Shown here: positions 1 through 45,509 of the stretch, piece after piece
Numbering within the stretch: position 1 is the stretch's first letter
Layout of the letters: the number at the start of each line of letters is the position of its first letter
IMG/VR virus record: IMGVR_UViG_3300044712_000506
Location: 1 to 45,509 of that record
DNA from: a virus
Direction: 5' to 3' (one strand)
Length of the DNA: 45,509 bases
Program-made: the position numbers and the translations under genes
The notes under the pieces: generated by a model
Databases searched by the model: none
Told to the model about the DNA's origin: nothing
Seen by the model: the letters and a program-made list of their open reading frames with translations, nothing else

Positions 1-132
1 AAATAAATTCTTGATTGGATTTTTCTTACTTAGGTACTTCAACATCGATGGATGTGTACCATGACGCCAAGCGGTTCTCCATGCAATAGTTGAAATAACT
101 AAGGGGTTAATACCATAAATTAAATTACTCAT
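1..132 (-). CDS. Partial small protein of unknown function, runs off left edge
   Basis: The first 44 codons are present and the reading frame is open to the window edge. It begins MSNLIYGINPLVIS. The ATG at 132 has a GAGGT Shine-Dalgarno overlapping the stop of the preceding gene (139-561), so it belongs to the same operon. The N-terminus is mildly hydrophobic and then basic (WRTAWRHG). I do not recognise the family. The 3' end lies outside the window. Confidence 0.6.
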   Translation of the reverse strand, partial: MSNLIYGINPLVISTIAWRTAWRHGTHPSMLKYLSKKNPIKNLF

Positions 133-138
133 GTGACC

Positions 139-561
139 TCACAAAATTACGGCAAAAATTACGGCAGGCATAATAGAAAGCATGATGCCAAAGAATACAC
201 CTGCAATATATTCACTTTGTTTATGATCAAGTTTTGCTTGAAGCTTTTTATTTTCTAGTTTCAGTTTTAAAAATGAAGTTTGGAGCTTACTCTTTTCATT
301 TTCAGCTAGTGTGTACATATTGTACAAGATTTTTTGTTGTTCTTGTGTCAGACCACCAGAATCTTGAAGTTTCTTTGCTGTATTATAGTATGATACAGCT
401 TTATCATACCAATACTTGGCATTTTGTCCTTTATATTCAACTGAACCAGACTCGAGTTCAAGAGAAGTACCTTTCTTTCGAGCCATTTTAAGGCATGCAA
501 TTGCTTCATCATCAGACGAAGTGCTCATTGCTTTGGCAAGAAGTTGGTTTACAGTCGACAT
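139..561 (-). CDS. Tail-anchored coiled-coil membrane protein, unknown function
   Basis: About 140 residues. A Gln/Lys/Leu-rich region (roughly residues 70-115) looks like a coiled coil and is followed by one C-terminal membrane segment (GVFFGIMLSIMPAVIFAVIL). I start it at the ATG at 561 (MSTVNQLL), one base after the TGA of the upstream 59-residue gene. A start at 600 would overlap that gene and lacks a ribosome site. A tail anchor with a cytoplasmic coiled coil suggests a small inner-membrane effector, but no function can be assigned. Confidence 0.75.
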   Translation of the reverse strand: MSTVNQLLAKAMSTSSDDEAIACLKMARKKGTSLELESGSVEYKGQNAKYWYDKAVSYYNTAKKLQDSGGLTQEQQKILYNMYTLAENEKSKLQTSFLKLKLENKKLQAKLDHKQSEYIAGVFFGIMLSIMPAVIFAVIL

Positions 562-562
562 G

Positions 563-742
563 TCAGTTCCAATCTGCAGTGATTTCAACGATTGCATCAT
601 CGGTTAACAGGTGAGTCTGCTCGATAAAATCTTCGACTCGTGCAGGGGCATGCCAGACCGAACCACACCCATAACCTCGAAAATAGATTTCAAGATCTTG
701 CGGCAAGGTCTGCAAATGGGTAATGAGTTCTTGAACCGTCAT
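563..742 (-). CDS. Small conserved-type phage protein (59 aa)
   Basis: The frame ATG 742 to TGA 563 gives MTVQELITHLQTLPQDLEIY and so on, 59 residues. The opening (VxELIxxLQxLPxDxEI) is a motif I know from many small uncharacterised phage proteins. It is the first gene after the promoter and 17-bp dyad at 747-798. Its stop is separated by one base from the start of the next gene. Role unknown. Confidence 0.7.
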   Translation of the reverse strand: MTVQELITHLQTLPQDLEIYFRGYGCGSVWHAPARVEDFIEQTHLLTDDAIVEITADWN

Positions 743-746
743 GTTG

Positions 747-788
747 ATTCTCCGTTGATTATAGAATCAGTTATAATCAACGGAGAAT
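747..788. repeat. Perfect 17-bp inverted repeat around a promoter -10 (operator-like dyad)
   Basis: Arms 747-763 and 772-788 are perfect reverse complements around the 8-base centre 764-771. On the minus strand the right arm covers the -35/-10 spacer and the first bases of the -10. The left arm covers the expected first transcribed bases. Because transcription should begin near the centre, the RNA cannot form the whole hairpin, so a DNA-level operator is more likely than a terminator. Confidence 0.7.
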
Positions 789-798
789 GATTTGTCAA
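770..798 (-). promoter_or_regulatory. Sigma70-type early promoter
   Basis: Read on the minus strand: TTGACA (798-793), 17-bp spacer, TATAAC (775-770). It lies just after the stop of the ClpP-like gene (800) and upstream of the 59-residue gene (start 742). The -10 continues into CTGATTCT, a sequence shared with the promoters at 7150-7177 and 8895-8923. This suggests a phage-wide early promoter family. Confidence 0.75.
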
Positions 799-799
799 C

Positions 800-1456
800 T
801 TATTCTTTTGCTTTTCTTCTTGTTCTGAACTTTGGTTGTTCTTGTGTCTCTTCTTCTGCATCTTTCTTTGCATCTTCGGCTTCAAGTGCAGCCTTTTTCA
901 CGTTGAGACGCTTGATAACTTCTTCACCGTCCATCCAGATATCTTTGTTATCAAGGATTGAATTGATTTCAGTTTCAGTAAGGAAGTCTTTATACACTTC
1001 TTTTAGCAATTTTGCAGACCATTCTCTTTCGTGTTTCAGTTGGTCGAACATTTCACCGCCTTTACCGAACACACCACTTGAATAGTTATGGAACATAAAC
1101 ATAGAATGTTCTGATACTTCAAATGAGTCACCGCAGAGGAAAATCATAGTGGCAGCAGATGCACAAACACCTTCAACTGACATGACAACATTTGCTGGTG
1201 TTTCCTTGAGTGCTCTCATAAATTGAATTGTAGTGAAAACATCACCACCCGGAGAATTTATGTAAATCTTGATAACATCAGTTTCACCTGCATGTCGGAT
1301 TGTGTCAAACCACTGAATATATTCTTCGGGAGATTCAATTTCTCCACTCAAATAAAATTCATGAACATTGACCAACTGCTTATGGAATGTTCTATCGTCT
1401 TGTTTTACACCTTTGCCGAGCAAAATATCCATAAGATCAATTTTATTGGATTTCAA
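800..1456 (-). CDS. clpP: ClpP-type serine protease subunit
   Basis: 218 residues, close to bacterial ClpP length. It carries the NSPGG motif (67-71), nucleophile Ser100 in VCASAATM, His123 in MFMFHNY and Asp172 in NKDIW. This is the Ser-His-Asp triad at almost the E. coli ClpP spacing. The C-terminal 25 residues are a charged tail, probably disordered. The start is TTG at 1456 with a strong AAGGAG site and a 4-base TTGA overlap with the upstream stop. ClpP-like peptidases occur in T4-like cyanophages. Here it probably works with host ClpX/ClpA in the cytoplasm, or in head maturation. No ATPase partner is encoded nearby. Confidence 0.92.
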   Translation of the reverse strand: MKSNKIDLMDILLGKGVKQDDRTFHKQLVNVHEFYLSGEIESPEEYIQWFDTIRHAGETDVIKIYINSPGGDVFTTIQFMRALKETPANVVMSVEGVCASAATMIFLCGDSFEVSEHSMFMFHNYSSGVFGKGGEMFDQLKHEREWSAKLLKEVYKDFLTETEINSILDNKDIWMDGEEVIKRLNVKKAALEAEDAKKDAEEETQEQPKFRTRRKAKE

Positions 1457-1773
1457 TTTTTATTCTCCTTTTTATTCCAATAGTCTTTAGGCATAGTGGT
1501 CCATGGTGTGGACCAATATATAGTTAAAAAGTATAGATTTAGTTGGGCATGTGGACAATCATACCAATATTTGTGAAGTCCAATCGTCTGAAACCCAAAT
1601 ACTCTTTGGACGTACGTATCATCTTTGAATTGCCGATATGCCCACCGCATATCTTTGTCCATAAGTCCAATTTTGAAATAGTAAAAATACCGATCAGACC
1701 CAAGTATCTTCTCTGATTGCCACCATTCAATACCTTCCTTGCGCAGTTTGAATTTCCACGGGTATTGCTTCAT
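1453..1773 (-). CDS. Aromatic-rich small protein of unknown function
   Basis: 106 residues, very rich in Trp and Tyr (KYWYDCP, YWSTPWTTMPKDYW). It starts immediately after the TAG of the 50-residue gene (TAG-ATG) and overlaps the TTG start of clpP by 4 bases, so it is translationally coupled to the protease gene. I recognise no domain. The aromatic C-terminus could mediate a protein contact, but that is only a suggestion. Confidence 0.75.
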   Translation of the reverse strand: MKQYPWKFKLRKEGIEWWQSEKILGSDRYFYYFKIGLMDKDMRWAYRQFKDDTYVQRVFGFQTIGLHKYWYDCPHAQLNLYFLTIYWSTPWTTMPKDYWNKKENKN

Positions 1774-1926
1774 CTATTTAAACCTAAACTGTTCTTGTAG
1801 TTTCTGAAGTACGGCATCTTGAACTTCTTTAACCTCTACAGAAAACAGATCATCTAGCATTGCCAATATTTCTTCCGTGTAATATTTATAGATTTCATCT
1901 GCTCTTTCAATTTGATCTTCAGTCAT
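1774..1926 (-). CDS. Small acidic helical protein (50 aa)
   Basis: ATG 1926 to TAG 1774 encodes MTEDQIERADEIYKYY and so on, ending EQFRFK. It is highly charged and probably entirely helical. Its start overlaps the TGA of the 71-residue zinc-ribbon gene by 4 bases, and its stop abuts the next start. That tight coupling is the main evidence that it is real. Function unknown. Confidence 0.65.
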   Translation of the reverse strand: MTEDQIERADEIYKYYTEEILAMLDDLFSVEVKEVQDAVLQKLQEQFRFK

Positions 1927-2138
1927 TGATCTTCCGTCCATCTTTTATTACAATCTGGACATTTAAATTCAATCCAGTAGCAATCAGCACTACGGTCCCA
2001 GTTACCAGTGCTACCATCATATTTTTTACTTACATTAGGATGAGTACAAATTGTTTGCAATTCTCTTTCAGCGGTATCCCATTTAAGTTGGTGCTTATTG
2101 ATTGTTGCCAGTTTGCGTCTTACTTGTGCTGGTGTCAT
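1923..2138 (-). CDS. Small zinc-ribbon-like protein
   Basis: 71 residues. Potential metal ligands are Cys31/His33 (ICTHPN) and a C-terminal FKCPDCNKRW knuckle (CxxC). The layout, an early Cys/His pair followed by a CxxC near the C-terminus, is shared with the next gene upstream (2135-2320, CKLCGRVW). The two look like diverged tandem paralogues. Start ATG 2138 overlaps the upstream stop by 4 bases. Possibly nucleic-acid or protein binding. Confidence 0.75.
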   Translation of the reverse strand: MTPAQVRRKLATINKHQLKWDTAERELQTICTHPNVSKKYDGSTGNWDRSADCYWIEFKCPDCNKRWTEDQ

Positions 2139-2320
2139 TGTTCATCCCATACTCTTCCACATAGTTTACATTTACATTCAGTATATTGTAAAAATCCACC
2201 ACCAGATGTACATTCACTTATATACTTTCGATCTATTTTTGAACTTATAATACTATGGAATGTGTGGGCAATGTTCCAGCACTCACATTTAGGTTGTTCT
2301 TTAGGAAAATAATTGATCAT
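2135..2320 (-). CDS. Small zinc-ribbon-like protein, tandem relative of the next gene
   Basis: 61 residues with a CECW cluster (residues 12-15) and a CKCKLCGRVW knuckle near the C-terminus. The ending WDEQ is close to the WTEDQ ending of its downstream neighbour, which suggests a tandem duplication. Start ATG 2320 overlaps the stop of the 25-residue gene. A structural zinc site is likely. Function unknown. Confidence 0.7.
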   Translation of the reverse strand: MINYFPKEQPKCECWNIAHTFHSIISSKIDRKYISECTSGGGFLQYTECKCKLCGRVWDEQ

Positions 2321-2394
2321 TTATCAAATTCACCGGGATTTAGGAATGCAATCAAAGCGACTAAACCTATTACTGCAAATATAGAACTTAGCAT
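2317..2394 (-). CDS. 25-residue single-pass membrane miniprotein
   Basis: ATG 2394 to TGA 2317 encodes MLSSIFAVIGLVALIAFLNP and five further residues, essentially one membrane helix. It has an excellent ribosome site (AAGAGGTGAAC before ATG) and a 4-base ATGA overlap with the following gene. Both support real translation despite the size. Short phage membrane peptides often modulate host envelope proteins, but nothing specific can be said. Confidence 0.6.
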   Translation of the reverse strand: MLSSIFAVIGLVALIAFLNPGEFDK

Positions 2395-2403
2395 GTTCAC
2401 CTC

Positions 2404-2838
2404 TTAAAATAATTTTGTTATATCATCACGGACAGACATTAAAATCTTGCCCAACTCATTTCGTCCTGTTCCAAGAGGCGATTGTCCCCAAAATTTATCA
2501 CCCCAGTTATTACCTTCAATCAATTCATATGGTCTTGTTTCTTGTAATAGCTTCATCAGATCAGCATTCTGATCAAATTTTGCTTCTACAATATTCTTCA
2601 TAATTGAAATTTTAATCGAGTCCCAATTTTCTTTCAATTTGATTTGTCTGCCAAATCGTTTGACATCTGAAGCACTTGGTATCTCTGAAATAGCCAATTT
2701 TTGAAGTTGGTTATCGGTCTTTGCCGCAACATATGCGTGTTCAGAGGAAGGATACTCGATACCTTCATATACTACTTTACAATGATAAAAATTTGAAAGA
2801 AACCTAAAAGAACCAGAAAATGATGTTATTTTACCCAT
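2404..2838 (-). CDS. NADAR-family protein (YbiA-like ADP-ribose N-glycosidase fold)
   Basis: 144 residues, full length for the family. Conserved blocks are LSNFY (14-18), YPSSEHAYVAAK (29-40), GNNWGDKFWG (109-118) and GRNELGKILM (125-134). They match the YbiA/NADAR fold. NADAR proteins cleave N-glycosidic bonds of ADP-ribosylated substrates, and some reverse guanine ADP-ribosylation of DNA. In a phage early region this could counter an ADP-ribosylating defence toxin or salvage NAD-derived metabolites. The start overlaps the upstream DUF454 gene by 13 bases. Confidence 0.88.
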   Translation of the reverse strand: MGKITSFSGSFRFLSNFYHCKVVYEGIEYPSSEHAYVAAKTDNQLQKLAISEIPSASDVKRFGRQIKLKENWDSIKISIMKNIVEAKFDQNADLMKLLQETRPYELIEGNNWGDKFWGQSPLGTGRNELGKILMSVRDDITKLF

Positions 2839-3236
2839 GCTATCCGTTTGCCTTCATTCACTCTACGCTGGTACTCTTCTTCAGAACCAGGGTATCTCCA
2901 TGCCCATATTGCAACAAGAACCATAAACACAAAAGAACTTAATACCGCAACAATATTACCAGTAGTCACGAACAAGATCACTAATGTCGACGTCATTGTC
3001 CCTAACATGAAAAATTTAAATTTTGTGGGAAAAATTTTCTTTTCTTGCCATCCTATCAGAAACGGTCCAAAGATCTTGTGTGAATAAATCCATTTATTCA
3101 TTCTATCACTTGATTTAGCAAAGCAAAATGCTGCTCCAACCGCAGGTGTGCTCCAAGGTATACCCGGAAGAATTAAACCTGCATATGCAACAGCCAATAA
3201 GATTATGCCTAGACTAAACCATAGGATCTTTTTCAA
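2826..3236 (-). CDS. DUF454 (YbaN-like) inner-membrane protein
   Basis: 136 residues. The N-terminal hydrophobic segment (residues 5-25) contains the family-typical LPGIPWSTPAVGAAFCFAKS. The block SHKIFGP follows around residues 52-58, with two more membrane segments at about 75-115. This matches YbaN/DUF454 proteins. The start is TTG at 3236, with a GGAAAG site inside the upstream gene (23-base overlap). No ATG lies nearby in frame. The function of DUF454 is unknown. It adds to the many small membrane proteins in this early region. Confidence 0.8.
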   Translation of the reverse strand: MKKILWFSLGIILLAVAYAGLILPGIPWSTPAVGAAFCFAKSSDRMNKWIYSHKIFGPFLIGWQEKKIFPTKFKFFMLGTMTSTLVILFVTTGNIVAVLSSFVFMVLVAIWAWRYPGSEEEYQRRVNEGKRIAWVK

Positions 3237-3462
3237 TTTCTTTTTCTTTCCAACAATAAGAGCATTCTACGGATCTTTTCATATCACTCATATGAAACAC
3301 GTGAACATATCTGTGTTTACCAAACATGCACTCAATCCAACCTTTGAAGAAGCGATAGTATCCTTTGATACCATCGCCATTTGCTTGAGCCATTAGTGGA
3401 ATATTTATCCAATGTCCCGCATACCAAACAAAGACCTTCTTATGTTTGAAAAGTATCTTCAT
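3214..3462 (-). CDS. Unknown small protein with C-terminal cysteine pair
   Basis: 82 residues from the ATG at 3462 (MKILFKHKKVFVWY), chosen because it forms a TGATG overlap with the upstream stop. The protein is rich in His, Tyr and Trp and carries a late CSYC pair in VECSYCWKEKE, with His at HVFHM upstream, so metal binding is possible. I recognise no family. Confidence 0.65.
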   Translation of the reverse strand: MKILFKHKKVFVWYAGHWINIPLMAQANGDGIKGYYRFFKGWIECMFGKHRYVHVFHMSDMKRSVECSYCWKEKEIEKDPMV

Positions 3463-4190
3463 CAGTCCCAAAGGCCTTGGTAATACTTCCCGAAAAGACG
3501 GAAGCCATTTTTCATACGGTCTGCATATGCTTTGCGACCATCCCAGTCAGTAACAGCGGTATGGTTAGGACCTTCTACCATTTCACTGGTACCATCCTCA
3601 TTTACTACTTTAAATTTAAAATCATATTCACCAGTAGTGAATTGTTCTTCCCAGTTATCGTCAACTTCACTCTGGAAAGCAAAGATCATTTCATCGAGCA
3701 CATATTCCCAGCGCTTGAAATGATTATCATCTACGTCGTGAACATTTTTCTGTTCTTCGGTAAGTGGAGGTGCAGAAGTGCTGCGAAGATGTTCAGGAAC
3801 GTCTTCATCATCAACATAAGGTGCACCGTGAGTGGTGGCTTTGAGTTGCTTGAGCATCGGAAGGATAATATGCGCAAGAGTGCTATTCATAGACCAAGTA
3901 TCCCACTTGTCAATATGAACTTTAATTTTGCGCTTTTTCTTTTTATCAATCCACTTGAGAAGTTTATAAATCCAAGTCTCGGGGCGATCATCACCCAGAT
4001 TAACAATATCTCCTACTTTTTCATCTGGTTCGATACTGCCATGAGCAAGCCATTCACCGAACTTGTGTACACGGTCAGGAGTGCGAAGGAAACCGTATTC
4101 ATCTTTTTCTTTTGGAATCCAGAAAAGGATCTTTTCTGCCAACTGATAAGGTCCAAACCAAGAACGATAAGGTCCGATATGTACTTTCAT
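3462..4190 (-). CDS. Conserved-type phage protein of unknown function (242 aa)
   Basis: It opens MKVHIGPYRSWFGPYQLAEK. That start (VxIGPYxxWxGPYQxAE) is one I associate with an uncharacterised protein found widely in phages. The middle is basic (KKKKRKIKVHIDKWDTWSMN, around 80-105) and the C-terminus ends FRLFGKYYQGLWD. It has its own early promoter at 4214-4242 and a GGAG ribosome site. High-level early expression seems likely. No catalytic motif is visible. Confidence 0.8.
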   Translation of the reverse strand: MKVHIGPYRSWFGPYQLAEKILFWIPKEKDEYGFLRTPDRVHKFGEWLAHGSIEPDEKVGDIVNLGDDRPETWIYKLLKWIDKKKKRKIKVHIDKWDTWSMNSTLAHIILPMLKQLKATTHGAPYVDDEDVPEHLRSTSAPPLTEEQKNVHDVDDNHFKRWEYVLDEMIFAFQSEVDDNWEEQFTTGEYDFKFKVVNEDGTSEMVEGPNHTAVTDWDGRKAYADRMKNGFRLFGKYYQGLWD

Positions 4191-4213
4191 AATATAATCT
4201 CCTTTGAGTAATT

Positions 4214-4242
4214 ACTATATCACTCTTTTGGTTGATTGTCAA
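4214..4242 (-). promoter_or_regulatory. Sigma70-type early promoter
   Basis: On the minus strand: TTGACA (4242-4237), 17-bp spacer, TATAGT (4219-4214). It lies inside and just after the 3' end of gene 4220-4576 and 24 bp upstream of the ATG of gene 3462-4190, which has an AAAGGAG site. Confidence 0.75.
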
Positions 4243-4576
4243 CTCGAGTTTGTTCTCTCAAAACTTTTATATCTTTGATTGCACTTTTGAGTGTCTCTGC
4301 ATAATTAAGTGCAGTTTGTTCATTAAGAACAATTGTTGTTTCCATTTCGGCATAACCTTTTGTAAGAATTTGCCAGATTTGAAGCCAACGATTCTTTTCC
4401 CACCACTTAGTATGGTTCTTTACATACACGTGAACCTGAATACCACAGTCGTCAGCTTCCACATTTACCTCATGTGAACAATCTTCGCTACCACATTCAC
4501 ATCGAACATGATACCACTTACTGTCACCCCATTCATTAGTCTTAAGAATACCTTCAGCTGGCTTTTGTTCTTTCAT
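4220..4576 (-). CDS. Unknown protein with CxCxxxxC cluster
   Basis: 118 residues from ATG 4576 (MKEQKPAEGILK), which forms a 4-base ATGA overlap with the upstream stop. An in-frame ATG at 4609 would lie deep in that gene. The cluster RCECGSEDCSHE (about 25-36) could bind a metal. The C-terminal half is helical (LNEQTALNYAETLKSAI). Function unknown. Confidence 0.7.
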   Translation of the reverse strand: MKEQKPAEGILKTNEWGDSKWYHVRCECGSEDCSHEVNVEADDCGIQVHVYVKNHTKWWEKNRWLQIWQILTKGYAEMETTIVLNEQTALNYAETLKSAIKDIKVLREQTRVDNQPKE

Positions 4577-4803
4577 AGATTTCGTTCCATAACCATAGTT
4601 AATTGCCATTGTTTCCAGTCATTATGCGTAGGCGCAAGATCAAGCTCTGCCCAGTGTGTATAACCGTTCTTCTGACCATTCACCTTAGCATATTCTGCCG
4701 TTACTACTTTATACAACGATCCATTTTCTACTTTACATGGAAACATAACAATCATTGTTTCCGAACCAGATGGTGGATTTGTTTTAAACTCATTCCATTT
4801 CAT
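4573..4803 (-). CDS. Small DUF551-like protein
   Basis: 76 residues. The layout W-x(n)-PPSGSETMIVMFP with a later YTHWAELDLAP resembles the DUF551 pattern (VLVY...VTHWMPLPEPP). I call this only as a resemblance. It is coupled on both sides: its start overlaps the 77-residue gene and its stop overlaps the next ATG. Function unknown. Confidence 0.65.
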   Translation of the reverse strand: MKWNEFKTNPPSGSETMIVMFPCKVENGSLYKVVTAEYAKVNGQKNGYTHWAELDLAPTHNDWKQWQLTMVMERNL

Positions 4804-5023
4804 TTATAAACTCCGTTTCAAATCTTTTTAGAAAGTGCTCTGTTTCAAAATAGAACGTATCTTCATAAAAATCAGTATACTTTGAAAAATCCCATTGATG
4901 CTGTTCTAAATTATCTCTACACCATCTTTTTGCAGAGTATTCAAGATCAATATCTAGTGTTGCATAGAATGCAGTATTATTGCGCCATTTTAATTTGTAG
5001 TTAAATATTTCTATTGGCGTCAT
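4790..5023 (-). CDS. Unknown small protein (77 aa)
   Basis: Rich in aromatic and acidic residues (FSKYTDFYEDTFYFETEHFL). It overlaps the preceding and following genes by 4 and 14 bases. No recognised domain. It belongs to a run of coupled small early genes between about 4.2 and 6.4 kb. Confidence 0.65.
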   Translation of the reverse strand: MTPIEIFNYKLKWRNNTAFYATLDIDLEYSAKRWCRDNLEQHQWDFSKYTDFYEDTFYFETEHFLKRFETEFINEME

Positions 5024-5316
5024 CTGTGTCTTTCCACAGCATCGACAAGAATATCAACATTATTTTCAAGATCTTTCTTACCACTTCCTCGAACTTTATC
5101 TAAATTCTTCATAATACAGACATCGCAAATTGCGAGATCTAAATATGCCCCATCCATTGGATCAAAAATGGTAGAACCATAATGTCCATAAGTTCGGAAA
5201 TGCAGACCATCCATTGGGTGGACCTCAACCTTCGTTCCATTACTTCTTGTTGTATATTCTAGGTTGTCTAGTTCTTTATCACAAACTATGCAAGCAATTT
5301 TGTTTTCGGTTTTCAT
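5020..5316 (-). CDS. Small four-cysteine (zinc-binding-like) protein
   Basis: 98 residues with CIVC near the N-terminus (residues 9-12) and CDVC around 64-67. Two CxxC pairs separated by about 50 residues form a typical structural zinc site. The sequence between them (VEVHPMDGLHFRTYG) is unfamiliar. Start and stop overlap the neighbours by 4 bases. A nucleic-acid-binding or adaptor role is possible. Confidence 0.7.
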   Translation of the reverse strand: MKTENKIACIVCDKELDNLEYTTRSNGTKVEVHPMDGLHFRTYGHYGSTIFDPMDGAYLDLAICDVCIMKNLDKVRGSGKKDLENNVDILVDAVERHR

Positions 5317-5504
5317 TGACCTTCAACCAATTCCCAATGCTCATCTTGTGTAATTATTTCAGTACCGTAATTTATGGTAATCACCTTCTGGTAAAGCTTG
5401 CCACCCATAAATTTCAGTTCATTGGTTTTTTGTGGACCATCTATGAATTGTCCCGCATTTTCACTTATGATTATAGTATCATATATGTGATCTTCATCTT
5501 CCAT
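5313..5504 (-). CDS. Unknown small protein (63 aa)
   Basis: Acidic, beta-rich sequence (DTIIISENAGQFIDG, KVITINYGTEIIT). Ribosome site AAAGGAAAC precedes ATG 5504. Its start lies within the last codons of the 53-residue gene. No recognised domain. Confidence 0.6.
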   Translation of the reverse strand: MEDEDHIYDTIIISENAGQFIDGPQKTNELKFMGGKLYQKVITINYGTEIITQDEHWELVEGQ

Positions 5505-5655
5505 CGGTGTTTCCTTTCATTTCTTGTCGATATTTGTAGTATTCATATGTCTTTACAAGAAATTCAAAACGCTTTGGATATTGATACGGATCAGGTATGT
5601 TCTCGACACCATAATATTCGATGAACTCTTCAATAAATGCATCATCTCGTTTCAC
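5494..5655 (-). CDS. 53-residue protein with GTG start
   Basis: GTG 5655 to TGA 5494 encodes MKRDDAFIEEFIEYYGVENI followed by PDPYQYPKRFEFLVKTYEYY. The composition and conserved-looking IPDPxQYPxRFEFLVK block argue for a real gene, even though no ATG is available. It overlaps the upstream gene by 14 bases and the downstream one by 11. I have seen similar short sequences in T4-like phages, always without a function. Confidence 0.6.
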   Translation of the reverse strand: MKRDDAFIEEFIEYYGVENIPDPYQYPKRFEFLVKTYEYYKYRQEMKGNTDGR

Positions 5656-5917
5656 CGAATAAGTCATGTACATCCTCTTTCAATCGTTTGGCATATGGTG
5701 TTAACATCTCATCATCTTCTAGAATGTACTCTTTGATGAGAAATTTAAGATAGTTTTGAAGTTCTTTCATATACTCTGGAGTATCAAAAACTATAACTCT
5801 TTCTATAGAACCTGACGGATACCTGAGTCCAAATACCTGGTATCCGTTCTTGCGTTTAACACGAAAGAATGGGAAATACTGAGTTGAGTATATTTTTCCT
5901 TCGCATTCTACTTGCAT
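5642..5917 (-). CDS. Unknown protein (91 aa)
   Basis: A predicted beta N-terminal half (VECEGKIYSTQYFPFFRVKR) and a helical C-terminal half (EYMKELQNYLKFLIKEYIL). It begins directly after the stop of gene 5918-6235. No domain recognised. Confidence 0.65.
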   Translation of the reverse strand: MQVECEGKIYSTQYFPFFRVKRKNGYQVFGLRYPSGSIERVIVFDTPEYMKELQNYLKFLIKEYILEDDEMLTPYAKRLKEDVHDLFGETR

Positions 5918-6235
5918 TTAGTCCCAGACTTGTGATACTCGATACGAATATTTATTATACTTTGATGTCTTTGCTTCATTCCAATTCAAAGTATCTTTGT
6001 CAACCATCTGAGCAAGTTTAATTGCTTGGTCACCTGTTGCAGCTTGAACATCGACAAATACACTACGATAAACTTCTTGGATATCTTGAATTTCGACAGA
6101 ATATCTACGAAGAGGTTTGCCTTTGGTCTGCTTATTAATATCAGCAACCAGCTCTTTGAATTTGCCATAAGGCATATTCATATACTCTTGGATTTTTTCT
6201 GGAGTAGGTTTTCCAAGTACACCCCATGCATTCAT
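5918..6235 (-). CDS. Unknown protein (105 aa)
   Basis: It starts MNAWGVLGKPTPEKIQEYMN and has a central beta-type segment (RRYSVEIQDIQEVYRSVFVD) followed by QAATGDQAIKLAQM. That repeat-like pattern (VxVxAxTxDEAxxLA) resembles small proteins that recognise their own structure through a ferredoxin-like fold. Start overlaps the membrane gene upstream by 4 bases. Function unknown. Confidence 0.7.
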   Translation of the reverse strand: MNAWGVLGKPTPEKIQEYMNMPYGKFKELVADINKQTKGKPLRRYSVEIQDIQEVYRSVFVDVQAATGDQAIKLAQMVDKDTLNWNEAKTSKYNKYSYRVSQVWD

Positions 6236-6378
6236 TTTTTACTCTCCTGTTCTTTTCTAAAGTCACAATATAGTTCAAAAATTAGATATGGTATGAATAC
6301 AAGTATGCTACCAGCAAAAAGCATGGCAGTCAAATAATCAGCGATTAAGAAACATACTATGTAGTCATACCATTTCAT
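6232..6378 (-). CDS. 48-residue membrane protein
   Basis: ATG 6378 to TGA 6232 encodes MKWYDYIVCFLIADYLTAML, continuing FAGSILVFIPYLIFELYCDF and a charged tail RKEQESKK. One or two membrane helices are predicted. It overlaps the next gene by 4 bases and starts six bases after the SleB-like gene. Unknown role, but adjacent to an envelope hydrolase. Confidence 0.65.
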   Translation of the reverse strand: MKWYDYIVCFLIADYLTAMLFAGSILVFIPYLIFELYCDFRKEQESKK

Positions 6379-6383
6379 TTCAG

Positions 6384-6839
6384 TTACATCCTATAAAAGG
6401 TGTGGTCACCAATTGTTTCAACCTTTGTAAATCTTTTCACCCATCTAGGAAGGTGTTTCATATCATGTTTATTGATAAAGTGTGTTGCCAAGTGTGAATA
6501 TGAAGTTACATTATCATCTAGAAGATCTTTTGCAATTTCTAGTGACTTTTCCCATGCTTCTATTTCTTTTGGTGTTTTACTTTTTCTTGATGAAACCCAC
6601 GAGAATTGACCTTTTTGATATACAACATCACAAATAGTATCAGGATAATGTAATGATGCGACTCTATTGATTGTCACCTCACCTACCATTCGCATACCTT
6701 CTTCAGGTTCACCACGTGATTCATAATAAATGTTTAGTGCGAGCGCTTGTAATTCTTTCCGTGCGTCGCACTCACCGGCGACGGCAGCAGTACTTAATAA
6801 AGCAATACATACAGTCGCCGCAAATGTGAATAATCTCAT
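6384..6839 (-). CDS. SleB-like secreted cell-wall hydrolase
   Basis: 151 residues from ATG 6839, chosen because it begins a clear Sec signal peptide (MRLFTFAATVCIALLSTAAVA, cleavage about 21/22) and follows AAGGGAC. The mature domain has the Hydrolase_2/SleB signature: YYESRGEP (residues 39-46, candidate catalytic Glu), VGEVTINRV (52-60) and YQKGQFSW (74-81). This family cleaves peptidoglycan. Exported hydrolases are distinct from the GH19 endolysin at 18531-19433. This one probably acts from the periplasm early or mid-infection. It sits next to the OmpA/Pal-like gene. Confidence 0.9.
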   Translation of the reverse strand: MRLFTFAATVCIALLSTAAVAGECDARKELQALALNIYYESRGEPEEGMRMVGEVTINRVASLHYPDTICDVVYQKGQFSWVSSRKSKTPKEIEAWEKSLEIAKDLLDDNVTSYSHLATHFINKHDMKHLPRWVKRFTKVETIGDHTFYRM

Positions 6840-6872
6840 TTGCAGTCCCTTTTTGTTTGTTACAGTTAACAC

Positions 6873-6896
6873 AAAGGGAGCAGAATTGCTCCCTTT
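6873..6896 (-). terminator. Hairpin after gene 6907-7122 (possible terminator)
   Basis: A perfect 9-bp stem (6873-6881 with 6888-6896) and a 6-base loop. Read on the minus strand it is followed only by TTTGTGTT, a poor U-tract. On the plus strand it is followed by GGAGTTTTATTT. It may be a weak or partial terminator, or an RNA-stability element between two genes. Confidence 0.5.
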
Positions 6897-6906
6897 GGAG
6901 TTTTAT

Positions 6907-7122
6907 TTATTTCCGAGTAATACCCCGGGAACCTTCAAACACATGCCGTTCAAGAACGCGATAGTTCTTGCGAGAGAACTTGACATTTTTCTTATTGTCA
7001 CTGAGAACAAGATCATCGGGGGTTCGGGCAACAATGAAAAAGTCATTCGGAAATTCTTTGCGAACGGATTTCATAAGTGCGTCACCGCCGATACGAGCAA
7101 CTTCAATAGCATAGTTATTCAT
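6907..7122 (-). CDS. Unknown basic protein (71 aa) behind an early promoter
   Basis: It begins MNNYAIEVARIGGDALMKSV and contains NDFFIVARTPDDLVL. The C-terminal half is basic (KKNVKFSRKNYRVLERHVFE). It is the first gene after the promoter at 7150-7177, whose 5' leader and ribosome site (AAAGGAACC) are nearly identical to those of gene 8520-8867. Expression should be early and strong. Function unknown. Confidence 0.7.
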   Translation of the reverse strand: MNNYAIEVARIGGDALMKSVRKEFPNDFFIVARTPDDLVLSDNKKNVKFSRKNYRVLERHVFEGSRGITRK

Positions 7123-7155
7123 TTGAGGTTCCTTTCACCTTGTAGAATCAGTATA
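7120..7155 (-). repeat. Promoter-leader cassette, copy 1
   Basis: 36 bases from the -10 box to the start codon, matching 8865-8900 at 34 of 36 positions. The block contains TATACTGATTCT, then AAGGTGAAAGGAACCTCAA and the ATG. Both copies drive unrelated early genes, so the expression element itself has been duplicated. Confidence 0.8.
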
Positions 7156-7177
7156 TACTATTGGAAGGTAATGTCAA
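7150..7177 (-). promoter_or_regulatory. Sigma70-type early promoter
   Basis: On the minus strand: TTGACA (7177-7172), 16-bp spacer, TATACT (7155-7150). It lies in the 56-bp gap just after the stop of the OmpA-like gene (7179) and drives gene 6907-7122. Confidence 0.75.
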
Positions 7178-7178
7178 C

Positions 7179-7751
7179 TCATTTGTTTAGAACAAATACA
7201 CCACGGCGGTTTTGTGACCATGCTGCTTCATTTGAACCTAAAACAGCAGGTCGCTCTTTTCCATAACTGACTGTTTGGATTCTATTGGCATCAATTCCCT
7301 TTGAAACAAGACTTTCTTTGAGCATTGATGCACGCTTTTCACCTAGATACAGATTGTATTCTCTTGTTCCACGTTCATCTGCATGACCCTCGATGGTCAC
7401 TACATATGCAGGATAGTCCTTCATAAACTTTGCTACTTCATCAATAAGTGCATTACTTTCGGCAGTCGCAACATAGCCATCAAAGTGGAAGAATGCACGT
7501 GAATGACTAATATTGTCTTTACGAGTCAGTTCATCAACAACTGATTGGAGTGCAACAACTTGTTTCTCTAGAGTTTCAAAATTTGTTTGAAGTTCGGATT
7601 TGTGATCCTTAATCTTATTGTCCAATTGTGTTACAGCATCTGTAATCTGATCATTGACATAAGTCTTAATGTCGTCTTGCGGAATTGCAGCTGTTTGCGC
7701 AAATGCAGCGGTGCCTAAAAGCATTGCTGCAACAAACGTAAGTTTTTTCAT
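7179..7751 (-). CDS. Secreted OmpA-family / Pal-like peptidoglycan-binding protein
   Basis: 190 residues. There is a Sec signal peptide (MKKLTFVAAMLLGTAAFA, cleavage about 18/19), a predicted coiled coil at 27-78 and an OmpA C-terminal domain at 85-190. The OmpA block TIEGHADERGTREYNLYLGE (119-138) and NRRGVFV near the end are the parts that bind diaminopimelate in Pal/OmpA. It has no lipobox cysteine, so it should be a soluble periplasmic protein and not a lipoprotein. It overlaps the next gene upstream by 4 bases. It may compete with host Pal/OmpA, alter the envelope or help lysis. Confidence 0.9.
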   Translation of the reverse strand: MKKLTFVAAMLLGTAAFAQTAAIPQDDIKTYVNDQITDAVTQLDNKIKDHKSELQTNFETLEKQVVALQSVVDELTRKDNISHSRAFFHFDGYVATAESNALIDEVAKFMKDYPAYVVTIEGHADERGTREYNLYLGEKRASMLKESLVSKGIDANRIQTVSYGKERPAVLGSNEAAWSQNRRGVFVLNK

Positions 7752-7939
7752 TCTTTGTGCTCCATTATAAGTTGAAGTGTGATGTAATCACGTCTTGTAT
7801 TTCTTTTTGTTTGTTTAACATCATAGTCTTTCATTGCTACCCACCATAGAATACGAACGGCAATGATAGCAATTAAAAAGAACAAAGCCCACCAAAGATG
7901 GGTCATTGTAAAAACACTTGCATATACAGTATACCACAT
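7748..7939 (-). CDS. Single-pass membrane protein (63 aa)
   Basis: Begins MWYTVYASVFTMTHLWWALF, with a membrane segment continuing through FLIAIIAVRILWWV and a basic C-terminal tail (KQTKRNTRRDY). I take ATG 7939 because it follows the stop of gene 7941-8132 by one base. An ATG at 7969 would overlap that gene. It is coupled to the OmpA-like gene, so a joint envelope function is possible. Confidence 0.65.
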   Translation of the reverse strand: MWYTVYASVFTMTHLWWALFFLIAIIAVRILWWVAMKDYDVKQTKRNTRRDYITLQLIMEHKE

Positions 7940-7940
7940 A

Positions 7941-8132
7941 TCAGCACTCTGCGATTGCAATAAAATCATTCATTGTCATATTTGACTTGAAGTCACGAAA
8001 CCGAGCATGACTGTTGAATTTCACGCCGATTTCTGTGTTGTGTTTATATGGATGTGCTTTATGGCCACTACCACGTCCGTTTACGGTAATCATATAGAGA
8101 AGGCCGTTACCTTTGAAGCGGAAAATTGTCAT
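7941..8132 (-). CDS. Unknown small basic protein (63 aa)
   Basis: Opens MTIFRFKGNGLLYMITVNGR, a pattern (FRxKxNGxLYxI) I associate with short uncharacterised T4-like phage proteins. Rich in His and Lys. It overlaps the upstream gene start by one base. Function unknown. Confidence 0.65.
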   Translation of the reverse strand: MTIFRFKGNGLLYMITVNGRGSGHKAHPYKHNTEIGVKFNSHARFRDFKSNMTMNDFIAIAEC

Positions 8133-8518
8133 TATACTCTCCTGATAGAAACTTTAGTGATATCGCCACCACCGCCCCAAGTATAGAAACCATCCATTTG
8201 GACAGCATGCTCGACAACATTTCGAAGTTTACCTTCGACTGTACCAAGTTCAGGTTGATAATGGGGACCACTGAAGTCACAATTCGGATCTTCGCCGCGG
8301 ATACGCCACATACCTTCTTCATCAAGAGAATGTTTTTCACGTAGGCGCTGTCCACTATAAGATGTACGAAGCCACTTTGCGGCTTTTTCGGAGATATTAC
8401 CATACATCTTGGAAAAAGCAGCATCATTTAACTTTTGTTCGTGATCTTGTGCTGCCCATTTATCATTGAATGTCTTACCATCTGAACACATGTAAGTTTT
8501 GATTTCAGTAACAGCCAT
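8132..8518 (-). CDS. Unknown protein (128 aa)
   Basis: N-terminus MAVTEIKTYMCSDGKTFNDK followed by WAAQDHEQKLN, a layout seen in phage proteins that begin with a C-x-D-G-x-x-F module. The C-terminus is glycine-rich (FYTWGGGGDITKVSIRRV). It follows gene 8520-8867 by one base. No catalytic motif is visible. Confidence 0.65.
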   Translation of the reverse strand: MAVTEIKTYMCSDGKTFNDKWAAQDHEQKLNDAAFSKMYGNISEKAAKWLRTSYSGQRLREKHSLDEEGMWRIRGEDPNCDFSGPHYQPELGTVEGKLRNVVEHAVQMDGFYTWGGGGDITKVSIRRV

Positions 8519-8519
8519 A

Positions 8520-8867
8520 TCAGTTCATTCCTTCATATTTGCCAACATTGACGAAACCAAAGTTATCGACAATGTAGCAGTCACCATCTTTCACAAAGAT
8601 ATCACCAACCGAAGAGGATGATCCCCGACGGAGACGAGTCACCTTGTAATCTTCATTCCAAAGATTTGTGATCTCGAAAGCTTTGTCAAGATCATCAGTG
8701 TCAACTTCATATGTTGCCTTATAAAAGGGAACATATTTTTCATTCCACTTTCCGGCACCCAACATCATTCGATATTTGGCATGTGCCACGGGCGAGGATT
8801 CAAAACCTTGAGAATTTGCAAGAAGAATATCCATTTCTGAAAGAGCAATCTGATAGATCTTGATCAT
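8520..8867 (-). CDS. Unknown protein (115 aa), first gene after an early promoter
   Basis: Begins MIKIYQIALSEMDILLANSQ. The central region KYVPFYKATYEVDTDDLDKA and the C-terminal SVGDIFVKDGDCYIVDNFGF are beta-rich. Similar short proteins ending in a VGDI-x-V-xxxxYIVDNFGF block are familiar to me from large phages, without function. It carries the second copy of the duplicated promoter-leader cassette. Confidence 0.7.
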   Translation of the reverse strand: MIKIYQIALSEMDILLANSQGFESSPVAHAKYRMMLGAGKWNEKYVPFYKATYEVDTDDLDKAFEITNLWNEDYKVTRLRRGSSSSVGDIFVKDGDCYIVDNFGFVNVGKYEGMN

Positions 8868-8900
8868 TTGAGGTTCCTTTCACCTTACAGAATCAGTATA
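8865..8900 (-). repeat. Promoter-leader cassette, copy 2
   Basis: 36 bases matching 7120-7155 at 34 of 36 positions, from the -10 box through CTGATTCT and AAAGGAACC to the ATG. It ends at the start codon of gene 8520-8867. Confidence 0.8.
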
Positions 8901-8923
8901 ATCAATTCTACAAGTTTTGTCAA
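8895..8923 (-). promoter_or_regulatory. Sigma70-type early promoter overlapping a stop codon
   Basis: On the minus strand: TTGACA (8923-8918), 17-bp spacer, TATACT (8900-8895). The TGA stop of the 54-residue gene (8920-8922) lies inside the -35 hexamer, so coding sequence and promoter share bases. Confidence 0.78.
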
Positions 8924-9084
8924 TCAGAAAGAACAGGTATCTTTTTCAATTCATCAAGTTTCTTACAAACTTCACCAACACGTTTCCAATCTTCATCTTT
9001 TTGTGCAGTCACAAGTTCAAGAATCAGATCAAGTTTGGTGTTAATTCGATCAAATGCTTTATCGACTTTGTCAAAGTTGGACAT
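8920..9084 (-). CDS. Small helical protein (54 aa)
   Basis: ATG 9084 to TGA 8920 encodes MSNFDKVDKAFDRINTKLDL, then a charged helix ending KKIPVLSD. Ribosome site GGAAAGGATAAAC. It stands alone between the NrdA terminator and promoter upstream and another promoter downstream, so it is an independently transcribed small gene. Probably an oligomeric helix. Function unknown. Confidence 0.7.
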   Translation of the reverse strand: MSNFDKVDKAFDRINTKLDLILELVTAQKDEDWKRVGEVCKKLDELKKIPVLSD

Positions 9085-9115
9085 GTTTATCCTTTCCAGT
9101 TTTATTCATGTTATC

Positions 9116-9144
9116 ATTATATACCGATTCTTTCCATTTGTAAA
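9116..9144 (-). promoter_or_regulatory. Sigma70-type promoter for the 54-residue gene
   Basis: On the minus strand: TTTACA (9144-9139), 17-bp spacer, TATAAT (9121-9116). It lies directly after the terminator hairpin of nrdA and 32 bp upstream of ATG 9084. Confidence 0.72.
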
Positions 9145-9150
9145 TAGAAA

Positions 9151-9168
9151 AGAGGCCCGAAGGCCTCT
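9151..9168 (-). terminator. Intrinsic terminator of the nrdB-nrdA operon
   Basis: 7-bp GC-rich stem (9151-9157 with 9162-9168) closed by a TTCG tetraloop on the minus strand and followed by TTTCTATTT. It lies four bases past the nrdA stop. A textbook rho-independent terminator. Confidence 0.85.
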
Positions 9169-9171
9169 CTC

Positions 9172-10833
9172 TTAAGCTTCACATGCGGCACAACCTGCAG
9201 CCATGACTCGTTTTCTGGTCAGGGCTTGTGCGGCAGACATTGAGTAACTGTAATACAAGCTCTTAACACCCATTTCCCATGCATATAGATAAAGGGCATT
9301 GATTTCTTTTACAGTCATGTCTGGGTCAAGCATCAAGTTCAAACTCTGACCTTGGTCAATGTATTGCTGACGGACTGCTGCGTGATCAACGATTGTGTAT
9401 GGATTGATTTCAGCAAATGTCTTGAATACTTCTTTCTCTTCTGGAGTCAAGAAGTCAAGATGCTGGACAGAACCATCGGCGACCTTGATTGATTCCCATA
9501 CTTCAGGTGTGTTTCTGCCTTTTTCTTCAAGCAACTTCTGAAGGTATGGATTTTTGATAGTGACCTTCATCTTAGCAAGATCCTTGACGTAGCAGTTCGA
9601 GAACTCTGGCTCGATTGACTGACTTACCTGACCAAGGATAAAGCTGCTTGACTTGGTTGGTGCAATTGCCATAGTTGTAGTATTGCGCATGCCATAACCC
9701 TTGAGTAATGGTGGTTCACCAAGTCTTTCCGCAAGTTCACGAGATGCAGCATGTGAACGGTCACGTAGTGTCTTAGCAATTTCCATATTCTTCCTGGCAG
9801 CTTCTTTTGATTCAAAGCCGATCATATTTGATTGAAGATATGAATGCCATCCAAGAATACCAACACCAAGTGCACGATGGTTCATTGCAAATTCACGAGC
9901 ACGCTTAATATATTCTTGCCCTTCGGTTTTGATAATAAATTCCTCACAAACCGTATCAAGGAACATGGTCATTACTTCAATAGCATCGGTCTCGATGATT
10001 TCATCCCAATGTAGAACATTGATTGAAGAAAGAACACAAGTAAATGTCTCTGTAACTGAAGATGGAAGAGCAATTTCAATACACATGTTTGAAGCATGTA
10101 TCTTCATCTTCTTGTCTTTATAGACCTTTGGCTTGTTATCATTGACATTATCACCAAATAGAATGTAAGGATAACCGATTTCAGATCTGCGCTGAAGTAC
10201 TTTTGCCCATAGACGGCGCTTTTCTGCATCACCTTTTTTGACACCTTCAAGGAAGTCATTTGATACAACAATACCAGTTGTAAGACCTTGAATTGGATTT
10301 CCTTCTGTTCCAATATCCAAGAACTCGTCGGCATCTGGATGGTCAATGTCCTGATATGCAGCAAAGAAACCACGACGGACAGAACCTTGTGATACTACAG
10401 AGGCAAGAGTATCATACATCTGCATGAAGTGAACGGAACCAGATGATTCACCTGCATCAGTAATTGGAGCACCGCGGTGACGAACAGCACCAAAGTAACC
10501 TGAAGTACCTCCACCATTCTTCATTAACATACCGTTTTCGGAAACGCCAAAAAGAATTGACTCCATGTTATCATCAATGTATGAACCAAAGCAAGAAACT
10601 GGAAGTCCACGCTTCTTGCCATAATTAGCCCAAACGGGTGATGATAGTGAATAGAATCCGCGAGCCATATAGTCATAGAATTTATCAGCATATCCAGGAA
10701 TACCTAGATATTTTTCTGCTGTTTCAGCAATCTGTCTAATTCGATCTTCTGCGGTCTCACCTGGACTCAAGTAACCTCGTGAAAGGAATGTTCTTGAGTC
10801 TTCGTTCAACCAATAAAATTTTTCGTATGTCAT
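9172..10833 (-). CDS. nrdA: Class I ribonucleotide reductase, catalytic (alpha) subunit
   Basis: 553 residues, much shorter than E. coli NrdA because the N-terminal ATP-cone is absent. The chain starts almost directly in the catalytic domain. Active-site residues are present: Cys81 (LPVSCFGS), Asn249-x-Cys251-x-Glu253 (SNMCIEIALPSS), Cys266 (TCVLSSIN), the radical-transfer tyrosines in LYYSYSM, and the C-terminal redox pair Cys548/Cys551. It reduces ribonucleoside diphosphates to deoxy forms for phage DNA synthesis. It is the second gene of the nrdB-nrdA operon, 12 bases after nrdB, and ends at a strong terminator. Allosteric control must come through NrdB. Confidence 0.96.
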   Translation of the reverse strand: MTYEKFYWLNEDSRTFLSRGYLSPGETAEDRIRQIAETAEKYLGIPGYADKFYDYMARGFYSLSSPVWANYGKKRGLPVSCFGSYIDDNMESILFGVSENGMLMKNGGGTSGYFGAVRHRGAPITDAGESSGSVHFMQMYDTLASVVSQGSVRRGFFAAYQDIDHPDADEFLDIGTEGNPIQGLTTGIVVSNDFLEGVKKGDAEKRRLWAKVLQRRSEIGYPYILFGDNVNDNKPKVYKDKKMKIHASNMCIEIALPSSVTETFTCVLSSINVLHWDEIIETDAIEVMTMFLDTVCEEFIIKTEGQEYIKRAREFAMNHRALGVGILGWHSYLQSNMIGFESKEAARKNMEIAKTLRDRSHAASRELAERLGEPPLLKGYGMRNTTTMAIAPTKSSSFILGQVSQSIEPEFSNCYVKDLAKMKVTIKNPYLQKLLEEKGRNTPEVWESIKVADGSVQHLDFLTPEEKEVFKTFAEINPYTIVDHAAVRQQYIDQGQSLNLMLDPDMTVKEINALYLYAWEMGVKSLYYSYSMSAAQALTRKRVMAAGCAACEA

Positions 10834-10845
10834 TGTTACCTCTAA

Positions 10846-12126
10846 TTAAAAAAGATCATCCTCGGTGAATGCTTTTGTTTTCTTTGAATATGCAGTACTT
10901 CTCTTGACAAAGAAGTCAACATTTTTAGTACTTAGAATTTCTTCGACAAACCAATCAGTGCTTTGAACTGCTTTCTGATCAACATCATAAAGTGGCTTTA
11001 GATCAATAGCTTGTAGTGATTGATTGAAACGATGTTTTAGAAACTCTTTAACAGTCTCTTTTGGTAGGAAGTCTAGATCTGAATCACCATAGATCCAATC
11101 TACAATCATAGCTTCTGCCTTATATGCTTCTTTGCAGAGACGATTTACTTCTGCAATTGCATCCTTATCAAACCAATCTGGATTTTCAGACTTGATAATA
11201 TTTACAAGTTCAAATCCAAATCTAGCATGAATATCTTCTTCTTTTGAAGTTGCTTCAACAGCATTGGAAATACCTTTTAAGAGGTTCTTGTGTTTGTTGA
11301 AAGCCATCATGATAAGGAATTGTGAAAAGAGTGAAACATTTTCTACAAACATGGAGAATAGAATAATGTTATGGAAGTAGTCTTTATCATCTACTGGATT
11401 TTGGAGAGATTGTTCTAGATATGCAATACGCTTCTTGATAGCAGGAACATCTACAATCTTTTCAAACTCTTCATTCAATCCCATGATTTCTAGAAGGTTT
11501 GAATATGCATCGGCATGACGAACTTCGGATTCACCAAATGTTACACCGACTGCTTGTACTTCTGGCTTTTTAAGTTTATCACCAACTTTTGCCCAGAATG
11601 TTTTAACTTGAACTTCAATCTGTGAAATTGCGAGCATTGCTTTCTTGACAATTTCAGCTTCTTGTGGTGTCATTCTTACTTTCATGTCTTGAATATCTGA
11701 AGAGTAATTAAATTCTGTATGAACCCAATATGAATGACGAATTGCTTCTAGATATTCGATTAGTTGTGGATACTCGTATGGTTTTAGATTAGTTCTTTTG
11801 CGGAAAATATTCGGCATATTATTATGACGATAGAGAATATATTCACGAGCCAGGTCATGAAGTCCCATATCCATTAGGACGTTTTCAACTGTTCTATGAA
11901 CCGTATCGACACTCACGATAACATCAGTTATTGCATTTTTATTTAGTATATCAGTCACTTCGATTGCCACTTCATCTGGCATTGTTTTACTTCTAATACC
12001 GATTGACTTCATTGCTTTTGATACGGCAGTACTGATTTTATTCTTGTCGTAAGGTTCGGTAGAGCCGTTTCGTTTGGTAACGTAATTTACGGTCTTAGAA
12101 TGTTCTGTAGTTGAACTATCTAACAT
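10846..12126 (-). CDS. nrdB: Ribonucleotide reductase radical-generating (beta) subunit with N-terminal ATP-cone
   Basis: 426 residues. Residues 13-105 are an ATP-cone: YVTKRNGSTEPYDKNKISTA, a helix, then HRTVENVLMDMG and LAREYILYRHNNM. The ferritin-like R2 domain follows. Metal-ligand candidates include Glu171 (SQIEVQVKTFW) and Glu201/His204 in SEVRHADAY, with the radical tyrosine expected at Tyr208. The C-terminal tail ends EDDLF, the usual NrdA-docking region. The ATP-cone is normally on NrdA. On NrdB it would sense ATP/dATP by changing beta-subunit oligomerisation, as described for Leeuwenhoekiella blandensis NrdB. Long leader upstream (12127-12287). Confidence 0.95.
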   Translation of the reverse strand: MLDSSTTEHSKTVNYVTKRNGSTEPYDKNKISTAVSKAMKSIGIRSKTMPDEVAIEVTDILNKNAITDVIVSVDTVHRTVENVLMDMGLHDLAREYILYRHNNMPNIFRKRTNLKPYEYPQLIEYLEAIRHSYWVHTEFNYSSDIQDMKVRMTPQEAEIVKKAMLAISQIEVQVKTFWAKVGDKLKKPEVQAVGVTFGESEVRHADAYSNLLEIMGLNEEFEKIVDVPAIKKRIAYLEQSLQNPVDDKDYFHNIILFSMFVENVSLFSQFLIMMAFNKHKNLLKGISNAVEATSKEEDIHARFGFELVNIIKSENPDWFDKDAIAEVNRLCKEAYKAEAMIVDWIYGDSDLDFLPKETVKEFLKHRFNQSLQAIDLKPLYDVDQKAVQSTDWFVEEILSTKNVDFFVKRSTAYSKKTKAFTEDDLF

Positions 12127-12138
12127 CTGTAAGTACCC

Positions 12139-12287
12139 TTTCCTTTAAATTGTTAATAGAGAAAATAATTCATGGCCCTAAGAATAGGGTTATAATAAAT
12201 GTAATTGGAGGATTTTTAGTCTGTTTGAGTCAACATGTGATATTTATTCCCAATAAACCACAACCTATTGATGGACTAAAAATATTT
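12139..12287 (-). promoter_or_regulatory. Structured leader upstream of nrdB
   Basis: This 149-base untranslated stretch is the longest gap in the window. It contains a 10-bp inverted repeat (12212-12221 with 12274-12283), an inner 6-bp hairpin around 12242-12256, a CCCTA/TAGGG hairpin near 12177-12189, and two very short upstream frames (MLTQTD and MNYFLY). No tRNA or known riboswitch consensus is apparent. It may fold as a regulatory leader for dNTP-synthesis genes. Confidence 0.4.
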
Positions 12288-13178
12288 TTAAACAGCCATA
12301 TGTGCTTTTATAGTATCATGACTTTGATAGTTTGTCAACTTAAAGCATGATACATCATTCAATCTAAAACCATTTTTCAATCTATCTGCTAAATCAAAGT
12401 CTGGATCTATTTCAAGAGTTGGTAAAGGATATTCTGTTCTTGAAAGTTGTTCTTTGACTTGATCAAAGTGATTAGAATAAATGTGTGCATCTCCAATAGT
12501 ATGCACATAATCACCAACTTCAAGATTACATTCTTTGGCAAGCATGTGAGTCAACAGTGAATATGATGCAATGTTAAATGGAACTCCAAGAAATACATCT
12601 GCACTTCTTTGGTACATTTGACAACTTAACTTGCCGTTATATACACGAAACTGGGCGAATGCATGACATGGAGGGAGTGCCATTTCATGTAATTGATTAG
12701 GGTTCCATGCTGATAGAATGATTCGTCTTGAATCTGGATGATGTTTGAGTTGATTAATGATTCCGAGGATTTGGTCCTCTCCGTAGTCACCGTACTTGAT
12801 ACCGTTGAATTTACGCCATTGCGCGCCATAGACAGGTCCGAGCTCTTTTGTAAACTGGTTGTTGACATAACCGAGGTCTTTACCCTGTTTGTCTGCGTTT
12901 GCAGTCCATATGGTTGATTTTCCGACCAAGTCAACTCTATGTTTTCCAAAAGTGAGTTCAGCAAGTCTTCTTTCGTCAGTTCCACCTTCGAGGAACCAGA
13001 GGATTTCACCGACGACTGATTTCCACGCGAGCTTTTTCGTAGTGATCGCCGGGAAACCTGCCGCGAGATTGAACCGCATTTGGTATCCGAAAATAGATCT
13101 TGTTCCCACTCCAGTCCGGTCATTTACATCTTCCCCATATTCTAGAATATCTTCTAATAGTTTATGATATTGTTTCAT
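12288..13178 (-). CDS. thyA: Thymidylate synthase (ThyA type)
   Basis: 296 residues. Classical ThyA features are Arg22 in NDRTGVGT, the Arg151-Arg152 phosphate pair (PDSRRIIL), catalytic Cys171 in ALPPCHAF and the C-terminal substrate/folate loop ending HMAV. It methylates dUMP to dTMP using methylene-tetrahydrofolate. The dihydrofolate product is recycled by the DHFR two genes upstream. Uninterrupted, unlike the intron-bearing T4 td gene. Its start overlaps the small gene between it and DHFR by 4 bases. Confidence 0.96.
   Translation of the reverse strand: MKQYHKLLEDILEYGEDVNDRTGVGTRSIFGYQMRFNLAAGFPAITTKKLAWKSVVGEILWFLEGGTDERRLAELTFGKHRVDLVGKSTIWTANADKQGKDLGYVNNQFTKELGPVYGAQWRKFNGIKYGDYGEDQILGIINQLKHHPDSRRIILSAWNPNQLHEMALPPCHAFAQFRVYNGKLSCQMYQRSADVFLGVPFNIASYSLLTHMLAKECNLEVGDYVHTIGDAHIYSNHFDQVKEQLSRTEYPLPTLEIDPDFDLADRLKNGFRLNDVSCFKLTNYQSHDTIKAHMAV
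12310..12338 (-). promoter_or_regulatory. Probable promoter of the nrdB-nrdA operon
   Basis: On the minus strand: TTGACA (12338-12333), 17-bp spacer, TACTAT (12315-12310). It lies within the last codons of thyA. The -10 is weaker than in the other promoters. A TATAAA follows a few bases later but at 20-bp spacing. Confidence 0.5.
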
Positions 13179-13408
13179 GATATGACCTCAAATTTGCAAT
13201 GTTCCTTGAAACGGCTTTCCGAATATATTTTCGTAAATGAATTTTTAAGAAGTTCAGAACCATATTCTCCATGACTATCAATTTCATATTCGATTAAATT
13301 TGGGGGACACAACCTAGTTGTATAAGTTTTTCTATATGAATATTTTTCTAATATTTTTTGAGTTTTATCAAAATTCTCATCTAACGGTATTTTAACTATC
13401 AATTTCAT
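13175..13408 (-). CDS. Unknown small protein between DHFR and ThyA
   Basis: 77 residues from ATG 13408 (MKLIVKIPLDENFDKTQKIL), chosen because it makes a 4-base ATGA overlap with the DHFR stop. It overlaps the thyA start in the same way. No recognised domain. Strict coupling to both folate enzymes suggests co-expression in dTMP synthesis. Confidence 0.7.
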   Translation of the reverse strand: MKLIVKIPLDENFDKTQKILEKYSYRKTYTTRLCPPNLIEYEIDSHGEYGSELLKNSFTKIYSESRFKEHCKFEVIS

Positions 13409-13884
13409 ACTTTTCTCCAAATACTAAATGTCAGCCCGTCTTGCTCCTTCTTTGCCAATTCCGCATATCCACATAGATATTCTTTCATTGAAACAAATGT
13501 GTCACATTCATAGTCGCCGGGCATATGTGTCAAATAAATGTTATCACATAGATGCAATGTTTGTTTATAGATATCAGCGCCACCTATAATCCATATCTTA
13601 AGATCAGGATATTCCATTTTCAGCATTCTAATTAGCTTATCCATATCTCCAAAATATTTACCATCTGGCGTGCCTTCAATTTTTGATCTTGTAACGACAA
13701 TGTTGGTTCTATTAGGTAACTTTTTATTACCAAGTGATTCCCAGGTTTTTCGTCCCATTACAACAATATGGCCATTGGTGCATTCTCGAAACCACTTCAT
13801 ATCAGCTGGATTATGTGGCCAAGGTAATTCACCGTTTTTTCCAATACCATATTTGTCGTCATGTGCTAATATAGCATTTATCAT
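13405..13884 (-). CDS. folA: Dihydrofolate reductase
   Basis: 159 residues, normal DHFR length. The Met20-type loop GIGKNGELPW (13-22), catalytic acid Asp28 (PADMKWF), NADPH-binding GRKTWESLG (44-52) and IIGGADIYK around 100-108 are all present. It regenerates tetrahydrofolate consumed by ThyA, equivalent to T4 frd. It is the first gene of the folA-unknown-thyA unit, transcribed divergently from the plus-strand pair. Confidence 0.95.
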   Translation of the reverse strand: MINAILAHDDKYGIGKNGELPWPHNPADMKWFRECTNGHIVVMGRKTWESLGNKKLPNRTNIVVTRSKIEGTPDGKYFGDMDKLIRMLKMEYPDLKIWIIGGADIYKQTLHLCDNIYLTHMPGDYECDTFVSMKEYLCGYAELAKKEQDGLTFSIWRKV

Positions 13885-13898
13885 TAATATCTCCGTTT

Positions 13899-13906
13899 TA
13901 TAAATA
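13899..13906 (+). promoter_or_regulatory. T4-type late promoter for the plus-strand pair
   Basis: Exact TATAAATA octamer, the T4 late promoter core, 70 bp upstream of ATG 13976. Transcription should begin near 13912 and give a leader of about 64 bases. Confidence 0.65.
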
Positions 13907-13933
13907 GTTCGTGAAATTCGCTCTGAAACAAAT

Positions 13934-13974
13934 GACCTATACCATGAATTTCATCACACACGAAAGGATAGGTC
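13934..13974 (+). promoter_or_regulatory. Possible ribosome-site-masking hairpin in late leader
   Basis: 13934-13940 (GACCTAT) is complementary to 13968-13974 (ATAGGTC), which contains the GGATAGG ribosome site of gene 13976-14314. A second complementary pair, 13912-13919 with 13946-13953, could form a competing stem. Confidence 0.35.
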
Positions 13975-13975
13975 G

Positions 13976-14314
13976 ATGAAAATAGGAATTTTAGACATGT
14001 ATATGTATTTACCTATATTAGCATTGATCATTGGAATAGGTTTTGTCTTTTTTTCTGAAGATAGATTTAGGTATGAATGTCAAGATCCAGTTAACTGGGG
14101 TACTGAGGAGTGTACTCCACCTGTATGTAAAGCAGCAGGTCTTTGCACTGAAGATTTGATTAAGATTGAAACTTCGACTATTGAAGAAATTATTACAGAA
14201 AAAGTTACGACTGAAACAACTGATACAACTATCATTGATACTCCGCAAGATATTTTAAGTAATATTGAAAATCCAGAGTGCAATTGTAAAGAGGAAGATC
14301 TAAATGCGCAGTAA
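13976..14314 (+). CDS. Membrane-anchored Cys-rich protein, plus strand
   Basis: 112 residues. An N-terminal membrane anchor (YLPILALIIGIGFVFFS, about 11-27) is followed by a cysteine-rich block (YECQDPVNWGTEECTPPVCK, then GLCTEDLI) and a Thr/Glu-rich stretch ending with CNC. The CQDP-x-NW...PPxCxxxxxC pattern resembles an uncharacterised membrane protein of marine T4-like phages. The domain after the anchor is probably periplasmic. It sits behind a late promoter and overlaps the next gene by 11 bases. Late expression and membrane location suggest assembly or lysis timing. Confidence 0.8.
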   Translation: MKIGILDMYMYLPILALIIGIGFVFFSEDRFRYECQDPVNWGTEECTPPVCKAAGLCTEDLIKIETSTIEEIITEKVTTETTDTTIIDTPQDILSNIENPECNCKEEDLNAQ

Positions 14315-14600
14315 AAGAAAAGTTGATACTACAATAGAACTATTAAATGCAAAGTTAAGATTTATTGTTGGTATCTGTCTTGCATTTACCCTTACAGGTA
14401 CTATTTTTGCAGTTCTATATTCATTAATTCATGTTACACAACCAATGTATACATCTCCAAATGATGAAAAGTTTTTTGAATTGATCCAACCAATTGCTAC
14501 ATTCTTAACTGGTACATTATCTGGTATTATGTTAGGCGGAGCTACTGTAGGTAGACGCAAAGAAGATGAAGACGACGAAGAAGTAAAAGAAGAAAAGTAA
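14304..14600 (+). CDS. Two-helix membrane protein, plus strand
   Basis: 98 residues with two hydrophobic segments (FIVGICLAFTLTGTIFAVLY, about 20-39, and IATFLTGTLSGIMLGGATVG, about 64-83) and a highly acidic cytoplasmic tail (EDEDDEEVKEEK). The small size, two helices and charged tail are holin- or antiholin-like. A clearer holin candidate exists at 16143-16433. It ends 4 bases before a strong terminator. Confidence 0.75.
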   Translation: MRSKRKVDTTIELLNAKLRFIVGICLAFTLTGTIFAVLYSLIHVTQPMYTSPNDEKFFELIQPIATFLTGTLSGIMLGGATVGRRKEDEDDEEVKEEK

Positions 14601-14604
14601 TATG

Positions 14605-14630
14605 AAGGTTGGTGTTTAGGCACCAACCTT
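14605..14630 (+). terminator. Terminator between convergent genes; minus-strand stop codon in its loop
   Basis: Perfect 10-bp stem (14605-14614 with 14621-14630), 6-base loop, followed by TTT on the plus strand. It ends the plus-strand pair. The TAA stop of the primase gene (14616-14618) lies in the loop, so the hairpin also covers the end of the minus-strand transcript. Confidence 0.8.
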
Positions 14631-15632
14631 TTTCCATGACATAAGTTTCAAACTTGCTTCAAGTCCTTTGTATGTGTTATTCAGTAACACCTTTTCAACA
14701 TCTTCCATACCACTCAGAACCATTTCATTGATGTCTTTACCTGGCATATTAGAAGGCCAAATACAGATTGAGTGACCATCACGAATAACTTTTTCCATCC
14801 GCTTATGGATTTCTTTGTTTCGTGGCTCAGAGTCAAACACAAAAATTGCATTTTCAAGATTTCTAAGTCCAGTTGTATTACCATCAGCACCAGCCATGGC
14901 AACAGCGTTGGACAAGAACATGCTGTCAATAGCACCTTCAACAACAAAGTATCGTTTAGTAAAGTCGACTTTGTCAAGTCCAAAGATCTTTGGAACCTCT
15001 TCAAACATGATTGTAATGTAACGAAGTCCCTTTGGATTGAAGCCACGAGCAGACAAACCAAACACTTTACCTTCACCATCAATGAATGGGATGATCAATC
15101 GAGGTTCATCCTTTTCAACATTTGGGAATTTGTTTGGAATAATGGAATTGATCCATGTCATAAATTTTGGCGCATAATACAACCGATAGTGTTGTGAAGT
15201 TGGTATTTTGCGCTTATCAATGTATTGTCTGACAGGATGGTCAAATGCCAACTGACTGATCTTCTTTATCGACTTCAGTGGATTGACATATTTCTTAAAT
15301 TCTGGCTTTGAAGGTTTTAATTTGTCAAGAGGTTGTTCACCTTCTTTTGCAGTTTTCAAATACTTTTCTGCAACATAATCATTATATACAAGATTGTCGA
15401 CATCTTTCAGAAATGTCTTGAATGTCTTACTTGCATAACAGTTATGACAATAGAAATGAAAAGAATTATTCTTTTCAAGCAGCCATCCGCGGGCCTTGAC
15501 TCTACTTTTCTGGGAATCACCACAAACTGGGCAACGGAAATTGATCTTGTAAGGGTTTGTAGATTTAACCTTGAACTTTTCAAGGCGGGAAGATAAAAGC
15601 ATAGTATATTGAAGATCGACATAGTCAACCAT
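14616..15632 (-). CDS. 61: DNA primase (T4 gp61-like)
   Basis: 338 residues, close to T4 gp61 (342). N-terminal zinc ribbon Cys34/Cys37 (CPVCGDS) and Cys62/Cys65 (CHNCYA), then a TOPRIM domain with FVVEGAIDS (Glu232) and FVFDSEP (Asp267). It makes RNA primers for lagging-strand synthesis together with the gp41 helicase encoded at 42339-43763. A consensus promoter at 15668-15695 and an AGGTGAG site precede ATG 15632. Confidence 0.93.
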   Translation of the reverse strand: MVDYVDLQYTMLLSSRLEKFKVKSTNPYKINFRCPVCGDSQKSRVKARGWLLEKNNSFHFYCHNCYASKTFKTFLKDVDNLVYNDYVAEKYLKTAKEGEQPLDKLKPSKPEFKKYVNPLKSIKKISQLAFDHPVRQYIDKRKIPTSQHYRLYYAPKFMTWINSIIPNKFPNVEKDEPRLIIPFIDGEGKVFGLSARGFNPKGLRYITIMFEEVPKIFGLDKVDFTKRYFVVEGAIDSMFLSNAVAMAGADGNTTGLRNLENAIFVFDSEPRNKEIHKRMEKVIRDGHSICIWPSNMPGKDINEMVLSGMEDVEKVLLNNTYKGLEASLKLMSWKKVGA

Positions 15633-15667
15633 GGAAACTCACCTATCAATGAATATATGTATAGTAC

Positions 15668-15695
15668 ATTATAAATTCGGTTGAGGATTTGTCAA
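15668..15695 (-). promoter_or_regulatory. Consensus sigma70-type promoter for primase
   Basis: On the minus strand: TTGACA (15695-15690), 16-bp spacer, TATAAT (15673-15668). Both hexamers are perfect. The TGA stop of gene 15692-16156 lies inside the -35 box. Confidence 0.82.
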
Positions 15696-16156
15696 CCGAA
15701 AATTATTGCCCAAGGTAACTTATTTAGGATTAAAAGTAGAACTACACCTATTCCAAGAAGATACCAACGCCAATTTTCAAGAGATTGGATCCTCTTATCT
15801 TGTTTTTCAAGCTTTTCGGACATAGATTTGTTTAGATTTTCAATGGAATCTAATAATTCACGGTGTCTACGCTCTCTTTCTCTTTGAGAGGTTTCTTTCA
15901 TATCTTCGAACTTTTGCGTAAACTCTTTTCTAAATTGCTCTTCTTCTTCGTTGTGTTTCTTTATTGTTTCTTCAAGTGCAGAAACTCTCTTTTCATTGTT
16001 TTCCAAGATGTTTTCCTGCACTGCAATTGTTTTTAGTATCTCTGACATTTGTTCAACAGCATTATCTACCTTCGTGAAAACTCGTTCAATTTGCTTGACA
16101 TCTTTTTGTATCAATGCAATATCAGTTTTCAAGCTATTGATTTCATTGTCCCCCAT
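15692..16156 (-). CDS. Coiled-coil protein with C-terminal membrane anchor
   Basis: 154 residues from ATG 16156 (MGDNEINSLKTDIALIQKDV), chosen for its AGGAAGG ribosome site. A second ATG at 16171 is weaker. Residues about 5-125 are continuous coiled coil rich in Glu, Lys and Gln. Residues about 132-150 (YLLGIGVVLLLILNKLPWAI) form a membrane anchor. The layout recalls haemolysin XhlA-like proteins that partner holins. It directly follows the holin gene with a 14-base overlap, supporting a lysis role. Confidence 0.75.
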   Translation of the reverse strand: MGDNEINSLKTDIALIQKDVKQIERVFTKVDNAVEQMSEILKTIAVQENILENNEKRVSALEETIKKHNEEEEQFRKEFTQKFEDMKETSQRERERRHRELLDSIENLNKSMSEKLEKQDKRIQSLENWRWYLLGIGVVLLLILNKLPWAIIFG

Positions 16157-16433
16157 TGGTGCCTTCCTCATATGCGGTTTTTACACGTTCTATTTTTTCT
16201 TTACCTCGAGTCCAGGCAGCGACTCCAAGTACTGCACCCATAGCAGCATGAAATACACCTCCGGATAATAAAGTCAATGGATTCCATTGTAATGTCACAA
16301 CACCTGCAGGACCATAAACTTGTATAATGCTCCAGAATATTGGAAACACGATAAAATCGAATAAAATGATAACCATATAAACTACGGCCATCATCGGGCG
16401 CCAATATTTCTGTAACCAGGTATCTGCTTTCAT
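16143..16433 (-). CDS. Holin (3TM GTA-type)
   Basis: 96 residues with hydrophobic segments at about 13-32 (PMMAVVYMVIILFDFIVFPI), 33-47 and 56-74 (LLSGGVFHAAMGAVLGVAAW). The block WNPLTLLSGG and following small-residue helix resemble the holin family first noted in alphaproteobacterial gene transfer agents. It should form inner-membrane holes releasing the GH19 endolysin. It follows the o-spanin gene by 4 bases. Confidence 0.82.
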   Translation of the reverse strand: MKADTWLQKYWRPMMAVVYMVIILFDFIVFPIFWSIIQVYGPAGVVTLQWNPLTLLSGGVFHAAMGAVLGVAAWTRGKEKIERVKTAYEEGTNGGQ

Positions 16434-16437
16434 GATT

Positions 16438-16782
16438 TTATTTATATTGTGATTCGTATATAGCTATTATTTTCTTTTGTTGATCTATTAATGCTCTCAC
16501 ATCAGATAGATTTAATGCTATATTTTCATAACCGTCTGTGGTTAATGCAAAGAATACAGCTTCACCAGTTTTAATTTCTTTGAATTTTTGTTCGGCATTT
16601 TCAGGTGTTATAATAACCCATTCAACTTTTCTTAATCTAAGTTGATCTACTGTAGGAACTACAGGTGCTGGTTTTTGTATTTCTATTGTTCGCACTTCAA
16701 CAGGCTTTACAGGTTCTACTTTTGTAGATGAACCACAAGCAGCCAGAAAAAGAGCAGAAGTCAATATTACATATTTTATCAT
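16438..16782 (-). CDS. Outer-membrane spanin lipoprotein (Rz1-like)
   Basis: 114 residues from ATG 16782, with a 4-base overlap with the i-spanin stop. There is a lipoprotein signal peptide with lipobox LAAC (Cys16) and a Pro/Val-rich linker (VEPVKPVEV, KPAPVVPTV). The C-terminal domain is longer than in lambda Rz1 (FKEIKTGEAVFFALTTDGYE) and ends in a helix. Position right after an i-spanin is the main support. Together they would fuse inner and outer membranes at lysis. Confidence 0.82.
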   Translation of the reverse strand: MIKYVILTSALFLAACGSSTKVEPVKPVEVRTIEIQKPAPVVPTVDQLRLRKVEWVIITPENAEQKFKEIKTGEAVFFALTTDGYENIALNLSDVRALIDQQKKIIAIYESQYK

Positions 16783-17252
16783 TGTTTCAACTCCAAGAAT
16801 AACCAAGGGCACTCTGAATTGAACTGACGTTCGGTTGTTGCAGCCCTTTCCTTTTCATTCAGAGGCGAACCAGACATCAATTCAAAACATCTCATAGCAT
16901 TTGCCGAAGCATTGTTCACTGTCTTTTCGACAAGACCAGGTTTTGCAGAAGCCAGAGCGTCTAGTTCATGACGACCTAGACGCTCCTTTAACTCGTTATT
17001 TTGCAATCTTATAATTTGAAACTCGGACTGTACTCGTGAAAAATCTTCTTGGACTTTTTGATAAGATGTTTGTAGATTATCAATGGTCTGGATATTTTGC
17101 TCGTTTGCAGTCTCAAGAGTATTAACATTTGCTTCTAATGTAGCATTGTTAGCTATAAGATCTGCAATTCTTTTCTGAGTGCTGTGATAATAGAATGCCG
17201 CAGCACTAGACATCAAAGTAATCAAGATACCTATGATAATCCACTTTTGCAT
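16779..17252 (-). CDS. Inner-membrane spanin (Rz-like)
   Basis: 157 residues. An N-terminal signal-anchor (WIIIGILITLMSSAAAFYYH, about 4-23) and a periplasmic coiled coil at about 25-95 are followed by a conserved-looking C-terminal block (LGRHELDALASAKPGLVEKT, then FELMSGSPLNEKE and a late ECPWL). Two cysteines near the C-terminus could form a disulfide. The architecture and adjacency to a lipoprotein fit a two-gene spanin. Confidence 0.82.
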   Translation of the reverse strand: MQKWIIIGILITLMSSAAAFYYHSTQKRIADLIANNATLEANVNTLETANEQNIQTIDNLQTSYQKVQEDFSRVQSEFQIIRLQNNELKERLGRHELDALASAKPGLVEKTVNNASANAMRCFELMSGSPLNEKERAATTERQFNSECPWLFLELKQ

Positions 17253-17255
17253 TAC

Positions 17256-17726
17256 TTAGTCCTTTGAAAGTTTCTTGACTGCTAAATCAATACCCTTAAG
17301 ACGCTTTGCTGCCTTTCTACGAGGAGCATCAACATCATCGCTGGTAGTCTTCATAATCTTACGGACTTGGTCTTTGTCAGAATAGGACATGTGACGATTC
17401 ATCATGCGATCCATCTCGTCTGACTGTGCTTTCTTCTCACCATATTTCATACCATGTGTCGCAGCGTTGTCAGCAGCTTTACTTACGTAAGAGGCAAGAG
17501 TAGACTTTTTGAGCTCATCAATTTGTTCTACTGATTCTTTTTTCATATCTTCTTCATCGTCATCTTCTTCATCTTCATCTTCTTCAGATGAGTCATCATC
17601 TTCTTCATCACTCATTTTTGCTTCAAGTGCAAGACGAATGCGATCACGAAGTTCTTCTTCTAGTGCTTCTTTTAGATCATGAGGATTCTTATTGATTGCC
17701 TCTTGAATTATTTTCTGAATTGACAT
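17256..17726 (-). CDS. Modular acidic protein, paralogue of the next; possible virion internal protein
   Basis: 156 residues. The N-terminus MSIQKIIQEAINKNP is almost identical to that of gene 17750-18529. A very acidic segment (about 37-62) separates it from a module VEQIDELKKSTLASYVSKAA (67-86), also present in the neighbour. IIQE and QIDE both fit the (L/I)xE rule of T4 prohead protease. The C-terminus is basic (RRKAAKRLKG). I infer a capsid-associated protein that is processed, although it sits in the lysis cluster. Confidence 0.7.
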   Translation of the reverse strand: MSIQKIIQEAINKNPHDLKEALEEELRDRIRLALEAKMSDEEDDDSSEEDEDEEDDDEEDMKKESVEQIDELKKSTLASYVSKAADNAATHGMKYGEKKAQSDEMDRMMNRHMSYSDKDQVRKIMKTTSDDVDAPRRKAAKRLKGIDLAVKKLSKD

Positions 17727-17749
17727 TTGCTTGTTCCTTTTTGTTTAAC

Positions 17750-18529
17750 TTATTCTTTTGCGAGACGGTCAGCGGCTCTTTGAATACCCTTAGAGCGATT
17801 ATCTGCGTTACGACCAGATTGTTTATACCACTCTTTGTCACCAATAGCAGCAGCAGTAGCTCTGTCTCTCATTGCGTTTGGAAGAGTATTGCGGTGACCA
17901 ACACCAGCTGCTTTCTTTACATAAGAGGCAAGAGTAGATCTTTTCAATTCGTCGATCTGCTCAACTTCTTCCATCACATAGACTGAATGGTGACCATGTT
18001 CTTTTGCCCACTTCTGAGCAGACTTTTTAGCATCAGCAAACTTACCACGAACAGTATGAACTTCTTTACTGTTATTGTAATCAGGTGTGCCATATTCTTT
18101 GTGAGTGAACATCCACTGTGAAGAACCTTGACCAGAGTCACGTGCTTTCTTGCCGTGTGATCTCATGTAGCGATCATGACGGACTTCAACTGCTTCATCA
18201 AGATCAACTTCTTCATTTATCTTAGTTAAGCGTGAATGAGGAATATTTGATGTAGTTCCGTGAGAGTTATCAATGCGAACTTTTGCGTGTTTGATACCTT
18301 TTTTGGTCAAAGCACGCGCCATTGTTATTGTACCTGTATGTTTTTTGTCGAGATCTGGATCATGCCAATGAACTCTATCACCATCTTTAAATTCTTCATC
18401 AAGATCTACTTCTTCCATCTTTGCAACAAGTGCTTCTGCTACTCTGTTTCTTAGTTCTTCGGCAAGTGCTTCCTTGACTTCCAAAGGATTTTTATTAATT
18501 GATTCTTGGATTATTTTCTGGATTGACAT
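17750..18529 (-). CDS. Modular protein with KOW-like domain and LDE/IDE repeats
   Basis: 259 residues. N-terminal MSIQKIIQESINKNP, then EEVDLDEEFKDGDRVHWHDP, where the VHW...GTI pattern resembles a small SH3/KOW-like barrel (about 40-105). A second EEVDLDEAVEV (about 106-116) and a basic domain with a WMFTHKEYG start follow, then VEQIDELKRSTLASYVKKAA (about 190-209). Modules are separated by LDE/IDE sites. It looks like a beads-on-a-string protein for capsid packaging and cleavage. Start well supported. Confidence 0.7.
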   Translation of the reverse strand: MSIQKIIQESINKNPLEVKEALAEELRNRVAEALVAKMEEVDLDEEFKDGDRVHWHDPDLDKKHTGTITMARALTKKGIKHAKVRIDNSHGTTSNIPHSRLTKINEEVDLDEAVEVRHDRYMRSHGKKARDSGQGSSQWMFTHKEYGTPDYNNSKEVHTVRGKFADAKKSAQKWAKEHGHHSVYVMEEVEQIDELKRSTLASYVKKAAGVGHRNTLPNAMRDRATAAAIGDKEWYKQSGRNADNRSKGIQRAADRLAKE

Positions 18530-18530
18530 A

Positions 18531-19433
18531 TTAAGCTCCTAATAATTTTTTGATTTGTTCATCATTCATAATACCATCTGCGGTATATTTATTAGTTCTC
18601 TGCCATGATCTGACCGCTATTTCAGTTTGTAAGCCATATACACCATCTGCAGCCAATCCAAGTTTCTGCTGAACTTTTTTCACAACATCACCAGTTGATC
18701 TTTTCTGGATTGTTGGATAAGTTGTAGATGCTGGCTTTTGTGTCACTGTTTCAGTAGTCTGTGTATTTACAGGAGCTGATTTGGTAGCTGGTGCTGCACT
18801 TACGGAAGAACCAATAACTTTCTTTGCATTGACATAACGTTTTTGTCTATCTTCAAGACCGATTGTTCCGCCGTTAATCTTCTTTGTCATTCCAACAATA
18901 TCATCTGCATCTGCAAATTTTTCAAGATTGTTCTTTTTCCAGAACCAACATGCAGACTCAAGAGCACCTTTCTTTGTGCGAACATAAGCAGCTGCTTCAT
19001 CAGCAGTCATTCCGAGGTCTTTGCCGAAAACTGCATAGTTATTTCTGCCAGTCAATTGCTTGATACCACCGCCACGGAATTTCCAACCATCACCAGGTTG
19101 TGTATTACCAAGAGCACCTTGCTTTGATCTATTCACATCCATGTATACATAGTTTGCAAGTTTTTCTGGATTTCTTGCATATGCAGCAGGATCGGCTTTA
19201 CCTTTACCGAAATACCGTGGGAATACTCTTAAAAGTGATTCGACACTGTAGTTTAGGTTCTCTTCAAGTGCACGAAAGTCCTGTGACTCATGTGCACATT
19301 GTGCCATAAAGCTAGCTATACGTAGTGGTGTTGTTATATTATACTTTTCAAAGAAGTCAATTGTTATATCATACCATTCAGCTGCTTCTTTGTTTGTTGG
19401 TATCATCTGTTGAAATTGTGAAAGTGTAATCAT
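18531..19433 (-). CDS. Endolysin: GH19 chitinase-like domain plus peptidoglycan-binding domain
   Basis: 300 residues. Residues about 1-190 are GH19-like: the catalytic region AQCAHESQDFRALEENLNYS (44-63, candidate acid Glu49) and GDGWKFRGGGIKQLTGR (114-130). A Thr/Pro/Ala linker (about 210-240) joins a PG_binding_1 domain (DVVKKVQQKLGLAADGVYG, about 249-267). It cleaves host peptidoglycan glycan chains at lysis. No signal peptide, so it depends on the holin. Its start overlaps gene 19430-20140 by 4 bases. Confidence 0.92.
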   Translation of the reverse strand: MITLSQFQQMIPTNKEAAEWYDITIDFFEKYNITTPLRIASFMAQCAHESQDFRALEENLNYSVESLLRVFPRYFGKGKADPAAYARNPEKLANYVYMDVNRSKQGALGNTQPGDGWKFRGGGIKQLTGRNNYAVFGKDLGMTADEAAAYVRTKKGALESACWFWKKNNLEKFADADDIVGMTKKINGGTIGLEDRQKRYVNAKKVIGSSVSAAPATKSAPVNTQTTETVTQKPASTTYPTIQKRSTGDVVKKVQQKLGLAADGVYGLQTEIAVRSWQRTNKYTADGIMNDEQIKKLLGA

Positions 19434-20140
19434 TGTGCTGCCACTGTCCTTATATGTTTTTTATATTTTTTCTTTGGGCGATAACCACTTGCTGCTGTAT
19501 CACCGGTTCCAGGTTCACCAACTACAGTATCTGAAACTTTTATATCAGGTACTGTCAAATCATCTTTTAGAAAATCCGAAAATGTTTTTCTACGCTTTAA
19601 AGGATCTGAATTAAATGTTGCCGCTGCTCTTGCTCTGTGCTTTTTCTGTTGAGCACGAGTTAAACCAGGTTCTCCTTGAGGTCCTATACCTATTCCAGCT
19701 ACTGCACCAGAACCAGCAGTCATACCAATTGCACCATCTTCTTTGATTTTTTGGTTGACATCTTCCGATAGTATGGTATAATTGATATACATATCATAAA
19801 ATAAATCTATTGATTCATCCAATACCTCTTCCGATATATCCTCTGTAAGAGTAGATGAATCGGAGAAATGATTCCATTCACGAATCAGCCAGAGTGCAGC
19901 TGCATATGATGCAAGTTTAGATGAACCACCTGGTACTTTTGCAAGTAGTTTTTTCAATTTTAAAATCATGAGATCAAATGTGCCCAGGGAGTCTTTTTCT
20001 TCCTGGGTTTTTCGTTGATCTTTTTTCCTAAGAATATTGCCTTCGGCATCAATGACACCTAATTTATAGGCATCCCACTCCTCGAAAGGAGTGGTTAGTC
20101 TTCTTAAGAATTGGTATACTAGATATAGATCAACTAACAA
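19430..20140 (-). CDS. Conserved-type T4-like phage protein, probably structural
   Basis: 236 residues with a TTG start at 20140 backed by an AGGAGAAA ribosome site. The N-terminal LVYQFLRRLTTPFEEWDAYK and a helix SKLASYAAALWLIREW are patterns I know from an uncharacterised protein of marine T4-like phages. A Gly-rich segment (GSGAVAGIGIGPQGEPGLTR) and a basic tail (RPKKKYKKHIRTVAAQ) follow. A Gly/Pro-rich stretch and late position suggest a virion component. Function unknown. Confidence 0.75.
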   Translation of the reverse strand: MLVDLYLVYQFLRRLTTPFEEWDAYKLGVIDAEGNILRKKDQRKTQEEKDSLGTFDLMILKLKKLLAKVPGGSSKLASYAAALWLIREWNHFSDSSTLTEDISEEVLDESIDLFYDMYINYTILSEDVNQKIKEDGAIGMTAGSGAVAGIGIGPQGEPGLTRAQQKKHRARAAATFNSDPLKRRKTFSDFLKDDLTVPDIKVSDTVVGEPGTGDTAASGYRPKKKYKKHIRTVAAQ

Positions 20141-20515
20141 TTATATTTCTCCTAGTTTTTCTACTATTATTGGATCAGAATTAATCTTATTAGCATATAT
20201 AATTTTACCGTCATATTCTACATAATCTGTCATAAAATTTAGATATTCCACGAAAGGTTTTAAATATTCGTGATAGTCATTTAATTTCATAAAAAGCATA
20301 TTAGTCGCATTAATACCAAAACAATTATATATGATAATAAGATGATTGAGAATCAACCTTTCTTTCAAATCTCCAAATTGTTTATAGCGACCAAAAAGTT
20401 TTCGTAGATATTGAAACCTTTTTATGTCTTCTTCAAATTCCGTAATATCATGACAGTGCGGATTATCATAATATTTGGCAGCATATAAAAGAAAGGTTGA
20501 TTCTCCTAGTTTCAT
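20141..20515 (-). CDS. Conserved-type T4-like phage protein (124 aa), unknown
   Basis: All-helical protein: YAAKYYDNPHCHDITEFEED, then LRKLFGRYKQFGDLKERLIL and NHLIIIYNCFGINATNMLFM. The LKERLILNHxIxxYNxFG block recurs in T4-like phages as an unnamed family. It lies in a run of probable virion genes and abuts gene 19430-20140. No catalytic residues are apparent. Confidence 0.78.
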   Translation of the reverse strand: MKLGESTFLLYAAKYYDNPHCHDITEFEEDIKRFQYLRKLFGRYKQFGDLKERLILNHLIIIYNCFGINATNMLFMKLNDYHEYLKPFVEYLNFMTDYVEYDGKIIYANKINSDPIIVEKLGEI

Positions 20516-20524
20516 TTTAGGTTA

Positions 20525-20827
20525 TTAGGCGTCTGCTACTGTTGTATCTTCTACTGCAGTATTACCAGTTACACCTAGGTCACCTGCAGCAACTGCAGTT
20601 ACTTTCATTGGTACAAGTGATTCTACATACTTGCGACCATTGCCGTATTCTTTGTAAAGAATCCAACCTGGTGTTCTAATACCTTTTGCTCTGTTTGAAG
20701 CAACAGCAGCTTCTGTAGTATCGACAAAGAATGCATTGTCAATATCTATGTTTCTATTTGCATCTGCTGCGCTTGACAAGAACTTTGGTGCTGATGCCAA
20801 AGTATCAGTCTTTCCCCATAGTGCCAT
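20525..20827 (-). CDS. Small structural-type protein (100 aa)
   Basis: Opens MALWGKTDTLASAPKFLSSA. A block NAFFVDTTEAAVASNRAKGI and RTPGWILYKEYGNGRKYVES follows. This arrangement is familiar from abundant small virion proteins of marine T4-like phages. Beta-rich and Ala/Thr-rich, with no Cys, it is compatible with a decoration or tail component. A perfect AAAGGAG site precedes the ATG, consistent with high expression. Confidence 0.75.
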   Translation of the reverse strand: MALWGKTDTLASAPKFLSSAADANRNIDIDNAFFVDTTEAAVASNRAKGIRTPGWILYKEYGNGRKYVESLVPMKVTAVAAGDLGVTGNTAVEDTTVADA

Positions 20828-20951
20828 TTTTAGTCTCCTTTGTTTTGTTTAATTCTGCACGTGTTAATTCATTAATATGATACGGATCAAAGTTATTTAT
20901 GATTTCTTGAATTAAGTTACCATTGAATAGTTTTCGTATTAATTTTAGCAT
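20805..20951 (-). CDS. 48-residue helical protein
   Basis: From ATG 20951 (MLKLIRKLFNGNLIQEIINN) it encodes a basic amphipathic start, then FDPYHINELTRAELNKTKE. Earlier ATGs overlap the upstream gene. The stop falls inside the start of gene 20525-20827 (23-base overlap). The pattern MLKLxxxLFxGxLIQEI resembles a short T4-like phage family. Function unknown. Confidence 0.6.
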   Translation of the reverse strand: MLKLIRKLFNGNLIQEIINNFDPYHINELTRAELNKTKETKNGTMGKD

Positions 20952-20964
20952 TAAAATCCAACTT

Positions 20965-21864
20965 TTAATATACGTGCCCTTTTTCATCCGCATGACGGAT
21001 TTTTCCAGGTAGTGATTTTGCATATTTTAGTGCTTCCTCATGATCTTTAAACCATTTGCCTTTACCTGGTGTAGAAACTTGAGTGCCAACATTGTGTCCG
21101 CCGCGTGCATCATGAACTTTGACAATTTGATTATCATCATGCATTAAAGCATCACGGTGTGCTTTCTTCAATTTAGCTTTTGCCATTGCAGCTGCAGCAG
21201 ATGTTGCTTGACCAAGAATATTATCATCCTTATCGGTGACAGTATGGAGTCGACGAACAAGACTTCCAGTATAAGCTGTATACATTTTGTGGTCGCCAGA
21301 ATCTCGTTCTAGATGATGAGCACCAACAGTATTTGTATTGCGCGCTAGTTTAGCTTCATCAAGTTCTACTTCTTCACGAGCCATGACCTTAGCTTTCGCC
21401 TTGTCGGTAGGGTAAGTATTGAGCTTCTTGTTCGCGACTGAGATACCCTGATTGCGGTTAACTACACGACGAGCGGCATCATCACGCTCTTTCTTGTCAG
21501 AAGCCATACCATACTGTTTGACGTTTTTCTCAGCAGCAGTACGATCCTTCATAGCCGCTTTCTTGTCTGCACGGGACTTGTCAATATAACTGCGAAGTGT
21601 TGATGAAGATACTTCATCAAGATCTACTTCTTCATTAAATCCAAATGCTTGATCTACTTTTTTATCACCATGTTTTGAACGAAGAATATGTGTAATAGCA
21701 TGATCTTTTGTCTTAAGACCAGATACATCGACTATTCTACCATGTTTCTTTGCCATAGAACGTAAAGTATCAATATCATGCTTCTTTAAAGCATCATATT
21801 CTTTTACAATTGGATGCTTTTCTTCATTAATAATTTCCGAGAAGAATTGTTTAAAGCTCTTCAT
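20965..21864 (-). CDS. Multi-module predicted capsid-cargo protein (299 aa)
   Basis: The N-terminus MKSFKQFFSE resembles the T4 capsid-targeting peptide. Module 1 (about 15-75) is a small basic helical domain with LKTKDHAITHILRSKHGD. Then EEVDLDEVSSSTLRSYIDKS (78-97) begins a helical basic module. EEVELDE (about 166-172) starts a third, ending in a basic domain with KWFKDHEEALKYAKSLPGKI, which is typical of short DNA-associated phage modules. LDE sites at the module borders fit prohead protease cleavage. The overall composition is basic. I infer packaging inside the head and processing into peptides. Confidence 0.72.
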   Translation of the reverse strand: MKSFKQFFSEIINEEKHPIVKEYDALKKHDIDTLRSMAKKHGRIVDVSGLKTKDHAITHILRSKHGDKKVDQAFGFNEEVDLDEVSSSTLRSYIDKSRADKKAAMKDRTAAEKNVKQYGMASDKKERDDAARRVVNRNQGISVANKKLNTYPTDKAKAKVMAREEVELDEAKLARNTNTVGAHHLERDSGDHKMYTAYTGSLVRRLHTVTDKDDNILGQATSAAAAMAKAKLKKAHRDALMHDDNQIVKVHDARGGHNVGTQVSTPGKGKWFKDHEEALKYAKSLPGKIRHADEKGHVY

Positions 21865-22120
21865 TTATTTTTATCCTCAGTTTAGTTTTGCCTGGTATGA
21901 TTCGGTGATAGACCATTTTTGGTACACTAAATGTGTTGTTTCTATTTATAAAGAATGGTAGTTCATTGTCAAACTGAAATTTCCAGCCTTCACCTTCGAG
22001 TACTTCGACTATTCGATCATTTCGATCTCGGTGCCAGACATATTCTTCGGACTCTGTAACGGAAGGGTCAAATTCTCTTATCCAACTTGTTTCACTTAAC
22101 TTTTCATCAATATAACACAT
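21851..22120 (-). CDS. Small cupin-like protein
   Basis: 89 residues, predicted beta-barrel. The string EYVWHRDRNDRIVEVLEGEG (about 26-45), then WKFQFDNELPF and VPKMVYHRIIPGKTKLRIKI, follows the cupin two-motif order. His30 and His74 are candidate metal ligands. Similar small cupins occur in T4-like phages without known substrates. It overlaps the start of the cargo-like gene 20965-21864 by 14 bases. Confidence 0.7.
   Translation of the reverse strand: MCYIDEKLSETSWIREFDPSVTESEEYVWHRDRNDRIVEVLEGEGWKFQFDNELPFFINRNNTFSVPKMVYHRIIPGKTKLRIKINEEL
21943..21950 (-). promoter_or_regulatory. Candidate late promoter octamer
   Basis: TATAAATA on the minus strand, inside gene 21851-22120 and about 80 bp upstream of ATG 21864. 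Exact match to the T4 late core, but coding sequence could explain it. Confidence 0.35.
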
Positions 22121-22124
22121 GTTT

Positions 22125-22667
22125 TTACCAGAAGAATGAGCCAGTGGAATCTGGACTTAATCCGAGTTGTTTACCATATCTTGGTGTTCGACATGCCCAA
22201 TAACCTGGTGTTGTTCTATCAGTTTTATCAGCACAATTGTGTCTTGCCGCAAAGTTCTTTCTTGCTTCTGGATCACTGATTTTCATTTTTAATCCAGTTG
22301 TATCGCCCCATTCTACCTTTTTGACATTACCTGTGTCTGGATCACGAACATATACGTAGAATTTTTTACTGCCGCCGCGTTTAGGTTTGTTTAACTCTGG
22401 TTCACTTTCTTCTGTGAACATTGGATAGTCTAGCGGAACATGAATACCTTCATATACATCCCATGTACCAATATCAGTTTCGAGCATTTCTTGTTCATCT
22501 TCATTAATAGGTGCATATTCACCTTGTTCATAAAGACCCTTGACTGCTTCGAGCAGTTTGAAATGCATTTCACTATAAGCTCTAAATACATTCTCATAGA
22601 TTGGAAGCTGATTTTCTATGTGATAGACTACAGCACGTTCGAGTGTATGTTCCGCTAGACTTTTCAT
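22125..22667 (-). CDS. DUF5872-type phage protein
   Basis: 180 residues in two parts. Residues 1-75 are helical and acidic (YENVFRAYSEMHFKLLEAVK, then DIGTWDVYEGIHVPLDYPMF). Residues about 98-175 contain KFYVYVRDPDTGNVKKVEWG and FAARHNCADKTDRTTPGYWA, then CRTPRYGKQLGL. That cysteine-containing C-terminal domain is one I associate with the phage family DUF5872, found in many T4-like phages. Its role is unknown, probably virion related given the neighbours. Confidence 0.78.
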   Translation of the reverse strand: MKSLAEHTLERAVVYHIENQLPIYENVFRAYSEMHFKLLEAVKGLYEQGEYAPINEDEQEMLETDIGTWDVYEGIHVPLDYPMFTEESEPELNKPKRGGSKKFYVYVRDPDTGNVKKVEWGDTTGLKMKISDPEARKNFAARHNCADKTDRTTPGYWACRTPRYGKQLGLSPDSTGSFFW

Positions 22668-22676
22668 TTTATATCC

Positions 22677-23984
22677 TTACTTCTTAGATCTTGGGCCAAT
22701 TTGCTTTTGCTTTAGATAAGCATTTACTCTTTGTGCTTGAGTCTGTGTTTTCTGTGCTGTTCCAAAGTTTGCTTTTAGGTTTGATGCAACATCTTTTGTA
22801 ATTGACTTTGCGGCGCCGTAAGAAATTCCAGCATGATCTGAAAGAGAGTCTACAGTCTTTGAACCGAAGTTCTTTGCCTTATGTAGATGATCTACTATCT
22901 TATCGTGCTTCGGATCGTCCTTTGCAACATAGTCGTGAACAGTATCAGAGATGTACTTACGATGGATTGGATCGTTGTAACCTTCTGTTACTTCTTCCTT
23001 ACCAGCAGCTTTATCACGGAACATCTTCTGTAGTGATGATTTGGCAATTCGTTCTACATTTCTAATCATTTCAGGATTTTTGACCACCTTTCTAAGATTT
23101 GCCTTGACCTCGGAAGGATTATCAGCTTTAATATACATGTCTGGAAGACCGTCAACAGTTACTTTGTAGTCTGCTTCTTCTTTTAATTTACGGTGAATAA
23201 AATGATCATATGAACGAGCTTCACCTGGTTTGGATTTTAATTTAGTATAACCTACTTGTAAACCATTTTTAATGTATGCATTTTTCTCTTTATCCCAAGT
23301 TGCACCAACTTTATCAGCAGCTTTTTCTAGTTGACCTGGGGTTGTTTTAATATACATTGCTTCATCAAGTTCAACTTCTTCTTTTAGTGCTGATGCAGCA
23401 CCTGAAATAAGATTATGAGCTGCTTTTGCATCCATGCCAATATTCTTTGCTATTATTTTATGCTTTCCGATCAATTCATTTGCAGTTGTGTCACCGTGTT
23501 TGGCAACTTCACTAGAAAGTTTCTTGACAAGTTCAGCATTACCGCCTGTATAATCGTTGGCACGCTTTGCAATATGACCTGCAATTTTGCTTGCTGTTAC
23601 TTTATCACCTTTTGGCCCATATGATACAAGTTTAGCAGGACCTGCTTTTCCAACTTCAGTTGCTTCACCGTACATAGAAGGATATTCAAAACCAACGTAC
23701 ATTGGCTCTTCTTCATCTTCCATATCCCATTCATCATCGTACTCATCATCATTATCTTCATCGGCACTTATTGATGTATACACAGATGCAAGTTCTTCTT
23801 TTGCCTTGACAATTGCACTAATCTGCCAGCGCTGAATCATAGCACCATTTTCTAGTCTTTCCAGAATATTATTTGCTGCGTAGCATGCAATTTTCAATTC
23901 GCTGATAGTCATGTCATCAGCTGGCATCATATCACCGCCACCTTCACTGAGTAGTTCTTCTCTTAGTTCCTTAAATCGTTTCAT
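22677..23984 (-). CDS. Multi-module predicted capsid-cargo protein (435 aa)
   Basis: The N-terminus MKRFKELREELLSEGGG is capsid-targeting-like. An acidic stretch around 80-95 follows, then a helical module, EEVELDEA (about 200-207), a basic ssDNA-binding-like module (YIKTTPGQLEKAADKVG), a KLKEEADYK linker, a further module and KEEVTEGYNDPIHRKYISDT near 325. It ends very basic (KQKQIGPRSKK). The modular plan is shared with 17750-18529, 20965-21864 and 25318-27996. I infer an internal head polyprotein. The order and number of modules are not typical of any named family I know. Confidence 0.7.
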   Translation of the reverse strand: MKRFKELREELLSEGGGDMMPADDMTISELKIACYAANNILERLENGAMIQRWQISAIVKAKEELASVYTSISADEDNDDEYDDEWDMEDEEEPMYVGFEYPSMYGEATEVGKAGPAKLVSYGPKGDKVTASKIAGHIAKRANDYTGGNAELVKKLSSEVAKHGDTTANELIGKHKIIAKNIGMDAKAAHNLISGAASALKEEVELDEAMYIKTTPGQLEKAADKVGATWDKEKNAYIKNGLQVGYTKLKSKPGEARSYDHFIHRKLKEEADYKVTVDGLPDMYIKADNPSEVKANLRKVVKNPEMIRNVERIAKSSLQKMFRDKAAGKEEVTEGYNDPIHRKYISDTVHDYVAKDDPKHDKIVDHLHKAKNFGSKTVDSLSDHAGISYGAAKSITKDVASNLKANFGTAQKTQTQAQRVNAYLKQKQIGPRSKK

Positions 23985-23985
23985 G

Positions 23986-24186
23986 TTATCCTCTATGTTT
24001 GAAATATTGTATTCTACGTTCTACTTTATTGAACCATTCTTTGGAAGGTTTTCCTTCACCTTGATAATACTGTAAAACTTTGGAAGGATCAGATTTGCTT
24101 ACAACAGCCCATTTTGTTTCACCTTCTGGTGTTTTAACTTGCTTTAGCATTTCATCTAATTCTAAAAATGATTTAAATGTAAGCAT
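23986..24186 (-). CDS. Small predicted capsid-cargo protein (66 aa)
   Basis: From ATG 24186 it encodes MLTFKSFLELDEMLKQVKTP, then KWAVVSKSDPSKVLQYYQGE and a basic end. The N-terminus is a capsid-targeting-like motif with LDE at positions 10-12, a good prohead protease site. The WAVVSKxDPSKVLxYY-x-GxxKPSxEW block is a common small phage module. The start lies one base after the stop of gene 24188-24910. Confidence 0.72.
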   Translation of the reverse strand: MLTFKSFLELDEMLKQVKTPEGETKWAVVSKSDPSKVLQYYQGEGKPSKEWFNKVERRIQYFKHRG

Positions 24187-24187
24187 A

Positions 24188-24910
24188 TTAATCTTCTTTA
24201 TAATATGGATTTTTAGGATCAGTGTCACCTGTCATATCGGGCCACCAATCTAGTTTAAATCTTTTTCCATCTGCAAACATTTTTTTCATTGCTTTAATAC
24301 GAGTTTCATATTCAGTTTTAGATGGTTTAATATTACCTTCAACAACATCAATTACATACTGTATAGTAACTGCATTAGCACTTAAACTGGCACAACGAGC
24401 ACCTACTTCACCTTTTAGATGATCAATTAAAATACTTTCACTGCTTTTTGCTAAATCATCGGATAAATCATGAGGTACCTTTAAATCAACATAAGAGTAA
24501 ACATAGTCATAATGTGGAGCTGGAGAAGAGTGTAAAATAAATTCATCCAAGACTTCAATTCGTTTAAATCCGTCTTGATTATGCCAAATAGCTCTCTTAG
24601 TTGTTAATTCATCTGGTTCACCAAAGAATTTTTGTAGATGTTTGACATAATTAGCTGGTTCAGTATTTTCCCACTTATCTAAAATATTAGAACTTTCGGC
24701 TAATTTACCTCTTTTACCATATGCACCACCTGCATACCATTCGCACCAACCATTTGGTGAAATAATGCCTGCAACTGCACTACACTTATTAGGATCTCTC
24801 CACATAGTGCAATTAATACATTTGTTTCCGTTTTTAGGAGAATCTTGATAACCAGCTTCTTCCTTAGAAGCCTTCTTTGATTCTTCAAGATACTTTTTAA
24901 ATTTGATCAT
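24188..24910 (-). CDS. Predicted capsid-cargo protein with HiPIP-type iron-sulfur signature
   Basis: 240 residues. Capsid-targeting-like N-terminus MIKFKKYLEES. Residues 20-60 contain Cys31, Cys34, Cys43 and Cys56. The segment from Cys43 to Tyr59 matches the HiPIP signature C-x(6,9)-[LIVM]-x(3)-G-[YW]-C-x(2)-[FYW]. The remaining 170 residues (KHLQKFFGEPDELTTKRAIW, later KRFKLDWWPDMTGDTDPKNP) form a domain I do not recognise. A 4Fe-4S or zinc site in a cargo protein would be unusual. The start overlaps the next gene by 4 bases. Confidence 0.75.
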   Translation of the reverse strand: MIKFKKYLEESKKASKEEAGYQDSPKNGNKCINCTMWRDPNKCSAVAGIISPNGWCEWYAGGAYGKRGKLAESSNILDKWENTEPANYVKHLQKFFGEPDELTTKRAIWHNQDGFKRIEVLDEFILHSSPAPHYDYVYSYVDLKVPHDLSDDLAKSSESILIDHLKGEVGARCASLSANAVTIQYVIDVVEGNIKPSKTEYETRIKAMKKMFADGKRFKLDWWPDMTGDTDPKNPYYKED

Positions 24911-25317
24911 ACCTTCAACACTGGATTAGGAGTTGAGAAATTCTTTTTGCGCATGATTGTTTTTGCAATAACAACAAGTTCATCCTTGTCTCTGTCATAT
25001 TCAACTGCGATTGGCATATTTAGGTCAGTTTGAAGATCCTTAATAACGGCTTCTGCATCAACAAACTTGTTTAATGACTTTTCACCGTGTTGATACTTCT
25101 TATAGATTTTCTGGATCATACCAGCTAGCTCTTTCATGTCAATACATGGATCATTGCGCTCGTGTGACATACGTTCACGAAAATGCTTTGTAAACTCGAA
25201 GTCAATTCCGAATTTGTCAAACATTTTGTCTACAAACTGCTCAAATGCTTTCATGTGAGCAGCTGTTAATATCGGGCATGTTTCAGCTTCTAGTACGAAC
25301 TGTTTAAAACGTAACAT
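24907..25317 (-). CDS. Predicted capsid-cargo protein (136 aa)
   Basis: N-terminus MLRFKQFVLEAE is capsid-targeting-like. A helical region leads to FTKHFRERMSHERNDPCIDM and a beta C-terminus (MPIAVEYDRDKDELVVIAKT). The HFxxRxxxERN...I-x-x-EL layout recalls small RelE/BrnT-like or DUF4258-like domains that end in a beta-sheet with conserved His and Arg, which would suggest an RNA target. That is only a resemblance. Confidence 0.7.
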   Translation of the reverse strand: MLRFKQFVLEAETCPILTAAHMKAFEQFVDKMFDKFGIDFEFTKHFRERMSHERNDPCIDMKELAGMIQKIYKKYQHGEKSLNKFVDAEAVIKDLQTDLNMPIAVEYDRDKDELVVIAKTIMRKKNFSTPNPVLKV

Positions 25318-27996
25318 TTATTCTCCGTCTCCGTCTCCGCCATCTGAACTGCTACTTTTACCAGCAGGAAATGATTTTATTTTGCCGTTTGCCATTCTAA
25401 CAGGAACATTGGGAACATCAACCATTTTTCCTTCAAATCCTCTTGCTTTACCTTCGAGAAATGTTTCAAATTTCTCATCTACACTTTCAAAAGCAACACC
25501 TGGCTTAGTGTGTTTTGCTTCTTTCTCGTATTTTTTCTTCATCTTGGAAGTTGCTTCACCTGGTGTCTTTGTTTGATCGAATGAAGGGTCCGCAACAAGT
25601 TCACCGTCACCAACAACCTTTCTATCCTCTGCATCAACATCACCGTCCAGATCTACATCTCTACTCTTAAGGGCATGTTGTATCATCTGCTTTAGATTAA
25701 GACCAATACCAAGATGATGTTTATTGTGCTTTGAAACGTTTACAGCTATATCTGGTGTGGCTGGTTCGACAAAATCAGGAACGGTTGTTTTAGCATGCTT
25801 AAGTGGAGGAACCATTTTAATTTCATCCAATTTTTCACCTGGTGTGTCACTCTTTAGTATTTTAACAAGACTATCAGTTCCATATTCTCTATTAGATGGC
25901 TTTGATTTATCAATGTTTATCTTGAATGATTCCCATGCGTCAACATTATTGTATGCTTTCTCAAAACTTTTTGAGTTTTTAATTCGATTATAAAGTTTTA
26001 CTAAATCTGATGCAGTCAATGCCATATCGTGAGACTTGACAATTTTTGCTGCATGATACATGTGATCATCAGAGTCAACAGTTTTAGCAACAGCAGAAAA
26101 ATCTTTAAGTGCTTTGGCTATTTCTTTATGTCTACGTTCACGTTCAATAATTTTGTTAATAATATCAGATGATTCTGTATTTAATACACGACGCTTGGCA
26201 TCAACCTTACGAGCATTATCTAGCATATTTTTATGTTTTTGTGCATCTGCTTCTTTCTCGCGAGCAATAGAATCACGAGCCATATCCATGGCATTGCCTT
26301 CTTTGACACAATTTGGAACTTCTTTACCATTTTTGGTTTTCATTCCAATCTGTCTATAACCATCCCAACATGGATCATCGACAGATTCATTTTTCTTGCC
26401 TTTGTGTTTTGCCCATAGATCAGCATCGGTTGTTTGACGAGTTCTTCCACCAGTAGCAAATGAGTTAACTCTTGCAAAACCCCACTGTGATGGAGTTGTA
26501 CCTGGTCTATGACCTGTTCTCCAAGCAGCAACACCGCGATCATATACTTGCTTTAGAATACCATATGAAATTCCAGTTTGTTCAGCCTTTTTCTTAAGAC
26601 CAACTTCTGGACTTTCAAAGATCATTTCAATTGATTCTACAAGATCATTCAACTCTTCAAAATATGACTCAGTTGACTCGTAGATATTGACCTTTGGTTT
26701 GTACATCTTGAAACGCATATCGTGCTTGACTTTACCTTCTTTAGTAAAGATCTTGTGGAAGCGCTTTGTGTATACAGAAGGTTTTGTCTTTGCTCTTGCG
26801 TCACCTGGTGCTGGTTTGTAAGCAGCAGGATTATTATCATCCATAGCAGCACCTTTATTGAAATGTGCTTGTCTCTTTGCTATCGTTGACTTTGAGAGTC
26901 CGACATGATAGTCTTTATTTAGTTTGTCGGACTCCTGCATAAAATTTTCAAGGAACATCTCAAATTGATCATCGACACTTTCATTTTTAGCTGCATTCAA
27001 TGCTGCAATACGTTCGATTTCAGCTTTCTTTACAACAGGAAGTTGTCTTTGAGCAATTCTATTGATTACTTCCTGTGGTATTCTAGATAGTCTTTGGTCA
27101 ATTGCAAGCTTTTCAGCAGGTGACATTTCACCATATGACTTTGACTTTGTAAGTCTTGCTCTCAAAAGTGCCAATGCTTTCTTACGAGCTCTATCCTTTA
27201 ATTTTTCAGGTGATGCACGGCGCTTTTGTGCTCTCTTTCGTGCAGCTTCAATTTTACCATGATAGCGCTTCATAACCATAGAGCGCTTTAATCTTTGCAT
27301 AAAATCGAGTGGATTTATCTTTTCTTGTAGATCAGTTTCCTCGAAGTCTTCCATTAGTTTCATTCCTCTTAAAACAGTTTCATATACTTCTTTAGCATGT
27401 GCTTTTAGTTTAGAAGGAAGACCCTTCTTGAATGTTTCAAAATCACCTGCAACTGCGAGTGATCTTAATTTTGATGCAGACATTCCAGAAACATCATCAG
27501 CATCTGGATCTCTTTCACCTGCGGATACAACTTCTATAGTTTTAAACTCAAATTCTTTACCATTATACTTGTCAAGTAGTGTCTGAAACTCTGGTACTCG
27601 GTCGGAACCAACTACAACAATAAGTGTGTCATATTTACCGGAAAGTTCTTTAGCAACTTCAATAAGAGTTCTTGCAGATGTTTTCTTGACAATCGGTCCA
27701 AACGCGGTGTGAAGAAAATCTATCTTTTGATCATATGTCAATGGATTTTTCTTCTTGTCATATGTATGTGAAGTAAAGACCATTGGTTCTGCTTTACGTG
27801 CAGCTGCAACATCTTTAATCTTATTTACGAGTTTTTCATGTCCAATTGTTGGAGGGGAAAATCTACCAAATGTCAAGACAACAGATTTGTCTTTTGCTTC
27901 AGACATTGTTCTATCTGACATTGTTGGTTCTGTTTCTATATACTTCTTTGGATCAAAACCTTTTGGATTGATCTTCGATTTCTTTTTATCTTCCAT
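25318..27996 (-). CDS. 892-residue mosaic protein: nucleotidyltransferase domain plus phage modules
   Basis: Residues about 36-215 form a cytidylyltransferase/NMNAT-like domain, with TIGHEKL (50-56) and SGMSASKLR (170-178) as the nucleotide-binding motifs. LQE at 223-225 follows, then a very basic region (235-330). ESVDDQFEMFLE (339-350), ESVDD (538-542) and ESVDEKFETFLE (about 837-848) are repeated linkers. Between them lie a DUF5824-like module (about 465-530, GISYGILKQVYDRGVAAWRT), a CWDGYRQIGMKTKNGKEVPN module (543-562) and an EF-hand-like loop DVDLDGDVDAED (about 780-791). Late promoter upstream. Probably a virion polyprotein. The transferase substrate is unknown. Confidence 0.82.
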   Translation of the reverse strand: MEDKKKSKINPKGFDPKKYIETEPTMSDRTMSEAKDKSVVLTFGRFSPPTIGHEKLVNKIKDVAAARKAEPMVFTSHTYDKKKNPLTYDQKIDFLHTAFGPIVKKTSARTLIEVAKELSGKYDTLIVVVGSDRVPEFQTLLDKYNGKEFEFKTIEVVSAGERDPDADDVSGMSASKLRSLAVAGDFETFKKGLPSKLKAHAKEVYETVLRGMKLMEDFEETDLQEKINPLDFMQRLKRSMVMKRYHGKIEAARKRAQKRRASPEKLKDRARKKALALLRARLTKSKSYGEMSPAEKLAIDQRLSRIPQEVINRIAQRQLPVVKKAEIERIAALNAAKNESVDDQFEMFLENFMQESDKLNKDYHVGLSKSTIAKRQAHFNKGAAMDDNNPAAYKPAPGDARAKTKPSVYTKRFHKIFTKEGKVKHDMRFKMYKPKVNIYESTESYFEELNDLVESIEMIFESPEVGLKKKAEQTGISYGILKQVYDRGVAAWRTGHRPGTTPSQWGFARVNSFATGGRTRQTTDADLWAKHKGKKNESVDDPCWDGYRQIGMKTKNGKEVPNCVKEGNAMDMARDSIAREKEADAQKHKNMLDNARKVDAKRRVLNTESSDIINKIIERERRHKEIAKALKDFSAVAKTVDSDDHMYHAAKIVKSHDMALTASDLVKLYNRIKNSKSFEKAYNNVDAWESFKINIDKSKPSNREYGTDSLVKILKSDTPGEKLDEIKMVPPLKHAKTTVPDFVEPATPDIAVNVSKHNKHHLGIGLNLKQMIQHALKSRDVDLDGDVDAEDRKVVGDGELVADPSFDQTKTPGEATSKMKKKYEKEAKHTKPGVAFESVDEKFETFLEGKARGFEGKMVDVPNVPVRMANGKIKSFPAGKSSSSDGGDGDGE

Positions 27997-28026
27997 TTGA
28001 AAACTCTACTAAAGTGGCATTTGCAA

Positions 28027-28034
28027 TATTTATA
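28027..28034 (-). promoter_or_regulatory. T4-type late promoter for the 892-residue gene
   Basis: TATAAATA on the minus strand in the 44-bp gap between the glycan operon and gene 25318-27996, with a predicted leader of about 25 bases. Good position for a late promoter and consistent with a virion protein. Confidence 0.7.
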
Positions 28035-28040
28035 AAAAAG

Positions 28041-28595
28041 TTAGTTCTTCAAGTTAAAAACACCAGTATCAAAATATGTTTTATAACAGTATTGTTTTTC
28101 TTTGCTATAGTCGTGATCAACATCTGCAAAACTTTTGTGTTTGATATAAAATGTTGGTGTTTCTTTCCAATCAAACCCGTAAACATCTACTGACTTTGGA
28201 TTAAATTTTGTCATATAATGCAATATTCTAAAGCCAGTTGTGACCTTTTTAGGTGTAAATAGATCCTTTATTTCATTTATTGCATCTTGACTAATACTAG
28301 AATCAAATTTAGTATTTGGTAAAGCATAATTCATCTGTAATCTTTTATAGGTCTGTGGTATTTTACTTTTCATAGAATTGTCAAATACTTCCAGCGATTT
28401 ATAAAGATTAAAACACCATATGTCAACTTTTATTCCATGAGTTTCAATATTAGTTCTTTGTGAACAAACTTCTATACCTTTATTGATCCTAATAACTACA
28501 TCATGTGAGTCAATTTCAGATCCATATGATTTATTAAAAAGAGACTTTGCATTTCCTATAATAGCAACTGTTTTATTATCAAACCATTCATTCAT
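28041..28595 (-). CDS. GT29-like (sialyltransferase-type) glycosyltransferase, copy 2
   Basis: 184 residues. N-terminal sialyl-motif-like VAIIGNAKSLFNKSYGSEID followed by SHDVVIRINKG (10-40), then TTGFRILHYM and VYGFDWKETPTF (about 138-149), and His/Glu near the end (VDHDYSKEKQY). Small bacterial GT29-like proteins have this core. It is a tandem paralogue of 28592-29152: both keep YGFDWKETPTF and share a 33-base identical stretch. Last gene of the glycan operon. Confidence 0.78.
   Translation of the reverse strand: MNEWFDNKTVAIIGNAKSLFNKSYGSEIDSHDVVIRINKGIEVCSQRTNIETHGIKVDIWCFNLYKSLEVFDNSMKSKIPQTYKRLQMNYALPNTKFDSSISQDAINEIKDLFTPKKVTTGFRILHYMTKFNPKSVDVYGFDWKETPTFYIKHKSFADVDHDYSKEKQYCYKTYFDTGVFNLKN
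28149..28181. repeat. 33-base identical repeat, copy in GT29-like gene 2
   Basis: Identical to 28703-28735. It covers the codons of GFDWKETPTF in the two tandem paralogues. DNA identity, not only protein identity, points to recent duplication or gene conversion. Confidence 0.8.
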
Positions 28596-29152
28596 GATCT
28601 TAATCTCACGTTAGGTAATGTCAATATTTCTGATGCAACATATGCCTTTTCGGTCACAAAATCATGTGGACACACTCTATCTCTTACTCTTTTGGGATCG
28701 GTAAATGTTGGTGTTTCTTTCCAATCAAACCCGTATATATCTAATGATTTAGGATTACAATACATAATCCAATCAATAGCAATAAGACCCGTTGTCGGAT
28801 TATTATGAGTACCTGCTTTTCTACGAAGTCTTTCATAATTTGGTATCATAGGATATACAAAATCTGCATATTTTGTGTTTGCATCAAATCTTGCCTGGTG
28901 TCCAGCGTGCATCTTTTTTACATTTGGCCATTTTGGGAAATGATTTCGATATTCACTGGTATTCCAAAAGATCCAAACATCGGTTCTTCTTCCGTGACTC
29001 TTTTCTGCATCCATATTACTATATAACATTGCAGCCTTATTTAGTCTCACAACAACATCATGCGAGTCAATTTCAGATCCGTAATCTTTGTCAAAAAGAG
29101 ACATAGCATTGCCTATTAATGCAACACTTTTATTTTCAAACCACTCTTTCAT
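28592..29152 (-). CDS. GT29-like (sialyltransferase-type) glycosyltransferase, copy 1
   Basis: 186 residues with VALIGNAMSLFDKDYGSEID and SHDVVVRLNKA at the N-terminus, then NNPTTGLIAIDWIM and IYGFDWKETPTF, and a C-terminal CPHDFVTEKAYV (conserved His and Glu). Tandem duplicate of the next gene, with diverged middle parts, so acceptor specificity probably differs. Donor could be CMP-sialic acid or another nucleotide sugar. No CMP-sialate synthesis gene is visible in the window. Confidence 0.78.
   Translation of the reverse strand: MKEWFENKSVALIGNAMSLFDKDYGSEIDSHDVVVRLNKAAMLYSNMDAEKSHGRRTDVWIFWNTSEYRNHFPKWPNVKKMHAGHQARFDANTKYADFVYPMIPNYERLRRKAGTHNNPTTGLIAIDWIMYCNPKSLDIYGFDWKETPTFTDPKRVRDRVCPHDFVTEKAYVASEILTLPNVRLRS
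28703..28735. repeat. 33-base identical repeat, copy in GT29-like gene 1
   Basis: Identical to 28149-28181 in the neighbouring paralogue, while flanking codons differ. Confidence 0.8.
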
Positions 29153-29790
29153 ATTATCTCAAAACCTTCTTTGTAATTGTGTTTTGCGACACAACCTGTT
29201 AGTTTTTGTACTGTACTAAATGAGTCATGGACTTCCACGGGCCATGGATAAAATTCTTCAATCCACGAAAAATTCCGTCTATCTATAAAAACATCCGTAG
29301 GTATTGCTTTCAACCTTGATCTATTTATTAGATCTGTAGCTGCTTTGGGATTTATCATATATGCATGAGCACCAGGTAAATAGTCTTTTGAAGTTAATGG
29401 ACTGATACCATTAGCAGGAACTCTGAATTTTCCATATGAAGGTTTACCAAGTGATAAGACACCCTTGAAGTTTAAATTCATATCTATTTTATCTATAATT
29501 ACGGCATCGTGTTCTAAAATGAATAAGTTCTCATTTGTTTCAACGCACTTTTTCCAAAGACTATAATGTGATAGAAAACAAGCAATTGCATTTTCTTTTC
29601 TAGAAAATCGTTCATCAAAACCACTTATATTAATATCATATTTTTTGGCTAATTTAAATACACCATCCTTCGGCGTAATAGCAGGAAAAATCTCAATATC
29701 TATTCCGAATTGCTTTCCGCTTTCAATACAGCGCTTTGCAATTTCTACTGATTTTGGTAGTGTTGTGATTGTAATTACATATGTTTTCAT
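29149..29790 (-). CDS. GT25-family (LPS) glycosyltransferase
   Basis: 213 residues. The GT25 pattern is visible: VITITTLPKSVEIAKRCIES near the start, then ENAIACFLSHYSLWKKCVET (about 66-85), NLFILEHDAVII (about 88-99, EHDA in place of the DxD) and PGAHAYMINPKAATDLI. These enzymes add galactose-type residues to LPS cores. It overlaps both neighbours by 4 bases. Confidence 0.85.
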   Translation of the reverse strand: MKTYVITITTLPKSVEIAKRCIESGKQFGIDIEIFPAITPKDGVFKLAKKYDINISGFDERFSRKENAIACFLSHYSLWKKCVETNENLFILEHDAVIIDKIDMNLNFKGVLSLGKPSYGKFRVPANGISPLTSKDYLPGAHAYMINPKAATDLINRSRLKAIPTDVFIDRRNFSWIEEFYPWPVEVHDSFSTVQKLTGCVAKHNYKEGFEII

Positions 29791-30479
29791 AATGATGTCG
29801 TTGATTGTAAACCTTGAACTTTAGTATAATATTTTTTAGTAACACCTAATTTTGGAATTAATTGCCGACACATAATAGCATCATTAGGCCAAAGACCATG
29901 TTTATCTACTAATTCCAATAATTTTTTGGCTCCATTTGGTTTAAGTATATATGCAGAATTACCTGCCAATCCTTGTGGTATTTTATCATCGTCTATAATC
30001 GGTACTAATTGAAATGGTAGTTCCGATTCTTGTATTTTAGAATGAAATAAATTTGCCCTCCTTGTGGCACCAATTGGATTGTTAATGCCAATTATATTAG
30101 CATTTGTATCATTTGGATCAAAATCTAATTTTTCTATAAACATCGCATCATGTTCTAGAATTAACATAGTTGTGTCATTAAATGCACTTTCACTCCAGAG
30201 GCAATAATGACTTGCAGCACAAGCTATTCTAGCTTTTGGATTTGCCGTAGTATAAGCACTCTTAAGTAATTCAGTATCTTTATCATACTCAGAACCTTTC
30301 CATGGATAATTCCATCTAATGTTGGCATTAAGCATAAAATTATCCACAGTTTCAGGTGTGATTGCATTCCATTTTAGAATATCAAAATCATTACCGACTT
30401 GTTTTGATGTTTCTACAAGCCTATTATAACCTTGTTCTGATATTTTATTACCTTTAACTACTATACAAACCGCTTTCAT
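29787..30479 (-). CDS. GT25-like glycosyltransferase
   Basis: 230 residues. It follows the same order as its neighbour: ARIACAASHYCLWSESAFND (about 83-102), TTMLILEHDAMFIEKLDFDP (103-122) and GLAGNSAYILKPNGAKKLLE (around 165-190). It is a diverged paralogue of gene 29149-29790, so the operon contains two successive GT25 enzymes that probably add different residues. Confidence 0.82.
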   Translation of the reverse strand: MKAVCIVVKGNKISEQGYNRLVETSKQVGNDFDILKWNAITPETVDNFMLNANIRWNYPWKGSEYDKDTELLKSAYTTANPKARIACAASHYCLWSESAFNDTTMLILEHDAMFIEKLDFDPNDTNANIIGINNPIGATRRANLFHSKIQESELPFQLVPIIDDDKIPQGLAGNSAYILKPNGAKKLLELVDKHGLWPNDAIMCRQLIPKLGVTKKYYTKVQGLQSTTSL

Positions 30480-30487
30480 ATATCACC

Positions 30488-31096
30488 TTATTGATAAAAT
30501 ACACTATCCAATTCACCGACTATTTCACGCTTATAATTCATTGACTCAAATAAATCTAATATCTTCTGGTAATTAGGATTTGATGTCTGCAATTCTATTA
30601 AAATTGTTGGTTTAAATTCTTGAATTGTATTTAATGAACCTAATAGTGCATATAATTCATAATCTTCAACATCAATCTTCATAAAATCTACATTTTTGAT
30701 ATTGAATGAATCAATTTTAACTACTCTCACATCTTGGTATTTTTGATCTTTCTCTTTTGTTTTTACAATATTAGAACCACCACTACGGTATATACCGACT
30801 CTCATGGTTTCTATTTTTTCTTCGTCTCCTACAGCATAAGGATGAACTTTGAGATTATCACTAGTCACATTTTTTAAAATATACTCATGAAATAATGGCT
30901 CAAATGCGTGTACATATTCAAAATCTTTTACCATTCGATAGGACATAATTCCTAAATTTGCTCCAACATCAATGGCCACTCTTCTATTTTTTACCTTTGA
31001 CATAGCTAAATTGTATTCTGACAGTTGATATGTTTCAAATGTATTGTGAGGGTATTTACCCAGCCAATTTTCACCCTCTGGTTTGTGTATCTTCAT
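30488..31096 (-). CDS. FkbM-type methyltransferase
   Basis: 202 residues from ATG 31096 (MKIHKPEGENWLGKYPHNTF), taken because it has an AAGGACAG site. An upstream ATG would overlap the preceding gene. SAM-binding loop AIDVGANLGIMSYRM (about 41-55), then HAFEPL and the FkbM-typical VDFMKIDVEDYELYALLGSL (about 137-156). It probably O-methylates a sugar of the glycan built by the operon. Confidence 0.88.
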   Translation of the reverse strand: MKIHKPEGENWLGKYPHNTFETYQLSEYNLAMSKVKNRRVAIDVGANLGIMSYRMVKDFEYVHAFEPLFHEYILKNVTSDNLKVHPYAVGDEEKIETMRVGIYRSGGSNIVKTKEKDQKYQDVRVVKIDSFNIKNVDFMKIDVEDYELYALLGSLNTIQEFKPTILIELQTSNPNYQKILDLFESMNYKREIVGELDSVFYQ

Positions 31097-31107
31097 TATT
31101 TCTGTCC

Positions 31108-31662
31108 TTATTTTGAATAATGTATCCAAGTAAATCTATTAGGAGACACAATTGAATTACCGAAAAACTCGCGAACAGCTCTAGATACCTGAGATGAATT
31201 ATAATCGTCACCTGCAATTATACCACCTTTTTTCAATTTTGGCAACCAAGCTTGAATGTCATTTTTAACATCTATATATTCATGTGACGCATCAATATAG
31301 ATAAAATCTAATGAGTTATTTTCAAATTGCGATGCAGCTTCAACACTTGTAGATCTAATTGGGTTATAATAACCAGCGAAAGGTGCTAAGTTAAGATTAA
31401 AAACTTCAAATAGTCGATCATTCACTACATCAGGATCGGTTTGATGCCCATCTTCAGTAAGAGTACCTTTCCATGTGTCCACGCAATAGAATGTAATAGC
31501 CTTTTTGCTATTCATAATTTGTTCTGCCATAAAGGAAGCACTTTTACCTTTCCAGCAGCCGATTTCAACAAATTTAGCATTATCTGCTGCTTTTGCCACA
31601 ACTTCCTTATATAAATCTGGACAGTTAAACCAGCCTTGAATAGTCTTATAATGATCTTTCAT
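31108..31662 (-). CDS. Class I SAM-dependent methyltransferase (CmcI/Methyltransf_24-like)
   Basis: 184 residues. Motif I KFVEIGCWKGKSASFMAEQI (about 30-49), then ITFYCVDTWKG (56-66), LDFIYIDASHEYIDVKNDIQ (about 120-139) and KLKKGGIIAGDDY. The IDASHEY block is typical of methyltransferases acting on sugars or small molecules. Second methyltransferase of the operon, coupled by 4-base overlap to the glycosyltransferase upstream. Confidence 0.85.
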   Translation of the reverse strand: MKDHYKTIQGWFNCPDLYKEVVAKAADNAKFVEIGCWKGKSASFMAEQIMNSKKAITFYCVDTWKGTLTEDGHQTDPDVVNDRLFEVFNLNLAPFAGYYNPIRSTSVEAASQFENNSLDFIYIDASHEYIDVKNDIQAWLPKLKKGGIIAGDDYNSSQVSRAVREFFGNSIVSPNRFTWIHYSK

Positions 31663-32384
31663 ATTTTATCTCCAAAATATTTGTTTATGTAAGTCGGTAT
31701 TGATTTCTTTCTGTATTGACCAAAATGCAAGAATGTTGCATCGTGATCTGATCTTGATGATTCGTCGGCATCAAATGCAAGATTTGTAAATTTTCTGTCC
31801 ATTCTGTTATGGTCTCTAAATCGTATATCTTTATGTGAAGTGCCAGTGCATCTCATGCACATTTGTTCAAATGACATACCGTCCAGTATTTTTGCTTTAT
31901 GCATTAACCAAGATAAAAGTATTTCATCTCCCGAATAACTATCAACTACTTTGCTAGACAGCCATTTCCAATCAGCATGTTCTCTCATCTTTACTCGTTG
32001 ATCTTTAGTAGTCATTATATAGTTACCAAAGAATACTGGAATACCTATTTCAAACAAGTCTGGTGCTGCCTTTGGTGTTCTGGATTCACCTTTCATTGCT
32101 CTGTCATGCAATACACCAATTTCAGGCTGAAGAAAAGCATCTTTATAGACATTTGTTGCAATCACATCCATATCAAGCATTAGCACTTTATCATATTGAT
32201 CATATTCTTCTGTAATGTATACTAGCTTCTGAGGATTTGGTCCTAAATCTTTACCAAGGGGATAACCTTCTACTAATTTGTATTGACAACCAATCTTTTC
32301 AGCATAAAGTTCCATGGATTTCTTAGCAAGTTTAGCCCATTCTGGCAACGAACCATTCCAATGTTGAAGTATTATATTTGCCAT
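31659..32384 (-). CDS. DxD glycosyltransferase
   Basis: 241 residues. N-terminal IILQHWNGSLPEWAKLAKKS, then KVLMLDMDVIATNVYKD (about 66-82), where DMD is the metal-binding DxD motif, and a C-terminal ATFLHFGQYRKKS. This is the GT8/GT-A type layout also seen in two neighbours beginning II-x-QH/Y-W/F-x-G. Three related enzymes suggest expansion by duplication. Start makes a TAATG overlap. Confidence 0.8.
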   Translation of the reverse strand: MANIILQHWNGSLPEWAKLAKKSMELYAEKIGCQYKLVEGYPLGKDLGPNPQKLVYITEEYDQYDKVLMLDMDVIATNVYKDAFLQPEIGVLHDRAMKGESRTPKAAPDLFEIGIPVFFGNYIMTTKDQRVKMREHADWKWLSSKVVDSYSGDEILLSWLMHKAKILDGMSFEQMCMRCTGTSHKDIRFRDHNRMDRKFTNLAFDADESSRSDHDATFLHFGQYRKKSIPTYINKYFGDKI

Positions 32385-33046
32385 TATATGATACCTTTTT
32401 GGACAAGGTCCTGGTAATTTTCTAGTTTCAGTCTTTTTGGACCCTGTGGTGTAATCTTTGTTCTAATATGTATCATATTTGCTTTCTCTGGATTTGGTAG
32501 AAAACTGCATTGATTCCAAGAAAAATCCAAATACGACTCTTTCATATTTGCAATACTTGCTAAATGTGCAAGGATACCTTCATCTTCAAAATAGTATGGT
32601 TGATTAAATACATCCATCCAATTATCATTTTTAGGCATTACAGATCTTAATACTTGTCTTTCTTGTAAAGTAAATTTATATATTGAACCAGCCCAATATG
32701 GATTATTAGATTTAATCTTACCTAATTTGATTAATTTCTCTTTTAATTTTGCTTGAGTTGGGCCATGTATACCATTACCTGGAACTTCAAATATGTTTGT
32801 CTCCAAATTCTTTCGGATAAAAACATCAATATCAAGCATTAAAACAGTTTCATAATTATCCCAGTGTTTATCTATACAATATACTTTCTGGCATGGACTT
32901 GTCAAATGTTCTCGAAACGGCTTACCTTTAAATAGTTCGTAATCAGCACCAATTGTCTTTGCATATCCTTTGATATTGTCTATCGACAATTTATCTAATT
33001 CTCTCAAGTCACCATCAAAGTGCTGTAAAATGATATTCTTTTTCAT
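32384..33046 (-). CDS. DxD glycosyltransferase
   Basis: 220 residues. Begins MKKNIILQHFDGDLRELDKL. DxD in VLMLDIDVFIRKNLETNIFE (about 68-87), then GAIYKFT-like substrate region and a late MIHIRTKITPQGP. Same family as genes 31659-32384 and 33053-33883. Nucleotide-sugar donor unknown. Confidence 0.8.
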   Translation of the reverse strand: MKKNIILQHFDGDLRELDKLSIDNIKGYAKTIGADYELFKGKPFREHLTSPCQKVYCIDKHWDNYETVLMLDIDVFIRKNLETNIFEVPGNGIHGPTQAKLKEKLIKLGKIKSNNPYWAGSIYKFTLQERQVLRSVMPKNDNWMDVFNQPYYFEDEGILAHLASIANMKESYLDFSWNQCSFLPNPEKANMIHIRTKITPQGPKRLKLENYQDLVQKGII

Positions 33047-33052
33047 ATAAAC

Positions 33053-33883
33053 TCACACAGGATCATTTGGCCAATTTTTGTGAACTGACAAGTTCCAGTC
33101 TGCAACAGGTAAATTGGTTACTCTCCATAACTCATCTGGTGACCAATCATCTGCAGTTCGGAACATAACATGCACGAGTTTTGTATTTGAAGTTCTTGTA
33201 TCATTCACTCTTGCTGTAGGATGTGATCCAAGTTTGTGTACATAAGAGTTCCATCCATTATCTAATTTTACAAACTCAAAATCTTGTTTGTGTATGAATG
33301 CAGAAAAGTAATCCTGAAATAGATTATAGAAATTCGGTAATTTTGATTTTCTCATGACATTGACATAATCTTGAAATGAAGGCCATGTTGATCTAATTTT
33401 CTTAATTCCTGCCTTGGAAAGTATTACAACACCTGTATTGAATACTAAAGGTCTTTGCTGTTCATCGACAGAATAGTTTATATCCCACTTTTGTTTTAAA
33501 ATAGATGCCCAGCGTCTGTCATTATCAAGATTAATACCTGCTACATTATATATTGATCTGAAATATGGTTGTTCAGGTTCCGTGCATATAGCAGCATCAG
33601 CAGTTCCTATTGCATCAAATATATTTTCTGTCAAACCTTCTACTGGAAAAACATCAATGTCTACTAAAACAACATTATCATAATCATCAAATGAGCCATC
33701 AACTAAAGGATTTGCTGGTTCATAATAGATTGGAATGTCTACTGTTTTACTTGCAATTTCTATATTGTGATCAAATCTATAATCTGCACCAATTAAATCA
33801 GCATACTGTTTCATTAATTTTGTGCTAGTTAAAACACCAGGTTTTAACGGTCCTTTCCAATATTGGTATATGATATTTTTCAA
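33053..33883 (-). CDS. DxD glycosyltransferase with TTG start
   Basis: 276 residues. The TTG at 33883 is chosen because it overlaps the glf stop as TTGA, follows AAAGGAAAAA and begins MKNIIYQYWKGPLKPGVLTS, aligned with its paralogues. DxD in VVLVDIDVFPVEG (about 71-83), then a central GVVILSKAGIKKIRSTWP and C-terminal VHVMFRTADDW. A longer frame opening at an upstream ATG would intrude into glf. Confidence 0.8.
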   Translation of the reverse strand: MKNIIYQYWKGPLKPGVLTSTKLMKQYADLIGADYRFDHNIEIASKTVDIPIYYEPANPLVDGSFDDYDNVVLVDIDVFPVEGLTENIFDAIGTADAAICTEPEQPYFRSIYNVAGINLDNDRRWASILKQKWDINYSVDEQQRPLVFNTGVVILSKAGIKKIRSTWPSFQDYVNVMRKSKLPNFYNLFQDYFSAFIHKQDFEFVKLDNGWNSYVHKLGSHPTARVNDTRTSNTKLVHVMFRTADDWSPDELWRVTNLPVADWNLSVHKNWPNDPV

Positions 33884-34896
33884 GTTATTTTTCCTTTGAA
33901 TTTTTCTACAATTGCTAATGATGAATTTATTGCCTGATCCATATCTATGTATACATACATTCCACATCTTCCAATGAATGTAGTTTTTGTATTTTCAATT
34001 GCCTTGTATCTATTATACAAGTTTCTATTTTCTCCATTTATATCTTTTACTGGATAAAATCTCTTAAAATCATTTTCTTTATAGTCGCAAGGTTCTTCAT
34101 ATGTTAATGTAGTCCATTTATCTGAAGTTCCATGATTTGGAAATTGTTTCCATTCTGTCATTCTTGTGTATTTTCCATCATGTGTAAAATTGACAACAGA
34201 TGTTGGAAGAACTTTAGTCATTGGTAAAGAGACATGATGAAATTTTAAAGATCTATAAGGTAAATGTCCAAATTCATAATCATAATAACAGTCAATAGCC
34301 ATTGAATTAAAAACATGACTATAATCTGTTTCCATATCTTTTGTAAATGGAGTATTTAAACTAACTTTTATATTTTCGTGGTTTAAAATATCTTTGAATA
34401 CTTCAGTATAACCATACTTTGGCATTACATTATATAGAGCATCTGGGAAATAATATTCATTGTCATCATCTCGAATTGGAACTCTTTTTAAGATATTTGG
34501 ATCTAATTCTTCGAGTTCTTTATCCCACATTTTTTTAGTATAAGGGCGATAAAATATATCTATGATATTTTCTTTACCAACTTTATTTTTGGTCTCTCTA
34601 TTTACTGGTAATGTAACATACTCACCATTTGATAATTGTGCTTTGACTTTGTGTTTATACTCAACCCATTCACTAAATTGAGTCACCCATTCATAAACCT
34701 TTTTATTGTTTGTGTGAAAAATGTGAGGTCCATATTTGTGTATTCGTATGCCGTGTTCATTTTCATAATCATATGCATTACCAGCAATATGATCACGTTC
34801 ATCAATGACATCGACAAAGAAACCAAGTTTTGCTAATTCATGTGCAATCACGGAACCGGAAAATCCAGCTCCTACAACTAATATTTTTTCTTTCAT
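33880..34896 (-). CDS. glf: UDP-galactopyranose mutase
   Basis: 338 residues. FAD-binding VVGAGFSGSVIAHELAKLG (7-25), then GNAYDYE, the active-site block HKYGPHIFHTNNKKVYEWV (about 53-71) and C-terminal FIGRCGMYVYIDMDQAINSS. It converts UDP-Galp to UDP-Galf, the donor for galactofuranose. One of the adjacent transferases is therefore probably a Galf transferase. Rare in phages. Confidence 0.94.
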   Translation of the reverse strand: MKEKILVVGAGFSGSVIAHELAKLGFFVDVIDERDHIAGNAYDYENEHGIRIHKYGPHIFHTNNKKVYEWVTQFSEWVEYKHKVKAQLSNGEYVTLPVNRETKNKVGKENIIDIFYRPYTKKMWDKELEELDPNILKRVPIRDDDNEYYFPDALYNVMPKYGYTEVFKDILNHENIKVSLNTPFTKDMETDYSHVFNSMAIDCYYDYEFGHLPYRSLKFHHVSLPMTKVLPTSVVNFTHDGKYTRMTEWKQFPNHGTSDKWTTLTYEEPCDYKENDFKRFYPVKDINGENRNLYNRYKAIENTKTTFIGRCGMYVYIDMDQAINSSLAIVEKFKGKIT

Positions 34897-35669
34897 AGTT
34901 TACTCATTAACATATTGACGTTTTCACCTTTTTCAGGTAAGTGATCTTTCAGGAAGAAGTGGATGAAATGTGCATTCTTTATTTGGCTATCTTCAACAGC
35001 CGTATATAATGCATTCCACTTCCAAGATAGCGCCTTTACTGACATTTTCTCTTTCTTGATCCAATAATTTAAAAGTGTCTGATCGGTCGACCATTTCCAG
35101 TTTCCTAGACCATCGACAAATCGCTTAAATTCTGGACGTGTAATAAATTCATATGGAGTATTTCCGCGAAGATACTCTTTCAGATTTTTACTGAAGAGCA
35201 TCATGCCCATGTTCATAAATTCACCACCTCGGTCATTCCATTTCCAGTCAACGTCTTTCAATGATCCATATTGACCTTGAGAGTATGATTTGATCTTTGC
35301 TGCATACTTTGGTGTAATTGGCATATCACGTTCGACAACACCCGCAAATGTATGTGAACCAAGTTCATCAAAGATATTAGGGGCTGTATCACGAATGTAA
35401 ATATCAGCATCAATAATTGCAATTGCATCATATTGATCTAGATATGAAAATGCATTTTCTTTTTCATAGATTGGAAGATAACCTAATCGTTGGAATGACT
35501 GCAAGCTTCTATTCATAACAGAAACATCTGGTTGAATTTTAAGAATAGGTTCTTTCTGTACGATATAATCTATGTTATATTTTTTGCAATAGTTTTTGAC
35601 TGAATCTGTACAGAAATTGTAAAGATTACTTTCTGAACCCAGATAGACTTGATAAATCATATATCTCAT
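34893..35669 (-). CDS. DxD glycosyltransferase
   Basis: 258 residues. Central IAIIDADIYIRDTAPNIFDE (about 83-102) supplies the DxD (DAD). GGEFMNMGMMLFSKNLKEYL and DQTLLNYWIKKE follow, the usual GT-A acceptor and D-Q features. It ends FIHFFLKDHLPEK, with the His expected for nucleotide-phosphate binding. Coupled at both ends by 4-base overlaps. Confidence 0.8.
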   Translation of the reverse strand: MRYMIYQVYLGSESNLYNFCTDSVKNYCKKYNIDYIVQKEPILKIQPDVSVMNRSLQSFQRLGYLPIYEKENAFSYLDQYDAIAIIDADIYIRDTAPNIFDELGSHTFAGVVERDMPITPKYAAKIKSYSQGQYGSLKDVDWKWNDRGGEFMNMGMMLFSKNLKEYLRGNTPYEFITRPEFKRFVDGLGNWKWSTDQTLLNYWIKKEKMSVKALSWKWNALYTAVEDSQIKNAHFIHFFLKDHLPEKGENVNMLMSKL

Positions 35670-36274
35670 GGTAACTTAATATCCCAAGGCTTTGGTTTCC
35701 CGTGAAATGCAATAATAGCGGCATCTTTGGGAACACCATTTCTACAATGAACTTTCCAACTTACTAATTTTTGAGGGAATACATCCTGCCAATAGACAAC
35801 ATGATGTTTAATGGTCTTTTCAATAAAACCTTGGTCGCCCCACCATCTCGATGTCGTGCATTCTTGCATGTGCCGTTCAGGATCTTTTAGAAATTCATCA
35901 TACAAATATTTCATATCACCATTCCAAGCCATTACACCGGAACCAAGAGTTCTCTGCATTCTTCTATCTTTGTAAAAATCACGTATAGCAACAAAATCAT
36001 ACTTGGTGACATTTTCCAATATTGGTCTCAGGTCACTTACGATAATGGTATCGAGATCTAGGTAAAGTACTGGGCCTTGTATTTTAAAGATTTCCATCTT
36101 TGGCCACCACCTTGGCCATGCGTGTTCCATTTTAACATATCCTGGAACTGATGGATCATCTGATATACAAACAAACTCAATACCAGGTGCATATTTCTGG
36201 CACTGTTTATATAAAAGTTCCACATAGTCTTTCTTATAATCATTACTTGTTTTTAATACTGTAACAATTTTCAT
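35666..36274 (-). CDS. GT-A glycosyltransferase, first gene of the glycan operon
   Basis: 202 residues. PVLYLDLDTIIVSDLRPILE (about 68-87) gives the DxD. SGVMAWNGDMKYLYDEFL, WWGDQGFIEKTI and IIAFHGKPKPWD follow, all canonical GT8-like features of phage and bacterial enzymes. It starts shortly after a terminator hairpin with no clear promoter between, so the operon may rely on readthrough. Confidence 0.85.
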   Translation of the reverse strand: MKIVTVLKTSNDYKKDYVELLYKQCQKYAPGIEFVCISDDPSVPGYVKMEHAWPRWWPKMEIFKIQGPVLYLDLDTIIVSDLRPILENVTKYDFVAIRDFYKDRRMQRTLGSGVMAWNGDMKYLYDEFLKDPERHMQECTTSRWWGDQGFIEKTIKHHVVYWQDVFPQKLVSWKVHCRNGVPKDAAIIAFHGKPKPWDIKLP

Positions 36275-36291
36275 AATTCACCTCAAATGCA

Positions 36292-36319
36292 AAAAGCGGA
36301 ATCAATTGATCCCGCTTTT
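36292..36319 (-). terminator. Terminator upstream of the glycan operon
   Basis: 12-bp stem (36292-36303 with 36308-36319, one G-T pair) and AATT loop. On the minus strand it is preceded by AATAA and followed by a short T run (TTTGC). It separates the 36341-36475 gene from the glycosyltransferase operon. Confidence 0.7.
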
Positions 36320-36340
36320 ATTTATTCTTATCTTTTGCAA

Positions 36341-36475
36341 TTACTTAGATGTTAGACGTTCACGAATGTCTTTTGCAGTAAGTTTAAGCCCATTCTTGCA
36401 AGCCATATTCCATTCTTTGAAATATTCGGTTTTATAGAATGTGATAATGTCTTTATCTTCCATTTTATCAAGCAT
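36341..36475 (-). CDS. Small protein of unknown function (44 aa)
   Basis: ATG 36475 to TAA 36341 encodes MLDKMEDKDIITFYKTEYFK, then EWNMACKNGLKLTAKDIRER. Helical and charged. It overlaps the 23-residue frame upstream by 8 bases and ends before the terminator hairpin. Probably transcribed from the late promoter at 36914. Function unknown. Confidence 0.55.
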   Translation of the reverse strand: MLDKMEDKDIITFYKTEYFKEWNMACKNGLKLTAKDIRERLTSK

Positions 36476-36539
36476 TTTTGGTCTCTTTTGATTTCTTTTC
36501 GTCTTTAGTATCTTCGCCGTAATAAGGTATATGTGCCAT
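36468..36539 (-). CDS. Possible 23-residue peptide
   Basis: ATG 36539 overlaps the TAA of the DUF1127-like gene (TAATG) and encodes MAHIPYYGEDTKDEKKSKET plus three residues. It fills the gap between two genes and is translationally coupled by position, but no further evidence supports it. It could equally be untranslated spacer. Confidence 0.35.
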   Translation of the reverse strand: MAHIPYYGEDTKDEKKSKETKNA

Positions 36540-36880
36540 TATTGTGCCCATCCCTGTAAAAATGCTCTTCCCTGAATTTGCCATGGTGCATTGCCACGGT
36601 CGATTGCTTTGATACGGTTTTCAAGATCAACTAGACTTGTTGATTCAGAAAGATATTCATCAATTTTTGCTTTTTCGGTTTTTACTTTGAAGAAGTTGCG
36701 GAATAGATTAAACTCGAATTTTACTTCTTCACCATATGTTGCTTCGTGTGCAAGTCTGGCAATTTCTGATCTATCAATCCCAAGATCATATAATTCTCTA
36801 TCTGAAAGACTCTCGAGTTCCTTAAGGGTTCTGGTATAAATCAAGTGTCTTTTGTAAGCAATCATTATTGCTTTTAGCAT
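36539..36880 (-). CDS. DUF1127-like protein (113 aa)
   Basis: The first 45 residues contain YTRTLKELESLSDRELYDLG followed by IDRSEIARLAHEA, which is the DUF1127 helical hairpin common in alphaproteobacteria. The remaining 65 residues (EFNLFRNFFKVKTEKAKIDE and a C-terminal APWQIQGRAFLQGWAQ) are unrelated to typical stand-alone DUF1127. Its late promoter (36914-36921) argues for a late role. Some bacterial DUF1127 proteins bind RNA or affect phosphate/stress responses. Confidence 0.8.
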   Translation of the reverse strand: MLKAIMIAYKRHLIYTRTLKELESLSDRELYDLGIDRSEIARLAHEATYGEEVKFEFNLFRNFFKVKTEKAKIDEYLSESTSLVDLENRIKAIDRGNAPWQIQGRAFLQGWAQ

Positions 36881-36913
36881 TTTAGTCTCCTACTCTGTGT
36901 GTCATTACGCCTT

Positions 36914-36921
36914 TATTTATA
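36914..36921 (-). promoter_or_regulatory. T4-type late promoter for the DUF1127-like gene
   Basis: TATAAATA on the minus strand in the 105-bp gap after the fibre gene, with an expected leader of about 28 bases ending in a GGAG site before ATG 36880. The octamer lies in the loop of a short dyad (TTATGCCT and AGGCGTAA), which might affect transcription read-through as an RNA hairpin. Confidence 0.72.
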
Positions 36922-36985
36922 GGCATAATAACACAAGAATAGGTAATGAGTATTGACATTCTTAACACACCGGTATTCGGTTATG

Positions 36986-39319
36986 TTATAGCGCAACCTG
37001 TGTAACTGTAAGTATTGTCGATGGTGTAGCAGGAGCAAATGAAGTCGCAGCTGGTGCAGCAATAGAAACGGATGTGTCTGAAACTGCCCACATCAATTGA
37101 AAGAAACTTCCAGCATTCATTGAAACCATAAAATTCCAAGAAGGTACTATATATGAACCGTTTCCAGAAATTGTCAATCTTGATGCCGAATTTGGAATAT
37201 CTTGCCCGTCTTTTCTTGCCCAAATGTAAATTTCTTTTGATGCAGAATTACTAGAAACAAATTGAGTAGAGAATTTAAAATCATAAAGTCCAGACTGTTG
37301 TGTAATAACTTTTGTATTATCTGCTAAATCAATTGATACACCATTTGAAAACTCTGTTGTATTTAATGGGACTGCATATGCTGTATTTGCTGTATTAGCA
37401 GTATGGCTTTGACTATCGCTGAAAGCACCATAAAACTGTCTTTGTTCAACTATCGGTCTTACAAAGATTTCTCCTAATGTACTATCTTTCTTGACAACAA
37501 TTGCAAATGGTACTACGTTATTTGGTGCAGTTGGTTTAACGTTGACGAGATTACCTGCAACTGAAGAACTTGCATATAAAATATCACCAACATTCCAAGC
37601 ACTTGTATTTAAATCTCTTATTTTACCCCAAACAGTAACAAATCCATCAGATCCATTTTGAATATCTTGCGTTGTAATACCAAGACCATATATATTAGGA
37701 TATGTGCCATTTGCTAAAAATGGCTCAACTAGTAATCTTGAAGTTCCATCATCCTGTTCAGCACCAGAAAATCTTACAACAGTTCCGTTTAAAATTTTGG
37801 AACCTGTCCTATTGCGAACTTTGACATATAGTTCTTGCCCGACCTGTTGAACAACACCATCTGGATGATGTATATTGAGAGTAGTATCATCTTTATTCCA
37901 CGCAAGAACACCTTCGGTATTTGCTGTGTCGACATGAGTCGGATCAAATGTAATATAATCCACATTAGAAATTCCAGTAGTATCATTTTCATTAAATGAT
38001 AGACCGGCATCATCAATTGTTACTATTCTTGTCGGTGTAATTGTACCCTTTGGAGTAGTATAGATTTCAACTCTTGAACCACGTGTTGTTGAAGTAAAGT
38101 TTTCATCCGCAATAATACGAATACCACCAACTCCGATACCACCATAGCCATTGCCAGATGCCCACCCAGCAGCGGTGACATTTCCTATTATATCACCTGC
38201 GAGGATTGGCGAAGGTGTCTCATTTGTTCCCCTGCCTGTTCTAAATGTAAATTCACCACCAGTAATGCTTCTTGTGACATCAACACCATAAGAATCTAGA
38301 ACAATAAGAGGTGCTCTGTTATCTCTACCAGTAAATTGTGCCACACTTCCTGTTACAATTGCTGGAGTTCTTGTTCTACCTTGTTCATTTATGGTGACAT
38401 TAAGAGGTGCTCTTAAGCCCAAGTCATTTTTATTAACTATATTTAGCGTCGTCGCCGAAACATCGCCGGCATCATTGACTGAAAAGACAGGGTCTCTTGT
38501 GTCCAACGGCCCGTCAACTGGAAATATGCCGAATCTTCCAACAATATCAACTTGTCCCGTCCCGTTTGATTGGATAACAATGTCTTCATTTTCATTTAAG
38601 CTTGATAGATATGCCGCAGGCCCGCCTGATGCACCATTAGCAACATAGGCAAAGAAGTCACCGAATGAAAAATCCAAACCAGTTGGATCAATAATAAGTT
38701 GGTCAAACGGATTTAATGTTACACCCGGTCCTAATTTAAAACCCCCAAGTGTTGTTTCTGTAGCAACAGAAAGTGCTACTCTGTTACTTCCATCAAGTCG
38801 AATACCTTCACCAGTCTGGATTGTATTGAAGTAAAACTTTCTAGTATTTTGATCATATGTCAAATACTTGTTTAGACCAACAGATGAAGAAGTGACATCA
38901 TCTAATTTTGCAAACTTGACTTCACCACCGCCACCGATTGAACTCATTTGTTGCTGTATTCTATTCAAGAAATTTGAATAGTGATCATTCATTTCTTTGA
39001 ATGTAACAAATTTTTCATTTGGTGCTTTCCTAAGTGGATCATTCCATCTTTGAGCTTCAATGTTATCAGTTTTCTTTGTTAGTGCACTTGCTACTTGCTC
39101 TATTGGGTCTATAGCAATTTCTTCTTCCAATACTATTTCAGTATCAGATAATGTTGTTTCTTCTAAAACAGTTTCTAGCACTGGTTCAGGTTCAATTTTT
39201 GGTGCTGCTGATAATTTTGTTTCTTTCAACAATTTTGAAAAATTATCAAGCGCCTTTTCTTCTTTCTTTTGCTCTTGTGCTTCTTTGAGAAGTTTAGCAA
39301 ATTCTTTTAGTGAACTCAT
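36986..39319 (-). CDS. Large structural protein, fibre- or neck-fibre-like (777 aa)
   Basis: From ATG 39319 (MSSLKEFAKLLKEAQEQKKE) with a 4-base ATGA overlap. The N-terminal 100 residues are helical/acidic. The rest is Gly/Asn/Thr-rich beta-repeat sequence (LTYDQNTRKFYFNTIQTGEG, then GVTLNPFDQLIIDPTG) typical of phage fibre shafts. The last 130 residues, with SGLYDFKFSTQFVSSNSASK and a GSYIVPSWNFMVSMNAGSFF block, look like a C1q/TNF-like jelly-roll tip. Probably a virion adhesin or fibre. Receptor unknown, but it lies next to a glycan operon. Confidence 0.85.
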   Translation of the reverse strand: MSSLKEFAKLLKEAQEQKKEEKALDNFSKLLKETKLSAAPKIEPEPVLETVLEETTLSDTEIVLEEEIAIDPIEQVASALTKKTDNIEAQRWNDPLRKAPNEKFVTFKEMNDHYSNFLNRIQQQMSSIGGGGEVKFAKLDDVTSSSVGLNKYLTYDQNTRKFYFNTIQTGEGIRLDGSNRVALSVATETTLGGFKLGPGVTLNPFDQLIIDPTGLDFSFGDFFAYVANGASGGPAAYLSSLNENEDIVIQSNGTGQVDIVGRFGIFPVDGPLDTRDPVFSVNDAGDVSATTLNIVNKNDLGLRAPLNVTINEQGRTRTPAIVTGSVAQFTGRDNRAPLIVLDSYGVDVTRSITGGEFTFRTGRGTNETPSPILAGDIIGNVTAAGWASGNGYGGIGVGGIRIIADENFTSTTRGSRVEIYTTPKGTITPTRIVTIDDAGLSFNENDTTGISNVDYITFDPTHVDTANTEGVLAWNKDDTTLNIHHPDGVVQQVGQELYVKVRNRTGSKILNGTVVRFSGAEQDDGTSRLLVEPFLANGTYPNIYGLGITTQDIQNGSDGFVTVWGKIRDLNTSAWNVGDILYASSSVAGNLVNVKPTAPNNVVPFAIVVKKDSTLGEIFVRPIVEQRQFYGAFSDSQSHTANTANTAYAVPLNTTEFSNGVSIDLADNTKVITQQSGLYDFKFSTQFVSSNSASKEIYIWARKDGQDIPNSASRLTISGNGSYIVPSWNFMVSMNAGSFFQLMWAVSDTSVSIAAPAATSFAPATPSTILTVTQVAL

Positions 39320-40542
39320 CGTTGCCAACCTTTAACATATTCTGGTGAGAAGTTTGCTTTGCTGAATTGCAATCTATCAACCAATTTAAGTGCATTCTTT
39401 CCAAGATGGTCAATAGCAACAAAGCCTTCCTGATTAGTCACTTCGTAACCATCTTTGGTCTTAAGGAATGTTCTAAGACCGTTTACTCTATTAAGTTTAT
39501 CTAGAAGCATATATTTCACTTCATCCACAATATTGTAGATACGGAAAACATCTACAACATCCGAACCATGTTCTTTGAAGTATGAAAGAACCTCATCACG
39601 CTTCTTGAATGATGCTTGTTTACCAGCATCTGATTTCTTTTTGTCTGCATCTTTCTGGTAAAAATCTTCAATGTACTTGACAAGATCATCGACAAATTTC
39701 TTTGGATCACCGATACGTTGACCTTCACGGACTTTTACGTTAATGAATGCATTCACACGAATCCTACGATCCTCATTGCTTGAAAGACCATCTAGAACTG
39801 GACGCTTCATTTTTGCAAAGATTTTACCAGCTTCTGCGAGAAGGCTTGTCACATGTTTTGTTTCTTCTGCGGTCAATGTAGCATTACCAGATACATCCTT
39901 GAAAACTGCATCTACAGACCAGACGGTTTTTACTTTTTTGAGATTTGTTGCAATCTCCTGTCCAAAACTCGCTGACATTGATTCAAAAGAGTCTCCTCGG
40001 TATGTTGTGTGCCATACCACACCGATTTTGGATCCAAGTATTTGTTTAGCAAGATCGCTTTCTTTTGGTATCGCATAAACAATCGTGTTAGGATGGAAAG
40101 TAATATGCGGTTCTCCATCAATGTCAACTTCTTTAATATCTTCTCGCGCATAAAGAAAATCACCCTGTATCACGCCCTTGATTCCAAGTTTTGGCAACTC
40201 AGCAAGAGCTAGTTTCAATTTTACATTCAAATCACCTGATGTGTCTGCATCAATGTCAGCATCAGTTTTATATACTTTTGGATCTTTATTAAAGATACCT
40301 TTCTTTGCTACAAAGAATTTACCATCGGAAGGATCAATACCAGCAAAAACTGCTGGCGCTCCATCCCATTTGGTGGAAATATTCATTGGACTTTTTGTAT
40401 TACCAGCAAGAGTGTCTCTTAGAACTCTTAGATGGTTAATTGCTTGGCGAGTGCCTTCAACACCACCATCTATGATAGCATCCGCAAGATGCACCATATG
40501 TGTGTTCTTTTCTTCTTCTAGATACTGTTTGAATGATAACAT
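39316..40542 (-). CDS. Predicted KxDG-type nucleotidyltransferase/ligase with capsid-targeting-like N-terminus
   Basis: 408 residues, N-terminus MLSFKQYLEEEK. Candidate ligase motifs in order: motif I K58-W-D-G61 (STKWDGAPAVFAG), a motif III-like IKGVIQGDFLYA (121-132), motif IV EGFVA (372-376) and motif V KLVDRLQFSKANF (386-398). The distance between III and IV is longer than in DNA ligases, so an insert of about 200 residues is present. Proteins of this type in T4-like phages are usually unannotated (I recall the name DUF6267). Cargo-like, and coupled to a HAD phosphatase. Confidence 0.78.
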   Translation of the reverse strand: MLSFKQYLEEEKNTHMVHLADAIIDGGVEGTRQAINHLRVLRDTLAGNTKSPMNISTKWDGAPAVFAGIDPSDGKFFVAKKGIFNKDPKVYKTDADIDADTSGDLNVKLKLALAELPKLGIKGVIQGDFLYAREDIKEVDIDGEPHITFHPNTIVYAIPKESDLAKQILGSKIGVVWHTTYRGDSFESMSASFGQEIATNLKKVKTVWSVDAVFKDVSGNATLTAEETKHVTSLLAEAGKIFAKMKRPVLDGLSSNEDRRIRVNAFINVKVREGQRIGDPKKFVDDLVKYIEDFYQKDADKKKSDAGKQASFKKRDEVLSYFKEHGSDVVDVFRIYNIVDEVKYMLLDKLNRVNGLRTFLKTKDGYEVTNQEGFVAIDHLGKNALKLVDRLQFSKANFSPEYVKGWQR

Positions 40543-41148
40543 TTATACTTTCCTTACCGATCCATCATGTTGTACATGATATGCTTCAAACTCTATATTT
40601 GGATATTGTTTAGCAAGAGCCTTGAACATAGTAATATTGGACATTGCATCATCAAAGAAACGAACTCTCTCATATTTCCCGCCACGAAGATATTTATGAA
40701 AAATGAACCTTTTATTCTTGGCGGATGAACCAAGGTTTAGATTACCTGATCGTTCAACGTATACTTTATCTATGTCTATACCATATCTACGAAAGGTGTC
40801 AATGAATTTCTTTTTGTCGTCAAAATCTGCACGAGCTGTGACAACAATTACCTTTGATCCGGCATTGACAGCATTTGTAATGATTGCCTTAGCTTTTTTG
40901 ATCATAGACCAAATTGGAATTGATGTGTCGTGAAAAATTTCAGCATTTCTAAATTCGCCGTAATCGTATGTTTCACCTGGTTCAAGTTTATATGTATTGT
41001 ATTGCTGGTTGTCTAGCGATCTTACCAACTTGCCATTTTTCATCACACGGACAAGTGCTTTAGTGCGAAACAGAGTCTCATCAATATCAAAGATAGTGAG
41101 ACCCTTGCCACGTGTTTGTTCTTCCAAATAGTGTTTGAATGAAAGCAT
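40543..41148 (-). CDS. HAD-superfamily phosphatase with capsid-targeting-like N-terminus
   Basis: 201 residues. N-terminal MLSFKHYLEE is nearly identical to the ligase-like neighbour. The HAD core follows: motif I FDIDETL (Asp21 and Asp23, residues 20-26), motif II VIVVTARAD (100-108) and motif III RFFDDAMSN (163-171). It resembles the phosphatase half of T4 polynucleotide kinase/phosphatase, which removes 3' phosphates, but no kinase domain is present. Stop and neighbour start are directly adjacent. Likely substrate: nucleic-acid ends. Inference only. Confidence 0.85.
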   Translation of the reverse strand: MLSFKHYLEEQTRGKGLTIFDIDETLFRTKALVRVMKNGKLVRSLDNQQYNTYKLEPGETYDYGEFRNAEIFHDTSIPIWSMIKKAKAIITNAVNAGSKVIVVTARADFDDKKKFIDTFRRYGIDIDKVYVERSGNLNLGSSAKNKRFIFHKYLRGGKYERVRFFDDAMSNITMFKALAKQYPNIEFEAYHVQHDGSVRKV

Positions 41149-42105
41149 TTATTTTACGACCAATACGTTTTGATTAATACGAGTTTTACCTACGGCAAGT
41201 ACACGAATACCCGGATAAATTTTAGAACCTCTTCTAGAACTGTCATTTCTAATCAAGAAATAAACTGACTGCTTACCATTTTCTACTTCTGGTATTGTTC
41301 TATAAATCTCGGAAACAGTTACAACTATTGTTTCTCCATCTGGATCTATTTTAAAATCAGAAGATGAATATGTTTTATAGAGAACGGCACCATTACCCTT
41401 TATAATATCAGAACCAAATACAACATCTTCAGTTTCCTTGGTTGTCGCTTTGACTGCTATGTTTGGAGTAATTTTCTTTATGGCAGTACCTTCTAGTTTT
41501 ACTTTACCCAAAGAAACTTGTTTGTCAATAATTTCTTTTGCTTTTCCTGACCAATATGAGTCGGCAGACTCCCACATTTCAGCATTATCTTTTTTCAATG
41601 ACAATGGCACTTTCTTGCCATCCATTGTAAGTAAATTAACGTCTGATTTCTTTCGACCTGATGTATCTCTACCAACTTCTTCAGCGAGTTTCACATCTTC
41701 TACTCTAAATCGTTTTGATCCAGCTACAAATTCTACATGCATAGGACCGTCTTTTAAGAAGAAGTTTAATTGATTAATAAGAGTGTGTTCATTGTCAAGA
41801 CCAGCCGATCTATTTCCTTGTTTCGATGCTGGAGCTGCACCAACCGAAAACTTTCCAATGACTACTGCACCGACAGAAGAACTTCCTTTATTGGGATCAT
41901 ATTTTGCACCATAATCTGCAAAAAGGTGCTCAATCTTCTTTAAAAGATCAATTCTGTTTACACCATCTACTAAAACTTGAAATGATACAGCAGATTTGTC
42001 TTTGAATTTTTCGTAACCGAATGCTTGTGTGATTTTGTCTTTTAGACTATCAGCCGTCAAGTTTGCTGATTCTCTTAAAAAAGTAGAAAAATTCTTTATA
42101 GCCAC
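41149..42105 (-). CDS. Predicted PD-(D/E)xK-like nuclease with capsid-targeting-like N-terminus
   Basis: 318 residues with a GTG start at 42105 (weak site, late promoter upstream). N-terminus MAIKNFSTFLRESAN fits the cargo motif in a shifted form. Candidate nuclease core: Glu106 (GLDNEHTLINQL), Asp155 (RKKSDVNLLTMDG) and S-x-Lys171 (KVPLSLKKD), the order E...D...xK expected of restriction-type nucleases, with Ser instead of Glu in the third motif. Domain assignment is by eye and not certain. First gene of the three-gene trio. Confidence 0.65.
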   Translation of the reverse strand: MAIKNFSTFLRESANLTADSLKDKITQAFGYEKFKDKSAVSFQVLVDGVNRIDLLKKIEHLFADYGAKYDPNKGSSSVGAVVIGKFSVGAAPASKQGNRSAGLDNEHTLINQLNFFLKDGPMHVEFVAGSKRFRVEDVKLAEEVGRDTSGRKKSDVNLLTMDGKKVPLSLKKDNAEMWESADSYWSGKAKEIIDKQVSLGKVKLEGTAIKKITPNIAVKATTKETEDVVFGSDIIKGNGAVLYKTYSSSDFKIDPDGETIVVTVSEIYRTIPEVENGKQSVYFLIRNDSSRRGSKIYPGIRVLAVGKTRINQNVLVVK

Positions 42106-42126
42106 AATAAACTCTCTTTTTGGCTA

Positions 42127-42134
42127 TATTTATA
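42127..42134 (-). promoter_or_regulatory. T4-type late promoter for the nuclease-phosphatase-ligase trio
   Basis: TATAAATA on the minus strand, 21 bp upstream of GTG 42105 and directly after the terminator hairpin of gene 42151-42342. Late transcription of the trio fits packaging of its products. Confidence 0.72.
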
Positions 42135-42142
42135 AAGTATTA

Positions 42143-42161
42143 AGGGAGCTTTACGCTCCCT
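42143..42161 (-). terminator. Terminator with stop codon in its loop
   Basis: 7-bp stem (42143-42149 with 42155-42161), 5-base loop, followed on the minus strand by TTAATACTTT. The TAA of gene 42151-42342 (42151-42153) lies in the loop. It separates the replication operon from the late trio. Confidence 0.72.
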
Positions 42162-42342
42162 CAACTACCTCATGTTTTGTTGCAAAGAACATCGGGGTCC
42201 ATCCGTTAAACCCGGAACCAAGATTTAACTTCCTGCATAGATCTTTAGCTTTCTTTTCATCAAACTCAAGCTCAATTGTAACGTCACTGCCTTTTTCATA
42301 AATGTTGTAGACATTATCTGATTTTTTCAATGCATAACTCAT
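42151..42342 (-). CDS. Small protein (63 aa) after the helicase
   Basis: MSYALKKSDNVYNIYEKGSD and a conserved-looking RKLNLGSGFNGWTPMFFA block. I know this small uncharacterised family from T4-like phages (FNGWTPxFF). Start overlaps the gp41 stop by 4 bases. It is the last gene of the uvsX-gp41 operon. Function unknown. Confidence 0.72.
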   Translation of the reverse strand: MSYALKKSDNVYNIYEKGSDVTIELEFDEKKAKDLCRKLNLGSGFNGWTPMFFATKHEVVEGA

Positions 42343-43763
42343 AGTATATCCTCTGCTTCTTTCAGTTTCTTTTTCCGTTTACTTGACACGTCAGCCCATT
42401 CATCCGTAAATGAACCTTTGTCAAAGACTGGTTTATCATCATCTTTGACATTTCTACTTTCAGACATTACTTTTGTTTGTACATCTTCCTCCAGATCAAA
42501 GATTTTCATTTTTGCACGGTCGATTCCAACCATGAACCTCTTGTAGTATGATAAATCACCCCATCGGTTTTTCAACTGTTTTATCATCAATTGTTTCCGT
42601 TCTTCGAGTTCCTCATTGCTGATAAGACCGAAGATAGCATCTGCTGTGTGAGTGATACCCATGGATTCTGATGTATTGGACAAGTCAACATCGGAACTAT
42701 CATATGCACTACGGTTAAACTGTGATGATGTGACAATGGCAACACCAAATTCCATTGCAAGACCACGAACTTCTTCAGCAATAGACTTGACCAATGTGTA
42801 TGAATTTGCAGATGCGGCACCTTTGACACGTGATGAAGCACAGATGTTCAAGTAGTCGACAAAAATGATGTCAGGGACAAAATTCTTCTTCATCCGCAAT
42901 TCATTCAATAGATGTCGAAAGTGACCAGCATGTGCAGAACCAGTTGGATATTCTTTGATGATTAATTTACCAGGTGTCTTACTCTTGACTTTATTCACTC
43001 TTGATTGGTATGTTTCACGAGGTAGAACCAACAATTCATCTAGTCTTGTATCAAGCAAGTTTGCATCAATACGACGAGCAACTTCTTCCTCTGGAAGTTC
43101 CATGGTAATGTAAAGAACATTTCTGCCGAACATCAGACTTGTGGCAGCCATATGACACTTGACAAGTGATTTACCACCACCGGTCGTGGCAAGTAATACG
43201 GTCATTGATTTCCTTGGAAGCCCACCTTTAGTGATCTTGTTGAACAACTCTATGTCAAATGCAAGCCGTTCTTCTTTGCGATGGTAATACTCATAACGAT
43301 CATCAAAGTCTTCCAGAAAGTCGTGGCCAACACTCGTGTCAAAACTGATACCCAAAGAGTCGGATAAAAGTTTTGGAATAGCACCTTTATCGTGTTCTTT
43401 GTCTTGACCGTCTAGAATTAGAATTGCTTTACGGATTGAATTATAAAGATCTTTGTCTTGACAGAATCGTTCAGTCTCATTTTCGAGCCATTCCTGATTT
43501 GTAGTCTTATCAATTGATAGTTCATCAATAGTCTTGCACACTTCTTTGTATGCATCTTCATTCAGGTCTTTTCTCTTGTCAACAGAAATTTTAAGGGCTT
43601 CAATTGACGGAGGTTCTTTATACTTTTCTACATAATCGGCATAGGTAGAAAAGATCTTTTTGTGAGTGTTTTCGTCGAAGTATTCCTCTTTGATATAAGG
43701 GAAAACTTTGCGTGAAAATTCTTCATTGAAAATAAGATTGGAAATAATTGTCTTTTCTAGCAT
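42339..43763 (-). CDS. 41: Replicative DNA helicase (T4 gp41-like)
   Basis: 474 residues from ATG 43763 (MLEKTIISNLIFNEEFSRKV), chosen for its GAGGTGG ribosome site. A second possible start 18 bases upstream has none. DnaB-like N-terminal domain, then Walker A ATTGGGKS (192-199), Walker B-like IIFVDYLNI and the SQFNR motif typical of DnaB-family helicases. It unwinds the fork 5' to 3' and partners the gp61 primase. Acidic C-terminus (KKLKEAEDIL). Confidence 0.94.
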   Translation of the reverse strand: MLEKTIISNLIFNEEFSRKVFPYIKEEYFDENTHKKIFSTYADYVEKYKEPPSIEALKISVDKRKDLNEDAYKEVCKTIDELSIDKTTNQEWLENETERFCQDKDLYNSIRKAILILDGQDKEHDKGAIPKLLSDSLGISFDTSVGHDFLEDFDDRYEYYHRKEERLAFDIELFNKITKGGLPRKSMTVLLATTGGGKSLVKCHMAATSLMFGRNVLYITMELPEEEVARRIDANLLDTRLDELLVLPRETYQSRVNKVKSKTPGKLIIKEYPTGSAHAGHFRHLLNELRMKKNFVPDIIFVDYLNICASSRVKGAASANSYTLVKSIAEEVRGLAMEFGVAIVTSSQFNRSAYDSSDVDLSNTSESMGITHTADAIFGLISNEELEERKQLMIKQLKNRWGDLSYYKRFMVGIDRAKMKIFDLEEDVQTKVMSESRNVKDDDKPVFDKGSFTDEWADVSSKRKKKLKEAEDIL

Positions 43764-43785
43764 TAACCACCTCGTAAACATATAT

Positions 43786-43812
43786 TGCCCTGACCAAAAT
43801 ATGATCAGGGCA
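43786..43812 (-). terminator. Hairpin between uvsX and gene 41
   Basis: 10-bp stem (43786-43795 with 43803-43812, one wobble pair) and 7-base loop, immediately after the uvsX stop. No long U-run follows on the minus strand, so termination may be partial. Confidence 0.6.
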
Positions 43813-43837
43813 TTCTTATTAATTCATAATATCACAC

Positions 43838-44911
43838 TTATTCGTCGATGTCAAACTCTTCATCATCATCTTCGGATACCTGTGAAGCACCACCGGCACC
43901 ACCAGTCAATTTAAACTTACGTTCAACATATTCTTTGAACGTCTTGTCTTTGATTAGCTTTTCAAAGTATGCGTCATTGCTTTCAAGATCCTTGGCACGA
44001 TAACTCTTTTCAGAGATTTCACCTGTTTCCATATCTACAGTCTGATACCAACCAACTTTTGGCTTGATAATGTGACCAGACTCTTGAGCAAGTTCAAAGA
44101 GTGAGGACCACTTGTAAATACCGCTATCAAAGAAAACACTGAATGGCAGTTTTGACTTTTCCTTGACATAACGAGATTTTTCGATGTTGATGGTAAATTT
44201 GAAACCTGCAAGTTCAGTTCCATCTTTCTCCTGTGATTTGGAGATAATAAAGATCTGATTAGCAGAGTAGTAAATACCAGTACCACCAGATACAATAGCC
44301 TTTGGATAAAGACCCATTTCCTGATAGATATGGTTAATTGCAAGACATGGAACATTCTTTGTGGTCAAATGTGGAGTGATAATACGGAACAAAGATTTCA
44401 GACTCTTTGCACGTGACATATCAGCAACTGATTTTTCATTTTCGGCATCTTCAACTTCTTTCTTAGAAGCAAGGTTACCGATGGAGTCGATCATAATAAA
44501 AACATTGTCCTTCTTTTCGACTTCATTCAGTCTTTGAACAATATCAAACTTCAGTTGCTCAACGTTTTCAATTGGAATGTGAATGACACGATGGATGTCA
44601 ATATTGAAACTCTCAAGGTAATCAGGTGTGATACCAAATTCAGAGTCGTAAAGAATCGCAACACCGTCATCATATTTGTCTAGGTATGCTTTCATACAAT
44701 AAAGTGAAAGCATGGTTTTAAAGCTCTTTGATGCGCCAGCAACTACGGTAAGACCTGGAAGTAACCCGCCATCAAGTGAACCACTAAATGCAATATTCAA
44801 AATCGGAAGATCAGTAGGAATGACCTCTTTGGCATTAAAGAATGATGATTTTGAAAGCACAGAAGCGGATTTAATGTTTCCAGCTTTCAACATTTTATCT
44901 AATAGACTCAT
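43838..44911 (-). CDS. uvsX: RecA-like recombinase UvsX
   Basis: 357 residues. Walker A GASKSFKT (59-66), Walker B region VFIMIDSIGNLAS, and a RecA-type core from residue 30 to about 260. It has the short N-terminal helix and acidic tail (SEDDDEEFDIDE) of T4 UvsX. It drives strand invasion in recombination-dependent replication with gp32. No UvsY candidate is identifiable in the window. It overlaps the upstream 94-residue gene by 4 bases. Confidence 0.95.
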   Translation of the reverse strand: MSLLDKMLKAGNIKSASVLSKSSFFNAKEVIPTDLPILNIAFSGSLDGGLLPGLTVVAGASKSFKTMLSLYCMKAYLDKYDDGVAILYDSEFGITPDYLESFNIDIHRVIHIPIENVEQLKFDIVQRLNEVEKKDNVFIMIDSIGNLASKKEVEDAENEKSVADMSRAKSLKSLFRIITPHLTTKNVPCLAINHIYQEMGLYPKAIVSGGTGIYYSANQIFIISKSQEKDGTELAGFKFTINIEKSRYVKEKSKLPFSVFFDSGIYKWSSLFELAQESGHIIKPKVGWYQTVDMETGEISEKSYRAKDLESNDAYFEKLIKDKTFKEYVERKFKLTGGAGGASQVSEDDDEEFDIDE

Positions 44912-45192
44912 CTAACTTTCCCTTCTACTATTAGTTTTAATTTGTCTTTGTATTCTTGGATTTTTTCAACTCTATTTGGCCAATGAATGGTTGATTTTTC
45001 TGGATTTTTGCAAAGATTATCCAAGAACGGAACGATGGATGAATATAGAAGTTTAAGCCTATTTTCTAAATCTTCTATCTTTTCTTGATCTTCTCGAATA
45101 ACGGCTTCTAGGTTTTCTTTAACCTCATGTACCTCTTCATCAGCAAAACTAAAACCAAAATCAAAGTTTTCTATTTTAGCCTCTTTTTTCAT
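44908..45192 (-). CDS. Conserved-type T4-like phage protein (94 aa)
   Basis: MKKEAKIENFDFGFSFADEE followed by a helical region and STIHWPNRVEKIQEYKDKLK. The DFGFxFADEE opening and PNRVEKIxExKxKL ending are familiar from an unnamed family found between gp32 and UvsX in marine T4-like phages. Probably a small partner of recombination or replication. First gene of the uvsX operon. Confidence 0.75.
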   Translation of the reverse strand: MKKEAKIENFDFGFSFADEEVHEVKENLEAVIREDQEKIEDLENRLKLLYSSIVPFLDNLCKNPEKSTIHWPNRVEKIQEYKDKLKLIVEGKVR

Positions 45193-45211
45193 ATGTATAT
45201 CCTTTGCTTAA

Positions 45212-45241
45212 AGTATACAATAAACTCGATTGAATCGAGTT
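45212..45241 (-). promoter_or_regulatory. Promoter region of the uvsX operon with palindromic box
   Basis: TATACT (45217-45212) on the minus strand lies 20 bp before ATG 45192. A perfect palindrome, AACTCGATT-G-AATCGAGTT (45223-45241), occupies the place of a -35 box, and no good TTGACA is present. This layout suits a promoter activated or repressed by a dimeric phage regulator, comparable in logic to T4 middle promoters. Confidence 0.5.
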
Positions 45242-45250
45242 ATGTGAATA

Positions 45251-45272
45251 GGAGAGGGAATTAACCCTCTCC
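45251..45272 (-). terminator. Hairpin after gp32 (terminator)
   Basis: Perfect 8-bp GC-rich stem (45251-45258 with 45265-45272), AATTAA-type loop, 16 bases after the gp32 stop. A T-poor tail (TATTCAC) on the minus strand makes it a moderate terminator, isolating gp32 from the uvsX operon. Confidence 0.68.
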
Positions 45273-45288
45273 ATTTATGGTTTTGATT

Positions 45289-45509
45289 TTAGCCTTTTGA
45301 AAGGTTTCTGAAGAACTCTAGATCGTCATCATCTTCTTCATCAACAGATGATGGTTGTTCTTTCATGGAAGGTGCAGGAGCTTCCTTCTTTGGTGGTTGT
45401 GCTTTACTCATGTCAAGTTCATCATATAGATCTTCTTCGGCTGATGAAGCAGCCTTTGAACGAAGATCGGCATCAGCACCAACAATACCAAGTACACGGT
45501 GTAGTTTTG
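45289..45509 (-). CDS. 32: Single-stranded DNA-binding protein gp32, C-terminal part
   Basis: The last 73 codons are present, continuing off the right edge. They encode KLHRVLGIVGADADLRSKAA, an Ala/Pro/Lys linker, and the acidic tail SSVDEEDDDDLEFFRNLSKG. That tail (DDDLEFF) is the gp32 protein-interaction domain. Together with the uvsX neighbour it identifies the gene. The OB-fold lies outside the window. Confidence 0.82.
   Translation of the reverse strand, partial: KLHRVLGIVGADADLRSKAASSAEEDLYDELDMSKAQPPKKEAPAPSMKEQPSSVDEEDDDDLEFFRNLSKG

Follow-up and report, generated by a model that had tools for sequence, protein, structure and literature searches.

A T4-like virus may inject a ready-made set of nucleic-acid cutting and mending enzymes at infection

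A late operon of three coupled genes

The window, a 45,509-nucleotide stretch of viral DNA, carries on its minus strand three adjacent genes that encode a predicted nuclease (NUC; 41149..42105, 318 aa), a predicted HAD phosphatase (40543..41148, 201 aa) and a member of the DUF6267 family (PF19782; 39316..40542, 408 aa) with the features of a ligase-superfamily adenylyltransferase. An earlier note on this DNA had described the three genes as coupled and as lying behind a single late promoter, and both statements are borne out by the sequence. The reading frames of NUC and HAD each end in a TAA codon directly followed by the ATG of the next gene, and an exact match to the T4-type late promoter, TATAAATA, lies at 42127..42134 (minus strand), 22 nt upstream of NUC. 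The gene that follows DUF6267 (36986..39319, minus strand) shares an ATGA overlap with it and encodes a fibre-like protein of 777 aa, for which a profile search returned zero Pfam matches; its start is likelier to be the ATG at 39319 than the TTG at 39328, and its N-terminus, MSSLKEFAKLLKEA, weakly resembles the tag found on the three upstream products.

Genome-wide enrichment of TATAAATA was considered and rejected; its whole-window count is no higher than chance, and hence only its placement is informative. Among relatives, the promoter precedes NUC in 9 of 15 cases and the genes occupying the slot upstream of DUF6267 in 36 of 109, at a spacing of 18-23 nt from the slot genes, as opposed to 0/63 for UvsX and 0/83 for DnaB, used as control genes, and 2% of random 120-mers.

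A capsid-targeting-like N-terminus

The products of all three genes start with a short tag, defined here by aromatic residues at positions 4 and 7, leucine at 8 and glutamate at 10. It reads MAIKNFSTFLRE in NUC (42070..42105), MLSFKHYLEE in HAD (41119..41148) and MLSFKQYLEE in DUF6267 (40513..40542), all on the minus strand. In the T4 internal protein IPIII, positions 4 and 7 drive targeting and positions 8 and 10 drive processing (PMC9026906). Residues F4, Y7, L8 and E10 of the tag coincide with these mapped positions, HAD and DUF6267 following the T4 numbering and NUC being shifted by two. The cargo-like N-terminus previously attributed to each gene thus matches the T4 capsid-targeting sequence, and it occurs far more often than by chance, in 3/3 genes of the trio versus 0/69 DnaB genes, 1/45 UvsX genes and 8 of 12,147 internal methionines. 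Moreover, all three proteins contain an (L/I)-x-E site of the prohead protease type (FLRE in NUC, with cleavage predicted after E12, and YLEE in both HAD and DUF6267). Of the distinct DUF6267 N-termini, 105 have a core that can be recognised, and in 91 of them an L/I/V-x-E site directly precedes this conserved core; E10 is nearly invariant in HAD homologues. A gp21-type prohead protease is encoded by 7 of the 9 related records searched, including the close relative G001, and was not found within the 45-kb fragment represented by the window. Two more tagged genes (MIKFKKYLEE and MLRFKQFVLE) form a second cargo-like cluster in the window (24188..25317, minus strand), and this cluster recurs in G001 at 115.8-117.8 kb.

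The published virion proteomes of the cyanophages S-CREM2 and S-SZBM1 (PMC10665884, PMC9146016) list 4 of 6 tagged proteins. In S-CREM2, the strict motif occurs in three annotated genes, for a SAM hydrolase, an APH-like kinase and a cytidylyltransferase, and the products of all three are listed. The S-SZBM1 list contains the tagged cytidylyltransferase and does not report the adjoining, untagged DUF6267. DUF6267 proteins of sequenced marine cyanophages are devoid of the tag, and the untagged protein is reported in neither of the two proteomes; phages C48C1 and DLP6 and Methylophilales phage Melnitz have a tagged DUF6267. Two tagged S-SZBM1 proteins (SSZBM1_191 and SSZBM1_192) are missing from that list, as would be expected if the N-terminal motif were no targeting signal and the proteins remained cytoplasmic. 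We deem this improbable, since the tag matches experimentally mapped T4 positions, is nearly absent from control genes and agrees with the S-CREM2 virion list. Hence, we infer from the tag that the trio would be packaged in the virion head. The same tag might provide a simple sequence rule to predict packaged effectors in uncultured T4-like phages.

Predicted activities of the three products

Gene 41149-42105 encodes a predicted PD-(D/E)xK restriction-like nuclease, preceded by an N-terminal alpha/beta subdomain (residues 9-99). The core residues proposed earlier were E106 (codon at 41788-41790), D155 (41641-41643) and K171, the latter within the SLKK stretch (residues 169-172; 41590..41601) that forms motif III of the nuclease core, all on the minus strand. 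D155, S169, K171 and K172 are invariant across 32 homologues and lie at strands 156-160 and 165-171 of the predicted structure, with E106 on a helix (101-117) ahead of the core. The AlphaFold2 (AF2) model (pLDDT 87.9) yields moderate structural matches to HinP1I (Z 6.7 over 164 aa) and MspI (Z 6.7 over 173 aa). Foldseek alone produced no significant match for the model in the PDB, its weak ones including several restriction enzymes and resolvases. At the sequence level, the protein matches phrog_12709 (1e-52), a family of unknown function, and a profile search of the PDB with the nuclease alignment returned nothing relevant.

The HAD gene (40543-41148) encodes an intact predicted phosphatase, in which the motifs noted earlier are upheld by the invariance of D21/D23/T25, T104, K144/K146 and D166/D167, the four motifs DxD, T, K and DD, over 20 homologues. 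It is closest to the phosphatase portion of polynucleotide kinases from phages (phrog_415; 4.4e-9, covering residues 6-177), and it matches Pfam HAD IIIB below the cut-off (1.5e-4). The 201-aa protein is HAD-only, with no P-loop 5'-kinase domain and no match to any kinase domain family, and no kinase adjoins the gene. A tblastn search against phage genomes gave zero matches, its relatives being found only in IMG/VR, and a profile search of the PDB with the HAD alignment returned nothing relevant.

The DUF6267 product matches PF19782 over its whole length (1e-107; 361 bits against a curated cut-off of 27). This Pfam family occurs in 399 phage records, mostly of T4-like cyanophages, and has no assigned function; by name, DUF6267 was absent from the open literature searched. 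The residues behind the ATP-ligase-like core predicted in the earlier note hold up: all of 48 homologues keep K58, D60, G61, E372, G373, V375 and K386. These residues fall in KWDG (residues 58-61; 40360..40371), which corresponds to motif I and contains the candidate adenylylated lysine, in EGFV (residues 372-375; 39418..39429), corresponding to motif IV, and at K386 (39385-39387), in motif V, all on the minus strand. In a wider set of homologues, KxDG is present in 199/199 and EGxV plus KxVDR in 196/199, and the family alignment keeps the order of motifs seen in the superfamily, with little or no variation in KxDG, QGD (motif III), EGxV and KxVDR. Residues ~213-351 of the window protein form a helical insertion; its 295-aa S-CREM2 homologue has all four motifs without it.

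The AF2 model of DUF6267 (pLDDT 87.1, pTM 0.81) has a predicted nucleotidyltransferase-type fold. The 33 top-ranked PDB entries in a structure comparison are all RNA or DNA ligases, with RNA ligases placed above DNA ligases, at moderate scores (Z from 8.4 down to 6.2, with 164-203 residues aligned at an rmsd of 3.7-5.3). Foldseek alone gave zero significant matches for the model in the PDB, a sequence-profile search of the PDB with the family alignment gave no relevant match, and hhalign against six phage ligases, with two shallow alignments, assigned a probability below 1%, which is not significant; when forced, this alignment places KWDG on KLDG and QGD on QGE. Because the motifs are kept and the AlphaFold model matches RNA and DNA ligases, DUF6267 is very probably a ligase-superfamily adenylyltransferase.

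A protein of this kind might be a working DNA ligase that replaces T4 gp30 in replication and recombination, its packaging being incidental or absent. Complete Kyanoviridae genomes with DUF6267 (S-PM2, S-CAM9, P-HM2, S-8S55, Melnitz, C48C1 and HTVC008M) contain no match to an ATP- or NAD-dependent DNA ligase or to the PF09414 RNA ligase, whereas KVP40 and YB07, which lack DUF6267, do have a DNA ligase; besides, the untagged cyanophage DUF6267 is located after the replication genes UvsX and DnaB. Nonetheless, DUF6267 coexists with a DNA ligase in three relatives of the window (G001, G004 and G005) and in phage DLP6, and substitution for a missing ligase everywhere is therefore rejected. Since the tag and late promoter of the window's group are also ill-suited to a replication enzyme, we consider a replicative role rather unlikely. 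G001 encodes, elsewhere in its genome, both a conventional PF09414 RNA ligase and a DNA ligase, and window-type proteins need therefore not be the sole repair enzymes.

The prominence of RNA ligases among the structural matches and the likeness of HAD to the phosphatase of phage polynucleotide kinases would also suit a set for RNA repair comparable to T4 Pnkp/Rnl, which would enter together with the DNA as an immediate counter to tRNA-cutting host defences. We regard this as unlikely, for the set lacks a 5'-kinase, the constant partner of DUF6267 is a nuclease rather than HAD, and G001 already has its PF09414 enzyme.

An exchangeable slot upstream of DUF6267

In relatives, DUF6267 is nearly always accompanied by a coupled upstream partner, at a distance of about 30 nt or less for 169 of 186 upstream genes. 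This slot is occupied by more than 10 sequence-dissimilar nuclease-like families. A D...(S/E)xK core is present in 69 of 75 distinct upstream genes and in 89 of 311 control proteins, a figure used only as an enrichment because D...SxK is a permissive pattern that also occurs in 29% of control proteins and 31% of shuffles. A sister family that likewise occupies this slot matches Type II restriction enzymes (3.4e-10), and profile comparison ties it to the window NUC family through an intermediate family; three hhalign links (L020c-L021c, L020c-L109c and L091c-L109c), whose path misses the catalytic core, were left out. The operon may also carry a tagged ADP-ribosyltransferase-like protein (ART-PolyVal; 1.1e-5, under the curated cut-off), as in relative L005, or a tagged RelA/SpoT-like HD protein (3.9e-17), and HAD is limited to a subset of relatives. 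The gene order in relatives thus rules out a conserved trio, and the earlier notion of a three-gene kit does not survive as a set: many families take turns as the upstream nuclease, HAD is optional and the DUF6267 of sequenced marine cyanophages is untagged. The conserved core is instead DUF6267 together with a nuclease that is coupled to it and rapidly replaced, with HAD, ADP-ribosyltransferase and RelA/SpoT-like HD proteins as optional additions.

The replacement of slot nucleases by unrelated families is reminiscent of restriction enzymes, as is the sister family itself, and phage nuclease-RNA ligase fusions directed against superinfecting elements have already been proposed (PMC7824862). 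It is hence possible, albeit doubtful, that the nuclease, once injected, is aimed at the host chromosome, at plasmids or at competing phages, which it would destroy, with the ligase-like and HAD proteins mending any phage nucleic acid damaged in the process; a cognate protection or modification gene is not evident beside the window nuclease. Head targeting and late expression would equally fit a packaging-stage role, such as DNA trimming and sealing in the prohead or genome-end protection, and some HAD homologues adjoin a putative T4 gp4-like head-completion nuclease gene. However, the variability of the slot and the inserted ADP-ribosyltransferase-like and HD proteins look more effector-like, and we consider such a role the most improbable of the readings weighed here.

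Proposed role and comparison with known systems

The reading that we favour, with a probability of roughly 0.55, is that the trio constitutes a late operon whose products are head cargo of the T4 type. Late in infection, the first ~10 residues of each protein would dock onto the prohead scaffold, and a gp21-type protease would cut after (L/I)-x-E, leaving the protein in the head with the DNA, to be ejected at the next infection. With less confidence, the restriction-like nuclease might then cut nucleic acid of foreign or host origin, HAD strip end phosphates, and DUF6267 adenylylate 5' ends and seal them, so that nucleic-acid ends would be handled ahead of any phage gene expression. More tentatively, at clearly less than even odds, the locus may exemplify a widespread injected cut-and-seal system of T4-like phages, composed of a conserved, capsid-targeted DUF6267 in permanent partnership with a cassette slot of exchanged, unrelated restriction-like nucleases, and of optional tagged end-healing or host-takeover enzymes, which would cleave the nucleic acid of rivals or of the host and repair that of the phage ahead of any gene expression. 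The observation of the nuclease, HAD and DUF6267 genes is real and its interpretation plausible, for a system that is largely uncharacterised. In ocean samples, T4-like cyanophages rank with the most abundant phages. The probable assignment of DUF6267 to the ligase superfamily, together with its exchangeable nuclease slot, makes a family of no assigned function directly testable and, if the cargo reading is true, T4-like phages deliver enzymes that cut and seal nucleic acids along with their DNA, which would change the view of the first minutes of infection.

The closest precedent lies in the T4 head proteins IPI, IPII, IPIII and Alt, which share with the window proteins, as predicted from sequence, a short N-terminal targeting sequence, an (L/I)-x-E site, late expression and varied cargo; the ADP-ribosyltransferase-like protein in the operon of relative L005 further recalls Alt. 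Unlike the T4 internal proteins, the putative window cargo combines a nuclease, a phosphatase and a ligase-like enzyme, all encoded by a single coupled operon, and we know of no packaged enzymes of such a kind in T4. T4 Pnkp, Rnl1, Rnl2 and the gp30 DNA ligase are synthesised after infection and are not known to be packaged. The window set resembles them in its ligase-superfamily core and 3'-phosphatase-like HAD partner, but it differs in that it lacks a kinase, is coupled to a nuclease, carries a putative head-targeting tag and has a ligase-like protein interrupted by a helical insertion. The cyanophage SAM hydrolase, APH-like kinase and cytidylyltransferase are non-structural enzymes in T4-like virions, and most such proteins bearing the same N-terminal motif were detected there (PMC10665884, PMC9146016); the accessible portions of the published accounts describe neither the motif nor the nuclease/DUF6267 pair. 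The coupling of a nuclease to a ligase has a parallel in the phage Rnl2-family RNA ligase-HNH nuclease fusion, for which an attack on superinfecting elements was put forward (PMC7824862), although the fusion is a single protein and the window has separate genes, swapped PD-(D/E)xK families and a tag. Finally, polyvalent proteins are likewise enzymes delivered together with invading DNA, as the window proteins presumably are, and relative L005 has an ART-PolyVal domain match; polyvalent proteins, however, are large multidomain polypeptides (PMC5512222), whereas the activities predicted here reside in separate, individually tagged proteins.

Organization of the NUC-HAD-DUF6267 operon

Pfam and PHROG profile searches place UvsX and a DnaB-like helicase at the right end of the window (an IMG/VR virus record of 45,509 bases), which therefore reads as a fragment of a T4-like phage. 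An ORF check recovered the three adjacent genes described in the earlier note, all on the minus strand: nuclease-like NUC (41149-42105) comes first in transcription, followed by phosphatase-like HAD (40543-41148) and then ligase-like DUF6267 (39316-40542). Each TAA stop within the trio abuts the next ATG start, and a fibre-like gene follows DUF6267 with an ATGA overlap. At the level of sequence, the locus combines a late promoter and gene coupling with a targeting motif and its cleavage site; the catalytic motifs are intact, folds could be predicted, and nuclease-like partners are exchanged in the position directly upstream of DUF6267 (the slot).

The late promoter proposed for the trio corresponds to an exact TATAAATA located 22 nt ahead of NUC. 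Sites resembling TATAAATA are not in excess over the whole window (99 observed vs 98.8 expected, allowing one mismatch); it is the placement of the motif, not its window-wide count, that is informative. Among relatives, 9 of 15 distinct NUC genes have the exact motif near their start, as do 36 of 109 slot genes, as opposed to 0/63 for UvsX, 0/83 for DnaB and 2% of random stretches, and its distribution differs between pelagiphage-like records (1/44) and the remaining relatives (35/69). A further exact copy (36914-36921) lies by a minus-strand gene (36539-36880) whose 113-aa product passes the Pfam cut-off for DUF1127, a domain that is, to our knowledge, unusual in phages.

Capsid-targeting-like motifs and virion proteomes

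T4 internal proteins carry N-terminal capsid-targeting sequences of 10-19 residues; in IPIII, targeting is driven by residues 4 and 7 and processing by residues 8 and 10, and gp21 cleaves after L/I-x-E (PMC9026906). The N-termini of the trio (MLSFKQYLEE, MLSFKHYLEE and MAIKNFSTFLRE) are in register with the IPIII positions or offset by two, and a pattern built from these key positions (hereafter, the tag) is present in all three genes, in agreement with the cargo-like N-terminus previously ascribed to them. The same pattern occurs in 0/69 DnaB and 1/45 UvsX proteins, and at 8 of 12,147 internal methionines. L/I/V-x-E directly precedes the conserved core in 91 of the 105 distinct DUF6267 N-termini with a recognisable core; in sequenced cyanophages, DUF6267 starts directly at the core (MAKNTH...), without a tag. 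A gp21-type protease is encoded in 7 of 9 related records, and in G001, a 137 kb relative, the tag is found in only 6 of 269 ORFs, which make up two clusters and one gene adjoining head genes.

Elsewhere in the window, the tagged product of 24188-24910 (minus strand; MIKFKKYLEE) matches Pfam HIPIP at 22.6 bits (cut-off 22) and an iron oxidase family at 7e-10, below the cut-off of the latter, and is possibly a packaged Fe-S protein. Between the two tagged clusters, a minus-strand run of about 10 genes (28041-36274) reads as glycosyltransferase-, methyltransferase- and UDP-galactopyranose mutase-like; its last gene, the only member searched, matches the phrog_1962 glycosyltransferase. Minus-strand proteins at 17256-18529 and 20965-23984 contain repeated EEVDLDEA / VEQIDELK segments, amounting to many L/I-x-E sites; these may be scaffold-like proteins, or head proteins cleaved at many points.

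Published proteomes bear on the predictive value of the tag. Virions of S-CREM2 contain 52 proteins out of 219 ORFs (PMC10665884), and that list includes all three annotated genes with the strict motif (SAM hydrolase, APH-like kinase and cytidylyltransferase), as well as near variants in gp13, gp136 and gp12 (an internal match in gp12). Its untagged DUF6267 (gp87) is absent from the list. The virion-detected S-CREM2 (OR473000) gp6, gp12, gp13 and gp14 comprise a SAM hydrolase, a Cas9-like nuclease and an APH-like kinase with a capsid-targeting-like N-terminus or near variant. In S-SZBM1, the cytidylyltransferase adjoining DUF6267 starts with MRFRQFIIEA and appears in the virion list (PMC9146016), from which two further tagged genes and DUF6267 itself (SSZBM1_141, starting MAKNTH) are absent. 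Combining these lists, tagged proteins were detected in 4 of 6 cases (none a tagged DUF6267) and untagged DUF6267 in 0 of 2. These numbers are small, and the motif used for the S-SZBM1 scan was looser by one residue. It is possible that this N-terminus provides a rule for predicting packaged effectors. The cytidylyltransferase of the DUF6267 neighbourhood (T4-GC190) is also found in S-SM1 virions (PMC3037559).

Predicted folds and the exchangeable slot

The product of 39316-40542 belongs to Pfam DUF6267 (1e-107; phrog_455), found in 399 phage records, mostly of Synechococcus and Prochlorococcus phages. Residues K58, D60, G61, K81, Q126-G127-D128, E372-G373, V375, K386 and R390 are invariant in 48 homologues; of 199 homologues, all have KxDG and QGD, and 196 have EGxV and KxVDR. 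Neither a Foldseek search of the PDB with its AlphaFold model (pLDDT 87.1, pTM 0.81) nor a profile alignment against a handful of phage ligases gave significant matches. In a second look with VIA-align, RNA and DNA ligases filled all 33 top rows, with Naegleria RNA ligase (Z 8.4), fungal tRNA ligase (7.9), trypanosome editing ligase (7.5), T4 Rnl1 (7.4) and T4 Rnl2 (7.3) ranking ahead of DNA ligases. Despite the moderate Z-scores, the uniform identity of these matches to the predicted structure and the motif order support the assignment of DUF6267 to the ligase superfamily, in line with the ligase-like core suggested earlier. A helical block (~213-351) is inserted ahead of motif IV in the window protein; the S-CREM2 protein (295 aa) keeps the motifs without this block. 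The deposited S-PM2 DUF6267 (L085; AJ630128 103025-104804) is split over two annotated frames, the second running into a cytidylyltransferase, and a 591-aa UniProt entry joins both; the split may reflect a frameshift, a sequencing error or a fusion.

NUC matches phrog_12709 (1e-52), a PHROG without assigned function. In its model (pLDDT 87.9), E106 falls in a helix, with D155 and S169-K171 at neighbouring strands; the model aligns with HinP1I and MspI (Z 6.7 over 160-170 residues), consistent with the PD-(D/E)xK-like core predicted around E106, D155 and K171. Residues 9-99 of the predicted structure resemble nucleotidyltransferase-type alpha/beta folds, which may be only a common arrangement. 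Untagged NUC homologues occur in KVP40 and a Stenotrophomonas phage, both lacking DUF6267.

Over 204 DUF6267 loci, the slot gene falls into some 20 sequence clusters and lies within about 30 nt of DUF6267 in 169 of 186, mostly overlapping it by 1-8 nt. A D...(S/E)xK core is present in 69 of 75 distinct slot genes vs 89 of 311 control proteins; profiles link the window NUC family to slot families NUC179 and L021c via the catalytic core, and one of these two (L021) matches Type II restriction enzymes (3.4e-10). The tag, or something close to it, opens many slot proteins (strict pattern, 36/105). Judged from these sequences, the slot holds exchanged, putatively nucleolytic partners.

The HAD phosphatase core was also anticipated in the earlier note; all four HAD motifs are conserved in 20 homologues, some encoded away from DUF6267, and tag residue E10 is nearly so. 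Among families, HAD scores best against phage polynucleotide kinase (4.4e-9) and lacks the kinase half. In close relatives, another tagged protein is inserted between HAD and DUF6267, which is either ADP-ribosyltransferase-like (record L005, 5429-6001; ART-PolyVal at 1.1e-5, short of the cut-off) or of the RelA/SpoT-like HD kind (record L181, 6603-7157; 3.9e-17, and a partial TIGR00691 match at 1.7e-27).

Ligase content and proposed function

Three family searches (PF01068, PF01653 and PF09414) revealed no other recognisable ligase in complete Kyanoviridae with DUF6267, a result based on complete cyanophage and pelagiphage genomes (W02-W07 and G007), and this suggests that these phages could use DUF6267 as a DNA ligase. 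DUF6267 coexists with a PF01068 DNA ligase in G001, G004, G005 and DLP6, and with a PF09414 RNA ligase in G001 and G005. Since it accompanies a separate ligase in some phages and is the sole recognisable one in others, the forms with and without the tag may differ in function. The S-CREM2 protein annotated as DNA ligase, gp190, has 167 aa and lacks KxDG.

In the proposed mechanism, the trio proteins would be packaged, cleaved and ejected, and would act jointly on nucleic-acid ends, whether of DNA or RNA and whether in attack or in repair. In the literature searched, we found no description of a packaged nuclease/phosphatase/ligase-like operon, of the assignment of DUF6267 to the ligase superfamily or of an exchangeable nuclease slot beside it. 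Both T4-type capsid targeting and the injection of enzymes have been described before, and the tagged ADP-ribosyltransferase-like insert of the relatives finds a parallel in Alt, the packaged ADP-ribosyltransferase of T4.
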